Shown: one piece after another, positions 1 to 64,000 of the stretch | Layout of the letters: the number at the start of each line of letters is the position of its first letter | Position numbering within the stretch: position 1 is the stretch's first letter | DNA from: Acinetobacter calcoaceticus | GTDB taxonomy: Bacteria > Pseudomonadota > Gammaproteobacteria > Pseudomonadales > Moraxellaceae | NCBI RefSeq assembly: GCF_900520355.1 | Contig: NZ_LS999521.1 | Coordinates: forward strand, 3,720,001 to 3,784,000 | Length of the DNA: 64,000 bases | Direction of reading: 5' to 3' | The notes under the pieces: generated by a model | The model's database searches: none | The model's input: the letters and a program-made list of their open reading frames with translations, nothing else | Told to the model about the DNA's origin: nothing | Made by a program: the position numbers and the translations under genes

Positions 1-7
1 CGCCAGC
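1..7 (-). rRNA. rrf: 5S rRNA, extreme 5' end only
   Basis: Read on the minus strand, the first seven bases of the window are GCTGGCG, which fits the start of an Acinetobacter 5S rRNA. They lie about 185 bases downstream of the 23S 3' end, where 5S belongs. Only seven bases are present, so this rests on position more than sequence. Confidence 0.45.
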
Positions 8-177
8 ACAACTGGTATGGATACTTGCATTGGTCTTATTGGTTGCCGATGCGTTTTCCAAATCTTTACAGATGGGCTGATTGAGTCTTACTTTAATTTT
101 GTTCATTTTAGCTAAACATATAACTAAATCAAGTTGCTTTGCATATTAATGAATCGATTGATGCCATATATACAACT

Positions 178-193
178 GCTTGGGTGTTGTATA

Positions 194-196
<3 letters not shown>
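178..196 (-). other. 3' arm of the pre-23S processing stem
   Basis: These bases are complementary, with one bulge, to 3081-3098 on the other side of the 23S gene. The pair forms the long stem that RNase III normally cuts to release pre-23S. The pairing is visible in sequence; cleavage is inferred from the family. Confidence 0.7.
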
Positions 197-3085
<2,889 letters not shown>

Positions 3086-3454
3086 TACAACCCCAAACAG
3101 TCGTTATTACCTACAAGGAGTAATAAGACATGATCAATGATTCCTCATCAATCTCTTACAGTTTGAAGTACTGTGTATTTAAACACTGTACAGCTTCAAT
3201 CTAATTCATATACCAAAACGCTTGATTCAGTTAATTTGCTAGTTCTCAATGAATTCCAAGATTAGAATTACTTCTTCTCTTTTCATTATTGAGTGAACAA
3301 TTTATTTCAGACTCAATTTTGCCAATCTGTTAATGAATAAACATGCCTTCGTCAGGTCATGCTTAATACCGTGATACTTAAATCACAGAAGTTAATAAAC
3401 CAAGATCTAAATCTTTATTTACTAATTTCTGTAATCCGAACTTCTCTTAAGTTC
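3086..3454 (-). other. Internal transcribed spacer between tRNA-Ala and 23S
   Basis: This AT-rich spacer of about 370 bases holds no gene. Its 23S-proximal end (3081-3098) is the 5' arm of the pre-23S stem. A weak inverted repeat lies near 3163-3190 (a GTACTGTGT block facing ACACTGTAC). I see no further tRNA or open frame. Confidence 0.8.
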
Positions 3455-3530
3455 TGGTGGAGACTAGGAGAGTCGAACTCCTGACCTCCTGCGTGCAAAG
3501 CAGGCGCTCTACCAACTAAGCTAAGTCCCC
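3455..3530 (-). tRNA. tRNA-Ala (anticodon TGC)
   Basis: This is a 76-base tRNA with encoded CCA. The acceptor arm GGGGACT pairs with AGTCTCC, the D-loop block is AGCTTAGTTGGTAGAGC, and the anticodon loop TTTGCAC gives TGC. The T-arm contains GTTCGACTC. It lies in the 16S-23S spacer, the usual place for tRNA-Ala, and is transcribed with the rRNA. Confidence 0.97.
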
Positions 3531-3586
3531 AGCTTACATCATCAGTTATGTATCTTTCTGTCTATAACCTTAATCAGTCAAAGTCA

Positions 3587-3663
<77 letters not shown>

Positions 3664-3676
3664 TCAGATACATCTA

Positions 3677-3697
3677 TGAAGAACAACTTGTTGTGGA
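3677..3697 (-). other. 3' arm of the pre-16S processing stem
   Basis: The bases are complementary to 5401-5420 upstream of 16S, with one single-base bulge. The two arms bracket the 16S gene and would form a stem of about 20 bp, the expected RNase III substrate. The pairing is seen directly; processing is inferred. Confidence 0.75.
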
Positions 3698-3722
3698 TTC
3701 TTACCAATCGTCAATCTTTCGT

Positions 3723-5261
<1,539 letters not shown>

Positions 5262-5271
5262 AAATCATTTT

Positions 5272-5294
5272 GCACCTTATTAAAGACAAGGTGC
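5272..5294 (-). other. Leader hairpin just upstream of 16S
   Basis: A perfect 7-bp inverted repeat (GCACCTT and AAGGTGC) with a 9-base loop lies about 11 bases upstream of mature 16S, within the transcribed leader. It may assist pre-16S folding. No function is shown by sequence alone. Confidence 0.5.
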
Positions 5295-5400
5295 CAATTC
5301 TGGCTCATCAATTTTCTGACTTAAATTTCGCTCAAATAAACTTCGAGTAATTTAAACCAATCAATCAATGATAATATTTCGATCAATCAATCAGTAAAAA

Positions 5401-5420
5401 TCCACACAAGTTGTTCTTCA
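5401..5420 (-). other. 5' arm of the pre-16S processing stem
   Basis: It is complementary to 3677-3697 downstream of 16S. A small boxB-like hairpin with stem CTGGT/ACCAG and a GACGA loop lies at 5443-5457, just downstream of promoter P2. It resembles antitermination elements of rrn leaders, though no clear boxA was identified. Confidence 0.7.
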
Positions 5421-5472
5421 TAATCTCTTAATGATCTTCTTACTGGTTCGTCACCAGCAAGCTAGGTCGGCT

Positions 5473-5500
5473 ATATTACTCTTAATCTCTTAAAAGTCAA
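5473..5500 (-). promoter_or_regulatory. rrn promoter P2
   Basis: On the minus strand a -35 box TTGACT (5495-5500) and a -10 box TAATAT (5473-5478) are separated by 16 bases. They are followed by a GC-rich discriminator reading AGCCGACC, typical of stringently controlled rRNA promoters. It lies about 210 bases upstream of 16S. Confidence 0.7.
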
Positions 5501-5635
5501 CAGGTAATTTCGATATTTTTAAAACTTATTTCCAAAACCAACTTCTCATCAAATCTATCACTTAAAGCAATCTACTCAATTCCAAGTAACTGTTTTTCAA
5601 CAAGTTTCTATCTGCATCACCGCCGATGGATGTGC

Positions 5636-5663
5636 ATTATAGACCATCTAATTACGTTGGCAA
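5636..5663 (-). promoter_or_regulatory. rrn promoter P1
   Basis: On the minus strand a -35 box TTGCCA (5658-5663) and a perfect -10 box TATAAT (5636-5641) are 16 bases apart. A GC-rich discriminator follows. The A/T-rich stretch upstream of the -35 box (about 5664-5700) could serve as an UP element. The region 5262-5754 contains only leader and promoter signals, no gene. Confidence 0.75.
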
Positions 5664-5754
5664 GCGAAAATTTAAAACTTATGACTTGAGCGTTCATTTT
5701 TAAAACAACAACCATATTAACCAATTGTTTTATATCAACAATTATTTTAATTAT

Positions 5755-6351
5755 TTATTTTTGACTTAAATAAGCCAGTATCATGCTCGATAATTCTTGT
5801 TTAAGTTGTTGTTCTGAGATAAGAAAATTGTTCTGACTAACATATCTCATCATTGTAAAAAGCGTACTATTGATGATTACAAAGGATTTATGCTTCACCT
5901 GTTCGAAGTCCCATTGATGGGGATTTCTACTAAATGTATATAGTCCAACTTCAAAAAAATGTTTTTCTAAAATCTGAGCAGCTTGCGAATGACTATAGTC
6001 ATGCCAATGCTTCAGTACCTCTATAAAAAAACCATGATCGGCTTTTAATGCAGCAAATCCTAGTTCAATTGCTAAGGGGATAAGGATATCCAAAGGAATA
6101 TTTCCTTGCTGCATAACTAATTCTTTGAGTTGCTGCCCCAATAGTTCGCTTTTACGGCGCAACAGTTCTTCTATGATTTGATCTTTATTCTCAAAGTATT
6201 GGTAAATTGAACCCACACTTACTCCAGATCTCTCTGCAATTTTAGGAGTCGTGGTATGGAGCAATCCATACTGGGCAATACAATGTTGTGTCGCCTCTAA
6301 AATATGGTCAACAATAATTTTTGAACGCTGTTGCTGGGGGGCTTTTCTCAT
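5755..6351 (-). CDS. TetR/AcrR-family transcriptional regulator
   Basis: This 198-residue protein has a TetR-type N-terminal DNA-binding domain. The helix-turn-helix spans about residues 34-55, with the motif IAERSGVSVGSIYQYFENKD, and the rest is a variable helical ligand domain. It is divergent from the MpaB-like oxygenase gene and most likely represses it, and perhaps itself, from the shared 88-base intergenic region holding a palindrome at 6381-6400. The ligand cannot be predicted. With the target gene broken by a stop codon, the regulator may now control nothing useful at this locus. Confidence 0.88.
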   Translation of the reverse strand: MRKAPQQQRSKIIVDHILEATQHCIAQYGLLHTTTPKIAERSGVSVGSIYQYFENKDQIIEELLRRKSELLGQQLKELVMQQGNIPLDILIPLAIELGFAALKADHGFFIEVLKHWHDYSHSQAAQILEKHFFEVGLYTFSRNPHQWDFEQVKHKSFVIINSTLFTMMRYVSQNNFLISEQQLKQELSSMILAYLSQK

Positions 6352-6380
6352 CGGTTTTTTATTCTTTAAATGCGAATTGA

Positions 6381-6400
6381 ATGCGAATAATTATTCATAT
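6381..6400. promoter_or_regulatory. Candidate TetR operator
   Basis: The 12-base core GAATAATTATTC is a perfect palindrome, with further AT matches two bases out on each side. It lies midway between the divergent regulator and oxygenase genes, where TetR-family proteins normally bind. Seen directly; binding is inferred. Confidence 0.5.
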
Positions 6401-6439
6401 TAGCCTATTTATTATTCAGCTCAATAAGTAAGTGACAAT

Positions 6440-7654
6440 ATGCAAACAAGTAGCCCTACTCGACTTGCCACGTTTAATGAAATGCAAGACAGTAATTTCT
6501 TTACTCAGTTTTTAAATGTCTGTTGCGAAAAACCAGCACAGCCAAACTATACGGAATATGTGTCTTTACAACGTGCTCTTTATGAAGGGGACGTTGAAAT
6601 GGATAAGGTGATTGATTGGGTTATGCAAAATCCCAAAGATCACCGCATGATTTTTGAGAAGATATTATTTCAAGGCCGCAATGACTTATCTGAGCCAATA
6701 CCTACTGAGTTAGAAAATTTCTTTAATTACATTGAACAAAAGCCTGAATGGTTAGACCAACACCAAATTGATGAGGCTGTTAAATTTACGCATCGTTTAG
6801 GAATTAATAATGGTTTTATTCTTAGAGATTTATCATTAATGGCGGGATATTTATACCCGGGGTTTAATCAGCCTCTCATTTTAACGGGTGCATTGAAGAA
6901 ACAGGCGGGTACTCGTTTAGCAGAAACTACAAAATGGTGGGTTGATATTACTGAACCTGAAGGGCTTACTCATTTAAGCGCAGGTTTTACCTCAACCATT
7001 TATGTTCGCTTTATTCATGCACTCGTTCGCCGACAATTGAAAAAGTCTGAACGGTGGGATAGTGAAGTTTGGGGAATTCCTCTTAATCAGTTTGATTTAG
7101 CAATGACCAATTTAGCGTTTAGCAGTGTGGTTTTGCTCGGTATTCGAGCTTTAGGAATATGGCCGACAAAACAGGAAACTAAGAGTTTTTTGCATTTTTG
7201 GCGTTATGTTGGCTAGCTGATGGGTATTGATGAAAAATGGCTTATTCAATCTGAAACTGAAGGCTGGCGATTACTTTACTGGATGCAATTTGCTCACCCT
7301 CGCTCCGATCACAGCAGTATTGAATTAGGGTCGAGTTTATCTAAAGAACCTTTTGAGAGAAAATATCTGCATTTACGCTCTTTGCAGCAGAAGCTTGCTT
7401 ATCGACAACATTTAGAACTTACTCAATTTTTTATTGGTAAGAAAAGAATGAGATTACTCGGATTACCTCAACAATCTGCTTCGTGGTTTGCTTATTATCT
7501 GATTTTGCGTAATTCATTACTTTATAGTGGTGCAAAGCTTTCACCAAAAGTTGAAAATTTTTTATCCAAATCAGGGCGTAATATACAAAAACTTGGTCTA
7601 AGTCTTTATCAAAATCAAGGTAAAGCAAAAACCTTGGCGAGTATGCATCAATAA
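6440..7654 (+). pseudogene. MpaB-like (DUF2236) oxygenase, interrupted by a TAG stop
   Basis: The two halves lie in one reading frame. Residues 1-258 end at TAG (7214-7216), and the frame stays open from the very next codon to 7654, giving about 404 codons. The joined product resembles the DUF2236 / MpaB / rubber-oxygenase catalytic family, thought to be haem-type oxygenases acting on lipids or polymers. It has a GLTHLSAGF block and a histidine in FIHALVRRQL. The sequence around the break reads RYVG-stop-LMG, and a Trp codon (TGG) changed to TAG would restore a smooth family sequence. The downstream half begins CTG ATG with no good ribosome site, so it is probably not made alone. A sequencing error or natural suppression remain possible. 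Confidence 0.75.
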
Positions 7655-7673
7655 TTTTCCAAGCCTAAAAATA

Positions 7674-7708
7674 AAGAATGGAAGTCTGGATATCAGACTT
7701 CCATTCTT
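7674..7708 (-). terminator. Hairpin terminator, copper operon
   Basis: A perfect 15-bp stem (7674-7688 with 7694-7708) with a 5-base loop lies between the converging oxygenase pseudogene and the copper operon. Read on the minus strand it is followed by a T-rich run (CTTTATTTTTA), so it mainly ends the minus-strand operon. It may act in both directions. Confidence 0.65.
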
Positions 7709-7721
7709 AAATGTTAGGAAC

Positions 7722-7946
7722 TTATTGAGGCGATGAACTATGCATTTCAGCGTGATTCATTTGCTCGTGTGACTCCACCATCTGCTTCTTTTTTTGACTT
7801 GGCATGTAGTCAGGCTCATTGTTAATCGCCAAGTAAAAAATAATCATAAATAATAAACTCAAGATAGAAGCCACAATAAGTAACTTCCATCCCCACCACG
7901 ATTGTTCAGGCGATAATTTATTTGTCATTTCCTTTCTCTCATTCAA
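7722..7946 (-). CDS. Small His/Met-rich membrane protein of the copper operon
   Basis: This 74-residue protein has one strong membrane segment (about residues 21-43: WKLLIVASILSLLFMIIFYL). Its C-terminal tail is rich in Met and His, with HEQMNHAEMH near the end. The tail probably faces the periplasm, and such Met/His clusters bind copper. It is the last gene of the operon DUF2946 - TonB copper receptor - this gene, 37 bases after the receptor. I do not recognise a named family. A role in periplasmic copper handling after uptake is inferred from tail composition and context. An alternative start is the internal Met at residue 7. Confidence 0.7.
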   Translation of the reverse strand: MNERKEMTNKLSPEQSWWGWKLLIVASILSLLFMIIFYLAINNEPDYMPSQKKKQMVESHEQMNHAEMHSSSPQ

Positions 7947-7983
7947 TTAATATTTTCAATTCATATAATTAAGTTAAAACGTA

Positions 7984-10098
7984 TTAAAACTTCATGCTCA
8001 TACGAACCCAGTAGTTTCTTCCGATATTGTTAAACTGCTCTTCACTCGCAAATCCAAAGCCTGCACTACCCGCTTTGTTTAAGTGTTCGGTATAGGTTTT
8101 ATCTAATACGTTGTCGATGCCGACAGATACATCAATATCCTTACGAAGGTTGTAACTTCCGTTTAAAGAAAGAGTTGAAAAACCTTTGCTTGATTTTAGA
8201 TCATATCCCACGATGTTACCTTGATGTAGACTCACGCGGTTTTGCTCAGCAACAGCTCGCCACAAGAGACCTAAATTATATTTATCAGCCACATAACGAA
8301 TATTTAGTCGACCTTCTAAAGGTGAAATTTGAGGCAAAGGTTTGTCATCTGTGGTGTTTTTACCCCATGCATACATCGCACTCAAATCTGCCTGAATATG
8401 GTCGGTAAATTGATAGCCAATACCTGCTTCTGCACCTGCAATGGTTGCATCGACATTTTTGGCACCCGCAGTAATATCATGGCTCATATCATGCCCACCC
8501 ATTCCAGTACTTGGGTGATGGTGATAACTCATTAAAATGTAGTCATCTACTAAACCTGCATAAGCAGAAGCCCATGTATTTAAAGCGCCATGTTGTTGCT
8601 GAAAGCCCAAATCCAACTGTAGTGTTTTCTCAGGATTTACACCATTAAAGGTATTGGTCGAGCCAGCATTACCATGTTTAGGCGAAAAAAGTTCCCAATA
8701 ATCAGGCATACGTTCTACATAGCCTAAACCGATATAGCTTTTTAGGTCATGCTCAGGATGTTGATTTTCCCAGCGGACAAATGCACTTGGTAAAGTCTTT
8801 TCAAGTTTAGTATTAAAGCCTTTTGCTTGAGAATCTGCGCGCTCATCTTCAACTGTTACTCGATCTAAACGCACACCTGTAACCAGTTTATTGAGATCGT
8901 TCCATTGATAACCGAGTTCACCAAAAGCACCAAAAGATTGAAAGCGCATATCTTGACGATATGGAATATTCATAGAAGGCATCGTTGGCGATGACATACT
9001 ACCGCCATGTTTATTAAATTGAGAATCTATACCTGTGATCAGGCTCCATTGATTCCATTCAGAGGTCATGGCCAAACGGGAGTTTAGTGTACGGCGCGTC
9101 ACTTGCATTGCCATTGGATTCGGCATTAGCATAGTCATACCATCATGTGTCATTTCAGCTAGTGGCGGCGTACGCAAGCTAAAATTATCCATAATATGGT
9201 CGTTATAGCTATAGTTCACCTGCCCTTCTATTTTCTTAATGACATCAGTAATGTTTTTCTTTTCAAAACGCAGCCCTAAGCTTTCACGCGCAAACTGAGA
9301 ACCATCCATTGAACGTCCAGCATAAAGCGATTCACCATCAGATTTTCCACCAGTGAGTTCGACCCATGTGTTTTCATCTGGAGTGAAGCCAAGTGCTACA
9401 TCAGCATTCCACTTTTTCCATGCTGAAGGCACGGTATTGTCGTCACCATCTTGATAACTATTGGACTCAGAACGATTGGCATTTAAACGGATATATTTTT
9501 TCTCATCACCAATTGCCGCTTCAACATTATGGTCAATACGCCCATATGAACCTAACAAGACACTCGCTTGCCCACGATAAGGTTTCTCTGTGGTGAGCTT
9601 TTCAGGCTGACGTTCAAAAAGGACTGTTGCAGCTGAACCCGTATTGGCATATTGAACTGTTTGTGGACCTTTAATGACAGAAATACGGTCATAACTTTCT
9701 GGTGAGATATAAGAAGTTGGGGCATCCATACGGTTTGGGCATGCGCCTAAATTTTCAGTCCCGTCAGTTAGAATTTTGATGCGTGAGCCAAACATACCTC
9801 GGAATGTTACATCGCCATTTGTTCCACCGCTTTGTATTGAGTTAAAACCCATAATACTTTGCAGGTAGTCTGCGCCATCTGTAGCAGGTACTGGCTGAAT
9901 CGGTTGCTTTGGATCTGCATGTACGATTAGACCGTTTGCATCGTTACCTTGCTGTGCTGTAACAACGATAGGCGCTAATGAATGAAGTGTTTTGGTATCG
10001 ACATCATTTTTTTGGGAATCAGCAAAAACTAGACCCGAATGAGAGACAGCAAACATCGCAACCCATAAAGGTTGTAATAAGAATTTAGACTGTGACAT
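7984..10098 (-). CDS. oprC: TonB-dependent copper receptor, OprC/NosA type
   Basis: This 704-residue outer-membrane receptor has an N-terminal signal peptide ending near residue 26 (VFA). A TonB box-like segment follows at about 41-49 (LAPIVVTAQ), then a plug domain and a C-terminal 22-strand barrel ending in aromatic-rich RMSMKF. In the plug, C120 and M124 form a CxxxM pair (CPNRM), matching the pair that binds copper in Pseudomonas OprC. Met- and His-rich loops occur (MTHDGMTMLMPNPM, and HHHPSTGMGGHDM). The likely role is uptake of copper across the outer membrane, powered by TonB-ExbBD. It lies between a DUF2946 gene and a small His/Met-rich protein gene. From memory the A. baumannii orthologue is annotated as a copper receptor. 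Confidence 0.9.
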   Translation of the reverse strand: MSQSKFLLQPLWVAMFAVSHSGLVFADSQKNDVDTKTLHSLAPIVVTAQQGNDANGLIVHADPKQPIQPVPATDGADYLQSIMGFNSIQSGGTNGDVTFRGMFGSRIKILTDGTENLGACPNRMDAPTSYISPESYDRISVIKGPQTVQYANTGSAATVLFERQPEKLTTEKPYRGQASVLLGSYGRIDHNVEAAIGDEKKYIRLNANRSESNSYQDGDDNTVPSAWKKWNADVALGFTPDENTWVELTGGKSDGESLYAGRSMDGSQFARESLGLRFEKKNITDVIKKIEGQVNYSYNDHIMDNFSLRTPPLAEMTHDGMTMLMPNPMAMQVTRRTLNSRLAMTSEWNQWSLITGIDSQFNKHGGSMSSPTMPSMNIPYRQDMRFQSFGAFGELGYQWNDLNKLVTGVRLDRVTVEDERADSQAKGFNTKLEKTLPSAFVRWENQHPEHDLKSYIGLGYVERMPDYWELFSPKHGNAGSTNTFNGVNPEKTLQLDLGFQQQHGALNTWASAYAGLVDDYILMSYHHHPSTGMGGHDMSHDITAGAKNVDATIAGAEAGIGYQFTDHIQADLSAMYAWGKNTTDDKPLPQISPLEGRLNIRYVADKYNLGLLWRAVAEQNRVSLHQGNIVGYDLKSSKGFSTLSLNGSYNLRKDIDVSVGIDNVLDKTYTEHLNKAGSAGFGFASEEQFNNIGRNYWVRMSMKF

Positions 10099-10171
10099 TT
10101 TTTATACGCTCTAAAACATAAATAAAGTGATATTGAAGTCAATCAAGACCCCAACAAAAAATTGCTTTTAT

Positions 10172-10597
10172 TTATGCAAATAGAGGCGGTGCACGCCCTT
10201 GCGGGAGTAGGAAAAGTCGCTGTAGCGCAAAATAAACATGTTTGAATGCTTGTTGATAGGCGACTAAGCGAACTTGTATGCGAACTAAAACTTCTTTTAC
10301 GCCGAATTCAGGCGGTAAAACCAGATTGGCATAGACGGTACAATATTGACATTGATGGTTTGCATCATGATGGTCATGGTGTTCAGGTACTTGAGACTGG
10401 TCGATATGATGTTCATGATGCGAATGCATGGTATGTGACATGGCTTCCGTCTGTGCTTTGGGTTTCAGCAAAGCACGGGTAATAGTTTCACAGACCGGAG
10501 CAATTTGATATTGCTTCGGTAATAGCGGCTGTAGAAATACCGCAACCTGTAAAAATACCGCTGCACATGCAAGCAGTAAACCACTACGAAAAACCAA
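10172..10597 (-). CDS. DUF2946 family protein, copper-associated
   Basis: This is a 141-residue protein with a hydrophobic N-terminus (about residues 5-25) and a His-rich central stretch (MHSHHEHHIDQ, HHDHHDANH) followed by CQYC. This is the pattern of DUF2946 proteins, often found next to TonB copper receptors. The start is uncertain: the frame opens with TTG at 10597, directly after an upstream in-frame stop, and only a weak ribosome site is visible. It is first in the operon with the receptor (73-base gap). It probably binds copper in the periplasm or membrane, or helps sense it; no enzymatic motif is visible. Confidence 0.75.
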   Translation of the reverse strand: MVFRSGLLLACAAVFLQVAVFLQPLLPKQYQIAPVCETITRALLKPKAQTEAMSHTMHSHHEHHIDQSQVPEHHDHHDANHQCQYCTVYANLVLPPEFGVKEVLVRIQVRLVAYQQAFKHVYFALQRLFLLPQGRAPPLFA

Positions 10598-10640
10598 AAA
10601 TCACATCCACACTATATTAATATTTGAAGAATAGAAATTT

Positions 10641-11171
10641 TTAACGTTTTACTGCAACTTTTTCACGCTCACGTTGACGAACAACTTTTTCGACTTTTTC
10701 TCGCGCACGCTGACGTTTAAGTGGCGACAAATAATCCACAAATAATTTGCCATTTAAGTGATCCATTTCATGTTGGATACAAACAGCGAGAAGTCCATCA
10801 GCTTCTATCTCAAATGCTTGACCTTCAAGGTTAATTGCCTCAATTTTCACACGTGACGGGCGCTCAACTTTGTCGTATATTTGTGGCACCGATAGGCAGC
10901 CTTCTTCGTACTGCTGCTTATCTTCTGTCAGCGGAGTAATTTTGGGGTTAATAAAAACCAAAGGTTCATCTTTAGCTTCAGATAAATCTATAACGATTAA
11001 CTGAATATGACGATCTACCTGTGAAGCTGCTAAACCAATACCTGGTGCGGCATACATGGTTTCAAGCATATCTGCTGCAAGTTGACGAATTTCATCAGTA
11101 ACTTCTTCAACAGGCTTAGCAATGGTACGAAGACGGGGATCAGGAAAACTTAAAATAGGTAATAAGGCCAT
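10641..11171 (-). CDS. def: Peptide deformylase
   Basis: This 176-residue iron metalloenzyme removes the formyl group from the N-terminal methionine of new proteins at the ribosome exit. All three family motifs are present: GIGLAASQ (44-51), EGCLS (90-94, metal ligand C92) and HEMDH (134-138, two His ligands and the catalytic Glu). Length is normal for the class found in E. coli. It is divergent from the LysM-dprA-tsaC run, a common bacterial arrangement. No fmt gene is adjacent. Confidence 0.97.
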
Positions 11172-11293
11172 ACTGACGTCCTCACTTATGCCATTGATTG
11201 AAAAACCAAATGAAGGAAATACTTCATCGAAAAATTGTGTGTAAGCCGCTCATTATAACGCATCTGCACACATAATTTTTAGGAATTATCATA

Positions 11294-12448
11294 ATGAAAA
11301 AGGTTTTTAACGGCATGGTTGAATTTCATGCTTTGGGGATAAAAAAGCATTTACTTGCTTTCGCACTTGTTACAGGGGTTGCAATAGGTACAGTAGCAGA
11401 GGTTCATGCTGCTAGTCCGAACCATAATCCACCCTCTCTTAAAAGCAATGCGCCACATGTTTACGTTGTAAAACGAGGAGATACCTTATGGGATATTTCA
11501 GCTCATTTCTTAAGTAAACCTTGGCGTTGGCCAGAAATCTGGGCAAGTAACCAGCATGTCAAAAATCCACACTGGATTTATCCGGGTGATCGATTATTGT
11601 TATGCAGTTTAGCTGGTCGACCATTGATAGGAAAAGATGAGGGCGATGGTTGTGTCGGCATTATTCGTCGCTACACAGGTAAAGTGACAAACTTACAACC
11701 TCAAGTTCGTGTGGAGTCGCTCAACGACAACGTGCCTGTTATTCCGCTTGAACATATCAAACAGTGGTTAGAACACAGCACAATTTTACCAACTGATGCA
11801 ATTGAACATACCCCTTATGTAGTGGGAACTGCCGATCAGCGCGTACTTGCGGCAAAAGGCCAAACCATTTATGCGCGAGGACAAGGTTTAATTGATGGTC
11901 AACGTTATGCAGTTTACCGTGAAGGCGAACCTTACTATTTCACAGACAGTAAAGGTAAAAAGCACAGCCTAGGTATTGAACTGCAACAAGTTGCCTCTGG
12001 GATTGCTATCTCTTCTGAAAAGGATATAACAACGCTTGAGTTAACTGATAGCTACAATTCTGAAGTACGCCGTGGCGATCGGATTATGCCAGAAGAAGAT
12101 GCAACATTACCTACCCTGTTTTATCCAGTGGATGCCAAACAAGTTACAGAGGGCGGTAAGATCATTCGTGTCATGGGCTCAATTGGTACCGCTACCAAAA
12201 ATAGTGTAGTGACTTTAGACCGAGGTACAGCTCAAGGCGTTCAGGTGGGACAAGTTTTTGATATTACCCAAAAAGGTGAAACCATTCGAGACCCTAAAAC
12301 CAAAGAACCAATACAGTTACCTGGACAACAAATCGGTAGCCTTATGGTATTTAGAACATTTGACCAGCTTAGCTATGCTTATATCTTAGAAAGTGACTTA
12401 CCTATTAAAGTAGGTTCAAGCATTCAGCCACCTCGTCTTAACGATTAA
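11294..12448 (+). CDS. LysM domain periplasmic protein
   Basis: The 384-residue protein has an N-terminal signal peptide (cleavage probably near residue 40, VHAA). A single LysM peptidoglycan-binding domain follows at about 56-105, starting YVVKRGDTLWDIS and ending IYPGDRLLL. The long C-terminal part has no motif I can name. It is probably anchored to the cell wall in the periplasm. Similar LysM genes sit between def and dprA in other gammaproteobacteria, suggesting an envelope role. The start is supported by AGGAATT upstream. It is followed after 20 bases by dprA. Confidence 0.88.
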   Translation: MKKVFNGMVEFHALGIKKHLLAFALVTGVAIGTVAEVHAASPNHNPPSLKSNAPHVYVVKRGDTLWDISAHFLSKPWRWPEIWASNQHVKNPHWIYPGDRLLLCSLAGRPLIGKDEGDGCVGIIRRYTGKVTNLQPQVRVESLNDNVPVIPLEHIKQWLEHSTILPTDAIEHTPYVVGTADQRVLAAKGQTIYARGQGLIDGQRYAVYREGEPYYFTDSKGKKHSLGIELQQVASGIAISSEKDITTLELTDSYNSEVRRGDRIMPEEDATLPTLFYPVDAKQVTEGGKIIRVMGSIGTATKNSVVTLDRGTAQGVQVGQVFDITQKGETIRDPKTKEPIQLPGQQIGSLMVFRTFDQLSYAYILESDLPIKVGSSIQPPRLND

Positions 12449-12468
12449 CGCTGGATATACACTTTACA

Positions 12469-13599
12469 ATGCTTACTCAATTTTCTTCACACCATTACCA
12501 CACCCTTAAAGTGTGGTATTTGGTGCAGCACTCTTTGGTCAGTTTTAAAAAAATTGTCGATTATTTTGGTACTTGTGAAAAGGCCACTCAACCTACCGGA
12601 CTCGCCCAATGGCGCAATCTCGGGTTACATGCCAACCATTTAAAACGTGTAGACGAATTTCAAACTGCTCAGGGTCAAGCTCAGTTTGAAAAACTGGTTC
12701 AGCAGATCCATCAATATACTGACTTTATCTTAACCTCAGATGACTCTGGCTATCCTACGCAATTGCTACCTTACACAGACCATCCGCCCATCATTTTTGG
12801 GAAAGGCCAAGCTCAAGCTTTGTTGCAACCACAAATTGCTATTGTGGGTAGTCGAAAACCAAGTCCTCATGGCCGTCAAGTTGCTTATGATTTTGCGTAT
12901 TACTTAAGTGAAAAAGGATTTTATGTAAGTAGTGGTTTGGCATATGGCATTGATGAGGCTGCCCATCAAGGAGCCTCAGCTCATCAAAGGACTATTGCTA
13001 TAACAGGAACAGGTTTAGATAGTACCTACCCTGCTCAAAATAAAAAACTTGCAGAGCAGATCTTGGATCAAAACGGCGCCATCATTACTGAGTTTTTGCC
13101 CGGTACGCCGCCTTTACAACAGCATTTCCCTCGTAGAAACCGAATTGTCAGTGGTCTAAGTTTAGGCGTGTTAGTGGTAGAAGCGACTTTAAAAAGTGGC
13201 TCACTGATTACTGCCAACAAAGCTGCCGAGCAAGGTAAAACGGTATTTGCTATTCCCGGTCATATTTATAGTGAGTTTCATCAAGGGTGCCATCAGCTCA
13301 TTCGCGAGGGGGCTATTTTAGTCGATCATCCTGAACAGATTATTGAAGATTTAGCCCTTCCTACCCAATGGCAAAGCCAACAGCAAAACCAAAGTGAGCT
13401 AGTTGTTTCTTCTGCACCAGAAATTCCGAAACATTTAATTAATCTTTATCAATCTTTAGACTGGGTCGGCCAAAATATTGACCAGCTTGTTTTGCACCAT
13501 TCACAGCCTGTTGCAGAACTCACCTCTTCACTCATGGAACTAGAACTACTGGGTTTATGTATGCAACAATCTGGACTGTATTTACGTTGTCGTTCTTAA
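12469..13599 (+). CDS. dprA: DNA-processing protein DprA (Smf)
   Basis: This 376-residue protein protects incoming single-stranded DNA and loads RecA during natural transformation, which fits the known competence of Acinetobacter. The central Rossmann-like domain is clear: IVGSRKPSPHGR near residue 126, SSGLAYGIDEAAHQGA, GTGLDSTYP, FPRRNRIVSGLS and FAIPGH. A short winged-helix-like C-terminal domain covers about residues 315-376. Length matches the proteobacterial family. It is part of the LysM-dprA-tsaC run and acts in the cytoplasm. Confidence 0.95.
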   Translation: MLTQFSSHHYHTLKVWYLVQHSLVSFKKIVDYFGTCEKATQPTGLAQWRNLGLHANHLKRVDEFQTAQGQAQFEKLVQQIHQYTDFILTSDDSGYPTQLLPYTDHPPIIFGKGQAQALLQPQIAIVGSRKPSPHGRQVAYDFAYYLSEKGFYVSSGLAYGIDEAAHQGASAHQRTIAITGTGLDSTYPAQNKKLAEQILDQNGAIITEFLPGTPPLQQHFPRRNRIVSGLSLGVLVVEATLKSGSLITANKAAEQGKTVFAIPGHIYSEFHQGCHQLIREGAILVDHPEQIIEDLALPTQWQSQQQNQSELVVSSAPEIPKHLINLYQSLDWVGQNIDQLVLHHSQPVAELTSSLMELELLGLCMQQSGLYLRCRS

Positions 13600-13650
13600 T
13601 AGTGGAGCGCACAATAGCAATTCTGTCTGATTGAAAGGAAGAGTATTACC

Positions 13651-14220
13651 ATGATTACCACCTCAGTTACCGAAGCAGCCGAAAGTTTACGTCAAGGTGA
13701 AGTCCTAGCGTATCCAACTGAGGCCGTTTGGGGGCTAGGTTGCGACCCTTTTAATGAACAAGCCTTTCAAAAAATTCTCGAACTTAAACAGAGGCCGATT
13801 GAAAAAGGTGTGATTTTGCTAGCAGGTCATATTAGCCAAGTTGAGCACCTATTAACCTCTTTACCAAAAACAACCCAACAAGAAATTATTGATTGTTGGA
13901 CGAATCACCAACCGTCAGAAAGAGCCACAACTTGGCTCTTGCCTACTGGCGAAAATGTTCCTTCATGGATTAAAGGTGAACATCCTCTTGTGGCTGTTCG
14001 AGTCACCACACATCCTTTGTGTGTGGCGTTATGCAATGCTTTTCATGGTTTTATTGTCTCGACTAGTGCCAACCCAAGTGGGCAAGAACCTGCTCATTCA
14101 CTACAAGATGCCTGCCAATACTTTGGTTCACAATTAAACTATCTCAATGGTGACTTAGGCCAAAGTCAGCAGCCAAGTAGAATTATTAATGCGCTTACTG
14201 GAGAGATTATCCGCGCCTAA
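13651..14220 (+). CDS. tsaC: Threonylcarbamoyl-AMP synthase (YrdC/Sua5 family)
   Basis: At 189 residues this is the short TsaC form. It makes threonylcarbamoyl-AMP from threonine, bicarbonate and ATP, the first step to t6A37 on tRNAs that read ANN codons. Visible motifs are AYPTEAVWGLGCDP near the N-terminus, the KQRPIEKGVIL segment and STSANPSGQEP. A good ribosome site (AAGGAAGAG) precedes the ATG. It is last in the LysM-dprA-tsaC run, as in many gammaproteobacteria. Confidence 0.94.
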   Translation: MITTSVTEAAESLRQGEVLAYPTEAVWGLGCDPFNEQAFQKILELKQRPIEKGVILLAGHISQVEHLLTSLPKTTQQEIIDCWTNHQPSERATTWLLPTGENVPSWIKGEHPLVAVRVTTHPLCVALCNAFHGFIVSTSANPSGQEPAHSLQDACQYFGSQLNYLNGDLGQSQQPSRIINALTGEIIRA

Positions 14221-14228
14221 TTTCAGAC

Positions 14229-14263
14229 AAAAAAAAAGCTCAGTTATATAGGGATAACTGAGC
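14229..14263 (-). terminator. Intrinsic terminator, minus strand
   Basis: A perfect 10-bp stem (14238-14247 with 14254-14263) with a 6-base loop is followed on the minus strand by a run of nine T residues. It would end transcripts arriving from the right, such as the candidate small RNA at 14229-14385. On the plus strand no T run follows, so it is not a good tsaC terminator. Confidence 0.8.
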
Positions 14264-14385
14264 ATAAAAAAGGATGGGTATATACCGCATCCAGAGGGTT
14301 TGGATATCTCTGCAACGAAAGATAATCTGCTAAAAAGAGCATCTTTCGTAGTGGTCGCTATTATGGGGTAAGCGATCAAATGAGA
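14229..14385 (-). ncRNA. Candidate structured small RNA
   Basis: Within a 391-base intergenic stretch without a credible protein gene, the minus strand shows successive hairpins. CGCT/AGCG encloses TACCCCATAAT (about 14364-14382). A 9-bp ACGAAAGAT/ATCTTTCGT stem encloses an inner GCT/AGC hairpin (14316-14350). A short CCA/TGG hairpin and a GGTATATACC palindrome come next, then a strong terminator with a nine-T tail. A TATATA-like -10 element lies just upstream (about 14390-14400); the -35 box is weak. This looks like an independent RNA of about 155 nt, but it could also be a structured 3' region of the EamA transcript. The family is not recognised. Confidence 0.45.
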
Positions 14386-14611
14386 GAAATATATAATTTC
14401 TCTAAAAAAAGCATGAAAAGTGTAGGGAATTTACGGCTTTTCGTTTATAAATTAAAATTATATTAATATTTTTACTCGAATTTTTTAATATTTATATTTC
14501 AATCTGTTTTTATAAACTATTTATAAATCATATAGAAAAGCTTTAACTGATAGAAAAATGGCATATTTTGATCAATTTTTTTCAAAATATGCCATAGTTT
14601 TTTCACTGACT

Positions 14612-15532
14612 TTAGTTTTGCTCTTGTATGAGTTCACTCTTTTTAGCACTGGCCTTCTTTTGAGCCATAACAATACCTATTAAAATTATTACACCACCTA
14701 GTGTGTGATAAATGGTCCACTGCTCAGACAACCAAACACTTGCAATAATTGCTGTAAACACGGGAACTAAATTCATAAAAATACTGGTCCTATTCGGGCC
14801 TAATTGCTGAACAGCCAACATCCAAACTAAAGGCGCAATGAGTGAAGCAAATACTCCTGCATAAATAGCACTCGGAGCATTTTGTGCATTTAAAGCATCC
14901 AGTCCGAACCAGAAAATCAAAGGAAGGTGGAATATTACAGAAAAACCAATCTGAACATATAAGCTCGTCATGATTGGAAGTGGCAACTGCCATTTTTTAA
15001 GAAAAACCCCATAAAATGCATAAAAGAACACAGCAATAATCATTAATGCATCACCAAGATGTCCACCAGAACTTAATAAGTGGCCAATATCTCCTTGGGA
15101 CATGACATAGAGCAAACCTGCAAAAGACAAAATACTGCCAAAAACTGCAAAGCGATTAGGCACATCTTTCAAAATGCCAAGAGAGACAAAGATCGTAAAG
15201 ATCGGGATAAATGCATTTACAATTCCCATATTTGTGGCGCTCGTATAATGGGCAGCCGTATAAGCAAGTCCTTGATAAAGCACCATTCCAAATGCACTCA
15301 AAATTGCAAGCTTAGGCAGATATGGTTTTATTAGATGTCGCTGTTTCCAAACGGGTAACAACATAAATGGGGTTAAAATAATAAATGCGATTAACCATCG
15401 GTAAAAACTGATACTTACCGGAGAGATATAATCTGAGACATAGCGGGTGACTACAATATTTAAAGACCAAATCAGTACTGCCAAAATGGGAAATATAAAT
15501 GCCCATTTGTGATATTTCATGACCTGACTCAT
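14612..15532 (-). CDS. EamA/DMT-family transporter
   Basis: This 306-residue inner-membrane protein has about ten hydrophobic segments arranged as two five-helix EamA repeats, the drug/metabolite transporter architecture. The first begins WAFIFPILAVLIWSLN and the second around SGGHLGDALMIIAVFFYAFYG. The C-terminal tail is basic (KKASAKKS). Members export amino acids, metabolites or drugs; the substrate is not predictable here. It is transcribed alone, with the candidate RNA and terminator downstream and the TetR gene upstream 111 bases away on the same strand. Confidence 0.88.
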   Translation of the reverse strand: MSQVMKYHKWAFIFPILAVLIWSLNIVVTRYVSDYISPVSISFYRWLIAFIILTPFMLLPVWKQRHLIKPYLPKLAILSAFGMVLYQGLAYTAAHYTSATNMGIVNAFIPIFTIFVSLGILKDVPNRFAVFGSILSFAGLLYVMSQGDIGHLLSSGGHLGDALMIIAVFFYAFYGVFLKKWQLPLPIMTSLYVQIGFSVIFHLPLIFWFGLDALNAQNAPSAIYAGVFASLIAPLVWMLAVQQLGPNRTSIFMNLVPVFTAIIASVWLSEQWTIYHTLGGVIILIGIVMAQKKASAKKSELIQEQN

Positions 15533-15643
15533 AGTAATACACCATCTACAAAAGAGATTTTATTTTGAAGAATGTCTTAATAAATTGAAATATCGTATTT
15601 CCGACATTGATATTGAAGTTAGGACATCATCCTTTTCTAGAAT

Positions 15644-16288
15644 CTAAAATAATGTCCAAGTTTTCATGGCATGTTCCACAACTTTGTGTAATTGCTCATT
15701 ACTCGCCCCATCTCTTGCCTGAATCGTTAACCCTTGGATGACTGTTGCATAAAAGTCTGTCATTTCCTGTAACGGCGCATTTGGAGACAAATCACCCTGC
15801 TCTACGCCTTGTTGAAGGCGTTTGAATAATTTGTCTTTGGTCTTTATTCGTTTATAGAGAAGGTTCTGTTGCACATCCTGAGTAGCATCAGAACAATTCA
15901 TAGCAGCAACAACGAGCATACAACCAGCAGGCTTATTTGGCTGAACAAGTCGTTTGACGTTATCGTATAGATAAAGTTCAAAAGCGATTTTTGCTGTTTT
16001 TGCTTCTAAAAAGATGGTTTCAATAGGGCATGCTTCATGAGCTAAATAGTAATCAATACTTTGATAGAACAGCCCCGCTTTATCTCCAAACGCACTGTAT
16101 AAGCTTGGTGCTGTAATTTCCAAAGCCTGTGTTAAATCACTGATCGATGTTGCTTCATAGCCATGCTCCCAAAAGAGCAACATTGCTTTTTGCAAAACCT
16201 GTTGCTCATCAAAGCATTTAGGACGTCCACGCTTTTTTTTCAGCGTGTCCTCAGTAGCAACCAAATTCGTTTCATGCTTATTTGTCAT
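15644..16288 (-). CDS. TetR-family regulator of the divergent MFS pump
   Basis: With the start at 16288 it has 214 residues; a longer frame to 16351 would run through the promoter region and lacks a better ribosome site. A basic KKKRGRPK arm precedes the helix-turn-helix (about residues 38-60), with EHGYEATSISDLTQALEI and APSLYSAFGDK. The C-terminal ligand domain resembles the group that includes many efflux repressors. It is divergent from the MFS gene, and the 144-base intergenic region contains two similar palindromes at 16309-16320 and 16366-16377. Repression of the pump and of itself is likely. Confidence 0.88.
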   Translation of the reverse strand: MTNKHETNLVATEDTLKKKRGRPKCFDEQQVLQKAMLLFWEHGYEATSISDLTQALEITAPSLYSAFGDKAGLFYQSIDYYLAHEACPIETIFLEAKTAKIAFELYLYDNVKRLVQPNKPAGCMLVVAAMNCSDATQDVQQNLLYKRIKTKDKLFKRLQQGVEQGDLSPNAPLQEMTDFYATVIQGLTIQARDGASNEQLHKVVEHAMKTWTLF

Positions 16289-16308
16289 AAAGATCACATC
16301 TATTTTTA

Positions 16309-16320
16309 TAACAATCGTTA
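16309..16320. promoter_or_regulatory. Candidate TetR operator, copy 1
   Basis: TAACAATCGTTA differs from the perfect palindrome TAACGATCGTTA at one base. It lies about 20 bases upstream of the regulator start, a position suited to autorepression. Confidence 0.5.
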
Positions 16321-16365
16321 TTAAATTAATTGACGTTCGATTTTTTATCAACTATTTTATTTTCA

Positions 16366-16377
16366 TAATGATCGTTA
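16366..16377. promoter_or_regulatory. Candidate TetR operator, copy 2
   Basis: TAATGATCGTTA differs from TAACGATCGTTA at one base and lies 57 bases from the first copy, about 55 bases upstream of the MFS start. Two copies of one unusual palindrome in a divergent promoter region support a TetR binding site. Confidence 0.5.
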
Positions 16378-16432
16378 GTTAATTAATAAATTGCCTTTCT
16401 TCACTCCAAATTTAGCCAAGTAAGGATCTCTT

Positions 16433-17644
16433 ATGGACCAACCCGTCTCTAAAGCGCGACCCACGACCTCCCCTCAAGGAAGTTGGTTTGCCATTTTGGC
16501 CGTTGCTATTACAGCATTTGCATTAGTAACAAGTGAATTTTTACCTGTTGGTGTTTTAAATAGTGTTGCAACAGATTTAAATATTTCTGTAGGTACAGCA
16601 GGTCTTATTATTACTGTACCCGGTATTATGGCAGCAATTGCTGCCCCTCTATTGCCTGTTTCTGTGAAACAAATTGATCGACGCTATGTTCTCATTTTAC
16701 TGACGGCAATTATGGTGATTGCCAATACCATTACTGCTTTTGCTGAAAACTTTCATATTCTATTACTCAGTCGCTTAATTTTAGGAATCTCAATTGGTGG
16801 GTTCTGGGCCACGGCAATCGCTTTAAGTGGAAAATTAGCTCCCCCTCATCTCCCTATTGCCAAAGCAACTGCTGTTGTAATGGCAGGTGTAACTTTTGCG
16901 ACAGTTTTGGGTGTTCCCATTGGAACATGGTTAAGTGAATTTTATGGCTGGCGCAGCGCTTTTGGAATTACGGCAGGAATTGGCTTAATTGTTTTAATCT
17001 TACAATTAATCTTTTTACCTAAACTGGTTCCAGACTCGCCAATCCATATGAGGGACTTACCAGCATTATTACGCACGCCTAAAGCACGTAGCGGTATGCT
17101 TATTGTTCTACTTATCGGTCTCGCTCATTTTTGTGCATATAGCTATTTAGCCCCTTTCTTCAAAAATATTGCAGGCTTTAATGGTACAACCATTAGTTCA
17201 CTATTATTGCTCTATGGAATTGCAGGTATTTTCGGAAATGCATTTGCTGGCTATAGCGGTAATTTAAATGTCCGATATACACTTGCTTTTGTTAGTGCTT
17301 GCTTTGCAATTGTATTTTTTGGATTCCCACTTTTTGCCATTCATGAATTTGGTGCTATTGTCTTAACGGCTTTATGGGGGTTCGCATTTGGTGCCTTCCC
17401 TACCTCAGCAAATATCTGGATGTTTGTACATGCGCCCAATGCAGTTGAAAAAGGTATGCCACTGTTTGTAGGTATGTTTCAGGTCATGATTGCGACAGGT
17501 TCATTATTAGGTGGATATGTGGTTGACCATTTCAATGAAAATACTTTAATTTATGGTGTATTAAGCTTTGTTGCCTTAGCATTACTTAGTACATTTACTT
17601 TAGCAAAAGGTTTAAATAATCCTAAAGCTACTTGTGAAAATTAA
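16433..17644 (+). CDS. MFS efflux transporter, AraJ/NepI-like
   Basis: This 403-residue inner-membrane protein has twelve predicted transmembrane segments. It contains the MFS loop-2/3 signature variant (about residues 76-90, VKQIDRRYVLI) and the segment LVTSEFLPVGVLN near the N-terminus. That segment is typical of the drug:H+ antiporter group containing AraJ, YdhP and the purine-nucleoside exporter NepI. Proton-driven export is expected; the substrate is unknown. It is controlled in all likelihood by the divergent TetR gene, and is followed after 21 bases by an AraC-type regulator that may form part of the same transcript. Confidence 0.9.
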   Translation: MDQPVSKARPTTSPQGSWFAILAVAITAFALVTSEFLPVGVLNSVATDLNISVGTAGLIITVPGIMAAIAAPLLPVSVKQIDRRYVLILLTAIMVIANTITAFAENFHILLLSRLILGISIGGFWATAIALSGKLAPPHLPIAKATAVVMAGVTFATVLGVPIGTWLSEFYGWRSAFGITAGIGLIVLILQLIFLPKLVPDSPIHMRDLPALLRTPKARSGMLIVLLIGLAHFCAYSYLAPFFKNIAGFNGTTISSLLLLYGIAGIFGNAFAGYSGNLNVRYTLAFVSACFAIVFFGFPLFAIHEFGAIVLTALWGFAFGAFPTSANIWMFVHAPNAVEKGMPLFVGMFQVMIATGSLLGGYVVDHFNENTLIYGVLSFVALALLSTFTLAKGLNNPKATCEN

Positions 17645-17665
17645 AATATGAGCCAGAGCATATAG

Positions 17666-18430
17666 ATGAATAATGAGGACCAGCAATTTTCTTTATTGAA
17701 CAGTATTGAAGTTCATGAATTTCTATATCAAAAAGAAGATATTGTTCGTCCTCATGCCTCTCTTTGGGGAGATTTTAATTTCAGTCTAAATGGTATTTTA
17801 GAAATGCAGGTGGAGGAGCAATTATATTTATCCCCTCCTAGCTATGGCCTTTGGATTCCTCCACAGACCGTTCACCAATCAACTGATATCGACCATGAAA
17901 TTCACTATATTTGTATTCGTTTGCATCCCCGCCTTTGCTCTATTTTAGGAGATAAGTGCCGATGCTTTAGTATTCAGCCCTTTTTTCGCACCTTAGTACT
18001 ACAAATCTTGGAACAACAAAAGCAGTCGAAAAAACCTGAATATTTAGAACATCTTTTACAGGTCTTATTTGACCAATTACAACAAGCTCCCGCTTATTCG
18101 CACTATTTACCTCAAACACGTCATCCAGTTTTATTACCTATTTTAGAAAAGCTTTCAGATTCATCACTTTTTGATCACTCTTTACAGCAATTACTTCAAA
18201 ATTTCTCAGTCAGCGACCGTCATCTATTACGCCTAAGCCAACAAGAACTCCAGCTTTCTTTGTCTGAATGGAGAAATCGAGCCAAAATTATTTATGCGCT
18301 TCATCAAATTCGGCAAGGAACATCCATTAAACGCCTCTCTTATGATTTAGGTTATCAACACAGTTCAAGTTTTATTGAATTTTTTAAACGCTATACAGGT
18401 CAAACTCCAATCCAAATCAGGAATAACTAA
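17666..18430 (+). CDS. AraC-family transcriptional regulator
   Basis: This 254-residue regulator has an N-terminal cupin-like sensor (about residues 10-95, with LWIPPQTVHQS typical of that fold). The C-terminal helix-turn-helix pair covers about 165-254, ending SYDLGYQHSSSFIEFFKRYTG, the second AraC helix-turn-helix. It is transcribed in the same direction as the MFS pump 21 bases upstream, so pump and regulator are probably co-expressed. The effector is unknown. Confidence 0.88.
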   Translation: MNNEDQQFSLLNSIEVHEFLYQKEDIVRPHASLWGDFNFSLNGILEMQVEEQLYLSPPSYGLWIPPQTVHQSTDIDHEIHYICIRLHPRLCSILGDKCRCFSIQPFFRTLVLQILEQQKQSKKPEYLEHLLQVLFDQLQQAPAYSHYLPQTRHPVLLPILEKLSDSSLFDHSLQQLLQNFSVSDRHLLRLSQQELQLSLSEWRNRAKIIYALHQIRQGTSIKRLSYDLGYQHSSSFIEFFKRYTGQTPIQIRNN

Positions 18431-18550
18431 ACTTCATTCTATTTTTAAAATCTTTTTCTTTTTTGAACACGAATATTATTGCACTACCCCTCAATAGCAG
18501 TTAAAACAAATGCGTTACTTGATATCAACTACAAACTTTAGGAAAGACTC

Positions 18551-19096
18551 ATGACACAATCTGTATACCACATTCCAGTAAAAGCCATTTCAGGCGAAAC
18601 GGTTGACCTCGAACAATACAAAGGTAAAGTTGTACTTATCGTCAACACAGCTTCTAAATGTGGTTTGACTCCACAATACGAAGGTTTAGAAAAGCTTTAT
18701 CAAGCTAAAAAAGATCAAGGTCTTGAAATTTTAGGCTTTCCTGCAAATAACTTTAAAGAACAAGAACCAGGTTCAGACGAAGAAATTCAGCAATTCTGTT
18801 CGTTAAATTATGATGTTCATTTCCCTTTATTTTCTAAAGTATCTGTTGCAGGTGAAGATAAACATCCACTTTATGAGACTCTAACAGCAGCTCAACCGGA
18901 ACGCATTGGTGAAGGTCCTTTCCGTGAACGTCTAGAAGGTTTAGGTATTCCAACTAATCCAGCGCCAGAAGTTTTATGGAACTTTGAAAAATTCTTAATT
19001 AATAAAAATGGTGAAGTAGTTGCTCGTTTTGCTCCAAACCTAACTGCGGATGATGAACAAATCGTTAAAGCAGTTGAAGCAGAATTAGCAAAATAA
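18551..19096 (+). CDS. Glutathione/thioredoxin-type peroxidase
   Basis: The 181-residue protein reduces hydrogen and organic peroxides with thiols in the cytoplasm. The peroxidatic cysteine is C37 in NTASKCGLT, encoded by TGT, so this is a cysteine form and not a selenoprotein. The second family motif reads FPANNF (63-68), with Asn where many members have Gln in FPCNQF. The third, WNFEKFL, is present in the C-terminal half. A good ribosome site (AGGAAAG) precedes the start. It is a single-gene unit with its own terminator at 19114-19142. Homologues are named gpo, bsaA or btuE. Confidence 0.95.
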   Translation: MTQSVYHIPVKAISGETVDLEQYKGKVVLIVNTASKCGLTPQYEGLEKLYQAKKDQGLEILGFPANNFKEQEPGSDEEIQQFCSLNYDVHFPLFSKVSVAGEDKHPLYETLTAAQPERIGEGPFRERLEGLGIPTNPAPEVLWNFEKFLINKNGEVVARFAPNLTADDEQIVKAVEAELAK

Positions 19097-19113
19097 AGTT
19101 TAAAAAAAATCTG

Positions 19114-19142
19114 AAAAAGAGCGTTTTCTACGCTCTTTTTTA
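19114..19142 (+). terminator. Intrinsic terminator of the peroxidase gene
   Basis: The stem AAAAAGAGCG with CGCTCTTTTT and a seven-base loop is followed by a T run on the plus strand, 18 bases after the peroxidase stop. Confidence 0.85.
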
Positions 19143-19240
19143 TTATCTCGTCAAAATGTTGTTTGTTTGCAAAAATACAATCTTTCTCCATATTTTATGC
19201 CTATAGTACCTTTTTGCTTTATTTGATGTTGTTTGTAGTT

Positions 19241-19837
19241 ATGAAAAAAGTTTTACAGGGTGCATTTCTTCCTTTTGTAATTTTTGCCTCAGGCATGCTT
19301 TTACTCGGGTGCGATCAGGCACAAGACCATGCTACTGAACAAGAAAATACTGAAATAACCGAACAGACCTCTGATCAAGCTATTGAACGACAAGAACCAG
19401 ATATTGCTCCGAGCAAAACCGAACTTAAAAGCGGTAATATTTTTTATATGGTTCGAGATGCTGCTAATTTACAGCTTAAAGCTGGAGATTATGTCGAGCA
19501 ACTGAAAGACACTCAACTTGACGTTGAACAAGCGATTCAAGATAAAAATCAAAATGAATTAAAAACAACTGTTTCAATGTTAAAACAGCAGTTACAAGGT
19601 TTAAATCAAGCTCTTCTCACCTTGGATATCAAAAGTCAGGAAATTGAGAATATTCGCCAAAGTTTATTACATGCCAATCAACAAGCTCTTAGCATGCCGT
19701 TACTAAATGGGAAATTAGATCAAATCAATTTTGACCAAATTGAAAAACAGCTGAATACCATTCAAATGGATATGGTTAAACTCGCAGCTATGATTATGGC
19801 TGGAGATGAGAAACCAGATTCAAAAACTGATTCTTAA
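19241..19837 (+). CDS. Putative lipoprotein with coiled-coil region
   Basis: I place the start at 19241, giving 198 residues that begin with a lipoprotein signal (MKKVLQGAFLPFV, lipobox LLLGC with C24). A longer frame from 19163 adds a hydrophobic stretch without a ribosome site. After the lipobox comes an acidic, low-complexity linker rich in Glu, Gln and Thr, then a region of about 110 residues rich in Leu, Gln and Lys in heptad-like spacing (about 75-180). It is probably an exported lipoprotein anchored in the membrane. I do not recognise a family. Confidence 0.7.
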   Translation: MKKVLQGAFLPFVIFASGMLLLGCDQAQDHATEQENTEITEQTSDQAIERQEPDIAPSKTELKSGNIFYMVRDAANLQLKAGDYVEQLKDTQLDVEQAIQDKNQNELKTTVSMLKQQLQGLNQALLTLDIKSQEIENIRQSLLHANQQALSMPLLNGKLDQINFDQIEKQLNTIQMDMVKLAAMIMAGDEKPDSKTDS

Positions 19838-19854
19838 TCTAAAATCCACATCAT

Positions 19855-19881
19855 AAAAAAGCTACCTTACGGTGGCTTTTT
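19855..19881. terminator. Bidirectional terminator, TTAC loop
   Basis: A stem of AAAAAGCTACC with GGTGGCTTTTT around a TTAC loop has A and T runs on its two sides. It serves the two convergent lipoprotein genes. It is almost identical to the atp operon terminator at 20481-20508. Confidence 0.8.
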
Positions 19882-19886
19882 AGCTT

Positions 19887-20369
19887 TTATTTAGCAAGCA
19901 CTATAGTAGTTTTGCTACATTTACCTGTTTCAGCTAAATGGTATTCACTAATTGCTTTTTGACCTTGTGTATCATCTACTAATTTTAAGTTAGCACCACC
20001 GACAAAAACGCCAGGTTTAATATATTGCTGTACAAAATAATTTTTTCCTGCCTCAGTTTTAAACTTCAAATGATTTGGAGAAAATTCTGATTCAGTTGAA
20101 ATGGTATGCTCCTGATTACCAGACACTTCTTTATAAAAGAATATACCTCGTGCTGTTTCCCCTAAACACTCCCCATCAACCCAGACATCTTTTTTCAAAG
20201 CACTTCCGACTACATTATTAGAGCGATATACATAAATTACCGCATTTCCATTAGTTGGCGCTGTTAATTGTTTTGCTTGCTGAGCTAATTGTGGATTGGC
20301 CTGCGGCACTGATGCACAACCAACAAAAGCAGTAGAAACAAGAATAGGTAACCAATATTTGATGTTCAT
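19887..20369 (-). CDS. DUF2846-like lipoprotein
   Basis: This 160-residue protein starts with a lipoprotein signal (lipobox FVGC, acyl-acceptor C18). The remainder matches the DUF2846 pattern: NAVIYVYRSNN early, then VWVDGECLGE, TISTESEFSPN and GKNYFVQQYIK, a compact beta-rich domain. It is exported and probably anchored to the outer membrane facing the periplasm. It is a single gene between two terminators, unrelated in strand use to the peroxidase but in the same direction as the atp operon, whose terminator precedes it. The function is unknown. Confidence 0.8.
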   Translation of the reverse strand: MNIKYWLPILVSTAFVGCASVPQANPQLAQQAKQLTAPTNGNAVIYVYRSNNVVGSALKKDVWVDGECLGETARGIFFYKEVSGNQEHTISTESEFSPNHLKFKTEAGKNYFVQQYIKPGVFVGGANLKLVDDTQGQKAISEYHLAETGKCSKTTIVLAK

Positions 20370-20480
20370 TTTAAGTATCTCTTATTTATGATGATTTAAA
20401 TTTTGAGACGCAAATTTACATTAAAAATATATTATTTTAAACACAAATATTAAATTATTTTATGTCTGAAATTTATAATA

Positions 20481-20508
20481 AAAAAGCCACCTTACGGTGG
20501 CTTTTTTT
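20481..20508 (-). terminator. atp operon terminator
   Basis: AAAAAGCCACC pairs perfectly with GGTGGCTTTTT around a TTAC loop, 17 bases downstream of atpC. On the minus strand it is followed by a run of T residues. It could act in both directions. Confidence 0.85.
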
Positions 20509-20524
20509 AATCTCAAACCGACAC

Positions 20525-20944
20525 TTAGAGTGCGCGGTTTTTGATTTTACGAATAGTTTCAAGCTGTGCAGCTGTTTCTGCCAAGGCAGCCAAAGCAGCA
20601 GCTGAGTCCAAATCACTCTTTTGGTTTGCAAGCAATTGTTCAGCATTTTTACGTGCTTCTAAAATTGCAGCTTCATCCAAATTGTCAGCACGGATTGCAG
20701 TATCTGCAAGAACCGTTACAACATGTGGTTGAACCTCTAAAACACCGCCAGATACATAGACGATTTCTTCTGTACCATTTTCCAACTGAACACGAATCGG
20801 GCCCGGTTGAAGCAAGGTTACGAGTGGTGCATGTCCTGGCAAAATACCAAGCTCACCACCAGCACCTTTCGCGATTAACATCGTTACTGCGCCAGAGTAA
20901 ATAGACTCTTTAACACTTACGACATCACATTGCATAGTCGCCAT
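20525..20944 (-). CDS. atpC: ATP synthase epsilon subunit
   Basis: This 139-residue subunit of the F1 central stalk links the gamma subunit to the c-ring and can inhibit ATP hydrolysis. The N-terminal beta sandwich (about 1-85) contains GELGILPGHAPLVTLLQPG and VSGGVLEVQPHVVTVLADTA, both standard. The C-terminal helical hairpin is Ala-rich (about 90-139). It is the last gene of the atp operon, 17 bases after atpD, with a strong terminator following. Confidence 0.97.
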   Translation of the reverse strand: MATMQCDVVSVKESIYSGAVTMLIAKGAGGELGILPGHAPLVTLLQPGPIRVQLENGTEEIVYVSGGVLEVQPHVVTVLADTAIRADNLDEAAILEARKNAEQLLANQKSDLDSAAALAALAETAAQLETIRKIKNRAL

Positions 20945-20961
20945 GAGATGATCTCCTTAAA

Positions 20962-22371
<1,410 letters not shown>

Positions 22372-22386
22372 TCAAACTTAATAATG

Positions 22387-23256
22387 TTAAACGGCAGCGG
22401 CACCGCCAACGATCTCAGAAATTTCCTGAGTAATCGCGGCTTGACGCAACTTGTTGTAAATGAGCTGTAGGTCTTTAATCAATTGTCCTGCGTTGTCTGT
22501 CGCTGCTTTCATTGCGACCATACGAGCTGACTGCTCACATGCAACGTTTTCAATCACACCTTGATAAACCATAGACTCGATATAGCGAACCAACAAACCA
22601 TTTAACAATTCTTCTGCTTCTGGTTCGTAGATATAGTCCCAACCATAAGTACGGTTGAGATCATCGCCTTCTTCTGCCGGTGCTAAAGGAACAAGTTGTT
22701 CTACTTTAGGCTGTTGAGTCATTGCATTGATGAAGCCATTTGTTACGAGATAGATACGATCTAGTTCGCCTTTATCAAATGCATCAAGCATAACTTGTAC
22801 TGAGCCAGTTAACTGTTCCAAACTTGGCGCATCGCCAAGCTGGGTAGTTGCACCAAGCACTTTACCGCCGTAATTCTTAAAAAACGAAACCGCTTTTTGA
22901 CCAATTAAAGCAAATTCAACTTCAATTGACTGCTGTTGTTGTGCTTTGACATGCTGCACAACTTTCTTGAACAAGTTAATGTTCAAGCCACCTGCCAAAC
23001 CACGATCTGAAGACACTACGATATAGCCAACACGCTTAACTGGGCGATCAACCATATAACGGTGTTTATATTCAGGGTTTGCTTGGACTAAGTGAGCAAT
23101 TACACGGCGCATATTATCGGCATACGGACGGCCCTGAGCCATGCGCTCTTGCGCACGACGCATTTTAGAAGCAGCTACCATTTGCATCGCGCGAGTAATC
23201 TTTTGCGTGCTCTTGATACTAGCTACTTTGGCGCGAATTTCTTTTAAATTTGCCAT
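22387..23256 (-). CDS. atpG: ATP synthase gamma subunit
   Basis: The 289-residue rotor shaft of F1 turns inside the alpha3beta3 ring. The N-terminal coiled-coil helix ([20 protein letters not shown]) and the C-terminal helix ([17 protein letters not shown], then [17 protein letters not shown]) are both clear. They form the antiparallel coiled coil of the shaft. It follows atpA by 77 bases. Confidence 0.98.
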
Positions 23257-23333
23257 ACGCTTAACCTAGTATTCGAAAGCTCTTTCGAGCTTCCGAAGGT
23301 TGATCCGTGAACCAAACTTAACTAAAACTAAAC

Positions 23334-24878
23334 TTAGTAAGTTTGAGTCGCTTTAAAGCTTTCAATACCTGCTTTGATTGCTGCTTCGATGTCTTTGTTG
23401 TAATCACCAGTTTCATCGATTTGTTTCATCAACGGAGCATATTCTGAGCGGAAGTAAGAGATTAACGCAGCATCAAAGTCTACGATTTTCTTAACTTCTA
23501 CGTCAGACATATAGCCTTCGTTAGATGCATAAACAGAAACAGCTTGGTCAGCAATTGAGTAAGGAGCATATTGCTTTTGCTTCATTAACTCAGTTACACG
23601 TTGACCATGTTCAAGTTGTTTACGAGTTGCTTCATCAAGGTCAGAAGCGAACTGAGCAAACGCAGCCAATTCACGGTATTGTGCTAAAGCAGTACGGATA
23701 CCACCAGACAATTTTTTGATGATCTTAGTTTGAGCAGAACCACCAACACGAGATACAGAGATACCCGCGTTCACAGCAGGACGAATACCTGCGTTGAATA
23801 ATGATGTTTCTAAGAAGATCTGACCATCAGTAATCGAAATTACGTTCGTTGGTACGAATGCAGATACGTCACCTGCTTGAGTTTCAATAATTGGCAATGC
23901 AGTTAAAGAACCAGTTTTACCAGTTACTGCGCCATTAGTGAATTTCTCAACGTAGTCAGCAGATACACGAGAAGCACGTTCAAGAAGACGTGAGTGAAGA
24001 TAGAATACGTCACCTGGATACGCTTCACGACCTGGTGGACGACGTAAAAGTAATGAAATTTGACGGTAAGCAACTGCTTGCTTAGACAAATCATCATAAA
24101 TAATAAGAGCGTCTTCACCGCGGTCACGGAAGTATTCACCCATTGTACAGCCAGAGTACGGAGCTAAGTACTGCATTGCAGCAGGATCAGCAGCCGCAGC
24201 AGCGACAACAGTTGTATACGCCATAGCGCCAGTTTCTTCTAGCTTACGTACAACGTTTGCAATTGTTGATTGTTTTTGACCAATCGCAACGTATACGCAC
24301 TTAATGCCAGAATTTTTCTGAGCGATAATCGCATCGATCGCCATCGCTGTTTTACCAGTTTGACGGTCACCAATAATCAACTCACGCTGACCACGACCTA
24401 CAGGGATCATGGTATCAACTGATTTATAACCAGTTTGAACAGGTTCGTCTACAGATTGACGCCAAATTACGCCTGGTGCTACTTTTTCAACAGCATCAGT
24501 TAATTTTGCATCAATTGGGCCTTTACCATCAATTGGGTTACCCAAAGCATCGACAACACGGCCAAGAAGTTCCGGACCAACTGGAACTTCAAGTACACGA
24601 CCTGTACAACGAGCTTTTTGACCTTCTTGAAGGCTTAAGTAATTACCTAAAACAACGGCACCCACTGAATCCTGTTCTAGGTTCAGTGCCATACCAAATA
24701 AGCCGCCGTCAAATTCGATCATTTCACCGTACATTGCATCAGCAAGACCGTGAATGCGCACAATACCGTCGGATACCATAACAATGGTACCTTCGTTTTT
24801 AGCGGTCGCGCTGGTGTCCAGATCGCTGATACGCTGTTTAATGAGCGCACTGATCTCGGATGGATTCAGTTGTTGCAT
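23334..24878 (-). CDS. atpA: ATP synthase alpha subunit
   Basis: I set the start at ATG 24878, giving 514 residues. An upstream TTG at 24893 falls inside the ribosome site GAGGAA and is not the start. This is the non-catalytic nucleotide-binding F1 subunit. The P-loop [11 protein letters not shown] lies near residue 170, and the signature [17 protein letters not shown] near 365. Length matches E. coli AtpA. It lies between atpH (46-base gap) and atpG. Confidence 0.98.
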
Positions 24879-24924
24879 TGCGCTATTCCTCAATCTTTTA
24901 TTAGTTCAGTCTTCATCATTTGCA

Positions 24925-25461
24925 TTATGCAAGAAGACGAGTACGCATTTTTTCAAGCTTGTTAAGCGCAGAATCATCTATCACTTGATCGCCTGCACGA
25001 ATTACAACACCTGCAATAAGCTCAGGTTTAACTTCAACTGAAACAGTTACAGTACTGTTAAAACGCTTTTCTAAAGCAGATTTTAACAACTGTTCTTGGT
25101 CAGCAGTTAATGGGAAAGCCGATTCAATCACGACATCCACATTGTTGTTATTCTGTGATTTAAGCTGTTCATATTCTGCTTCAATTTCAGGTAACAACAT
25201 TAAACGATCATTATCTGCAAGAAGTGTCAAAAAGTTAGACACTGCTTGAGATTGATCTTCACCTAAAACTTTAGCAAAAAGCTTTACTTGCTCCACAGGA
25301 GTAAGTTCAGGGCGATTTAAATAAGCGGAAAATGCTTCGTCTTGCACCGCAGCACTGAGCACTTGTAACGCATTCGACCAATTGTCTGTTGCACCTTGCT
25401 CAGAAGCATAAGCAAATGCTGCTTTGGCATACGGACGTGCCAACGTCAAGAGTTCAGCCAT
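24925..25461 (-). CDS. atpH: ATP synthase delta subunit
   Basis: The 178-residue subunit joins the top of F1 to the b-subunit stator. It begins [19 protein letters not shown], the conserved N-terminal helix. A second conserved block near the C-terminus reads [21 protein letters not shown]. It is 12 bases after atpF, consistent with coupled translation. Confidence 0.97.
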
Positions 25462-25473
25462 GATTCGCCTCTC

Positions 25474-25944
25474 TTAAAGTTTAGCAGCCAGCTGAGACAG
25501 CATGGCATTATGAGCTTCTGCGTCAACTTGCTGGTTCAGGATTTTTTCTGCGCCAGTTACTGCCAAAGCAGCTACTTGTTGACGTAATTCTTCGCGAGCA
25601 GAATTGATTTCTTGGTCAACAGCTTCTTTAGCCTGTTGACGAATACGCTCACCTTCAGCCGCAGCCTGAGTACGCGCTTCTTCGATCAATTGTGCTGCAC
25701 GACGGTTCGCTTGTTCGATCAATTGAGCTGCTTGTGCTTTAGCTACATCAAGCTCTTGCTTTACTTGCGATTGTGCATCGGCAAGGTCAGCTTTCGCTTT
25801 TTCTGCTGCATTTAAGCCATCAGCAATTTTACGCTGACGCTCACTAATCGCATTGATTAGTGGTGGCCAAACAAACTTCATGCAGAATGCAACAAAACAT
25901 GCAAACGCAATCGCTTGACCAATCAATGTGAGGTTGATATTCAT
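25474..25944 (-). CDS. atpF: ATP synthase b subunit
   Basis: The 156-residue Fo stator subunit has one N-terminal membrane helix (about 5-26, [20 protein letters not shown]). A long Ala/Glu/Gln-rich coiled coil reaches to F1 as a dimer. Length equals that of E. coli AtpF. It lies between atpE (38-base gap) and atpH. Confidence 0.97.
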
Positions 25945-25982
25945 TGCAATTCCTCAAATAGTGGATTTAGGAATTAAGATGA

Positions 25983-26261
<279 letters not shown>

Positions 26262-26312
26262 TTAAATTAAAAAAATTCAGCCCAACCATCGTTTGATAGT
26301 TAGGCAATACCA

Positions 26313-27191
<879 letters not shown>

Positions 27192-27292
27192 TCACACCTG
27201 GTCAATGTCAATTACTAAAAAGAAGGGTTACGAACATCGGCGTACTGTCGATATCTCGCCACCCTCCAAAAAATCTTCAATTCTTCTTGTTT

Positions 27293-27691
27293 TTACACCC
27301 GTTTTTGTTGACGTGACACCCAAAACGGAGCGACCCACGACATTGCCTGAACGAGAATAAAACCAAACAACAATGCTAACGGTGATAAAGGTTTAACATT
27401 GCTCAAAATCAAAATAAATCCAACGATCATGATTGCAAATTTGCCTAACATGCCCCTATACATGTTAGACAGCACTTGTTTTGATGCTCTCGCACCTGCT
27501 GCTCTGAAGGATTGCCACGAGAAATAACTCATAGCAAGCCAACAAACCAGTGCACCAAGTGCCGCACTTAATGCTGCTGTCATGTCTTTTATGCTCCACG
27601 CCACGAGGGCGGAAACAGGGATCATACATGCTTGTAAGAAGACCAAAGCTTTTGCTAATCGTCGGTCAATCAAGCGACTAGTTCGGCTCAT
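27293..27691 (-). CDS. atpI: ATP synthase protein I
   Basis: This is a 132-residue protein with about four hydrophobic segments, the AtpI pattern. AtpI is not essential and is thought to help assemble the c-ring. It begins with a basic segment (MSRTSRLIDRRLAKALVFL) and is the first gene of the atp operon, 65 bases downstream of the promoter's -10 box. Confidence 0.92.
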   Translation of the reverse strand: MSRTSRLIDRRLAKALVFLQACMIPVSALVAWSIKDMTAALSAALGALVCWLAMSYFSWQSFRAAGARASKQVLSNMYRGMLGKFAIMIVGFILILSNVKPLSPLALLFGFILVQAMSWVAPFWVSRQQKRV

Positions 27692-27755
27692 TATTTATCC
27701 ACTCACAGCATAGATGCTTGACAAGTTTAGCTGATGATCGCTTTTAATCGCAGGC

Positions 27756-27784
27756 ATTATAGAGTTACACCCCTGAACATGCAA
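27756..27784 (-). promoter_or_regulatory. atp operon promoter
   Basis: On the minus strand a TTGCAT -35 box (27779-27784) and a perfect TATAAT -10 box (27756-27761) are separated by 17 bases, upstream of atpI. This is a near-consensus sigma-70 promoter. Confidence 0.75.
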
Positions 27785-27790
27785 TCTTTT

Positions 27791-27812
27791 CCCGACTTTA
27801 GTCGGGGTTTTT
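27791..27812 (+). terminator. Hairpin between znuA and the atp promoter
   Basis: CCCGACT pairs with AGTCGGG around a TT loop, followed by GTTTTT on the plus strand. No plus-strand gene precedes it, so it may stop stray plus-strand transcription or mark the znuA 3' end. Only the plus-strand side has a T run. Confidence 0.45.
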
Positions 27813-27861
27813 CATGACAGGTGGTGCTGACGCTACAGTCAGCCTTTGTTTAATTTTTATC

Positions 27862-28701
27862 TTACTTTTGCGTATTTAATACACATTTATCTGTTTTTAT
27901 AGCCAGTTTCTTCCATGCAGTGACGAAATCATCGTCATTATTCATGCTCTCGTCTACTGCTTGAAAAGTAATGTTACCTAATTTTTGATACTGACTTTTA
28001 GTGGTAAAACTTTCCGCCAATAAACACATCTGTTTTTTTGGTCGATTATCATTAAGATACTTAATTTGAGCCGCTGTGGGTGCAACATGAGGATCATCTG
28101 TCAAAGCGCCTGCAAACTTTAAATTTAAAGAGCGTTCTAAATATTGATAGGCATCATGATATGACCAATATGGCTTACCATTACTTGTACTGTCATAAAC
28201 TTGCGCAGCCTGAAACATTTTACGGGCAAAGATATTGGCATTATTCCAATATTTAGCTTTATTTTCAGGATGCTGCTGAGAACGTAAAGCTGCAATAAAG
28301 AAACCGATTCGAACTGCGTTGTTTGGTTCTAACCACACATGAGTGTCTACTGTATTAGGTAAAGCCACACCGCGTGTACTACGCAGGGGTAAAATTGAAA
28401 CTATGCCACTATCTAATAAGGCAATCGCTTTCTTATTATTACCTAACAATTTATTTAGAGGTGCTTCATGAGCCTTACCCAACCAGATCACTAAAGATGC
28501 ATCATTAATTGCTTTACGGTGAGCTGGAGTTAACTGTACGTCATGACCTGTCTGACCTTTAAGTAAAAGCTGAGGTTCTTCAACACCCTGAGTGACTTCT
28601 TTTGCAATCAGATAAATCGGGTGTGTAGAAACCACCAACCCCTGACTCCACCCTAACGTACTCAAAAGAGAGAACATACTGAAAACAAAAAAACGGAACA
28701 T
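27862..28701 (-). CDS. znuA: Zinc ABC transporter substrate-binding protein
   Basis: At 279 residues it has an N-terminal signal peptide (cleavage near 19, TLGWSQG). It is the periplasmic zinc-binding component of ZnuABC. Conserved zinc-site segments include GHDVQLTP (His ligand) and VDTHVWLEPNNA (His ligand), and DPHVAPT follows. The long His-rich loop of many ZnuA proteins is absent. It is divergent from zur-znuC-znuB across a perfect Zur-type palindrome, so it should be induced in zinc starvation. Confidence 0.93.
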   Translation of the reverse strand: MFRFFVFSMFSLLSTLGWSQGLVVSTHPIYLIAKEVTQGVEEPQLLLKGQTGHDVQLTPAHRKAINDASLVIWLGKAHEAPLNKLLGNNKKAIALLDSGIVSILPLRSTRGVALPNTVDTHVWLEPNNAVRIGFFIAALRSQQHPENKAKYWNNANIFARKMFQAAQVYDSTSNGKPYWSYHDAYQYLERSLNLKFAGALTDDPHVAPTAAQIKYLNDNRPKKQMCLLAESFTTKSQYQKLGNITFQAVDESMNNDDDFVTAWKKLAIKTDKCVLNTQK

Positions 28702-28733
28702 GACAGACCATCAATTTAAATTAGCTCGAAGCA

Positions 28734-28748
28734 TGTTATAATATAACA
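28734..28748. promoter_or_regulatory. Zur box between znuA and zur
   Basis: TGTTATAATATAACA is a perfect 7-1-7 palindrome, matching the core of known Zur operators (GTTATA-N-TATAAC). It also contains a TATAAT -10 element on the plus strand, so Zur binding would block RNA polymerase directly. It lies 32 bases from znuA and 80 from zur. Confidence 0.85.
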
Positions 28749-28828
28749 AAGTTACAAAAATACCTAAGATTAATCGAATGAAGCATCGCTTCATGCTAAT
28801 ATTCCGTTAAAAATTCGAGGTTATTTCT

Positions 28829-29326
28829 ATGAGTTCCTGCTCGCATGAACATCATGATTCTTTGCATGGTGTGCATGATCACCATAATGTCGCAAACCGT
28901 TTAGCTGAAGCAGAAAATTTATGTTCTGCGACTGGCGCACGACTTACGCCTTTGCGCAAAGAAGTTTTGGAACTCATTTTAAATGCTTCGGGCCCAATGG
29001 GCGCATATGACTTACTTGCACGCATAAAAAGTCAAACTGATCGCCCAGCTGCTCCTCCAACTGTATATCGAACTTTAGATTTTTTATTAGAAAAAGGTTT
29101 GATCCATCGCCTAACTTCTATTAATGCCTATATTCCCTGTTGCCACCCTCGTGAAGGTCATCAAGCAGCATTCTTGATTTGTACCGAATGCCACATGGTT
29201 AAAGAAGCCTCTTCTCAAGGTTTAACTCACCAGCTTGATCAACTTGCAGCGTCAGATGAGTTCGTAGCTCAACACAGCATTATTGAAATTTCGGGGAAAT
29301 GCCAACAGTGCCGCACAACTCCTTAA
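28829..29326 (+). CDS. zur: Zinc uptake regulator Zur (Fur family)
   Basis: This 165-residue repressor of zinc uptake genes has an unusually His-rich N-terminus (SCSHEHHD, HDHHN in the first 22 residues). A Fur winged helix follows, with APPTVYRTLDFLLEKGLIHR. The C-terminal half has zinc ligands in CCHPREGH, CTECH and CQQC. It is divergent from znuA, with the start preceded by GAGGTT. It overlaps znuC by 28 bases, so zur, znuC and znuB form one transcript. Confidence 0.94.
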   Translation: MSSCSHEHHDSLHGVHDHHNVANRLAEAENLCSATGARLTPLRKEVLELILNASGPMGAYDLLARIKSQTDRPAAPPTVYRTLDFLLEKGLIHRLTSINAYIPCCHPREGHQAAFLICTECHMVKEASSQGLTHQLDQLAASDEFVAQHSIIEISGKCQQCRTTP

Positions 29327-30087
29327 ATCCCGTATTAATTCAGCTTGAGCAGGTTTCTGTTCATCGCGATGATCGGGAGATTTTAAAAAAAGTTGATTTT
29401 TCTCTACATCAAAATGAAATTGTGTCTTTGATTGGCCCGAATGGTGCAGGTAAATCAACACTGATTAAAGTTCTACTCGGGATTCTCCAGCCAAGTAGCG
29501 GTCGTATTATCAATCATAAGAAACTTAAAATGGCTTATGTGCCACAAAAGTTCAATCCTTCACATAGCTTACCTTTGCGCGTTCAAGATCTACTTGATTT
29601 AGAAAAATGCAGCCCTGCCCTGCGTCAGGAAATTATTCAAGACACCGGTATTTCCAAGTTACAACAATCAAAAGTACAGCAACTTTCCGGTGGAGAGCGC
29701 CAACGGGTACTACTAGCACGTGCACTACTTCGCCAACCAGACATTTTAGTTCTTGATGAACCGATGCAAGGCTTAGATATTCAGTCAGAAGCTGAACTTT
29801 ATGAGTATGTCCGTAGTTTACCTGAACGATATGGCTGTGCGATCTTAATTGTTTCCCATGACTTACAATGGGTGATGGAAGGAACACACCGTGTAGTATG
29901 TTTAAATAAACATATTTGCTGTAGTGGACTACCCGAGAATATTCAACAACATCCTGAATATCAGGCTATCTTTGGAACTCAACGGGTTTTCTATCAACAT
30001 CATCATGATCACTGTGCTCACGGTGATGCTGCACACCCCTGCCCTCATAATGACCGCCCTCACATCCACCCAGAACCGGAAGCTTAA
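29299..30087 (+). CDS. znuC: Zinc ABC transporter ATPase
   Basis: The 262-residue cytoplasmic ATPase energises zinc import. Walker A is GPNGAGKST (about 47-55), the signature is LSGGERQR, Walker B is ILVLDEP and the H-loop is VSHD. The C-terminal tail is rich in His (YQHHHDHCAHGD and more), as in other ZnuC proteins, and probably binds zinc. The start lies inside zur, with GGGGAA just upstream, so translation is coupled. Confidence 0.95.
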   Translation: MPTVPHNSLNPVLIQLEQVSVHRDDREILKKVDFSLHQNEIVSLIGPNGAGKSTLIKVLLGILQPSSGRIINHKKLKMAYVPQKFNPSHSLPLRVQDLLDLEKCSPALRQEIIQDTGISKLQQSKVQQLSGGERQRVLLARALLRQPDILVLDEPMQGLDIQSEAELYEYVRSLPERYGCAILIVSHDLQWVMEGTHRVVCLNKHICCSGLPENIQQHPEYQAIFGTQRVFYQHHHDHCAHGDAAHPCPHNDRPHIHPEPEA

Positions 30088-30090
30088 GCC

Positions 30091-30900
30091 ATGATGGAAT
30101 GGTTACAATTATTGTTGCCCGCATGGATTATGGGAACCTTGCTGGTGTTTTTGACTGCACCTCTTGGTTGTCTAATGCTTTGGAGACGAATGTCTTTTTT
30201 TGCTGACACCATGGCACACGGTACATTACTCGGGGTTGCCATTGCTGGTGCCTTAAGTCTTCCTCTTTGGCTTGGTGTTGCAGGCACTGCGGTTTTACTG
30301 GTCGCAATTTTATGGGCCCTACATGACAATCGCTTACCTAATGATGCTCTCTTAGCCTTATGTTCAGCGACATTACTCTGTAGCGGTTTACTGTTTATTC
30401 AACATGTTCCAAGTTTAAGACCAGAGCTTTTAAGTTATTTATTTGGTGATTTGCTCAGCATTGATTGGCCCGATTTACCCGTTTTCACTTTAGTTATTGC
30501 GATATCACTCGTGATTCTTTACCGCTTTTGGCAGCCGCAAATACAGTTTGCAATTGATCCTGATATTGCAATTAGTGAAGGGGTGAATGCAAACTGGCAA
30601 CGTCTTATTTTCATGCTTTTATTGGCTTTATTTACTGTTTTAGCTTTGCGCGCTGTAGGTTCTTTGCTTATGGGTGCATTACTGGTAATACCTGCTTTAA
30701 GCGCCCGCTTACTAGCAAACTCACCAAAGCAAATGGTCATTTGGGCGTTTGTTTTGGCTCAAGTTGGGGTTAGTGTAGGCCTATGGTCAAGCGCAGCACT
30801 CAATATCTCTACAGGCTTGAGTATTGTTTTATGCATGGCATTAACTTTTGCCGTTATTTTTATAACTCAAAAGCTAAAAAATCAAACACAGGCGGCCTAA
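30091..30900 (+). CDS. znuB: Zinc ABC transporter permease
   Basis: The 269-residue inner-membrane permease has about eight hydrophobic helices of the ABC-3 family. Typical segments are LGCLMLWRRMSFFADTMAHG near the N-terminus and VGSLLMGALLVIPALSA. The start is 4 bases after znuC. Its stop lies one base from the stop of the convergent LysE gene, leaving no room for a terminator between them. Confidence 0.95.
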   Translation: MMEWLQLLLPAWIMGTLLVFLTAPLGCLMLWRRMSFFADTMAHGTLLGVAIAGALSLPLWLGVAGTAVLLVAILWALHDNRLPNDALLALCSATLLCSGLLFIQHVPSLRPELLSYLFGDLLSIDWPDLPVFTLVIAISLVILYRFWQPQIQFAIDPDIAISEGVNANWQRLIFMLLLALFTVLALRAVGSLLMGALLVIPALSARLLANSPKQMVIWAFVLAQVGVSVGLWSSAALNISTGLSIVLCMALTFAVIFITQKLKNQTQAA

Positions 30901-30901
30901 A

Positions 30902-31528
30902 TTAGGACGCCTGATGAACCGTACTTAATAATAAAGCCGCACAGCTAAACATCACAGCAAAACCCCGATTCAAATATTTTTGCTGTTTAGGTGAGCGAAG
31001 TAGTCTTAAAACCTTTGATGCTAGACCTGTATATCCAGCCATGACAACCAAATCAATACTAATCATAGTCACAGCCATAATCAGGTATTGTATCCATTGA
31101 GGCTTACTCAAATCTAAAAACTGCGGCAAAACAGCCAATAGAAATACAATCGCTTTGGGATTACTAATATTGACCACAAAACCATTTAGTAATAGTGCGA
31201 ATACAGATTTATCTCTTTTTTCTTGTTGAATTTCTATATCTTTTACAGGTGCTGTCCACTGTAAATAAGCGAGATATAACAAATAAATCACACCGAACCA
31301 CTTAACAAACTGAAAAGCCAAAGGTGTCGTTGCAAATAAAACGCCTACGCCCGCTGCTACAATCATAATTTGAAGTAGCAAAGCAATTTGCAAACCGATT
31401 GCATTCCAATAGCCATGCCTAAAACCATAGTTTAGACCACTCGACATTGAAGCAATTGCTCCCGCACCCGGTGAGATACTGATTACCCAACAGGCCAACA
31501 TATAAGCGAACCAAACTTGCAGAGACAT
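30902..31528 (-). CDS. LysE/RhtB-family amino acid exporter
   Basis: This is a 208-residue inner-membrane protein with about six hydrophobic segments. The family signature WVISISPGAGAIASMSSGLNYG appears near the N-terminus, and FVVNISNPKAIVFLLAVLPQF in the middle. Members export amino acids such as threonine, homoserine or lysine; the substrate is unknown. It is a single gene that converges tail to tail on znuB. Confidence 0.92.
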   Translation of the reverse strand: MSLQVWFAYMLACWVISISPGAGAIASMSSGLNYGFRHGYWNAIGLQIALLLQIMIVAAGVGVLFATTPLAFQFVKWFGVIYLLYLAYLQWTAPVKDIEIQQEKRDKSVFALLLNGFVVNISNPKAIVFLLAVLPQFLDLSKPQWIQYLIMAVTMISIDLVVMAGYTGLASKVLRLLRSPKQQKYLNRGFAVMFSCAALLLSTVHQAS

Positions 31529-31687
31529 AGCGAAAAATAGACTATAAAAGTGGAATTATACCGTTTTATAAAGCTATCTTGGTGAGAATTCAAACAATAA
31601 AATCAAGAAATAGACTACTAACAGCTCTTCGCATCAGGCACAATAATTAAAGCTCATACTAAATTATAATTGAGGAGATACCTTCCA

Positions 31688-32608
31688 ATGACTGCTCAAT
31701 CTGTCATTTTGCCGTTGCCATCAGATCATGCACGTTTTATTGTTCTTCGTTTAAAAGACTTATCAATTGATGAATTAAAAAAACAAATTGAAGCTTTATT
31801 TGAAGCACGTGATCGCCTCATCACTCAGCACTCTGATGCCCAAATTAAAACAGCAGTCGCTTTTGGTCCCGAACTATGGAAACAGCTCTATTCGCAAACT
31901 CCTGTAGGTTTTAAGCAGCTTGAACCAGAACAAGGTGCATTCAATATGCCAGCTGTGCCAGCAGATGTACTCATTCATATTGCCAGCATGCGTTCTGATA
32001 TTTGTTTTGCATTAAGCCAAGCATTTTTTGAAGGTATTAAAGATAAAGTCGAAGTTCTGGATGAGCGTGTTTGCTTCCGCTATTTCGATGGTCGAGATAT
32101 TACAGGTTTTATAGACGGTACGGAAAATCCTCAATTTCCAGACGACCGAGCTGAAACAGCACTCTTACCAGAAAGCACTGGGATATTTGCTGATGGTAGT
32201 TTTATATTTGCGCAGCGCTATGCCCATGATTTAGAAAAATGGAAAAAATTGAAAGTTGATGCGCAAGAAAATGTTATGGGCCGCACCAAACTCGAATCTA
32301 TTGAATTAGATGATGACGTTAAACCAGAAAACGCCCATGTTGCCCGTACTGTTGTCGAAGATGATGAAGGCGAAGAAATGGAAATCTTACGCCATAGCCT
32401 GCCTTATGGAGATGGTCGAGGTGATCAGGGCTTATTTTTCATTGCCTATACTAAAGACCTCACCATTATTGATGCCATGTTAAAGCGCATGTTCGGCACA
32501 AGTGGAGATGGTATTCACGACCGCTTATTGCACTTTGTGACACCACTTGATGGCGCTTATTATTTTGCACCTAGTGAAGAGTTGCTAGAAGAAATTTTAG
32601 AGAACTAA
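31688..32608 (+). CDS. Dyp-type haem peroxidase, YfeX-like
   Basis: I set the start at ATG 31688 (306 residues), preceded by GAGGAG; the TTG at 31670 lies in that ribosome site. The Dyp signature GFIDGTENP contains the catalytic Asp. The haem-ligand His lies in ENAHVART, and the distal Arg is in ILRHSLPYGDGRGDQGLFF. Length matches the P-type family including E. coli YfeX. It lacks a signal peptide, so it is cytoplasmic. Physiological substrates of this group are uncertain (porphyrinogen oxidation has been proposed). Confidence 0.93.
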   Translation: MTAQSVILPLPSDHARFIVLRLKDLSIDELKKQIEALFEARDRLITQHSDAQIKTAVAFGPELWKQLYSQTPVGFKQLEPEQGAFNMPAVPADVLIHIASMRSDICFALSQAFFEGIKDKVEVLDERVCFRYFDGRDITGFIDGTENPQFPDDRAETALLPESTGIFADGSFIFAQRYAHDLEKWKKLKVDAQENVMGRTKLESIELDDDVKPENAHVARTVVEDDEGEEMEILRHSLPYGDGRGDQGLFFIAYTKDLTIIDAMLKRMFGTSGDGIHDRLLHFVTPLDGAYYFAPSEELLEEILEN

Positions 32609-32612
32609 AAAT

Positions 32613-32644
32613 AAAAAAAGAGGAGCTTAAGCTCCTCTTTTTTT
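32613..32644. terminator. Bidirectional terminator between dyp and malic enzyme genes
   Basis: AAAAAGAGGAGCTT pairs with AAGCTCCTCTTTTT, with A and T runs on both sides. It is placed between two converging genes. Confidence 0.85.
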
Positions 32645-32656
32645 ACACTCTCATTC

Positions 32657-34354
32657 TTAGAAAGGAATACGCTTATATTTACGATATTCTGGTTTCCAGA
32701 ACGATTGATCAATTTTTTGCTGTAGCAAATCATCACTAATCGTTACCGCTACACCGTCAGCCATAGCAGCTTTCGCAACTTCGAACGCAATAATTCTAGA
32801 AACTTGTTGAATTTCACCCAACGGTGGTAATAAATCAGCTTGTGGATCTTTAAGCAATGGAGAACAATTTGCTAAAGCACTACTTGATGCCATTAACATA
32901 TTTTCTGTAACACGCTTAGCGCCTGACGCCACTACTCCCAAGCCAATGCCCGGGAAAATGTACGAGTTATTACACTGCGAAATATTGTAAAGTTTGCCAT
33001 GATGATTCACAGGAGCAAACGGACTACCTGTTGCAATTAAGGCTTTGCCTTCAGTCCACTCCACAATATCAGCAGGCACTGCTTCAACGCGTGAAGTCGG
33101 GTTCGACAATGGCATAACAATTGGTCGTTCACAATTTGCCGCCAAAGTCCTAATGATTTCTTCTGTGAACAAACCTGGCTGTCCAGAAACACCAATTAAC
33201 ACGGTAGGCTTAGCATTTTTAACAACATCAAGTAGTGAGATTACTTCTTCGATATTGCCCCACTGATCAACTACCTCAGCTTTTTGCGCTAACTTACGTT
33301 GGAAGTCTAGCAAGTTTGGTTGATTCTCGGTGATCAAACCAAAACGGTCTACCATATAAACACGAGCACGCGCTTCTGCATCGGTTAAACCTTCAGCAAC
33401 CATTTGTGCAACAATTTGTTCTGCAATACCACAACCTGCTGAACCTGCACCCAAGAACGCAATTTTTTGATCTTTTAATTGCTTGCCCGCCGCACGGCTT
33501 GCAGCAATCAAGCTACCTACAGATACCGCTGCTGTTCCTTGAATATCATCATTAAAACAACAAATCTTATCGCGATATTTCTCTAAAAGTGGCATCGCAT
33601 TTTTTTGTGCGAAATCTTCAAACTGAATTAATGCTTTTGGCCAACGACGCTTCACGGCATCAATTACCATATCTACAAATGCGTAATATTCATCACCGCT
33701 AATACGCGGCTGACGCCACCCCATGTAAATCGGGTCATTTAACAACTGAGGATTATTGGTTCCCACATCAATTGTGATTGGCAAGGTATAGGCTGGACTA
33801 ATTCCGCCACAAGCCGTGTAAAGCGAAAGTTTTCCAATAGGAATACCCATTCCGCCAATGCCTTGGTCACCAAGACCTAAAATACGCTCACCATCTGTAA
33901 TCACGATTACTTTTACATTATTTTTATTTACGTTTTGCAAAATATCATCAATCACATCACGATCTGGATATGAAATAAAAACACCGCGATGACGACGATA
34001 GATATCAGAGAAACGCTGACATGCTTCACCCACGGTTGGGGTATAGATAATCGGCATCATTTCTTCAAGATGATTTTCGATTAAATGATAGAACAAGGTT
34101 TCGTTAGTATCTTGAATATTACGCAAATAGATATGTCGATTGATATCATCAGTGAAAGCGCAATATTGCTGATAAGAGCGCTGGCTTTGCTCTTCAATAG
34201 TTTCAATAATATGGGGGAGTAAACCGTGTAAGTTAAAGTTACTTCTTTCTTCTTCAGTGAAAGCCGAACCTTTATTTAAAAGGGGTAACTCTAAAAGTGT
34301 AAAACCTGCATATGGGATATAAAGGGGATGTTTACTTGGGTGTCCTGATATCAT
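32657..34354 (-). CDS. maeA: NAD-dependent malic enzyme
   Basis: This 565-residue enzyme oxidatively decarboxylates malate to pyruvate. The length and the opening segment [20 protein letters not shown] match E. coli MaeA (SfcA). Visible are the substrate region [11 protein letters not shown], the metal-site segment [16 protein letters not shown] with [10 protein letters not shown], and the NAD-binding [13 protein letters not shown]. It is a single gene, convergent with dyp. It belongs to cytoplasmic central carbon metabolism. Confidence 0.96.
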
Positions 34355-34849
34355 TGCCTATCTCATTTTCCAGCTTAGAGTAGAGAAAAACACGTTTTGT
34401 ATGGTCTCTAAAACTCTTTGTGCGTATAAGCTTAAGCCTAATTAGCTCAAAATAGGTATTTTAAACCGTGATGTTAAAATTAAAGACTATTTAGTTAAAA
34501 CATGATTAAAAATTAACAATAAATATCAACATGTTAATAATTTTATATTTTTTAAAAATCTTTTATTACCTTATGTTTAAAAGCCTAAACTATATATTTT
34601 AATACTATTAGATATTTCCACAGGAAATAATGATGGATTTACTCCCTATTTTTCTTATTAAAAATCTCCAGAAGGCTTGTATTTGTTTGTTTTTAGAATA
34701 GTGAAGCAATCTACCCTACAATATTCATTTAAGAAATAATCCTCAGTTAGTTGAACAAAAAGAATTACTGGAATATTAAATCCACTCCCCTAACTCACAG
34801 GAAATTTGCTATATTTGACGTTTTTCTGCGACATCTATTTTCGATTGAT
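34355..34849. other. Intergenic region between maeA and argS
   Basis: About 495 AT-rich bases hold no credible gene. The only clear signal is the argS promoter at 34751-34779. The divergent maeA promoter should lie near 34370-34450 but no strong match was found. Confidence 0.7.
34751..34779 (+). promoter_or_regulatory. argS promoter
   Basis: TTGAAC (34751-34756) and TATTAA (34774-34779) are separated by 17 bases, giving a leader of about 65 bases before the argS ATG. Confidence 0.5.
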
Positions 34850-36640
34850 ATGAATACGGCAATACAAGCAGCTCTCGACCATGCAGTGCAAAATCTTCAA
34901 CAAGAAGGTGTGCTTCCTTCCGACTGGAATAATACAAGCAACTTAACGCGCACCAAAGACCGAAGCCATGGCGACTTTGCTTCTAATATTGCCATGATCG
35001 GCTCGAAAGCTGCTGGTATGAAACCACGTGATTTAGCTGAGAAAGTTCTAGCTGCATTACCAGAAGTAGCAGATATCAGTAAAGCTGAAATTGCAGGTCC
35101 TGGTTTTATTAACTTCTTTTTAAATGCAGATCAGCGCTTTGCTATTCTTGACCAGATTCAAGCACAAAAAGAAATTTTTGGTCGCAGTCAGGCAAACGCA
35201 GCGAAAAAGATCCAAGTCGAATTTGTTTCTGCGAACCCAACGTCTAGCCTACATGTAGGTCATGGCCGTGGTGCTGCATATGGTATGACTGTTGCCAAGT
35301 TACTTGAAGCAACAGGTGCTAAAGTTGACCGCGAATATTATGTGAATGATGCTGGTCGTCAAATGGATATTTTGGCGACTTCTACTTATTTGCGTTATTT
35401 AGAATTACTAGGTCAAAACCTTGTATTCCCTAAAAATGCTTATCAAGGCGATTACGTAAAAGAAATAGCACAGACTATTATTGATAAAGATGGCAACGCA
35501 TACCTTCGTGAAGTGGCTGATGTCTATAAAGATGTGCCAGAAGACGTACAATATGCAGAAGAACTAGATAGCGACGGCAATAAAGTCGTTTTATCTGGCG
35601 ACAAAGAAAAACATATTGATGGTCTTATTGCCAACTCACAACAATTACTAGGTGAAGGCTACCGCGTATTCCATCAAGCTGCTCTTCATGCCATTTTAGA
35701 TGATATTAAAGATGACCTTGCTGACTTTGGTGTAACGTTCAATCAATGGTTTAGTGAAGCCTCTCTTAGCGCAAAAATTGACGAAGCTTTAGAAACGCTT
35801 GATCAACGCGGTTTCCTTTATGAAAAAGATGGCAACATCTGGTTTAAATCGACTGAATTTGGCGATGAAAAAGACCGTGTTGTTAAACGTCGTAATGGTC
35901 AAACCACCTACTTTGCATCAGACATTGCTTACCACTTAAATAAATTACAACGTGGTTATACCGACCTGATTGATATTTGGGGCTCTGATCACCACGGCTA
36001 TATTTCTCGCGTAAAAGCGGCAATTGATGCGATGGGTTACGACTCTAAAAAATTGACTGTACTTTTGGTTCAGTTCGTAAGTTTATGGCGTGGCGGCGAG
36101 ATGGTTCAAATGTCATCTCGTTCAGGTCAGTTCGTGACTTTACGTGACTTACGCAAAGAAGTAGGTAATGACGCGGCTCGCTTCTACTACGTGATGCGTA
36201 AGAGTGAACAACACATTGATTTCGACCTTGACCTTGCTGTGTCACAAAGTAAAGACAATGCTGTGTACTACATTCAATATGCACATGCACGTATTTGCCG
36301 TATGTTAGAAAAAGCATTAAACACAGGCTTACAGTTCGATATAGATGCTGCACGTACACACGCTACTCGCCTATCTCTTGATGCTGAAACTGAGATTCTT
36401 GCTAAACTGGCAGCTTATCCAGATGCAGTGTTGCGTGCTGCAAATGCGTATGAACCACATCAGGTGGGTAACTACTTAAAAGAGTTAGCTGCTTTGTTCC
36501 ACGCTTGGTATAATGAACATAAAGTATTAAGCGATGATGCTGAGCTTACACAAGCACGTTTGTTACTTTCAATCAATGTACAACAAGTGTTGCGCAATGG
36601 TTTAGAATTGCTTGGCGTATCTGCACCAGAATCTATGTAA
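34850..36640 (+). CDS. argS: Arginyl-tRNA synthetase
   Basis: With the start at 34850 the protein has 596 residues and begins MNTAIQAALDHAVQNL, as expected. A longer frame from 34751 would begin inside the promoter. It is a class I enzyme. The HIGH-type motif is HVGHG, in SANPTSSLHVGHGRG; the KMSKS site is replaced by SSRSGQF, normal for ArgS. The C-terminal DALR anticodon-binding domain begins near YYIQYAHARI. It charges tRNA-Arg in the cytoplasm. The SPOR-domain gene follows, an order also seen in Pseudomonas. Confidence 0.97.
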   Translation: MNTAIQAALDHAVQNLQQEGVLPSDWNNTSNLTRTKDRSHGDFASNIAMIGSKAAGMKPRDLAEKVLAALPEVADISKAEIAGPGFINFFLNADQRFAILDQIQAQKEIFGRSQANAAKKIQVEFVSANPTSSLHVGHGRGAAYGMTVAKLLEATGAKVDREYYVNDAGRQMDILATSTYLRYLELLGQNLVFPKNAYQGDYVKEIAQTIIDKDGNAYLREVADVYKDVPEDVQYAEELDSDGNKVVLSGDKEKHIDGLIANSQQLLGEGYRVFHQAALHAILDDIKDDLADFGVTFNQWFSEASLSAKIDEALETLDQRGFLYEKDGNIWFKSTEFGDEKDRVVKRRNGQTTYFASDIAYHLNKLQRGYTDLIDIWGSDHHGYISRVKAAIDAMGYDSKKLTVLLVQFVSLWRGGEMVQMSSRSGQFVTLRDLRKEVGNDAARFYYVMRKSEQHIDFDLDLAVSQSKDNAVYYIQYAHARICRMLEKALNTGLQFDIDAARTHATRLSLDAETEILAKLAAYPDAVLRAANAYEPHQVGNYLKELAALFHAWYNEHKVLSDDAELTQARLLLSINVQQVLRNGLELLGVSAPESM

Positions 36641-36648
36641 AAATTATA

Positions 36649-36678
36649 TTGCATGACAGTAAAATAAAGGTCATGCAA
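36649..36678. repeat. Small hairpin downstream of argS
   Basis: A 9-bp perfect inverted repeat (TTGCATGAC and GTCATGCAA) has a 12-base loop just after the argS stop. It lacks a T run and may protect the mRNA 3' end. Confidence 0.4.
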
Positions 36679-36689
36679 CATATAGTAAG

Positions 36690-36735
36690 CAGTGGTTTGT
36701 AGAGTTAAAATAGCTTATACAAGCCACTGTTTTTA
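36690..36735 (+). terminator. argS terminator
   Basis: The arms CAGTGG-T-TTGTA and TACAA-G-CCACTG with a 16-base loop are followed by TTTTTA on the plus strand, between argS and the SPOR gene. Confidence 0.6.
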
Positions 36736-36796
36736 GCATCGTAATACGAGAATCAAACTCGAATTAAAACAATCAAAATACAGAGGAATAATCCAC

Positions 36797-37411
36797 GTGT
36801 TTGGCAAAACGCAACGCGGTGTATCTGAAAGACCTAACAAGCCTAAAAAGCCCCTAATTCCCAAATGGTTAGGGACACTTGTCGCTATTTTAGCGGTCTT
36901 ATGTATCGCTGTAATGCTTATGCTTTGGAAACCTTGGCAACCTGTTCCTGCAAAAAATCAGATTACCTCTGAGCATTATCAAGAAGAAGATACAAATAAA
37001 GACTATCGTTTCTACGATCTATTACCCCAACAGCAAGTCACGCCTATTCCGGAACAAGCGATTCCTGAAAGCAAAAACCAAGGCACAGCCATGATTGTTG
37101 AGGCACCAAGCGCAGCTCAACCAGCGGCTTCAGAAAGTGCAGGAATTGATACCAATCAATCAGCCACAACTCCTCAGCAACCTACTTATATTTTACAAGT
37201 TCGCAGCTATAATGACCCAGATCAGGCTGATGCTCGTCGTGCAGAAATCATTTTAAATGGCTTATCTGCCGATGTAGTTAAGAGTACTGAAAATGGGCAA
37301 ATATGGTACCGTGTTATTTCAGGGCCTTATGACTCCCAAGATGCTGCTTTAGCTGCTCAACAGACCTTACAACATAGCGGCATTGACTCTATCGTGATCA
37401 AACGCAAGTAA
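36797..37411 (+). CDS. ftsN: FtsN-like SPOR-domain protein
   Basis: The 204-residue protein starts with GTG, supported by GAGGAA seven bases upstream. It has a short basic cytoplasmic tail (about 1-23), one membrane helix (about 25-46) and a Gln/Pro/Ala-rich periplasmic linker. A SPOR domain follows at about 130-204 (TYILQVRSYNDPDQADARRA to SGPYDSQDAALAAQQTLQ). SPOR domains bind denuded glycan strands at the septum. The argS neighbourhood matches FtsN-type genes of pseudomonads. It is shorter than E. coli FtsN. Septal localisation is inferred. Confidence 0.82.
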   Translation: MFGKTQRGVSERPNKPKKPLIPKWLGTLVAILAVLCIAVMLMLWKPWQPVPAKNQITSEHYQEEDTNKDYRFYDLLPQQQVTPIPEQAIPESKNQGTAMIVEAPSAAQPAASESAGIDTNQSATTPQQPTYILQVRSYNDPDQADARRAEIILNGLSADVVKSTENGQIWYRVISGPYDSQDAALAAQQTLQHSGIDSIVIKRK

Positions 37412-37420
37412 ACTACAAAT

Positions 37421-37450
37421 AAAAAGGAACAAATAATTGTTCCTTTTCTT
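37421..37450. terminator. Bidirectional terminator between ftsN and GST genes
   Basis: AAAAGGAACAA pairs with TTGTTCCTTTT around a 4-base loop. It has A and T runs on the two sides, between converging genes. The hairpin reaches the stop codon region of the GST gene. Confidence 0.8.
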
Positions 37451-38119
37451 TTAAATATCAGCACAATTCCTTTCATTAGAACCCATTCCCTTCTGTTTCG
37501 CTTTCTGAAACGCGGGTCTTTGCTGAATACGATGTAAAAAAGCCTGAATATTAGGGTATTTTCCTTGCAAGCGTGATTGCAAAGCTTCTAAAGGGAAACT
37601 CATTTGAATATCAGCAAATGAAAAGTCACCTGCGAAATATTCATGCTCTGCCAAATAGTTTTCTAAAAAACTAATATGATCTTTCATACGTGGGCGAACA
37701 AAATTTGCCTTCACCCCTTCCGTGATTTTTTTTGCTACTGGCTGAATTAACCATGGCACATGCTTATTTACACTATTCATGACCAAAGTCATGACTAAGA
37801 GTGGCATGAGTGAGCCTTCGGCATAGTGCATCCAATAAATATACTGCTGTAAATTTTGAGCTTGCGTAGGTTTGAATTGTTGCTTCTGATCATAACGTTG
37901 CTGTAAATATTCCAAGATTACAGCTGACTCTGCGATGACTTGATCATCATCTGTCAAAATTGGAGCTTTACCTAAAGGATGAATACATTTCAATGTTTCT
38001 GGAGCGGAATAGTTAGGTAGGCGCTGATAATAATGAATATCATAATATAAGCCTAATTCTTCTAAAGCCCATAAAATTCGAAACGATCGCGAACATTCCA
38101 GGTGGTGTAAACTAATCAT
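37451..38119 (-). CDS. Glutathione S-transferase family protein
   Basis: I place the start at 38119 (222 residues, beginning MISLHHLECSRSFRILWALE). The longer frame to 38245 crosses the upstream terminator. The N-terminal thioredoxin-like domain has the active-site region near CSRSFRI, LGKAPILTDDD and the glutathione-binding ESAVILEYL (about 65-73). The C-terminal helical domain contains FSFADIQMSFPLEAL. It acts in the cytoplasm, probably in detoxification; the substrate is unknown. It lies downstream of osmC but is separated from it by a terminator. Confidence 0.9.
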   Translation of the reverse strand: MISLHHLECSRSFRILWALEELGLYYDIHYYQRLPNYSAPETLKCIHPLGKAPILTDDDQVIAESAVILEYLQQRYDQKQQFKPTQAQNLQQYIYWMHYAEGSLMPLLVMTLVMNSVNKHVPWLIQPVAKKITEGVKANFVRPRMKDHISFLENYLAEHEYFAGDFSFADIQMSFPLEALQSRLQGKYPNIQAFLHRIQQRPAFQKAKQKGMGSNERNCADI

Positions 38120-38151
38120 GTTATTGCCTGCTTTTATTTTTCTTTTTACAT

Positions 38152-38180
38152 AAAAAACAGCATGTGAACATGCTGTTTTA
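38152..38180 (-). terminator. Terminator of the pirin-osmC operon
   Basis: AAAACAGCATG pairs perfectly with CATGCTGTTTT around a TGAA loop, followed on the minus strand by a T run. It lies 52 bases downstream of the osmC stop and upstream of the GST start. Confidence 0.8.
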
Positions 38181-38231
38181 TTCCATTTGCGGGATGGATA
38201 TAAAATCATCCACTCCCACAAAATAACATTT

Positions 38232-38639
38232 TTAAATTGTAACAAGCACAGTATGAATGTCTAAACTACGTAACAAAGTTTTAGTGACCGGAGTTTTACT
38301 GCATACCACTAAGATTTTTTGCTGAAGTTCTTCATCTGGTAAATCTTTAAAAACAATACGACGTTCTATATGTTCTTCATGCTCTCTATTGGTATGAAAA
38401 TCAATTTCAACCAAGAACTCACCAAAATCATAACCTTTATGCTTCGCATACATTCTTAAAGTAATGAGCGTACAAGCGGCTAAACTTCCAGTAAGCAAAT
38501 CATAAGGCGCTGGGCCTTGATCTTGCCCTTCAAGCTTTTCAGGCTCATCACAAAAATATTGATGACGCCCACTGGTAATCTCACCCTTCCATTGCTCAGC
38601 AAGGGGCTTCGCTTTACTGTTTGCGATTACTGCTGTCAT
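38232..38639 (-). CDS. OsmC-family protein
   Basis: This 135-residue protein of the OsmC/Ohr fold belongs to a family of thiol peroxidases acting on organic hydroperoxides. The first conserved block reads GPAPYDLLTGSLAACTLITLRMYA and contains the first cysteine (about residue 56). The second reads KILVVCSKTPVTKTL with the second cysteine (about 112). Its start overlaps the pirin stop by 4 bases, so the two are translationally coupled. Both are often linked to oxidative or electrophile stress. Confidence 0.9.
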   Translation of the reverse strand: MTAVIANSKAKPLAEQWKGEITSGRHQYFCDEPEKLEGQDQGPAPYDLLTGSLAACTLITLRMYAKHKGYDFGEFLVEIDFHTNREHEEHIERRIVFKDLPDEELQQKILVVCSKTPVTKTLLRSLDIHTVLVTI

Positions 38640-39583
38640 TTTGATGCTCTCATTTGACCTGGAAGAACAGGAGCTTCTAAACGAGCACCAACATAATCTG
38701 GAATTTCACCAAAACGCGCATCGTGATTAACCCATTGCTCACGGGCTTCTTTTAAATCATCCATGGTACGTGCAACAAAATTCCACCAGAGCAAGATTGG
38801 CGTTTCAAAAGGTTCACCCCCAATTAAGAGAACGCGATTACCTTTTTTTACTTCTATTTCAATTTCGTTTAGACCAGTATCTAATACAACCATATTGTCA
38901 GCAGTTAACTCATGGCCATTCACATGAGCCATACCCTCAAGGGCCATAAAACCATATTCATAATTAGGATTTAATGGAATACGTGTTTTAGTATCTTGGG
39001 CAGCAATTAAGTCAACACCAACTAAAGGCGTATGTACCACTACTGGAGATGTAGTTGCCAAATATTCACCCACAAGAACAGTAAATTCCAGACCATCCTT
39101 TTCAACAATAGGCAGCTCAGGGTAATGTTCAAATTTCGGATCCATATTGCGCTTATGATCTGGCAAAGCAATCCAAAGCTGAGCAGCATGCATCTGAGTT
39201 TCGATATCCGGTGCAACTTCTGTATGCGAAATGCCGCCACCTGCCGTCATCAAATTAACTTGTTTAGGACGAATAAGCTGTTTTGAACCCAAACTATCGG
39301 TATGCATCATGGTTCCTTCAATCATCCAAGTGAAGGTTTGCAAACCAATATGAGGATGAGGGCCAACATCTAGCCCATTTCCCGCTGGAAAAGTGACTGG
39401 ACCCGCATGATCTAAGAAACACCATGCACCGATCATTCGTTTTTGTCGGCTAGGTAAAGCCCGCTTAATGACTGTCCCCTGTCCAATTTCAGCAGAGCGA
39501 ATTGGAAATTCCTGAAGAAACTGATTGGCAAATTTTTCGCAATCCTTTGAATCAGAAATATCGTAATCATTATTATTGCTCAT
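38636..39583 (-). CDS. Pirin-family protein
   Basis: The 315-residue cytoplasmic protein has two cupin domains. The N-terminal metal site is in GPHPHIGLQTFTWMIEGTMMHTDSLG, here given as HPHIG and MMHTDS (about 76-100), together with GGGISHTE. The C-terminal cupin has lost most metal ligands, as usual. Pirins bind iron, and some (E. coli YhhW) act as quercetinase-like dioxygenases; the role here is unknown. It is first in an operon with osmC. Confidence 0.9.
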   Translation of the reverse strand: MSNNNDYDISDSKDCEKFANQFLQEFPIRSAEIGQGTVIKRALPSRQKRMIGAWCFLDHAGPVTFPAGNGLDVGPHPHIGLQTFTWMIEGTMMHTDSLGSKQLIRPKQVNLMTAGGGISHTEVAPDIETQMHAAQLWIALPDHKRNMDPKFEHYPELPIVEKDGLEFTVLVGEYLATTSPVVVHTPLVGVDLIAAQDTKTRIPLNPNYEYGFMALEGMAHVNGHELTADNMVVLDTGLNEIEIEVKKGNRVLLIGGEPFETPILLWWNFVARTMDDLKEAREQWVNHDARFGEIPDYVGARLEAPVLPGQMRASK

Positions 39584-39741
39584 GATATTACTCTCTTTTA
39601 CCTATGCTTTTGCAATGAGTTGTTGTACTGATCTTAACAATACACTCATTATTCAATATAGTCTTTTAGTAATACACAGGGTGTTATGGATGAGACAATA
39701 ATTTTTTAATTATAGAAAAATCAAGGTGACATGAAAAATGC

Positions 39742-40047
39742 TCAAGCAGATTGATCTTTAGCAAGCTGCTTTAGGTTCTTCATGAATTGCCCAAATTGCG
39801 GTAAAAATTCTTGAAATAACGGATGTTCCCGATTTTCCAACATAACTTCACTAAAAAGTTTTAACCCGACTCCAAAAGATTTTGTAGTCTCATCATCAAA
39901 AAAATCTGCTTTTTTTAACCGCTCAACAATTTCAAAGATATCGTCATGATTCCCCGCATAAAACTCAAGACGTTCGGTATATGTAGAAGCTTCTCCCTTT
40001 GCATTCTTTAAATGTTGCACAGTGACATAATATTGATGTTGTTTCAT
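39742..40047 (-). CDS. DUF3861-family protein
   Basis: I place the start at 40047 (101 residues, MKQHQYYVTVQHLKNAKGE). The pattern HHDDIFEIVERL-like (here NHDDIFEIVERLKKADFF) followed by FGVGLKLFSEVMLENREHPLF is that of DUF3861. This is a small acidic cytoplasmic family of unknown function. It is the third gene of an operon after a PadR-type regulator and a Fur-like regulator, with a 22-base gap. The context suggests a role linked to metal or redox sensing, but nothing in the sequence shows a reaction. Confidence 0.75.
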   Translation of the reverse strand: MKQHQYYVTVQHLKNAKGEASTYTERLEFYAGNHDDIFEIVERLKKADFFDDETTKSFGVGLKLFSEVMLENREHPLFQEFLPQFGQFMKNLKQLAKDQSA

Positions 40048-40069
40048 ATATAAATTCTCTATTAAAAAT

Positions 40070-40459
40070 TTAATGACTTTTGATGATTTCAACCTGCATA
40101 AGATTGACTTCAAACTGGCTAAATACGGTTTTTAAAGAAGCTAAAAATTGCTCCTGTTTAGCCTCCGTTAAATCTGCACAGCGAATTTGCAATAATTGAC
40201 TACTCTCAACTGCCGGTAAGTTAAATTTAGCTTCATCTCGTTGTGGCTGACGATTTGAAATTAAACCAGCTCCCACTAAGTCACTTACTACTCGATAGAC
40301 TGTAGCTAAACTTAACTTCTGTTTTTGTGCATATAGCTTTTGATAAATTTGTTTAACAGTTAGATCTTCTGCTTGCTGTTGAATTAAAGACAAAACAGCA
40401 AGTCTTGGATGAGTGACTTTTAGGCCCGTTTCTTTGATTTTATGCTCTAGCTCTAACAT
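40070..40459 (-). CDS. Fur-like regulator lacking standard metal ligands
   Basis: With the start at 40459 it has 129 residues, shorter than Fur. The N-terminal winged helix is Fur-type: GLKVTHPRLAVLSLIQQQ, then LTVKQIYQKLYAQKQKLSLATVYRVVSDLVGAGLIS. The C-terminal part lacks the HHDHxxC and CxxC motifs of Fur, Zur and PerR. Only one cysteine (RCADLTE) and a terminal His are visible. It may not bind metal in the usual way, or may act by pairing with another Fur protein. It is 13 bases after the YqjI-like gene and probably co-transcribed. The exact start is uncertain (a frame extends to 40519). Confidence 0.8.
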   Translation of the reverse strand: MLELEHKIKETGLKVTHPRLAVLSLIQQQAEDLTVKQIYQKLYAQKQKLSLATVYRVVSDLVGAGLISNRQPQRDEAKFNLPAVESSQLLQIRCADLTEAKQEQFLASLKTVFSQFEVNLMQVEIIKSH

Positions 40460-40472
40460 TTCTATTTCCAAC

Positions 40473-41000
40473 TTATAGCCGCCCAATCGCAACCGCAGCT
40501 TGATCAATTTTTTCAGCAATTTGATAAATCTGCTCTTGCTGTAAACTCACCGAATTCAACTTCAAACGTAAGGCTGTTTTTAGATTTTCCATCGCACGGT
40601 GAATTTCAATTAGTTCATCATTACTGTGAATTTCACGTCTAAGTCGTAATTTTTCTAATAGCTCGGTCAACTTGTCTTGTTGTTCGGTTAAGTAAGCTTT
40701 ACCAAATTCTGTGATTTGATATTGCTTACGTTCTACGTCTAACAAAGTAATGAAATTCATTTCTTCCAGACTGGTTAAAGTTGGGTAAATAGTACCTGCA
40801 CTTGGTGTATAGCCGTCGCCCACGAAATCACTTATTTCTTTAATAATTTCATAGCCATGCTTTGGACTTTGCTGAATAAGATGAAGTACTAAAAGTTTCA
40901 TTCTGCCCGCTTCAAAAAGTCTCCCACGGCGCCCTGAACGGTGATGGCCACCATGATGTTCGTGGTGTTCTGCATGATGATGTTCTGATTGTTTTTTCAT
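40473..41000 (-). CDS. yqjI: PadR-family regulator with His-rich N-terminus, YqjI-like
   Basis: This 175-residue regulator opens with a strongly His-rich tail (HHHAEHHEHHGGHH within the first 21 residues). A PadR winged helix follows (about 27-105, with HGYEIIKEISDFVGDGYTPS, GTIYPTLTSLEEMN) and then a helical dimer domain. The architecture matches E. coli YqjI, a repressor released from DNA by nickel or iron. No ferric reductase gene is adjacent here. It is the first gene of the operon with the Fur-like and DUF3861 genes. The palindrome at 41036-41047 lies 36 bases upstream and is a candidate autoregulatory site. Confidence 0.85.
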   Translation of the reverse strand: MKKQSEHHHAEHHEHHGGHHRSGRRGRLFEAGRMKLLVLHLIQQSPKHGYEIIKEISDFVGDGYTPSAGTIYPTLTSLEEMNFITLLDVERKQYQITEFGKAYLTEQQDKLTELLEKLRLRREIHSNDELIEIHRAMENLKTALRLKLNSVSLQQEQIYQIAEKIDQAAVAIGRL

Positions 41001-41035
41001 CTTTAAAAACTCAAAATGATCAATTTACAGTTACT

Positions 41036-41047
41036 AAGATATATCTT
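41036..41047. promoter_or_regulatory. Candidate YqjI/PadR operator
   Basis: AAGATATATCTT is a perfect 12-base palindrome upstream of the YqjI-like gene. Related TATATCTT and AAGAATATCTT elements follow within 45 bases (about 41049-41087), so the region holds a small cluster of similar sites. Confidence 0.5.
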
Positions 41048-41138
41048 AATATATCTTTTATCAAGTATAAGTAATAAGAATATCTTTATCATTTTGATAA
41101 TTATTCAAATTAATTTTAAATTCTAAAACTTAAGTAAT

Positions 41139-41165
41139 AAAAAAGGACGCTAATGCGTCCTTTTC
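41139..41165 (-). terminator. guaA terminator
   Basis: AAAAGGACGC pairs with GCGTCCTTTT around a 4-base loop, followed on the minus strand by a T run, 22 bases downstream of guaA. Confidence 0.85.
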
Positions 41166-41187
41166 TTTACCAACAAGCAGAGGAAAA

Positions 41188-42756
41188 TTATTCCCACTCG
41201 ATCGTTGCTGGTGGTTTAGATGACACGTCGTATACAACACGTGATACATCTTTAATTTCATTCATAATACGCGTTGAAATTTTATCAACCAATTCGTATG
41301 GTAAATGTGCAAAACGAGCTGTCATAAAGTCAACTGTTTCAACTGCACGAAGTGCGATCACCCACGCATAACGACGGCCATCACCGACTACACCAACTGA
41401 CTTAACAGGTTGGAACACAGCAAATGCTTGAGCTGTTTTGTCATACCAACCGCTGTCGCGTAGCTCTTGCATAAAGATGTCATCAGCAAGACGAAGAATA
41501 TCTGCATATTCTTTTTTCACTTCACCCAAAATACGAACACCTAAACCTGGACCCGGGAACGGATGACGGTAAATCATGCTGTGTGGCAAGCCAAGTGTTG
41601 TACCTAATCTACGTACTTCATCTTTAAACAAGTCACGTAAAGGCTCAACCAATTCAAATTCTAAATCTTCTGGTAAGCCGCCCACGTTGTGGTGAGATTT
41701 AATAACGTGTGCTTTGCCTTGTTTGCTTGCAGCAGATTCGATCACATCTGGGTAAATCGTACCTTGTGCCAAGAATTTCACGCCATCAAGTTTACGTGCT
41801 TCTTCAGCAAAAACTTCAATAAACTCACGACCAATGATTTTACGTTTTTTCTCTGGATCAACTTCACCAGCCAATGCAGTTAAGAAACGTTCTTCAGCAT
41901 CTGCACGAATTACACGGATACCCATGTTTTCAGCAAACATTTGCATTACTTGGTCGCCTTCGTTTAAACGAAGCAAACCGTTATCAACAAATACGCATGT
42001 TAACTGGTCGCCAATTGCTTTGTGTAAAAGCGCAGCAACTACAGATGAGTCAACACCACCAGAAAGACCTAAAAGAACTTTTTCATCACCAATTTGTTTA
42101 CGTAGCTGTTCCACACGCAAATCAATGATGTGTTCAGGTGTCCAAAGGCCACCACATCCACAAATTTTATGAACAAAATTTGCAAGTAATTCTTCACCTT
42201 TTGCCGTGTGCGTTACTTCTGGGTGGAATTGCACACCATAGAAACGGCGTGTTTCGTCACTTACAGCAGCAACAGGACAACTTGGTGTGCTTGCAGTAAT
42301 ACTAAAACCTTCTGGAATCTGGCTCACTTTGTCGCCATGGCTCATCCAGACATGAAGTTGGCCTTCACGATCTTGTAAGTTGCCAATCAGTTGGTCTCGT
42401 TTAACGATATCAACTTCGGCATAACCAAACTCATGTACAGTACCCGGCTCAACTTTACCGCCTAACTGTTCAGACATGGTTTGCAAACCATAGCAAATAC
42501 CCAATACTGGAACACCCAACTCAAACACCACTTGCGGTGCACGTGGGCTGCCTTCTTCATGCACACTCTCAGGTCCACCTGACAAAATAATGCCATTTGG
42601 CTTAAAAGCGCGAACGTCTTCTTCAGACATATCAAAAGCATACATTTCAGAGTAAACACCGGCTTCACGTACACGACGTGCAATGAGCTGGCTATATTGA
42701 GAGCCGAAATCCAGAATCAGGATACGATCTTCAGTAATTTGAGTATTGGTAGTCAT
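41188..42756 (-). CDS. guaA: GMP synthase (glutamine-hydrolysing)
   Basis: The 522-residue enzyme converts XMP to GMP using glutamine and ATP. The N-terminal class I glutaminase has the catalytic C88 in GICYGLQTM and the HPE dyad in FHPEVTHT. The central ATP pyrophosphatase has the PP-loop [10 protein letters not shown]. The C-terminal dimerisation domain ends in PPATIEWE, the usual terminus. It lies in the cytoplasm and is transcribed alone. Confidence 0.98.
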
Positions 42757-43129
42757 GACAAACCACTAAATGGCAAAAGAATTAAGCGCGCCATTTTAAC
42801 ATTTTTCACGCTTCGGCGCACCGCAAATCATCATATATCTTATTTTTTTCATTTCTAAACCATTTCTATACTTAAATTCTTTGATATAAATCAATATTTA
42901 CTTATATTTATCAACCATCTGTATTAATCTTAAAAACTTCACACGTATTGATAAATTCATCACATTCTATGCAACATCACCATGAATTTGATGATAAGAT
43001 TACCCGATAAAACAGGCATTACCATGGAAAGGTAAATACCATAAGCGATATTTGTCTGTGCTTAAACAATTATCCATTTTTATGGCTTGTTGCCCCCTAT
43101 CAAAATCAATAGAAATCCAAGGAACAACA
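42757..43129. other. Intergenic region between guaA and the DUF445 gene
   Basis: This AT-rich divergent promoter region of about 370 bases holds no gene I can support. A TAAAAT-like -10 for guaA lies near 42793 on the minus strand, without a convincing -35 box. No purine riboswitch-like structure was recognised. Confidence 0.6.
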
Positions 43130-44359
43130 ATGCTTCAAACTATGATTGCAGATTTCCAGCAACATTTTTGGTTGTATATCTCTATTCCTTTTATGAGTGG
43201 TTTAATTGGCTACATCACCAAGGTGATTGCCATTCAAATGATGTTTTCACCACTTGAATTTAAAGGCATTAAACCATTTCTAGGTTGGCAAGGCATCGTG
43301 CCACGCAAAGCTGAGAAAATGGCAACAATCGCTGTTGAACTGATGACAGCCAAGCTCATTAAACCTGAAGAAATTTTTGCCCGCCTCGATCCTAAACGTA
43401 TTGCCAAAGAAATAGAAAAACCCTTGCTTGCCGCAGCTGAAGATATTACCCGTGATGTTGCGCAAGAATATCAGCCTGGGTTATGGGAAGGCATGCCCGA
43501 GTTTGCTCGCCAAAGACTGATTCGCCGTGTGCAATCGAAAGCACCCGAGATTGTTGAACACATCATGAGTGAAGTACAACGTGATGTGAACCGATATTTT
43601 GATATTAAACATCTTGTGATTAGCAATTTGCTTAAAGACAAACGCCTACTCAACAATATTTTTAAACGAGTGGGCAAACAAGAATTTAAATTTTTCAGTA
43701 ATGTCGGATTTTTCTTCGGTTTTGGTATTGGTGTGATTCAAATGTTTTGCTGGATCGTCACGCAAGGAAAATACCCATGGATGCTTCCAATGTTTGGCGG
43801 CTTTGTGGGTTTTTTCAGTGACTGGATTGCACTGCAAATGATGTTTAGACCTCTTTATCCTAAAAAAATATTTGGTTATACATGGCAAGGTTTATTCATT
43901 AAACGTCAAAATGAAGTTGCAGCCGACTATGCTGCGCTCATTTCTAAACAGCTTCTGACTTCACGCCATATGATGGAAGAATTATTTTCTGGCACACATT
44001 CTGCGCGTGTTATTGATCTGGTTAACCGTCATGTAAAACAAGAAATTGATATGCAAGCAGGCGTTATTCGTCCGTTGGTCGTATATGCAATTGGCGGAGA
44101 AAAATATCAAGATATGAAATCGCAAGTTGCGGAACGCATTCTGCAACGGCTTCCAGAAACAATGAAATACGTAGAATCTTATGCAGAAGATGCTATGAAT
44201 ATTCGCAGTACTTTAATTGAACGTATGCAAAAATTAACACCATCTGAATTTGAAGGCATGTTACGTCCTGCGTTCAAAGAAGATGAATGGGCACTCATTG
44301 CAGTGGGTGCAGTACTTGGTTTTGTTGTTGGGGAATTGCAAATCCAGTTTATGCTCTAA
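43130..44359 (+). CDS. DUF445 family membrane protein
   Basis: I choose ATG 43130 (409 residues), preceded by AAGGAAC; the frame extends upstream to 43052 without a better site. DUF445 proteins have membrane segments at the ends and internally. Here there is an N-terminal segment (about 13-35, FWLYISIPFMSGLIGYITKV), a middle pair around FGFGIGVIQMFCWIV and FGGFVGFFSDWIALQMMF, and a C-terminal one (LIAVGAVLGFVVGELQ). The region between is helical and charged. The segment IGYITKVIAIQMMFSPLEFKG is repeated loosely by FSDWIALQMMFRPLYPKK, indicating an internal duplication. Function unknown. Confidence 0.85.
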   Translation: MLQTMIADFQQHFWLYISIPFMSGLIGYITKVIAIQMMFSPLEFKGIKPFLGWQGIVPRKAEKMATIAVELMTAKLIKPEEIFARLDPKRIAKEIEKPLLAAAEDITRDVAQEYQPGLWEGMPEFARQRLIRRVQSKAPEIVEHIMSEVQRDVNRYFDIKHLVISNLLKDKRLLNNIFKRVGKQEFKFFSNVGFFFGFGIGVIQMFCWIVTQGKYPWMLPMFGGFVGFFSDWIALQMMFRPLYPKKIFGYTWQGLFIKRQNEVAADYAALISKQLLTSRHMMEELFSGTHSARVIDLVNRHVKQEIDMQAGVIRPLVVYAIGGEKYQDMKSQVAERILQRLPETMKYVESYAEDAMNIRSTLIERMQKLTPSEFEGMLRPAFKEDEWALIAVGAVLGFVVGELQIQFML

Positions 44360-44377
44360 TCTTACAAGCCTAGAAAT

Positions 44378-44414
44378 AAAAAAAACCGGATGAATTGATC
44401 ATCCGGTTTTTATT
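44378..44414. terminator. Bidirectional terminator between DUF445 and doxX genes
   Basis: AAAACCGGATGA pairs with TCATCCGGTTTT around a short loop. It has A and T runs on both sides, between converging genes. Confidence 0.85.
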
Positions 44415-44426
44415 TTGTCTTAAATA

Positions 44427-44864
44427 TTATTTCTCGATTGCATGGTCCAGACTAATACGCCCAGCGCCATGAAGCATCAGGAAGAATAAACCACCCGCCA
44501 TTGCAAGGTTTTTCATAAAATGGATGCCATTGTTATATTGCGCCGCTGCATCAGCACCACCTTGGTGGAATAAAAATGCGGTAAGAATACTAAAGATCCC
44601 AAGCCCAAAAGCCGCAAAACGTGCCTGAAAACCAAATAACAAGGCTAAACCACCACCGAATTCAACCAAAATAACTAAAGGAAGAATTCCGGCTGGAACC
44701 CCCATTGCTTCCATATATCCAGCAGTTGCTGCATAACCGGTAATTTTCCCCCAACCTGCAACAAGGAAGATATAGGCGATAAGAAGACGCGCAATGAGGC
44801 TAATGAAACTGTCTGCGCCTGATTGCGTTACGATATTTTTGACCACTACATTTGGATTAAACAT
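44427..44864 (-). CDS. DoxX-family membrane protein
   Basis: The start at 44864 (145 residues, MFNPNVVVKNIV) has a good ribosome site, AAGGTGG; the frame also opens 14 codons earlier. It has four membrane segments. The DoxX pattern is clear: LIARLLIAYIFLVAGWGKI near the N-terminus, then VILVEFGGGLALLFGFQAR and a last helix with FLMLHGAGRISLD. Family members (DoxX, YphA) associate with redox enzymes or respond to oxidants in some bacteria; the role here is unknown. It is a single gene. Confidence 0.88.
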   Translation of the reverse strand: MFNPNVVVKNIVTQSGADSFISLIARLLIAYIFLVAGWGKITGYAATAGYMEAMGVPAGILPLVILVEFGGGLALLFGFQARFAAFGLGIFSILTAFLFHQGGADAAAQYNNGIHFMKNLAMAGGLFFLMLHGAGRISLDHAIEK

Positions 44865-45058
44865 ATTGCCACCTTTATTTAAATACTTATTTATTGATGA
44901 GCTCATTCTAGGTTTGGGACATTGATAATTAAATACTCAAAATCCATATATATCGTTGCATAAACGAGATGATCAATTTGTATTTTTTTGATGTTTTATA
45001 CTGACTTTCCATAGGCTCACTGATAGGATTTGAGCACGGTTTACCACTTGCTCTTATC

Positions 45059-45700
45059 ATGGAACTTCTTGATTTTATTCTACACGTTGATCAACATCTC
45101 GCCGAATTTATTATAAATTACGGGACGTGGATTTATGGCATTTTATTTTTAATTATTTTTGTTGAAACCGGTTTAGTGGTTATGCCGTTCTTACCGGGAG
45201 ATAGTTTGCTATTCGCAGCTGGTGCCTTAGCCGCATCTACAGGTGCGATGGATCCGTGGATATTGGGCACTCTACTCTTCATTGCTGCCGTTTTAGGTGA
45301 TACGGTAAACTACCATATTGGACGTTTTATCGGTCCACGTGTGTTTGAAATGAACTCTCGATTTATTAATAAACAGCACTTATTTAAAACTCAAGAATTC
45401 TTTGCTCGCCATGGTGGCAAAACCATTATCTTTGCCCGTTTCATTCCATTTGCCCGTACCTTTGCACCTTTTGTTGCTGGGGCTAGTAGCATGAACTATA
45501 AGTTTTTCCTAACTTATAATATTATTGGCGCATTCTGTTGGGTCGCTTCTTTTGTAACTTTAGGCTACTTATTTGGAAATATGCCAATCGTTAAAGATAA
45601 TTTTACCCATCTTATTTTTGGCATCATTATTATTAGCGTTTTACCAGGCATCATCGCATTTATACGTGAAAAACTAAAAAATCGAAAAACCAACGTTTGA
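45059..45700 (+). CDS. DedA-family membrane protein
   Basis: This 213-residue inner-membrane protein carries the DedA/SNARE-associated domain. Conserved parts are FVETGLVVMPFLPGDSLLFAAGALAA, cited here as ETGLVV and FLPGDSLLF, then GDTVNYHIGRFIG and FARFIPFARTFAPFVAGAS with its two functional arginines. DedA proteins are lipid scramblases or flippases that help recycle undecaprenyl phosphate or phosphatidylethanolamine and affect membrane potential. The ribosome site is weak. Its terminator lies inside the 3' end of the convergent exporter gene. Confidence 0.93.
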   Translation: MELLDFILHVDQHLAEFIINYGTWIYGILFLIIFVETGLVVMPFLPGDSLLFAAGALAASTGAMDPWILGTLLFIAAVLGDTVNYHIGRFIGPRVFEMNSRFINKQHLFKTQEFFARHGGKTIIFARFIPFARTFAPFVAGASSMNYKFFLTYNIIGAFCWVASFVTLGYLFGNMPIVKDNFTHLIFGIIIISVLPGIIAFIREKLKNRKTNV

Positions 45701-45707
45701 GATTAAT

Positions 45708-46298
45708 TTAGAAAAACCGGAATACCACTGGAAGCATACATAAAATAAGTAACATGGCCGATCCTTTATATAAATGATCGGCTTTTATTTTTTTGATTGG
45801 ACCCGTTAACAATGCCCGTCCAAAAATCATCCAGAAACTTGCAGCCGGAATTAAGATCAATGAAAAAACACCAAACACGATGAGAAAGTTTTCAGGCGAA
45901 TTCCATGCTTCAGCAGGAAAGATCCCCGCTGCAAACAACAAGGCTTTAGGATTTTTTAAGGTAGATAAGAATAATTGACGAGGGCGAATATTACGGTGAC
46001 TTTGACTGAACTGTTGTAAGTGGGTGTTCTTCCATAAGTGAAAAGCAAGCCAGAATACATAGAACACACTCGTAATATGCAAAATGAGCAGCAGTGCTGG
46101 CCAGATTGGAGCAGCTAAATGTATAAATACAGCCCAAAAGCTAATCCCGTAGGCATAGCCTAACCATTCCATTGGAATAAGCCAGAATGCTTTAGATAAA
46201 CCTTGAGAATGAGCAGCGGTTGCAAGTAAAGCATTTGTCGGCCCCGGAATGAGCAAAACAGCCAACATTGCCAATACAAAAAACCAACTCTCAATCAT
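45708..46298 (-). CDS. LysE/RhtB-family exporter
   Basis: The 196-residue inner-membrane protein has about five to six hydrophobic segments. The conserved opening LIPGPTNALLATAAHSQGL (about 17-35) and the middle block STLKNPKALLFAAGIFPAE are those of the RhtB group of amino acid and metabolite exporters. The substrate is unknown. It converges with dedA with only 7 bases between stops. Confidence 0.88.
   Translation of the reverse strand: MIESWFFVLAMLAVLLIPGPTNALLATAAHSQGLSKAFWLIPMEWLGYAYGISFWAVFIHLAAPIWPALLLILHITSVFYVFWLAFHLWKNTHLQQFSQSHRNIRPRQLFLSTLKNPKALLFAAGIFPAEAWNSPENFLIVFGVFSLILIPAASFWMIFGRALLTGPIKKIKADHLYKGSAMLLILCMLPVVFRFF
45757..45794 (+). terminator. dedA terminator inside the convergent exporter gene
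   Basis: GCCGATC pairs with GATCGGC, with an inner TTTA/TAAA helix, followed by TTTTATTTTTTTG on the plus strand. It lies 57 bases past the dedA stop, within the coding sequence of the opposite-strand RhtB gene. Confidence 0.75.
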
Positions 46299-46466
46299 AA
46301 AATTTCCACAACATCCAAGATGGGGCCACCTTAAACGAAATAGGTAAAATATAGCAAGTTGATGAGGGCTTTTGATTATAGAAAATACAAGATTTATGAA
46401 GCTTGAAAATTTAAAATATATTGATTTATATTAATTTTATTATGAAACATTTTGCTAAACTTTATT

Positions 46467-46500
46467 CATCACAATATGCCTTAACTAGCATATTGTGATG
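46467..46500. repeat. Perfect 13-bp hairpin after the lipoprotein gene
   Basis: CATCACAATATGC and GCATATTGTGATG are exact complements with an 8-base loop. The hairpin lies 12 bases beyond the lipoprotein stop. No long T run follows on either strand, so it may be a weak terminator, an mRNA-stabilising hairpin or a binding site. Confidence 0.5.
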
Positions 46501-46512
46501 CAAAATCGACTA

Positions 46513-46902
46513 TTAATTCGTCTTTTTTCGAACAATAATCGGGCAATTTTTAAATTGAGCAGCCTGAACGATTGCTTCTTGTTGACCTAAAACACGTGAA
46601 AGCTCAGTGTTTTTCGTTGAAGAAGATTGTCCCATATTTACAGAGATGGATGGACCGAATCCCCAACCGCCTCGTCCCCAGCCGCCACCGAGTCCAAGTC
46701 CAACACCCATACCGGTACTTTTCGGGGTTTGTACTCCATTGTCGATATATTGTTGAATACGGTTATATTCACTTTGCAGCTGTTGGCAGCCCAAAGATTG
46801 ATATTGTGTCGGAGACACGTAAGTCGGTTTTACCGTCGTAGCACAAGCGCCTAGTAATAAAGTGGCTGCCACCAAAGGCACAATATATAAGCCTTTCATC
46901 AT
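46513..46902 (-). CDS. Glycine-rich lipoprotein next to ParA
   Basis: From the Met at 46902 it has 129 residues. It begins with a lipoprotein signal (MMKGLYIVPLVAATLLLGAC, lipobox LLGAC). Then comes a Gln/Tyr-rich segment (LGCQQLQSEYNRIQQYI) and a striking glycine-rich stretch GMGVGLGLGGGWGRGGWGFG near the middle. Its C-terminus contains LSRVLGQQEAIVQAAQFKNC. It is probably an outer-membrane lipoprotein. I do not recognise the family by name. It starts 7 bases after parA ends, so the two are co-transcribed. Confidence 0.75.
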   Translation of the reverse strand: MMKGLYIVPLVAATLLLGACATTVKPTYVSPTQYQSLGCQQLQSEYNRIQQYIDNGVQTPKSTGMGVGLGLGGGWGRGGWGFGPSISVNMGQSSSTKNTELSRVLGQQEAIVQAAQFKNCPIIVRKKTN

Positions 46903-46909
46903 TTTTCTC

Positions 46910-47752
46910 TTATCGTTTTGGCTCAATCTCACCAAACAATGTCTCATAAGCCTGAGTCAATTTATGTTCTGGTGCCAAATGAGCCAAAGGTAAATTTTTC
47001 TGATGCGATTCTTTCATTAAAACCGAAGGCGGTAACATGCTATTAAGTACAGGCAACCCTTCATCTTTCAACTGCTGAACCACTTCCCGAGGTAATTTTG
47101 CTTGAGCTTGAAATTGGTTGACAACAATTCCTTCAATTTCCAAGCGATCATTATGATCATCTTGCGTTTCGAGAACATTTTCAATCAATGTTTGTAACGC
47201 GCGCTTTGAAAAGACATCACAATCGAAGGGAATTAAGACTTTATCTGCTGCTATCAGTGCTGACAAAGTAAAAAAGTTAAATGCAGGTGGTGTATCTATA
47301 TAGATACGATCATATCGTCCAATTAAGTTTTGAATTGAATCACGCAGTTTATAAATTTTATGTTTACTTTCAAGAGCATGTTCAAGAGCACCAAGTGTTG
47401 GGCTAGCAGGAAGCACGTCTAATTTTGCAAAAGGAGTTGAATGCACAAAGCTATCAATATCTTTATTTCGTGGGGCTTTTAAAATCGAACCTAATGCATT
47501 ACCGATTAAACCTTTTTGTTGATTGTTTCCCAACACATCATCAAAGAAATTTTCGATATTTGGTTCTATAATTGATTTTTCAGCAGAATAGGTTGCGTCA
47601 TCCCCTAAAAGGTATTGACTAGAATTAGCTTGAGGATCAAGATCAATGACCAATGTCCTGAAGCCATGTTTGGCACTAATTGCGGCCAAATTTACAGTAA
47701 TACTTGATTTCCCTACACCGCCTTTTTGGTTAAACACCACACGAGTTAACAT
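46910..47752 (-). CDS. parA: Orphan ParA/MinD-family ATPase
   Basis: The 280-residue P-loop ATPase has the deviant Walker A KGGVGKSS (about 10-17), then IDLDPQANSSQYL and DRIYIDTPPAFN (Walker B type). This is the ParA/Soj class that positions DNA or protein cargo. No ParB gene or parS site accompanies it, and the neighbours are a glycine-rich lipoprotein, sirB2 and bolA. It is therefore an orphan, and may position something other than the chromosome. The start ATG is followed directly by the conserved strand (MLTRVVFNQKGG). Confidence 0.88.
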   Translation of the reverse strand: MLTRVVFNQKGGVGKSSITVNLAAISAKHGFRTLVIDLDPQANSSQYLLGDDATYSAEKSIIEPNIENFFDDVLGNNQQKGLIGNALGSILKAPRNKDIDSFVHSTPFAKLDVLPASPTLGALEHALESKHKIYKLRDSIQNLIGRYDRIYIDTPPAFNFFTLSALIAADKVLIPFDCDVFSKRALQTLIENVLETQDDHNDRLEIEGIVVNQFQAQAKLPREVVQQLKDEGLPVLNSMLPPSVLMKESHQKNLPLAHLAPEHKLTQAYETLFGEIEPKR

Positions 47753-47829
47753 GTTTCCCTCTGTATATTTTTTTTACTGTACGCAGTTTAACCTAGAGCT
47801 TAAGCAAAAAGGCAAAGAATGTAGAACAA

Positions 47830-48222
47830 TTAAGCAAAAACAGGCTTCACAATCACTAAAATAATAATAGCAATAAATGCGATAGTACTAATCATTAAAC
47901 CAGCCCTACGTTGTGCCAATAAAAGAGTGTCATCTTTTTTAAAGACTTTTATAAGGGAAGATAACAAGACTAAAAATAGAATAATTTTAGCGTAAAACCA
48001 CGGCTGTACCTGAAAGTCTTTCATGACCAATAAAATTGCGCCAGTAATAAAAACCACGGTAAATGATAGATGTTGTAAGGCAACTAATATTTTACGTCCC
48101 GCCGGATTTGGTTGTTCACCTTGCACGCCTACAAACAGAGTTGAAGCGCGTAATACAAAAACCATAAGTGCGGCAGCCACCGCGGTCATGTGAATAATTT
48201 TAGTTAGTAAATGTGCATCCAT
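47830..48222 (-). CDS. SirB2-family membrane protein
   Basis: This 130-residue protein has four membrane segments. Typical SirB features are HLLTKIIHMTAVAAALMVFVLRA at the N-terminus, then QHLSFTVVFITGAILL and QPWFYAKIILFLVLL. The family was named after a Salmonella invasion regulator region, but its molecular function is not known. It starts 11 bases after bolA and is probably co-transcribed with it. Confidence 0.8.
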   Translation of the reverse strand: MDAHLLTKIIHMTAVAAALMVFVLRASTLFVGVQGEQPNPAGRKILVALQHLSFTVVFITGAILLVMKDFQVQPWFYAKIILFLVLLSSLIKVFKKDDTLLLAQRRAGLMISTIAFIAIIILVIVKPVFA

Positions 48223-48233
48223 GAAATTAACCC

Positions 48234-48542
48234 TTAGCTTTTAGGTGCATGTGCACATTCTGGGCTAGCAGGTACCTGACCTTGCCACTCACTTGGTAAA
48301 TAGGCATGAATTGCTAATGCATGAATTTGCCCGGGATTTATCAAATCTGAAGCTAAGGCATAAACTTTTTGATGACGTTGAACCAAACGTAATCCATTAA
48401 ATTCATCACTCACTACAATCACTTTAAAATGTGATTCTTTACCTGGGAAATAACCACCGTGTCCGGCAGATTCATTGATGACTTCTAAATGACTGGGTGC
48501 AAGGGTTTGTAACCGTTCAATCAATTGTTGTTCAAGGCTCAT
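48234..48542 (-). CDS. bolA: BolA-family protein
   Basis: The start at 48542 is preceded by AAGGAAAA, giving 102 residues; a longer frame runs to 48605. The class II KH-like fold is recognisable: MSLEQQLIERLQTL, the signature HFKVIVVSDEFNGLRLVQRH (SHFKVIVVS and RLVQRHQKVY) and IHALAIHAYLPSEW. BolA proteins bind monothiol glutaredoxins with a shared iron-sulfur cluster, and some act as stress transcription factors. It is the first gene of a unit with sirB2. Confidence 0.93.
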   Translation of the reverse strand: MSLEQQLIERLQTLAPSHLEVINESAGHGGYFPGKESHFKVIVVSDEFNGLRLVQRHQKVYALASDLINPGQIHALAIHAYLPSEWQGQVPASPECAHAPKS

Positions 48543-48735
48543 AGCTTTTCCTTTTACGATTATTCGTATATTTGAACCTAGTATACCCTGTCTGTACACA
48601 AACAAAAGTTGCTCTTGTACGCTTTGGCTTCAAACAAAATGTCTATTTATTCGGCAACTTATCGATAAAAATACTTCTAAATACTCATTTCTGTTTTTAT
48701 TTTATGCAATCAGCATAATTATTTGCATAAAGTTG

Positions 48736-48763
48736 TTGACCCATGTTTCGCTTAATGTATTAT
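48736..48763 (+). promoter_or_regulatory. tRNA-Gly promoter
   Basis: TTGACC (48736-48741) and TATTAT (48758-48763) are 16 bases apart, followed by a GC-rich AGCGGC discriminator and the first tRNA-Gly. This is typical of stable RNA promoters. Confidence 0.65.
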
Positions 48764-48772
48764 AAGCGGCAC

Positions 48773-48848
<76 letters not shown>

Positions 48849-48893
48849 AATTGGTTTTTTTTGAGAAAGTTTTCGTAAAAACTGCTTATATAT

Positions 48894-48969
<76 letters not shown>

Positions 48970-48974
48970 AATTT

Positions 48975-49012
48975 AAAAAGCCCTAGTCGAAAGACTGGGG
49001 CTTTTTTCTTTT
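48975..49012 (+). terminator. tRNA-Gly terminator
   Basis: AAAAGCCCTAGTC pairs with GACTGGGGCTTTT (one G-T pair) around a GAAA tetraloop, followed by a T run on the plus strand. Confidence 0.85.
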
Positions 49013-49121
49013 TATTGACTCATAATTTTTGCGGTCTATCTATTCACAGCGTACTTTATTGAGAATAGCTCAGCTCAAGGGCAAGTATTTCATTACTAGA
49101 TTCACATTTTTAAATCGCCAG

Positions 49122-49898
49122 TTATAACGATTTAATCTCGTTATACTTATAAGGCGTTGGGGTTATTCGATGCATAGATATAAATGGTAATAATTGAAAA
49201 CAATCCAGATTAAAGCATTCTATATTGCGGCTCTGCTGTAAGCATATCGAAAAGATAAAGTTAGAATCATACATATAGCTTTCAAAATAATACTCTTCTG
49301 TCTTTTGAGTAGCATGGGTTGAATCGAGAAATTGTATACGTTCAGACAACACATGAAAGTTGAGCATTTTTAAATGTCGGCTCATTCCTTCGCCAGTACA
49401 TTTAATATAGGCTTCTTTTAAAGTCCATATTTGAAAAAACCGCTGATATACACTGAATGGATCAATCAGTTCATTTCCCTTAATCCATTCAATTTCACTC
49501 GGTGCTAACACACTATCAACACGCATCCAATCGAACACACGATCCACTTGTTCAATATCAACTCCTATTTCCCCTTCTTCAGTCACAGCAAGAATAATAA
49601 CGTCCGCTGAGTGAGTAAGATTAAAATACACCGCCTTGCTACCTTCTACAAAAGGCTTGCCGTTGGGATGTAATTGAATATTAACTTCATGGGGTGAGAT
49701 GCCTAGCTTATCCGCCAAGACAGTCTTCACTAACACACGAGAGATCAAGAAAAGACGAGCCGCCTTAGAGTGATATTGATCATATCTCAGCTTCTCTGCC
49801 GAACTGAGAAAGCCGAGATAATGACTCACTACCAAATGATCTTGTGGTACCCGTGAAACTGGGCAGACATAGACCTGCACTTGGGCACTATTAGACAT
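49122..49898 (-). CDS. Sfp-type 4'-phosphopantetheinyl transferase
   Basis: At 258 residues this is the Sfp class of enzymes, which move phosphopantetheine from CoA to a serine of carrier proteins. Magnesium-binding GVDIE lies at 112-116 and the WTLKEAYIK motif at 158-166; the segment KPFVEGSKAVYFNLTHS precedes them. It presumably activates the NRPS carrier domain (S1006) and the free ACP (S40) of this cluster. The ATG overlaps the stop of the upstream fusion gene by one base (TAATG), so translation is coupled. It is the last gene of the operon; no clear minus-strand terminator was found in the 110 bases beyond. Confidence 0.93.
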   Translation of the reverse strand: MSNSAQVQVYVCPVSRVPQDHLVVSHYLGFLSSAEKLRYDQYHSKAARLFLISRVLVKTVLADKLGISPHEVNIQLHPNGKPFVEGSKAVYFNLTHSADVIILAVTEEGEIGVDIEQVDRVFDWMRVDSVLAPSEIEWIKGNELIDPFSVYQRFFQIWTLKEAYIKCTGEGMSRHLKMLNFHVLSERIQFLDSTHATQKTEEYYFESYMYDSNFIFSICLQQSRNIECFNLDCFQLLPFISMHRITPTPYKYNEIKSL

Positions 49899-51751
49899 TA
49901 GGAAGCTGTGGTGCTGATGTACTTGGTCAGAACTGGTGCGAGATAGTCAGAAACCGCATCTACATGTGTAACGTGCGGATTATGGCCTGCACCAGCGATG
50001 ATATGCACAGGAATATCAGGATTTATTGTCGTAACCATTGGGTCGTTCTCTCCCACAATAATCTCGATTTTAGATCGAAGCTCATCCAGCAAAGTCGCTT
50101 GAGTTGCTCGCTGTTCTGGCAAATTAATGCGGTGCATATATTCACTAATATGCTTGGCTACCGACAGTCGACGTAATGAATCCATCGCATAACCAACAGA
50201 CGGATTTTGTTGTCCATCTGGATGTAGGTCTTTAGCAATCATATCTTTTGGCACAAAACGGAAAATCAGATTAGATATAGTTTTTATCTGAAACATTTTA
50301 GCGGCCTGCGCCTGAACAAAATAAGGCGATATGAGGATAAGACGCGCAACTTTATCTGGATATTTCTTTGCAAGATTCAATGCAAAGAGACAGCCTAGTG
50401 AGTGTGAAATAACAACACTATTTGGCGCTAAAAGCTTTGCAGCAGCATCAATAAACTGACGGTTGTTATCTTCCACCACCTCATAACTGCCTGAACGTCC
50501 AAGTCCCGGCAAGTCCATCATAGCCACCTGATCATATGTGATTTTATTGATTATTGGAGACCAGCATGCACTATCGAATGGAATCCCATGTAAAAATAAT
50601 GCAGATGATTTTTCTGATTTAACTGGCTGTTTAGTATAAATTTCAGTCCAATATCGATTCTGATAGCCAAAACCACTAGGTGTAGGTACTTGCATGCGAC
50701 CAAAACGTGTAAGAACCAAGCGATCAATCCAGCGAGAGAAATAAGGACTGATATTGATCAGATCCGCGATACCCATCTTCGCCGCCATCACCTCTGCCCC
50801 AGCAACATGATAGTGCTCGGTAGAAATGAAAGAGAGTTGCTCTTTAGAACCGTCAAGTAATACCTCAGGTAATTTCTCGAGCAGACCTTTGGGTACCTGT
50901 AAATGTGGTGAGCTGACTCCCAAGTGCTCGGCAGCTAGATGAACTAGGCTATGAAATTTCGGTGTCGCAGGATCAAGCAGCATATACTCCTGAGCAATGG
51001 TCTCAGGATAAGACATCGTTTGGATCAGAAAGCTCACGATATACTGCATATTGCACAGCGGCAGGAATGTGTCACGACCACCTGGCAATGCCAGCAGACG
51101 TCCCTGATATAGCTTATCAATCATGTCGGCGACACCTATATACTGCATATCACCATAAGTATAAAAACCATCAATGACTGTCGCTGGATTTATTGCAGTC
51201 CATGGCACATTTAAACGCTTACAGGCCTCAATGAAAGCTTGATAACCCAAAATTTTCGAAGCCTCATAGCCACCATGTTTGCAATACAACTCATCAGCCG
51301 ACTCTTGCGGTGGAGCAGCCACACGGTATCCGCCAATCCAGATAAATCGCTCAAGCTGCTTCAATGTTGCAGCCCATTCAATTAAGGCAAGTCCTGATTT
51401 AATGTTCGTACGTTCTGCTTCAGCTTTACTAATGCCCCAATTAAATGATGCAGCAAGATGATAGACAACATGAATCTTTGCCTGAGCATCCGCTAGCAGA
51501 GAGTCCAGCTTAAAATCACGGCTTAAATCATATTCAACAAACGAAATAGAGGGATCAACTAACCCTTGCGTTGCAATGAAACCTAACAGCTTATCTTTCT
51601 TGGTTGCGGCATTACGCAGCGCAGCAATCACCTGATGACCTTCGCGCAGAAGTTCAACGATCAGTCTGCTGCCAATAAAACCTGCTGCACCTGTTACTAA
51701 TATGGTCTTCCGTGAAAAATTATCTTTTTTTGCGTTATTTAAATTATCCAT
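49898..51751 (-). CDS. NAD-dependent epimerase/reductase fused to alpha/beta hydrolase
   Basis: The 617-residue cytoplasmic protein has two enzyme parts. Residues 15-345 are an extended short-chain dehydrogenase, with the NAD-binding GAAGFIG (21-27) and the YxxxK pair Y162/K166. Residues 380-617 are an alpha/beta hydrolase, with FLHGIPFDSACW, the nucleophile elbow SHSLG (S451), an acid near D570 and H590 in GAGHNPH. A likely use is redox tailoring and release or hydrolysis of the NRPS product, but the substrate is not shown. It lies 53 bases after the barrel gene and 1 base before the PPTase gene. The separate enzymes are common; this fusion I know only from this type of cluster. Confidence 0.88.
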   Translation of the reverse strand: MDNLNNAKKDNFSRKTILVTGAAGFIGSRLIVELLREGHQVIAALRNAATKKDKLLGFIATQGLVDPSISFVEYDLSRDFKLDSLLADAQAKIHVVYHLAASFNWGISKAEAERTNIKSGLALIEWAATLKQLERFIWIGGYRVAAPPQESADELYCKHGGYEASKILGYQAFIEACKRLNVPWTAINPATVIDGFYTYGDMQYIGVADMIDKLYQGRLLALPGGRDTFLPLCNMQYIVSFLIQTMSYPETIAQEYMLLDPATPKFHSLVHLAAEHLGVSSPHLQVPKGLLEKLPEVLLDGSKEQLSFISTEHYHVAGAEVMAAKMGIADLINISPYFSRWIDRLVLTRFGRMQVPTPSGFGYQNRYWTEIYTKQPVKSEKSSALFLHGIPFDSACWSPIINKITYDQVAMMDLPGLGRSGSYEVVEDNNRQFIDAAAKLLAPNSVVISHSLGCLFALNLAKKYPDKVARLILISPYFVQAQAAKMFQIKTISNLIFRFVPKDMIAKDLHPDGQQNPSVGYAMDSLRRLSVAKHISEYMHRINLPEQRATQATLLDELRSKIEIIVGENDPMVTTINPDIPVHIIAGAGHNPHVTHVDAVSDYLAPVLTKYISTTAS

Positions 51752-51804
51752 AAATCACCTTATTAGGGACTGGGGACTCCAGCATTGTTTTGGAGCGAAT
51801 TATC

Positions 51805-53079
51805 TTAAAAATTATATCGAATCTGGGCATACACCAGACTGTTATCTCTAAATTGTCCTAACACCGTATCATTTTTACCCCAGAAGCGATCTCCACCTGC
51901 ATTCAACTGCCAGTGATCATTGAGGCTGTAATTAATACGTACTCTCAACAATTCATTAGGTTCTGGTGCAAAATAGAATCCCGTTACTTCCAGCTTTAGA
52001 TTATCGTTCAGCAAGTTAAGTGCATAGCGCAGCATAGCTCCATACTGATCCTGCTCATATTGGTCACTGGTTGTTTGCTGATAACGGTAAACTTCTCTCA
52101 ATAATGGATTTGTTAGGCTGTCGGCAGATCTAAAATCCTCCGTATGTTTGTACACGCCTACTAAACTCAGCGTGGAGTTCTTTAATGACAATTCCGGTCC
52201 CATGACCACAGTTAAATTATTTTTCTTATGTGAAAGATCTTCGCTACCATCCGAGTCTGTCTTTGTATACGCAGCTTCACCTCGCCACACGAGATCGTTA
52301 TGGTTATAACTAAAATCAAATCCATAGACAGACATAGGATTATTTTTCAGCTGCAATGTTGCCTCCCCTGTTGGAGATGCAGAAAGAACTGACAGATCGG
52401 GCATATGATCCAAACCTGAGAAATACGATGCCCCAACATCCAGACCATCTACGGAATAATCCCAGCGCATTGCAAACGCAGGACGGCTCTTACGGTCTAT
52501 GTCATACTGAACACCAGCAATCTGACGCAATGGAATCACATCTGAACGACTACGCGGATACCACAATGCCGTCCATTTATTGGTTCCAGATTCAGGAATA
52601 TACGTCAATTTGAGAGCATCATTTCCAAGACGTTGATCTGTCTCATCTGGCACTAGACGCGTATAGTCACGGGGCGATAGGTTATCTGTTGGGTTAATCC
52701 CGTCAGCTCTCCCCCAGACTACAATCTGGCGACCAACGTCGAGATAAAACGTCTGATCCCAGTTATAAGATGCGTACAACTCACGTAAGTTGCGATTCAC
52801 CTTACTCACCTGATCTGGATTTACAGTGTGGTCCGTTTCGTCTCCAATATTTATGTCGTAATGGATCTTAAACTCAGGGTTAAACTTGAGGGTACCATTG
52901 GACCAGAAACTTGCTTGCCCAATGTTTTTTAACGAGCTTAGATCACGATCCGATGACCACACATCGAGCCTGGCTGAGTTCTGGCTCACAAAACTAATTT
53001 CGCTGTCATCTGCATAAGCATGCTGCAGTAGCATAAAGCTACTGCAGCATGCAAATACCCAATAGGTACCTTGTGTCAT
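51805..53079 (-). CDS. DUF1302-like outer-membrane beta-barrel
   Basis: At 424 residues it has a signal peptide (about 1-23, ending AYA) and repeating short amphipathic strands that end YAQIRYNF, as in outer-membrane barrels. The block YLDVGRQIVVWGRADGINP followed by NLSPRDYTRL is characteristic of DUF1302 proteins. DUF1302 genes usually accompany MMPL/RND exporters and LolA-like proteins, and here the start overlaps the exporter stop by 4 bases. It probably provides the outer-membrane end of the export route for the lipid product. No transport activity is shown by sequence alone. Confidence 0.85.
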   Translation of the reverse strand: MTQGTYWVFACCSSFMLLQHAYADDSEISFVSQNSARLDVWSSDRDLSSLKNIGQASFWSNGTLKFNPEFKIHYDINIGDETDHTVNPDQVSKVNRNLRELYASYNWDQTFYLDVGRQIVVWGRADGINPTDNLSPRDYTRLVPDETDQRLGNDALKLTYIPESGTNKWTALWYPRSRSDVIPLRQIAGVQYDIDRKSRPAFAMRWDYSVDGLDVGASYFSGLDHMPDLSVLSASPTGEATLQLKNNPMSVYGFDFSYNHNDLVWRGEAAYTKTDSDGSEDLSHKKNNLTVVMGPELSLKNSTLSLVGVYKHTEDFRSADSLTNPLLREVYRYQQTTSDQYEQDQYGAMLRYALNLLNDNLKLEVTGFYFAPEPNELLRVRINYSLNDHWQLNAGGDRFWGKNDTVLGQFRDNSLVYAQIRYNF

Positions 53080-56000
53080 TTTTCAAGACTCTGCGGTGAG
53101 AAAATCTTATCAGATAAGGTTTTTTCTGCGGCAAAATCACTGACGATAACTTGTGTCATATGCTGAGTTTGCAGATTCTTTGCCATAGATTTCATGGCCT
53201 GCCATCTCGGTTTCACTTTGCCATAAGGGCGGATATCCGTGAACTCAATATGCTTTAACGGCTTACCTGCAGTATCCCAAATGTCGATGGTTGCTGTAAC
53301 AAAGTTGTCTTTGAGTATGCACATGCGACGTTTGCTATAACCAAAGTCACTCTTCACCGTATTATTGATTGGCGTTGCTTCAATCATGTAGCAATCTTTG
53401 CCATTAAATTTGCCATCTGCAAGTTTAGTGTACTTCCAGTCACTTAACTTATAGCCAAGTACATCACCATAACTAAAGTCCGTACCGATAAAGGCATCAC
53501 CCTTGTTCGCCGATGCAAGACGGCGTACTTTTTTCAATGCAGGCAAATAGACAAACATGCTATCACTGCCTTTTGAGTTCTCAATCAACAGTGTCGTGGT
53601 TCCTTGTACATCTGCAGGCGAGATGAATTCGGTCAAACGCATATTATTTTGAGTATTCCCAGCCAGTTTGGTCATGTTCTTAGTTAGACGCACACGTTGA
53701 TCGCCATTTTTAGAGGTCAACACAAACTTGGCACTGGCAGTTGAGCTCAGAAATTTAGAAGCATCGTCACTACGATTAACAATGTCTTGAACTTCATCTG
53801 CATAAGATGTTTTAGGCATCGACATTGTGAGCGCCGTACCCAACAAAAGGCTTGTCACGACAGTTTGTGCAACGGTAATGTTCTTCTTATTTGAGGGAAA
53901 GATAAAACGAGGTTTCAAGATTAGAATCATTGTAGGTACCATAATTAAGGTTGCAAATACACTGAAAAGCATCGCAATCACAATAAACATCGCTAGCCAT
54001 TGATGGACGTGGAAGCCTTGCGACAAGGACAGCACACCGTAACCACCAGCAACCGCAGTCGCGACAAAAAGAGAAGCCTTACCAGCAGTACTTAAAGTTT
54101 TACGAATAGCGTCTTTGATATCGCCCCCTTCTTCGCGCAAGATTTCACGCAAGCGATAGAGGAAGTAAATGGCATAATCTGCACCAATACCGACAGCCAT
54201 GGCCGAGATGAGGGAGTTCGGAATATTGAGCGGAATGTCGAGCCAGCCCATCACACCAAAGATTGCAAGAATCGAGAATAGAAGTGGTGTCAGGACAATT
54301 AGTCCCGCTGAAAGTGAGCGGAAAACCAGCGCTGAGATAAAGAATACAGCAAATGAAATCTGTAGAATATTCATGAGCTTGCCGTGAACCATTGTTTCAG
54401 TCAAAGCAATGGTCTGAGTCACATCACCACCAAAACTTACGACAGCTTTATCGCCCAACTGACCCGCCATATACGTTTTTAGCGACTCAAGGATTTCTTT
54501 GATGCGGTGATTACTACCCGTTTTCAGCAGAATCGTGATCTTGGCATAGCGCTGAGTCGTATCAATGTAAGATTCAAAATCAGTCGGCTCACCAGACATT
54601 GAGTACAACAGCAGATACTGAGCAACAACATCTTTGGTTGCTGGAACCTGAAATGCCTGTGGCTGATCGGCATTCATTGCCTGATTCATTCTCTTGATAT
54701 AGTCCACGATAGAGATTGTTTTACCGACCTCTGGAATCGAATTCGCGAACTTTTCTGTATTATCAATCGCTTTTAGGATTTCTGGGTTTTCAATACCATC
54801 ACGAACTTTTGTATCGACCATGATGTAAAGGCTGTTTGTACCGCCAAGAGACTGATTTAAAAATCTGTCATCCTGCTGCATCGGTAGGTCATGTGAGAAG
54901 AAGTTGCGGCTATCGTTATCCACTACAATACGGCTAGTGCCAATAGCAAGAAAGACGCCCAGTACTGCAATCACCGTCATTAGCATCATTCGCGGACGAA
55001 CTGACAAAATGACATCGCCAATGCGTTTTGGAATCCAGTCCCAGATTGGTAAACCTTTGCGTGCAACCTTGGTAACCGAAGGCGGTGGTAGCATCGAGCG
55101 AAGTACAGGAATAAAAGTCATCTCAATGATCAGTGTACTGATGATCCCGATTCCTGTAAAAATACCGAATGAACGGATGGTCGGAATATTAAAGGTCAAC
55201 AGCGAGAAGAATCCAGCCGCTGCAATTCCGCCAGCCAATATCATAACTGGACCAACACGAACCATAGACTGCACCACGGCTTCGCTATTCGCAGCTTTAG
55301 GTTCCATACCTTGGGCAGTCAGTCGATCAAAGTCTTCATAGTATCGCTTGAGCAACTGTACGGCGTGCCCTGCCGCAATGGCCAGAATCAGAATTGGTGT
55401 AGGAGAGTTAAAAATATCCATTGGCTGTTTGAACAGACCCATCATACCCATACCCCACGCCACAGCCAGTAAAGCTGTAACTAGTGGAAGGATCAAACCC
55501 TGCTTACTGCGGAATGCTTCGAAGTGCAATAACCCAATGACCAGTATGGCAATTGGGAACAAGATATTGATCCGTTTAGAGTAATCTTCGGCTTTATCCA
55601 AATAAACAGGATTGCCACCGACACTGATGGTCATATCCTTAGACTGTTCGTCTGCTACGATTTTATTGATCGGAGCCATCATTTTTTGGAAGCCCTCTGG
55701 ACTTTCCTCAAGCTCAAGCAAAATAGCAGCAGTTTTCTGATCTTTAGATACGACCGAATTCATGTAGATTGGGTTCAGTGCCAGCAATTTTTTCAGCTGA
55801 TCAACATCACTCTCGGTTACAGAACTGTTCGGTAGTAGTTTCTTGGCATCAAATCCATCCGAATTGGCGGTGATCCCTTTGGCCTGCCGTGCAGCTAGGC
55901 TCATCAGGGTAGATCGAACCACACCCGGAGCATTATCAACTTCTTCGGTAATGCGTTTGACTTTTTCTAACACTTGCGGCTGATAAATATCACCCTGCTT

Positions 56001-56717
56001 CGGCGTAATACCAATCACAACCATGTACTTGGAGCCGAATTTCTTTTCAATCAGCTTAGTCGAGGTGATATAAGGATGTCCTTTGGGAGCAAGCGCATCT
56101 GGATCAATAATAATTTTGACGCCAGATGCAAGATATGCCAAGACAATCGTCAAGAGCATGACCACCGTCAACACAATACGGCGATGTTTGAGAATCCAAC
56201 GCGAGTATTGTTCCATCACCTGATGAGTCTTGCGAAGTGGTTTATTGGTCTCGTGCGTCTGCTTACCAACCGACTCATAGGCTTCACCCTTCTGAGCCAG
56301 TGCTTCAAGATTAGCAACGTCTTTCTTGAACTGAGCAAGAACCATCTTTTTCAGCAATGCCGCAGGTAATACGCCAAAAAAACTACCTGGCTCTGCCTCA
56401 AACACCCACTCTATCCATGTACCTTCAGGATGTGGTTTGAAGCGATAAGTACCTGTGTAGTGGAAAGGCCCTTCCACGACTTTGAACGCATACAATTCGT
56501 TCGGTACTAGATGTGTGATTTCACCTTTAAAGGACATCTCACGACCAATAAAGCTAAAACCGATTTCATACTTGCTGCCCACACGCGGAGTATTGTCTAG
56601 CAGTTCAGAATGCTTACATGACAATTGCCAGCCTGCATCATTGGCTGGGTTTGCAAGATAGTTGAAAACCTTGTCAATCTCGGCCGGTATGAGGAAAGCA
56701 TGTTCTATGGTCACCAT
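53076..56717 (-). CDS. SRPBCC - RND/MMPL exporter - LolA-like fusion protein
   Basis: The 1213-residue protein has three parts. Residues 1-150 form a lipid-binding SRPBCC (START-like) domain, starting MVTIEHAFLIPAEIDKVFNY. Residues 173-965 form an RND/MMPL transporter with about 12 membrane helices and two periplasmic loops. The last segment (about 947-973) resembles a signal/membrane helix leading into residues 974-1213, a periplasmic LolA-like domain (outer-membrane lipoprotein-sorting, with VYLPALKKVRRLA, DFSYGDVLGY). These parts are normally separate genes. One chain could take the lipid product from the cytoplasm, drive it across the inner membrane and carry it through the periplasm to the DUF1302-like barrel. 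It is 24 bases after the NRPS. Confidence 0.9.
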   Translation of the reverse strand: MVTIEHAFLIPAEIDKVFNYLANPANDAGWQLSCKHSELLDNTPRVGSKYEIGFSFIGREMSFKGEITHLVPNELYAFKVVEGPFHYTGTYRFKPHPEGTWIEWVFEAEPGSFFGVLPAALLKKMVLAQFKKDVANLEALAQKGEAYESVGKQTHETNKPLRKTHQVMEQYSRWILKHRRIVLTVVMLLTIVLAYLASGVKIIIDPDALAPKGHPYITSTKLIEKKFGSKYMVVIGITPKQGDIYQPQVLEKVKRITEEVDNAPGVVRSTLMSLAARQAKGITANSDGFDAKKLLPNSSVTESDVDQLKKLLALNPIYMNSVVSKDQKTAAILLELEESPEGFQKMMAPINKIVADEQSKDMTISVGGNPVYLDKAEDYSKRINILFPIAILVIGLLHFEAFRSKQGLILPLVTALLAVAWGMGMMGLFKQPMDIFNSPTPILILAIAAGHAVQLLKRYYEDFDRLTAQGMEPKAANSEAVVQSMVRVGPVMILAGGIAAAGFFSLLTFNIPTIRSFGIFTGIGIISTLIIEMTFIPVLRSMLPPPSVTKVARKGLPIWDWIPKRIGDVILSVRPRMMLMTVIAVLGVFLAIGTSRIVVDNDSRNFFSHDLPMQQDDRFLNQSLGGTNSLYIMVDTKVRDGIENPEILKAIDNTEKFANSIPEVGKTISIVDYIKRMNQAMNADQPQAFQVPATKDVVAQYLLLYSMSGEPTDFESYIDTTQRYAKITILLKTGSNHRIKEILESLKTYMAGQLGDKAVVSFGGDVTQTIALTETMVHGKLMNILQISFAVFFISALVFRSLSAGLIVLTPLLFSILAIFGVMGWLDIPLNIPNSLISAMAVGIGADYAIYFLYRLREILREEGGDIKDAIRKTLSTAGKASLFVATAVAGGYGVLSLSQGFHVHQWLAMFIVIAMLFSVFATLIMVPTMILILKPRFIFPSNKKNITVAQTVVTSLLLGTALTMSMPKTSYADEVQDIVNRSDDASKFLSSTASAKFVLTSKNGDQRVRLTKNMTKLAGNTQNNMRLTEFISPADVQGTTTLLIENSKGSDSMFVYLPALKKVRRLASANKGDAFIGTDFSYGDVLGYKLSDWKYTKLADGKFNGKDCYMIEATPINNTVKSDFGYSKRRMCILKDNFVTATIDIWDTAGKPLKHIEFTDIRPYGKVKPRWQAMKSMAKNLQTQHMTQVIVSDFAAEKTLSDKIFSPQSLEK

Positions 56718-56741
56718 AGTGGTTCTACCTTCTTGTATTTC

Positions 56742-59700
56742 TTATGCGGGAATTGGATACATCTGATCAATTGTCTGGGCAACAGCCACGACATTCTCAG
56801 CGTACATAATCGATGAATGATCACCAGGCAAATCAACCTGTGTAAATGTGTCTTTGACCAGTTGGTCCCAGCCTAGACTTTCCCCAAAATCTTCCAGCTC
56901 ATCTTTGGCCTTAACCAAGAGGATCGGAAAATCTTCAGGCTCTGGGAAATAGGTCTGGAGTGCGATGCCATTCGCCAAATAGGTATCAAAGTAAAGTCGG
57001 AAATCTGATGGGTCTGCATCTAGAGGTAGAACATTGATGGCCTTGGCTTCTTTAAGTACATGGTCAAACATGTGATCTGGACTCAATTCACGCAAATATT
57101 GCGCTGGTATCATCAGCTTTTTGCCATAAGGCGCAGCCAGATCGCGGGCAAACCAAGATAAAAGCATGGCATCGTCAGCATCATCAGGCATATTCTCAGC
57201 GATTGGAGCACGGGTATCGATCATGACAATACCTGTGACCTGCTGCCCCATTAGACGCAACTGATGACTGATCTCGTATGCAATCGCACCGCCAAAGCAC
57301 CAGCCACCGAGAAAATAAGGTCCCTCAGGTTGTGTCTTTTGCATTTCAGCAATATAGAGTGTCGCCATGTCTTCGATCGCCACTTCAGCAGCATCTGCTT
57401 CTATCAGGCCAGGAGACTGAATAGCACGTAAGGTACGATTCGGATTAAGATGACGCGAGAGTTCCATATAACAGAAGGTACTGCCACCAATCGGATGGAA
57501 CAACCACAGCGGCTGTTCGTAGGTTCCGCGGCGCAGCTCGATTACGATAGAGGGTTTAACTTCTTTATTGTCACGAATGATCTCAGCCAGACGCTCCACG
57601 GTGGAGTACTGTGCCAGCAAGGCAACTGGTAAGTCGGTACTGAATACCTTTTTGAGATGATTGATAAGCTTTACAGCCAGCAACGAATGCCCGCCCAACT
57701 CGAAGAAATCATCATATATCCCAACCCGTTTGACCGACAGGATCTGCTCAAAGGTAGTACAGAGCTCGATTTCGATCGGATCACGTGGCGCAACATAATC
57801 GTTACTTTGCTCAAACACAGGCTCAGGAAACGCTTTACGATCTAGCTTATTGTTAGCCGTCATTGGAAACTGGTCCAATGTAATAAACGTATTTGGCACC
57901 ATGTAAGCTGGTAGATGGATTTGCATCGTCTTTTTCAGATTAGCAATGTCAATCTCATGTCCAGTCACATACGCCACCAGTTTCTGATCATTGCTGGTAG
58001 TCGTCTTAACTAACACGACTGCGTCTGTGATACCGTCGATCTGCTTGAGAACATTCTCGATTTCGCCTAGTTCAATACGGAATCCACGAATCTTGACTTG
58101 GAAATCTAGGCGCCCATGATGAGTCAAATGCCCATCCGTATGTAGACAGACTTTATCTCCGGTACGGTAGAGTCGGCCAGCATTTGGCAGAGATGGCAAA
58201 GTTCTAAATTGCGCATCTGTCAGCTCAGGTCGATGCCAGTAATCAACCGCCAGACCATCACCTCCAATCCAAAGCTCCCCCATAACGCCTGGTGGCACTA
58301 AACGCTGCTGTTCATCAAGGACATAAAGCTGGGTGTTCGCCAGTGGTTCGCCTAAAGCGATATATTTTGCATCAGTGATACGGGCCGCACTCGACCAAAC
58401 AGTGGTCTCAGTCGGGCCATAGACATTCCAGAGACAGCCGACTTTGCCTAGCAGTTTTTCTGCCAGTATAGAATCTAGCGCTTCGCCTCCACAGAGTGCG
58501 GTCAACTCTAGATTGCCACTCCACTCGCTGTCTAAGAGCATTTTCCAAGAAGCCGGTGTTGCCTGCAAAACATTGATAGACTTAACATTTAGATAATCCA
58601 CCAATTGATTACCATCTTGTGATACCTCTCGTGGGCAAACATGCACCACACCGCCGTACATCAGCGGAATCAACAGCTCGAGAATCGAGATATCAAACGC
58701 ATAAGTGGTGATTGCTAACAGCTGAGTCTCAGTCGTTACTTGCAATCTATCATTCATGGATAGTAAGAAATTGATGATTGAAGGATGCCCAATACATACA
58801 CCTTTTGGCTTACCTGTCGAGCCTGAGGTGTACATCACATAAGCGGTCTCACCAAAGGCAAGCGTCTCGCGTACTTGCTCAAGGGGCACAACACCAGCTT
58901 GATTGATATCTAAGCGCGGTACAGAAACTGTGAGAGCATCCATCAACTCGGTTTGAGACAAGATGACTTTAGGTTCAGCATCTTCGATGATGTTATGTAA
59001 ACGTTCACTTGGGAAATTAGGATCTAGTGGTACATAGGCTGCCCCTGCCGCCCAGATCCCGAGGATTGCTGCTGGCAATAACGCCGTGCGGTCTAACATT
59101 AGACCTACACGATCGCCACGAGTAACGCCATGTACACGCAAATGTTCAGCGATACCAGCGATATGTTGACCTAACTCACGATAGCTAACCGTATGATCCT
59201 TTGAGGTTAGAGCATGATGATCACCACGCTCATCGATCTGCTTTAGAATCATTCCTAATAGATCATGTTGAGGATAATCAGTAGCCTGCCCACGTAGGGC
59301 ATCGAACTGGGTACCATCCTTATAATCAGGTGCGATATCTAACTCAACGATCTTACGCTCAGGATGAGACACCATCTCTGATAATACGGCTTGTAGCAGT
59401 TGCACCATATTGTCGGCAGACTGTGCAGAAAATAGCTCAGAGTTGTATTTCAGCACGCCAATCAGTTCGCCTTGATATTCACCGCCCATTTCCAGCGTAA
59501 GATCTAATTGACCTTCTTGCTGGCGAACCGGAAAACTTCCTAACGTCAGGTCTTGACCTACCAAGGTCGCTGGGGTCTGGATTGGTAAGAGAAGTTCTTT
59601 AAACTCATCCATGCCGCCTAGACGTTCCCAGAACATTCCCACCTGAGCCAATGGATTAATACTGCCATCACGCTTTGGTGAAACCGCCTCAACCACTCTG

Positions 59701-60701
59701 GAAAAGGCAACTTTTTGATGCTTGAGGCTCTGTCTTAATTGTTCCTGCACCTGCTGTGTGAACTGTCGTAAAGTCTGATCAGCATCGATGTCCATGTGAA
59801 TAGCAATCGTATTGACAAACTGCCCCAGTGCATTGCGCAAAGAGCGTTCAAGTCGACCAGCTACCGGTGTGGCAATGACTAGATTATTTTCATGAGATAG
59901 TTTGTGTAGCAGAATATAGAAACCCGATAGTACAAGTCCGAATAGCGTGATCTCATAATCTTTCGCCAAGCTCACAAGACCAGATGACACTGACTCAGGC
60001 ACACGGAAAACCAGTGAGCTGCCTTTATGTTGCTGCACAGCTGGACGTGGATAATCAAGCGGAATGCTATGCACGTGTGGTGCATGCTGTAACGCATTTT
60101 TCCAGAAAATTAGACTCTCATCAGCATCATCGGTCGCTGTGCTCTGCTGATTATCTGCATACTGTGCGAACTCGATTCCGTTCACCATATCCGACTCTGT
60201 AACAAGTCCAAAACGTTGGCAGACATCACGCAACAAGAGACCGATCGACCAGAAATCCATTAGGGCATGATGAATCACAACCGCAATCACATAGTGATTC
60301 TGACCGCGCTCATAGCAATGAATACGCCACAGCGGTGGCTGGGTCAGGTCAAAGGGCTGCTTCGTATCCTGCTCGACTAATTGTGTCAAATCAGACGCAT
60401 CGAGATGGCGAGCATCAGACACGATAATATTAGGATAGATACGATCCCAGATAAGTTGCTCAATACCCTGATCATTGGCAGGCATACTTACACGCAGCAG
60501 CGGATAATCATGCATTACCGCCTCTAGAATCTCCATCGGCTTGTTGCCTAATGGTTGGTTAACCTTCACATCAAAGGCCACCACCATATTGTAGGCACTG
60601 CACGTCGACTCAAGCCGCTGGATATACCAGATGCCGAGCTGTTCTGCAGAAATCGCATGGCGCGATAGAATTGCAGGTTCCAGTCGTACAAGGTTGTTCA
60701 C
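56742..60701 (-). CDS. Single-module NRPS, C-A-T-TE, predicted glycine-activating
   Basis: The 1319-residue NRPS has a condensation domain (about 15-445) with HHALMDFW at 144-151 (catalytic His145). The adenylation domain (about 480-955) has YTSGSTGKPKG at 624-634. A carrier domain carries GGHS with S1006, and the thioesterase (about 1055-1319) has GWCFGG with C1135 in place of the usual Ser, plus D1162 and H1295. The A-domain pocket residues align as D670, I671, L674, Q713, L736, G738, V760, V768, W769, K952 (DILQLGVVWK), close to the glycine code DILQLGLIWK. It should condense an ACP-bound fatty acyl group with glycine and release it. It overlaps the ACP gene by 4 bases. Confidence 0.93.
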   Translation of the reverse strand: MNNLVRLEPAILSRHAISAEQLGIWYIQRLESTCSAYNMVVAFDVKVNQPLGNKPMEILEAVMHDYPLLRVSMPANDQGIEQLIWDRIYPNIIVSDARHLDASDLTQLVEQDTKQPFDLTQPPLWRIHCYERGQNHYVIAVVIHHALMDFWSIGLLLRDVCQRFGLVTESDMVNGIEFAQYADNQQSTATDDADESLIFWKNALQHAPHVHSIPLDYPRPAVQQHKGSSLVFRVPESVSSGLVSLAKDYEITLFGLVLSGFYILLHKLSHENNLVIATPVAGRLERSLRNALGQFVNTIAIHMDIDADQTLRQFTQQVQEQLRQSLKHQKVAFSRVVEAVSPKRDGSINPLAQVGMFWERLGGMDEFKELLLPIQTPATLVGQDLTLGSFPVRQQEGQLDLTLEMGGEYQGELIGVLKYNSELFSAQSADNMVQLLQAVLSEMVSHPERKIVELDIAPDYKDGTQFDALRGQATDYPQHDLLGMILKQIDERGDHHALTSKDHTVSYRELGQHIAGIAEHLRVHGVTRGDRVGLMLDRTALLPAAILGIWAAGAAYVPLDPNFPSERLHNIIEDAEPKVILSQTELMDALTVSVPRLDINQAGVVPLEQVRETLAFGETAYVMYTSGSTGKPKGVCIGHPSIINFLLSMNDRLQVTTETQLLAITTYAFDISILELLIPLMYGGVVHVCPREVSQDGNQLVDYLNVKSINVLQATPASWKMLLDSEWSGNLELTALCGGEALDSILAEKLLGKVGCLWNVYGPTETTVWSSAARITDAKYIALGEPLANTQLYVLDEQQRLVPPGVMGELWIGGDGLAVDYWHRPELTDAQFRTLPSLPNAGRLYRTGDKVCLHTDGHLTHHGRLDFQVKIRGFRIELGEIENVLKQIDGITDAVVLVKTTTSNDQKLVAYVTGHEIDIANLKKTMQIHLPAYMVPNTFITLDQFPMTANNKLDRKAFPEPVFEQSNDYVAPRDPIEIELCTTFEQILSVKRVGIYDDFFELGGHSLLAVKLINHLKKVFSTDLPVALLAQYSTVERLAEIIRDNKEVKPSIVIELRRGTYEQPLWLFHPIGGSTFCYMELSRHLNPNRTLRAIQSPGLIEADAAEVAIEDMATLYIAEMQKTQPEGPYFLGGWCFGGAIAYEISHQLRLMGQQVTGIVMIDTRAPIAENMPDDADDAMLLSWFARDLAAPYGKKLMIPAQYLRELSPDHMFDHVLKEAKAINVLPLDADPSDFRLYFDTYLANGIALQTYFPEPEDFPILLVKAKDELEDFGESLGWDQLVKDTFTQVDLPGDHSSIMYAENVVAVAQTIDQMYPIPA

Positions 60702-60958
60702 GAAGCAACTCCCTGCTCCAACTGAGAAACGATATATTCAGCCAACGCATTAATGGTCGGGTAATCCCATAGTAGTGTCGGCTCAAGCTCCAGTTGTGTC
60801 AGATCCTCGAGATCTCCAGACACTGACAAAGCGACAATCGAATCGAGACCGTAACTGGTAAATTTTTTCTGTGGATCAAGAGTTTGGGGCTCGACACGCA
60901 TTTCTTTGGCTACTAGCGTGCGAATGATTTCGCTCCAGTAAGCTTTATCTTTATTCAT
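60698..60958 (-). CDS. Acyl carrier protein
   Basis: This 86-residue free-standing carrier has the phosphopantetheine serine S40 in YGLDSIVAL and helix III around LLWDYPTINALAEYIV. It probably accepts a fatty acyl group from the fatty-acyl-AMP ligase and presents it to the dehydrogenase-like enzyme and then to the NRPS condensation domain. It overlaps its neighbours by 4 bases on both sides (acyl-CoA dehydrogenase upstream, NRPS downstream), so stoichiometric translation is likely. Confidence 0.93.
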   Translation of the reverse strand: MNKDKAYWSEIIRTLVAKEMRVEPQTLDPQKKFTSYGLDSIVALSVSGDLEDLTQLELEPTLLWDYPTINALAEYIVSQLEQGVAS

Positions 60959-62748
60959 GGGGTAATATCCTCTTTAACCGGTTTGGCATCACGCGGTGCC
61001 AGTGCAAAATCGATAACAGATAACATATGGTTGTTTGAAATTCGGTCTAGCAGATCTGCCAATGTGCTTTCACGTAGTGATGTCATTGGAGGGGACGTCT
61101 GCCCTTCAGCAGCATTTAGGAAAATGATCAGCCATGCACCATCCTGCAAAGCAGGTCTTAGGCCACGACGGTTAAAGACCCAGAAACCCAGCACAGCAAT
61201 GCGAGCAAACAGCTCGGCATAGTCGCGGGCTAAGCTGAAACGTAATGTTTCGAACTCTTTAGCCGCTTCTGAACTTGAGAAATAATCTTGAATTTTTTGA
61301 TCTAGCGTGCGCTGCTCGATAAGAAGCTGATCAGCACGCTCACGTAGCGTGGACAGGGTCTCAGCAGCCAGCCCCACTGTAACGTCAGCATCGTTGAGCA
61401 TCTCGATGATCGTTCCCAGTGACTCCATCACCAAGTCACCATCTCGGTTGAAAATCTCAAGCTCGCGGAAATCAATAGCGTCGTTTTCCATCTGCAAGTC
61501 ATACAACTGGCGATAACGTGCTTTAGCTTCGGCTTGGTCGAGATGGGCGGCTTTTTTGCTACGCCCTTTATTGGCAGATTTGAGCTGAAAACTCAGGCTG
61601 TCTAGACAGACGGTGCTACTGCCGTCAAATACACTAACGATCAGATGATCTCTGAAAGCTTTCTGGTACATTCCATCAGCATATGCATTTCTTAAGAAAA
61701 AACGCGACCCAAGCACTGAGGAAGTAATTTTGGCCAGTGACTCTACATACTCAGGTACCAGTACCTTAATGATTGGTGACCATGTGCTGAACTGATTGAT
61801 ACAGACGTGTAGCCCGCGCGCACCAACGAGTGATAGAACCTCAGCTGCTAACAAATAGGCATAGGCTGTAGCAAGTTGCTCACGTACCAGCGGAATGTTA
61901 ATCACTTTTTTGTTATACAACTCGCGCTCGATAGCAAACTCGGTTGCGATGCGTAACATCGTATCGCCCGCACCCAGAGAGAAGCTGCTGCAATATGCAC
62001 GCGTCACCTGTAGTGTCTTGAGTCCAAGCTCTAACCCCTGACCTTCTTCACCAATCAGGGCATCTTTATGAATTTCAGCATTGTTAAAGCCGATACCACT
62101 GATATCTAGCCCACGCATCCCCACTGTTGGCAGGCGATTCAGGCTATAAGTTCCTTTAGACGCCATGTGACGCTTATCAAGCCAGAATGCGCTCAGACTA
62201 CGCGGTCCACGATCATCTGATGTTTTAGCAATCAGACTTAAAGAGTCACCTAGAGTAGCGCGATTGATCGACCACTTTTCACCATTTAAGATGTACTTGC
62301 TCTCGGCAGCTTGTGCAGTTACTTCACTGGATAGCAGGTCGGCTCCATGCGCTTTCTCGCTATAAGCCAGCGCTGGTGCAGCACCCTGCAAAATCCGGGT
62401 AGCTATGTTTTCGCATTGACTAGAGTTACCGCCGATCCATACGATCACGGACCAAGCATTCGTGCTATAGGTCGAATTAATTGTTAGATCACGTCGTGCC
62501 AGCACGCGATGCAGATATAACAACTCTTCACCAATTTCCATGCAACCTCCGAGCTCTGAAGGGACATAAAAACGGTTCATGCCCACAGCATTCAGAAAAT
62601 CAACAGCACGCTGAGGGTATTGCTCCTTCTCATCACGCTCGATGGCCGCGGACCAAGAAAAATCATTATTGGTATCATGTACGGAGCCTAAAATTTGCTC
62701 CAGACGAGCAGCAGATTGAAACTGCCGCAAATTGGACGTAAGTGACAT
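60955..62748 (-). CDS. Acyl-CoA dehydrogenase-like flavoenzyme
   Basis: The 597-residue protein has the acyl-CoA dehydrogenase fold. The N-terminal helical part includes YVPSELGGCMEIGEELLYLHRV, and the middle beta domain has ALAYSEKAHGADLLSSEV and NGEKWSINRATLGD. The C-terminal helical domain includes FSLGAGDTMLRIATE. A long C-terminal extension (about 400-597) exceeds the usual 380-residue core. In this setting it probably makes an alpha,beta-double bond in the ACP-bound fatty acyl chain, with FAD as cofactor; this is inferred from its place between acyl ligase and ACP. It overlaps the ACP gene by 4 bases. Confidence 0.9.
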   Translation of the reverse strand: MSLTSNLRQFQSAARLEQILGSVHDTNNDFSWSAAIERDEKEQYPQRAVDFLNAVGMNRFYVPSELGGCMEIGEELLYLHRVLARRDLTINSTYSTNAWSVIVWIGGNSSQCENIATRILQGAAPALAYSEKAHGADLLSSEVTAQAAESKYILNGEKWSINRATLGDSLSLIAKTSDDRGPRSLSAFWLDKRHMASKGTYSLNRLPTVGMRGLDISGIGFNNAEIHKDALIGEEGQGLELGLKTLQVTRAYCSSFSLGAGDTMLRIATEFAIERELYNKKVINIPLVREQLATAYAYLLAAEVLSLVGARGLHVCINQFSTWSPIIKVLVPEYVESLAKITSSVLGSRFFLRNAYADGMYQKAFRDHLIVSVFDGSSTVCLDSLSFQLKSANKGRSKKAAHLDQAEAKARYRQLYDLQMENDAIDFRELEIFNRDGDLVMESLGTIIEMLNDADVTVGLAAETLSTLRERADQLLIEQRTLDQKIQDYFSSSEAAKEFETLRFSLARDYAELFARIAVLGFWVFNRRGLRPALQDGAWLIIFLNAAEGQTSPPMTSLRESTLADLLDRISNNHMLSVIDFALAPRDAKPVKEDITP

Positions 62749-62780
62749 GAGTTTTTGCTCAAATGATTAAAGGGTAAGGA

Positions 62781-64000
62781 TTAAAACAAAGCACTTTTGA
62801 GTCGATTAAAAATGAGCGCGCGCACTTCTCGTTCCTTGATCATTGAGTTGAGTAGATTGGAGCTATAACGAATCAGTTGCCCCCGCTGCTCACGATCACG
62901 CATGACTTCTAAGCCATTCTTGACATAGTTTCGGGCCATCACCGTTCTACGGTTTGGATGAGTTAAACAGATCAGTTGACCGCGCTCGATCTGCTCTTTA
63001 ATTTTTCTTCTTCTGATTTTGCCGCTAGTGGTCTTGTTTATCCGACCTTGATGCAGCAAATAAACACCTTCTACAGGTAAGCCGATATCAGCTGCCACTT
63101 GCTCTTTAACCTGAGTTCTGATGGTTTCAAAATTAAGTGTCTTGTCTATCGACTTCTTTTTGATCTCAAGCACAACCGTGACGCCATCAGAATTACCGAA
63201 ATTCACTGCTGCAACACAGCCTTTACGGACAGCAGGATGCGCCACTTCGACGGAGCACTCGATATCTTGCGGGTAATAGTTTTTGCCACGGATGATGATC
63301 ACATCCTTAAGGCGACCGGTCACATACAAGTCTCCATTTTTGACAAAGCCCATATCACCAGTTCTTAAGTAATGTACTTGACTAGGCTTATCCGCTTTAT
63401 CGAGGATGGTTGCAGCAAAGGTTTCCTGATTGACCTCAGGCTTCTGCCAGTAACCCGCAGTGACACTCTCGCCTGCTAGCCAGATTTCACCGACTTCATC
63501 AATCCCTACCTCTTTGCGGGTATGCGGATTGACAATACGACAATCAAGATGTGTAGAGATCTTTCCACAGCTCACCACTTGCACGGCTGTCTGGTCTTGG
63601 CTGGTCTGCACCAAATTGGCATTCAACTTTTCACGATCGATTGAAATCGCATTGAGAGGACCAGTCACACCACTGACTAAGAGCGTAACTTCGGCCAAGC
63701 CATAGCACGGCAAGAAAGTATCCAGTCTCAATTTCGACTGAGTATTAAACTTCTCCATGAAGCGCTGCATGACATTAGCTTTGATCGGCTCGGCACCATT
63801 AAACAGCACACGCACACGGCTCAAATCAAGCAATGCAGCCTCATCATCCGAGATGCGATGTAGACACAATTCATAGGCAAAGTTTGGTCCACCACTAATC
63901 GTGATGCCTTTTTCACTAATGAATTGCAGCCACTTAAGAGGTTTACGGATAAAATCCAGCGGTGACATCACATAGCAAGTCAGACCTACATACACGGTCT
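62781..64000 (-). CDS. Fatty-acyl-AMP ligase (FAAL), 5' end beyond the window
   Basis: About 400 C-terminal residues are present; the reading frame stays open to the window edge, so the start is missing. The sequence matches the FAAL / long-chain AMP-ligase family: YVMSPLDFIRKPLKWLQFIS, ISGGPNFAYELCLHRI, FLPCYGLAEVTLLVSG, GYWQKPEVNQETFAA, YLRTGDMGFVKNGDLYVTGR and the RGKNYYPQDIE block. FAALs activate fatty acids as acyl-AMP and hand them to an ACP, not to CoA. It is the first visible gene of the operon, 32 bases before the dehydrogenase gene. Its C-terminal extension is longer than minimal FAALs. Confidence 0.92.
   Translation of the reverse strand, partial: TVYVGLTCYVMSPLDFIRKPLKWLQFISEKGITISGGPNFAYELCLHRISDDEAALLDLSRVRVLFNGAEPIKANVMQRFMEKFNTQSKLRLDTFLPCYGLAEVTLLVSGVTGPLNAISIDREKLNANLVQTSQDQTAVQVVSCGKISTHLDCRIVNPHTRKEVGIDEVGEIWLAGESVTAGYWQKPEVNQETFAATILDKADKPSQVHYLRTGDMGFVKNGDLYVTGRLKDVIIIRGKNYYPQDIECSVEVAHPAVRKGCVAAVNFGNSDGVTVVLEIKKKSIDKTLNFETIRTQVKEQVAADIGLPVEGVYLLHQGRINKTTSGKIRRRKIKEQIERGQLICLTHPNRRTVMARNYVKNGLEVMRDREQRGQLIRYSSNLLNSMIKEREVRALIFNRLKSALF

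What the first reader, a model, noticed from the sequence alone, without database searches (positions are those of the whole stretch)
49122..64000. Eight-gene lipid/NRPS operon predicted to make and export an N-acyl amino acid
Gene order (FAAL, dehydrogenase, ACP, one-module NRPS, RND-type exporter, DUF1302-like barrel, epimerase/hydrolase, PPTase) with 1- to 4-base overlaps at five junctions indicates one coupled unit. Seen: domains and overlaps. Known (from memory, A. baumannii): the locus is tied to surface motility and biofilm and to a lipopeptide called acinetin 505, near the abaI/abaR quorum-sensing genes. Inferred: activation of a fatty acid, alpha,beta-desaturation on ACP, condensation with one amino acid, release, tailoring and export. 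The final structure is not derivable from sequence.
Basis: partly seen in the sequence, partly recalled or inferred. Interest (0 to 1): 0.8.

Follow-up and report, generated by a model that had tools for sequence, protein, structure and literature searches.

The report
Acinetobacter operon making a reactive lipid-glycine
This is the known Acinetobacter surface-motility operon; its genes and the published mass data together suggest that it makes a glycine carrying a chemically reactive fatty chain, probably an epoxide, which would explain the odd structure reported for its product.

Summary
The operon is real and known: it is the A1S_0112-0119 ("acinetin 505") cluster, here in an Acinetobacter closest, among named records seen, to A. 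calcoaceticus. The eight genes are confirmed; four of seven junctions overlap, not five; the FAAL gene runs past the window edge, with abaR/abaM/abaI beyond. The one-module glycine NRPS agrees with the crystal structure of its ortholog. New here: (1) the published Ac-505 formula and fragments fit N-(2,3-epoxyhexadecanoyl)glycine opened by glutathione and trimmed to Cys-Gly; one Gly and a C16 acyl was the only composition found. That would explain the "non-standard linkage"; the dehydrogenase-like enzyme is the likely desaturase-epoxidase (precedents HxcO/CtmB, EpxF). The 2017 paper already named an epoxide as a possible precursor. (2) The core ACAD-ACP-NRPS(Gly)-SRPBCC is shared by 28 loci in Acinetobacter, other Proteobacteria and actinomycetes, always with a cysteine thioesterase; SRPBCC is fused to the RND exporter only in Acinetobacter. 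(3) RND + LolA-like domain + OprD/AlgE-like barrel is seen only in the Gram-negative loci. The epoxide and its maker remain inference: no precursor has been detected, and HxcO was not located for comparison.

The parts
62781..64000 (-). FAAL (fatty acyl-AMP ligase), 3' part; the gene continues to 64670, outside the window
   Evidence: the solved structures named FAAL/FadD rank high
60955..62748 (-). ACAD-fold flavoenzyme, 597 aa: acyl-ACP desaturase and, by inference, epoxidase; Asp375 in place of the usual catalytic Glu, Cys381/Asp383 signature
60698..60958 (-). Free-standing ACP (ortholog of A1S_0114, PDB 4HKG)
56742..60701 (-). One-module NRPS C-A(Gly)-T-TE, GTG start, TE nucleophile Cys1135 (ortholog of AB3403, PDB 4ZXH/4ZXI)
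53076..56717 (-). Exporter fusion: SRPBCC (aa 1-141), MMPL/RND (two Pfam stretches, best 248-543), LolA-like (1025-1213)
51805..53079 (-). DUF1302 outer-membrane barrel with N-terminal helix (likely signal peptide); OprD/AlgE-like fold
49898..51751 (-). SDR + alpha/beta-hydrolase fusion; no match spanning both halves in 10 of 10 genomes of the other proteobacterial relatives
49122..49898 (-). Phosphopantetheinyl transferase (PF01648 + PF22624)

Best explanation
A quorum-controlled operon for an electrophilic lipo-amino acid. PPTase arms ACP and NRPS. FAAL loads a long fatty acid (C16 by the published formula) on the ACP. The ACAD-fold enzyme desaturates it at C2-C3 and, inferred, its own reduced flavin plus O2 epoxidises it to 2,3-epoxyacyl-ACP. 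The C domain joins it to glycine; the cysteine TE releases N-(2,3-epoxyhexadecanoyl)glycine (C18H33NO4). SRPBCC hands it on or finishes it; RND + LolA-like domain + porin-like barrel carry it across the envelope. Ac-505 is this product with the epoxide opened at C2 by glutathione, trimmed to Cys-Gly. Shown: gene order, domains, Gly pocket, Cys at the nucleophile place, formula fit; in print: one transcript, Gly in the crystal, need of the ACP for Ac-505. Inferred: the epoxide, its maker, the roles of SRPBCC and the SDR-hydrolase, the export path.
For: Formula: over acyl chains C8-C24 with 0-3 unsaturations or rings, O2-O5 and 0-3 Gly, C23H43N3O7S is reached by adding Cys-Gly only to a C16 acyl with one ring/double bond, O3, and one Gly; precursor C18H33NO4, MH+ 328.2482. 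Fragments (PMC5376624): 310.2 = loss of H2O and Cys-Gly; 310.2 to 235.2 loses glycine giving C16H27O+, as an N-acylglycine amide would; negative-mode loss of C14H28O (tetradecanal) fits a retro-aldol of 3-OH, 2-S on a C16 chain. [quoted passage not shown] Enzyme precedent: HxcO/CtmB assigned to trans-2,3-epoxyacyl chains (PMC9136287 passages); EpxF shows one ACAD-fold enzyme doing desaturation and epoxidation (PMC12624316). Family: TE Cys in 28 of 28 loci, Gly pocket in 27 of 27 readable, SRPBCC after NRPS in 28 of 28. gshA mutants are among the surface-motility mutants (PMC7997844). Regulation: a CTGTAA-N4-TTACAG-like site about 165 nt upstream of FAAL in 9 of 9 Acinetobacter loci; three tested operon genes down in an abaR mutant.
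Against: The authors found no lipophilic precursor and no intact glutathione conjugate, and read the acyl-Gly link as neither N- nor O-linked; their Figure 5C and supplements were not seen. Purified Ac-505 did not restore the mutant. The Asp in place of the ACAD Glu does not point to epoxidation: 48 of 66 ACAD rows from 40 other Streptomyces stretches, many beside FAALs and probably desaturases, share it. HxcO/CtmB were looked for in 75 Streptomyces stretches and not recognised, so kinship is untested. gshA mutants have unchanged pellicles while A1S_0113 and A1S_0116 mutants of ATCC 17978 make less, so glutathione is not needed for every phenotype; its motility effect may be pleiotropic. Quorum control is not simple: the operon's first gene was unchanged in an abaI mutant of AB5075 and raised only in abaM.
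Confidence: 0.5

Rival explanations
1. One reading: the ACAD only desaturates; the product is a 2-enoyl- or hydroxy-2-enoyl-glycine, a Michael acceptor that glutathione attacks at C3.
For: ACADs next to FAALs in lipopeptide clusters are assigned to double bonds (PMC9113097 passages), and the Asp at the catalytic-base position is shared with such ACADs. A hydroxy-hexadecenoyl-Gly has the same formula C18H33NO4.
Against: A plain enoyl-Gly adduct would be C23H43N3O6S, one oxygen short. With S at C3 the reported neutral loss of C14H28O has no simple origin (my reasoning). No other obvious oxygenase is encoded in the operon.
Confidence: 0.22
2. The published reading: a hydroxylated C15 acyl chain joined by neither an N- nor an O-link to a Gly-containing moiety whose alpha carbon bears Cys-Gly, perhaps with repeated use of the A domain.
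For: Proposed by the authors from high-resolution MSn (PMC5376624).
Against: Loss of C2H5NO2 to an acylium-type ion C16H27O+ is the usual behaviour of an N-acylglycine (general knowledge); the composition leaves room for one Gly only besides Cys-Gly; no enzyme for a C-C bond to glycine is recognisable in the operon.
Confidence: 0.1
3. Ac-505 is a minor dead end and the real product is a TE- or SRPBCC-made ring or conjugate (for example cyclised from the N-acylglycyl thioester, or captured by an amine), to which the cysteine TE points.
For: TE Cys in 28 of 28 loci and TE is the best conserved NRPS domain outside Acinetobacter (mean 53% against 47% A, 40% T, 33% C). The Cys TEs of ObiF and SulM close strained rings (PMC6668435, PMC11298585 passages). 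Purified Ac-505 was inactive.
Against: AB3403 has its Asp at the ordinary position, unlike ObiF/SulM; glycine has no side chain for a beta-lactone; no such product was seen in the papers opened.
Confidence: 0.15

Closest known systems
A. baumannii A1S_0112-A1S_0119 / ABBFA_003406-003399 operon (acinetin 505)
   Same: Same genes, order and abaR/abaI neighbourhood; ACP ortholog is PDB 4HKG and NRPS ortholog PDB 4ZXH/4ZXI. This is the ortholog.
   Different: The product reading differs: N-(2,3-epoxyacyl)glycine trapped by glutathione instead of a lipopeptide with non-standard linkages.
CDA / cystargamide type 2,3-epoxyacyl lipopeptide initiation (HxcO, CtmB)
   Same: ACAD (CtmB 591 aa) with an ACP before an NRPS; like CDA, the actinomycete relatives here have ketosynthase frames (9 of 9) and no frame whose best match is the FAAL in the held DNA.
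   Different: One residue only; FAAL loading in the Gram-negative loci; kinship of the ACAD to HxcO not tested.
FAAL-ACAD-ACP starter cassettes of taromycin/friulimicin-type lipopeptides
   Same: Same starter genes; in similar Streptomyces loci one ACAD has the same Asp at the catalytic-base position.
   Different: The ACADs of the Gly-NRPS loci form their own clade with C381/D383 (support 0.995); one module only.
AmeABCD (HAE3 RND + DUF1329 + DUF1302 exporter, Castellaniella)
   Same: RND near HAE3, LolA-superfamily periplasmic part, DUF1302 barrel (PMC6394551 passages).
   Different: LolA-like part fused to the RND; SRPBCC at the N-terminus; no AmeC-like gene among the eight.

Membership tests
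A1S_0112-0119 (acinetin 505) operon | Eight genes in the known order | tested here: met
A1S_0112-0119 (acinetin 505) operon | ACP and NRPS orthologous to 4HKG and AB3403 | tested here: met
   E 3.6e-48 (1-86 of 86) and 0 (1-1318 of 1319)
A1S_0112-0119 (acinetin 505) operon | Makes Ac-505 in this strain | not testable with these tools
   needs LC-MS
HxcO-type epoxyacyl pathways | ACAD-family enzyme of about 590 aa encoded beside an ACP and an NRPS | tested here: met
HxcO-type epoxyacyl pathways | Sequence kinship to HxcO/CtmB | tested here: inconclusive
   HxcO/CtmB not recognised in the 75 Streptomyces stretches fetched and inspected
HxcO-type epoxyacyl pathways | Forms a 2,3-epoxide | not testable with these tools
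   formula fits; chemistry needed
Canonical acyl-CoA dehydrogenases | Catalytic Glu in the YEGTS-like motif | tested here: not met
   Asp375; 120 of 121 aligned rows (query included) have D, one has a gap; another ACAD of the same genome has E
Ring-forming Cys thioesterases (ObiF, SulM) | Cys nucleophile | tested here: met
   GGWCFGG in window and 28 of 28 loci; the genome's other NRPS has GYSLGG
Ring-forming Cys thioesterases (ObiF, SulM) | Relocated catalytic Asp | not tested
   literature says AB3403 keeps the ordinary position
HAE3/Ame-type RND exporter | RND + LolA-superfamily part + DUF1302 barrel | tested here: met
HAE3/Ame-type RND exporter | Passes the TIGR00921 cut-off | tested here: not met
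   233.7 bits against 351.9; so it works like one, but is not filed as a member

The most novel reading that the evidence does not exclude
The operon is one branch of a cross-phylum family, not found described in searches, of one-residue NRPS pathways (ACAD-ACP-NRPS(Gly, Cys-TE)-SRPBCC) whose products are electrophilic N-(2,3-epoxyacyl)glycines, comparable to the epoxyamides cerulenin and E-64 (recalled). In Acinetobacter the exported electrophile or its glutathione adduct is the quorum-controlled agent behind surface motility and pellicle; acinetin 505 is only its trapped remnant.
Probability: 0.35. Interest if true: 0.75.

Novelty: new variant of a known kind. Interest (0 to 1): 0.55.

Why it matters
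The operon has been tied to motility since 2011 (Clemmer, as cited in PMC5376624), yet its product was left with an unexplained linkage and the NRPS was still called uncharacterised in a 2024 paper. A defined target (m/z 328.2482, glutathione adduct 635.3320) makes the question directly testable, and the shared Cys-TE/SRPBCC core gives a handle for finding the same chemistry in pseudomonads, Burkholderiales and Streptomyces.

Tried and rejected
Asp375 as a mark of an epoxidase: rejected, because many other ACADs of the wider clade share it (48 of 66 rows; 16 have His, 2 Glu). Lactone precursor: the lactone of a 3-hydroxyacyl-Gly lacks one oxygen (by hand; one search gives the open acid C18H35NO4). 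Condensation instead of addition of Cys-Gly: solved only by a saturated C16 O4 acyl with one Gly. One search prints 'matches False' for all rows; that is a string-comparison fault (S1 against S), put right. HxcO/CtmB search in Streptomyces: 168 of 392 genomes have relatives at E 1e-45; 75 stretches were fetched (20+20+20+15) and none was recognised as CDA- or cystargamide-like; FabH was not searched for, so a miss is possible. One scan of viral contigs with P0007: no relative. In one search, 8 of 10 Streptomyces frames had no Pfam match (wrong frames); GC3-picked frames were used instead. No Rfam family at gathering score in L005 4000-8000. The order-level search found only the own genome, 1 of 293; it scored at most 4 candidates per genome, so it is no proof of absence. 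My first wording, that the SDR-hydrolase is only in Acinetobacter, was too strong: only 0.5-0.9 kb beyond the barrel gene was held, and one search shows a separate SDR relative (32%, E 1.1e-32) on the other strand just beyond the barrel gene of L049. EpxF (9GN5) is not among the rows shown, so the position of its Ser406 relative to Asp375 was not tested.

Literature basis. PMC5376624: abstract and other passages, and sections 21 and 22 read whole; figures and supplements not seen. PMC12624316: parts 1-2 of 4. PMC8088503, PMC9657202, PMC7997844, PMC11298585, PMC6668435, PMC9136287, PMC9113097, PMC6394551: passages only. Drake 2016 and Clemmer 2011: not seen, only as cited; Giles 2015: search listing only. 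Cerulenin, E-64, the enzymology of HxcO and the A-domain position numbering: recalled. No paper with the epoxyacyl-glycine reading or the cross-phylum family turned up in searches (open-licence library; listings, of which only the papers named above were opened).
Full report
WHAT IS THERE. The window is G000:C1:3720001-3784000 of a 3.93-Mb single-contig genome. On the minus strand lie, in transcription order, FAAL (629 aa, 5' end beyond the window), ACAD-type flavoenzyme (597 aa), ACP (86), NRPS C-A-T-TE (1319), SRPBCC-MMPL-LolA (1213), DUF1302 barrel (424), SDR-hydrolase (617) and PPTase (258). Junctions: overlaps of 4, 4, 4 and 1 nt, gaps of 32, 24 and 53 nt. Beyond the window lie abaR, abaM and abaI (LuxR-type and AHL-synthase profiles for the first and third; abaM is named from position and the literature, as it matched no NCBIfam model). 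The ACP and NRPS are orthologs of PDB 4HKG and 4ZXH/4ZXI. So the locus is the published A1S_0112-A1S_0119 operon, here in a strain whose ACAD is 98% identical to that of A. calcoaceticus DSM 30006. In the genus it is patchy: the ACAD is in 12 of 149 genomes searched, own included.

WHAT IT MAKES: FROM THE GENES. The NRPS has one module. Its pocket reads DILQACVVW at the nine positions that I located by motif (numbering recalled), a glycine-type pocket; the ortholog crystal holds Gly and AMP, and glycine was the best of 20 amino acids tested (as told in PMC5376624). The starter genes load and oxidise a fatty acid on the ACP. The gene logic therefore gives an N-acylglycine with an altered acyl chain.

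WHAT IT MAKES: FROM THE PUBLISHED MASSES. Ac-505 is C23H43N3O7S. Testing C8-C24 acyl acids with 0-3 unsaturations or rings, 2-5 oxygens and 0-3 Gly, one composition gives the formula by addition of Cys-Gly: C16 acyl, one ring or double bond, O3, one Gly; one more gives it by condensation: saturated C16, O4, one Gly. Both demand one Gly and C16. The precursor C18H33NO4 equals N-(2,3-epoxyhexadecanoyl)glycine. Its opening by glutathione at C2 gives, after trimming, 2-(S-Cys-Gly)-3-hydroxyhexadecanoyl-glycine. The reported fragments follow: 506.29 minus H2O minus Cys-Gly = 310.24 (C18H32NO3+), minus glycine = 235.21 (C16H27O+, an acylium), and in negative mode loss of tetradecanal, C14H28O, leaving C9H15N3O6S. 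The paper's wording counts a second water before 310.2; its printed formula C18H32NO3+ fits one. This reading assigns the amide that the authors did not see, and their 'alpha-thio' bond. The authors had themselves suggested an epoxide or lactone precursor and glutathione trapping, but gave no structure for it and saw neither precursor nor glutathione conjugate. The reading rests on their text; Figure 5C and the supplements were not seen.

THE FAMILY. Of 120 genome-collection loci encoding a relative of the ACAD the tool kept 80. Of these 80, 28 hold an NRPS with a TE match: 9 Acinetobacter, 10 other Proteobacteria (Cellvibrio, Undibacterium, Pseudomonas, Derxia, Azohydromonas and one MAG) and 9 actinomycetes (Actinacidiphila, Streptomyces). 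The other 52 have no TE match in the held DNA; two of them (L054, L067) have part of an NRPS; 31 of 52 have a FAAL match and 46 of 52 an ACP match, and most are cyanobacteria. In the 28: the TE motif GGWCFGG with Cys in 28 of 28; Gly pocket DI[LV]Q...[VI]W in 27 of 27 readable, L044 being split; SRPBCC after the NRPS in 28 of 28, fused to the exporter in the 9 Acinetobacter, a small separate frame in 18, unclear in L041. TE is the best conserved domain outside Acinetobacter: mean identity 53% (n=19) against 47% for A (n=18), 40% for T (n=19) and 33% for C (n=18). An MMPL with LolA-like end and a DUF1302 barrel follow in 9 of 9 Acinetobacter and 9 of 10 other Proteobacteria (not L032) and in 0 of 9 actinomycetes, within the held DNA of at most 10 kb each side: the export set goes with the outer membrane. 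In the 9 actinomycete loci no frame has the FAAL as its best match (the FAAL matches counted are A domains), and all 9 have ketosynthase-like frames, as CDA has. A match spanning both halves of the SDR-hydrolase is absent from 10 of 10 genomes of the other proteobacterial relatives; one, that of L049, has a separate SDR relative (32%, E 1.1e-32) on the other strand just beyond its barrel gene.

CONTROL AND ROLE. A CTGTAA-N4-TTACAG-type site starts 164-169 nt upstream of FAAL in 9 of 9 other Acinetobacter loci and 166 nt upstream in the window's genome; a similar site ends 43 nt before abaI. CTG-N10-CAG alone is not enriched (6 found, 3.4 expected, 27 of 200 shuffles reach 6), and close relatives share promoters anyway, so this is only suggestive. 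Three tested operon genes fall in an abaR mutant (PMC9657202); in AB5075 some operon genes rise in an abaM mutant, while the first gene was not significantly changed in an abaI mutant, which speaks against simple control by the AHL. Mutants in A1S_0113, A1S_0116 and gshA are all surface-motility mutants, but gshA mutants keep unchanged pellicles and gshA also affects motility in P. aeruginosa.

VERDICT. The locus is known. The new content is a concrete, refutable product and enzyme assignment, and the recognition of a cross-phylum Gly-NRPS / Cys-TE / SRPBCC core. Probabilities (my judgement): N-acylglycine core 0.85; 2,3-epoxide as the precursor of Ac-505 0.55; the ACAD as its maker 0.5; RND-LolA-barrel export 0.7.

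Noticed in passing
window 48773-48848 and 48894-48969 (+): Two tandem tRNA-Gly (GCC) genes end about 150 nt from the operon's last gene, in an operon that consumes glycine; could be coincidence or an old insertion site.
   Followed up: partly
window 48702-48920 (-): A 72-aa frame is antisense to the first tRNA-Gly and part of the second and is most likely not a gene.
   Followed up: partly
window 44427-44906 (-): 159-aa protein with a weak HvfX-family match (42.8 bits, cut-off 80); no RiPP partner looked for.
   Followed up: no
window 46910-47752 (-): ParA-like partition ATPase on the chromosome; no ParB partner was looked for.
   Followed up: no
L006 (G000:C1:1965001-1985000): The genome's only other frame with condensation domains: 2388 aa, two C domains, Ser-type TE motif.
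   Followed up: partly
L005 4640-5520 (upstream of FAAL): 842-nt AT-rich intergenic stretch before abaR with a possible inverted repeat near -60 of FAAL, seen by eye only; no Rfam match.
   Followed up: partly
L034, L036, L040, L044, L045, L050, L052, L091, L093: Actinomycete relatives carry ketosynthase-like frames beside SRPBCC; 7 of 8 frames looked at show a Cys active-site motif. They may build the acyl chain or protect against a cerulenin-like product.
   Followed up: partly
L135-L174: Streptomyces loci often pair an ACAD with Asp and one with His at the catalytic-base position between FAAL and ACP.
   Followed up: partly
L029 21200-21721: A 4'-phosphopantetheinyl transferase domain follows the barrel gene directly in Undibacterium, so a PPTase is part of the cluster there too.
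   Followed up: partly
L049 end; G840:C1:6551399-6552352: Separate SDR relative of the Acinetobacter SDR-hydrolase just beyond the barrel gene, on the other strand.
   Followed up: partly
L033, L039, L042 and other cyanobacterial loci: FAAL-ACAD-ACP triads without the Gly-NRPS in the held DNA, with an N381/H383 ACAD signature.
   Followed up: partly
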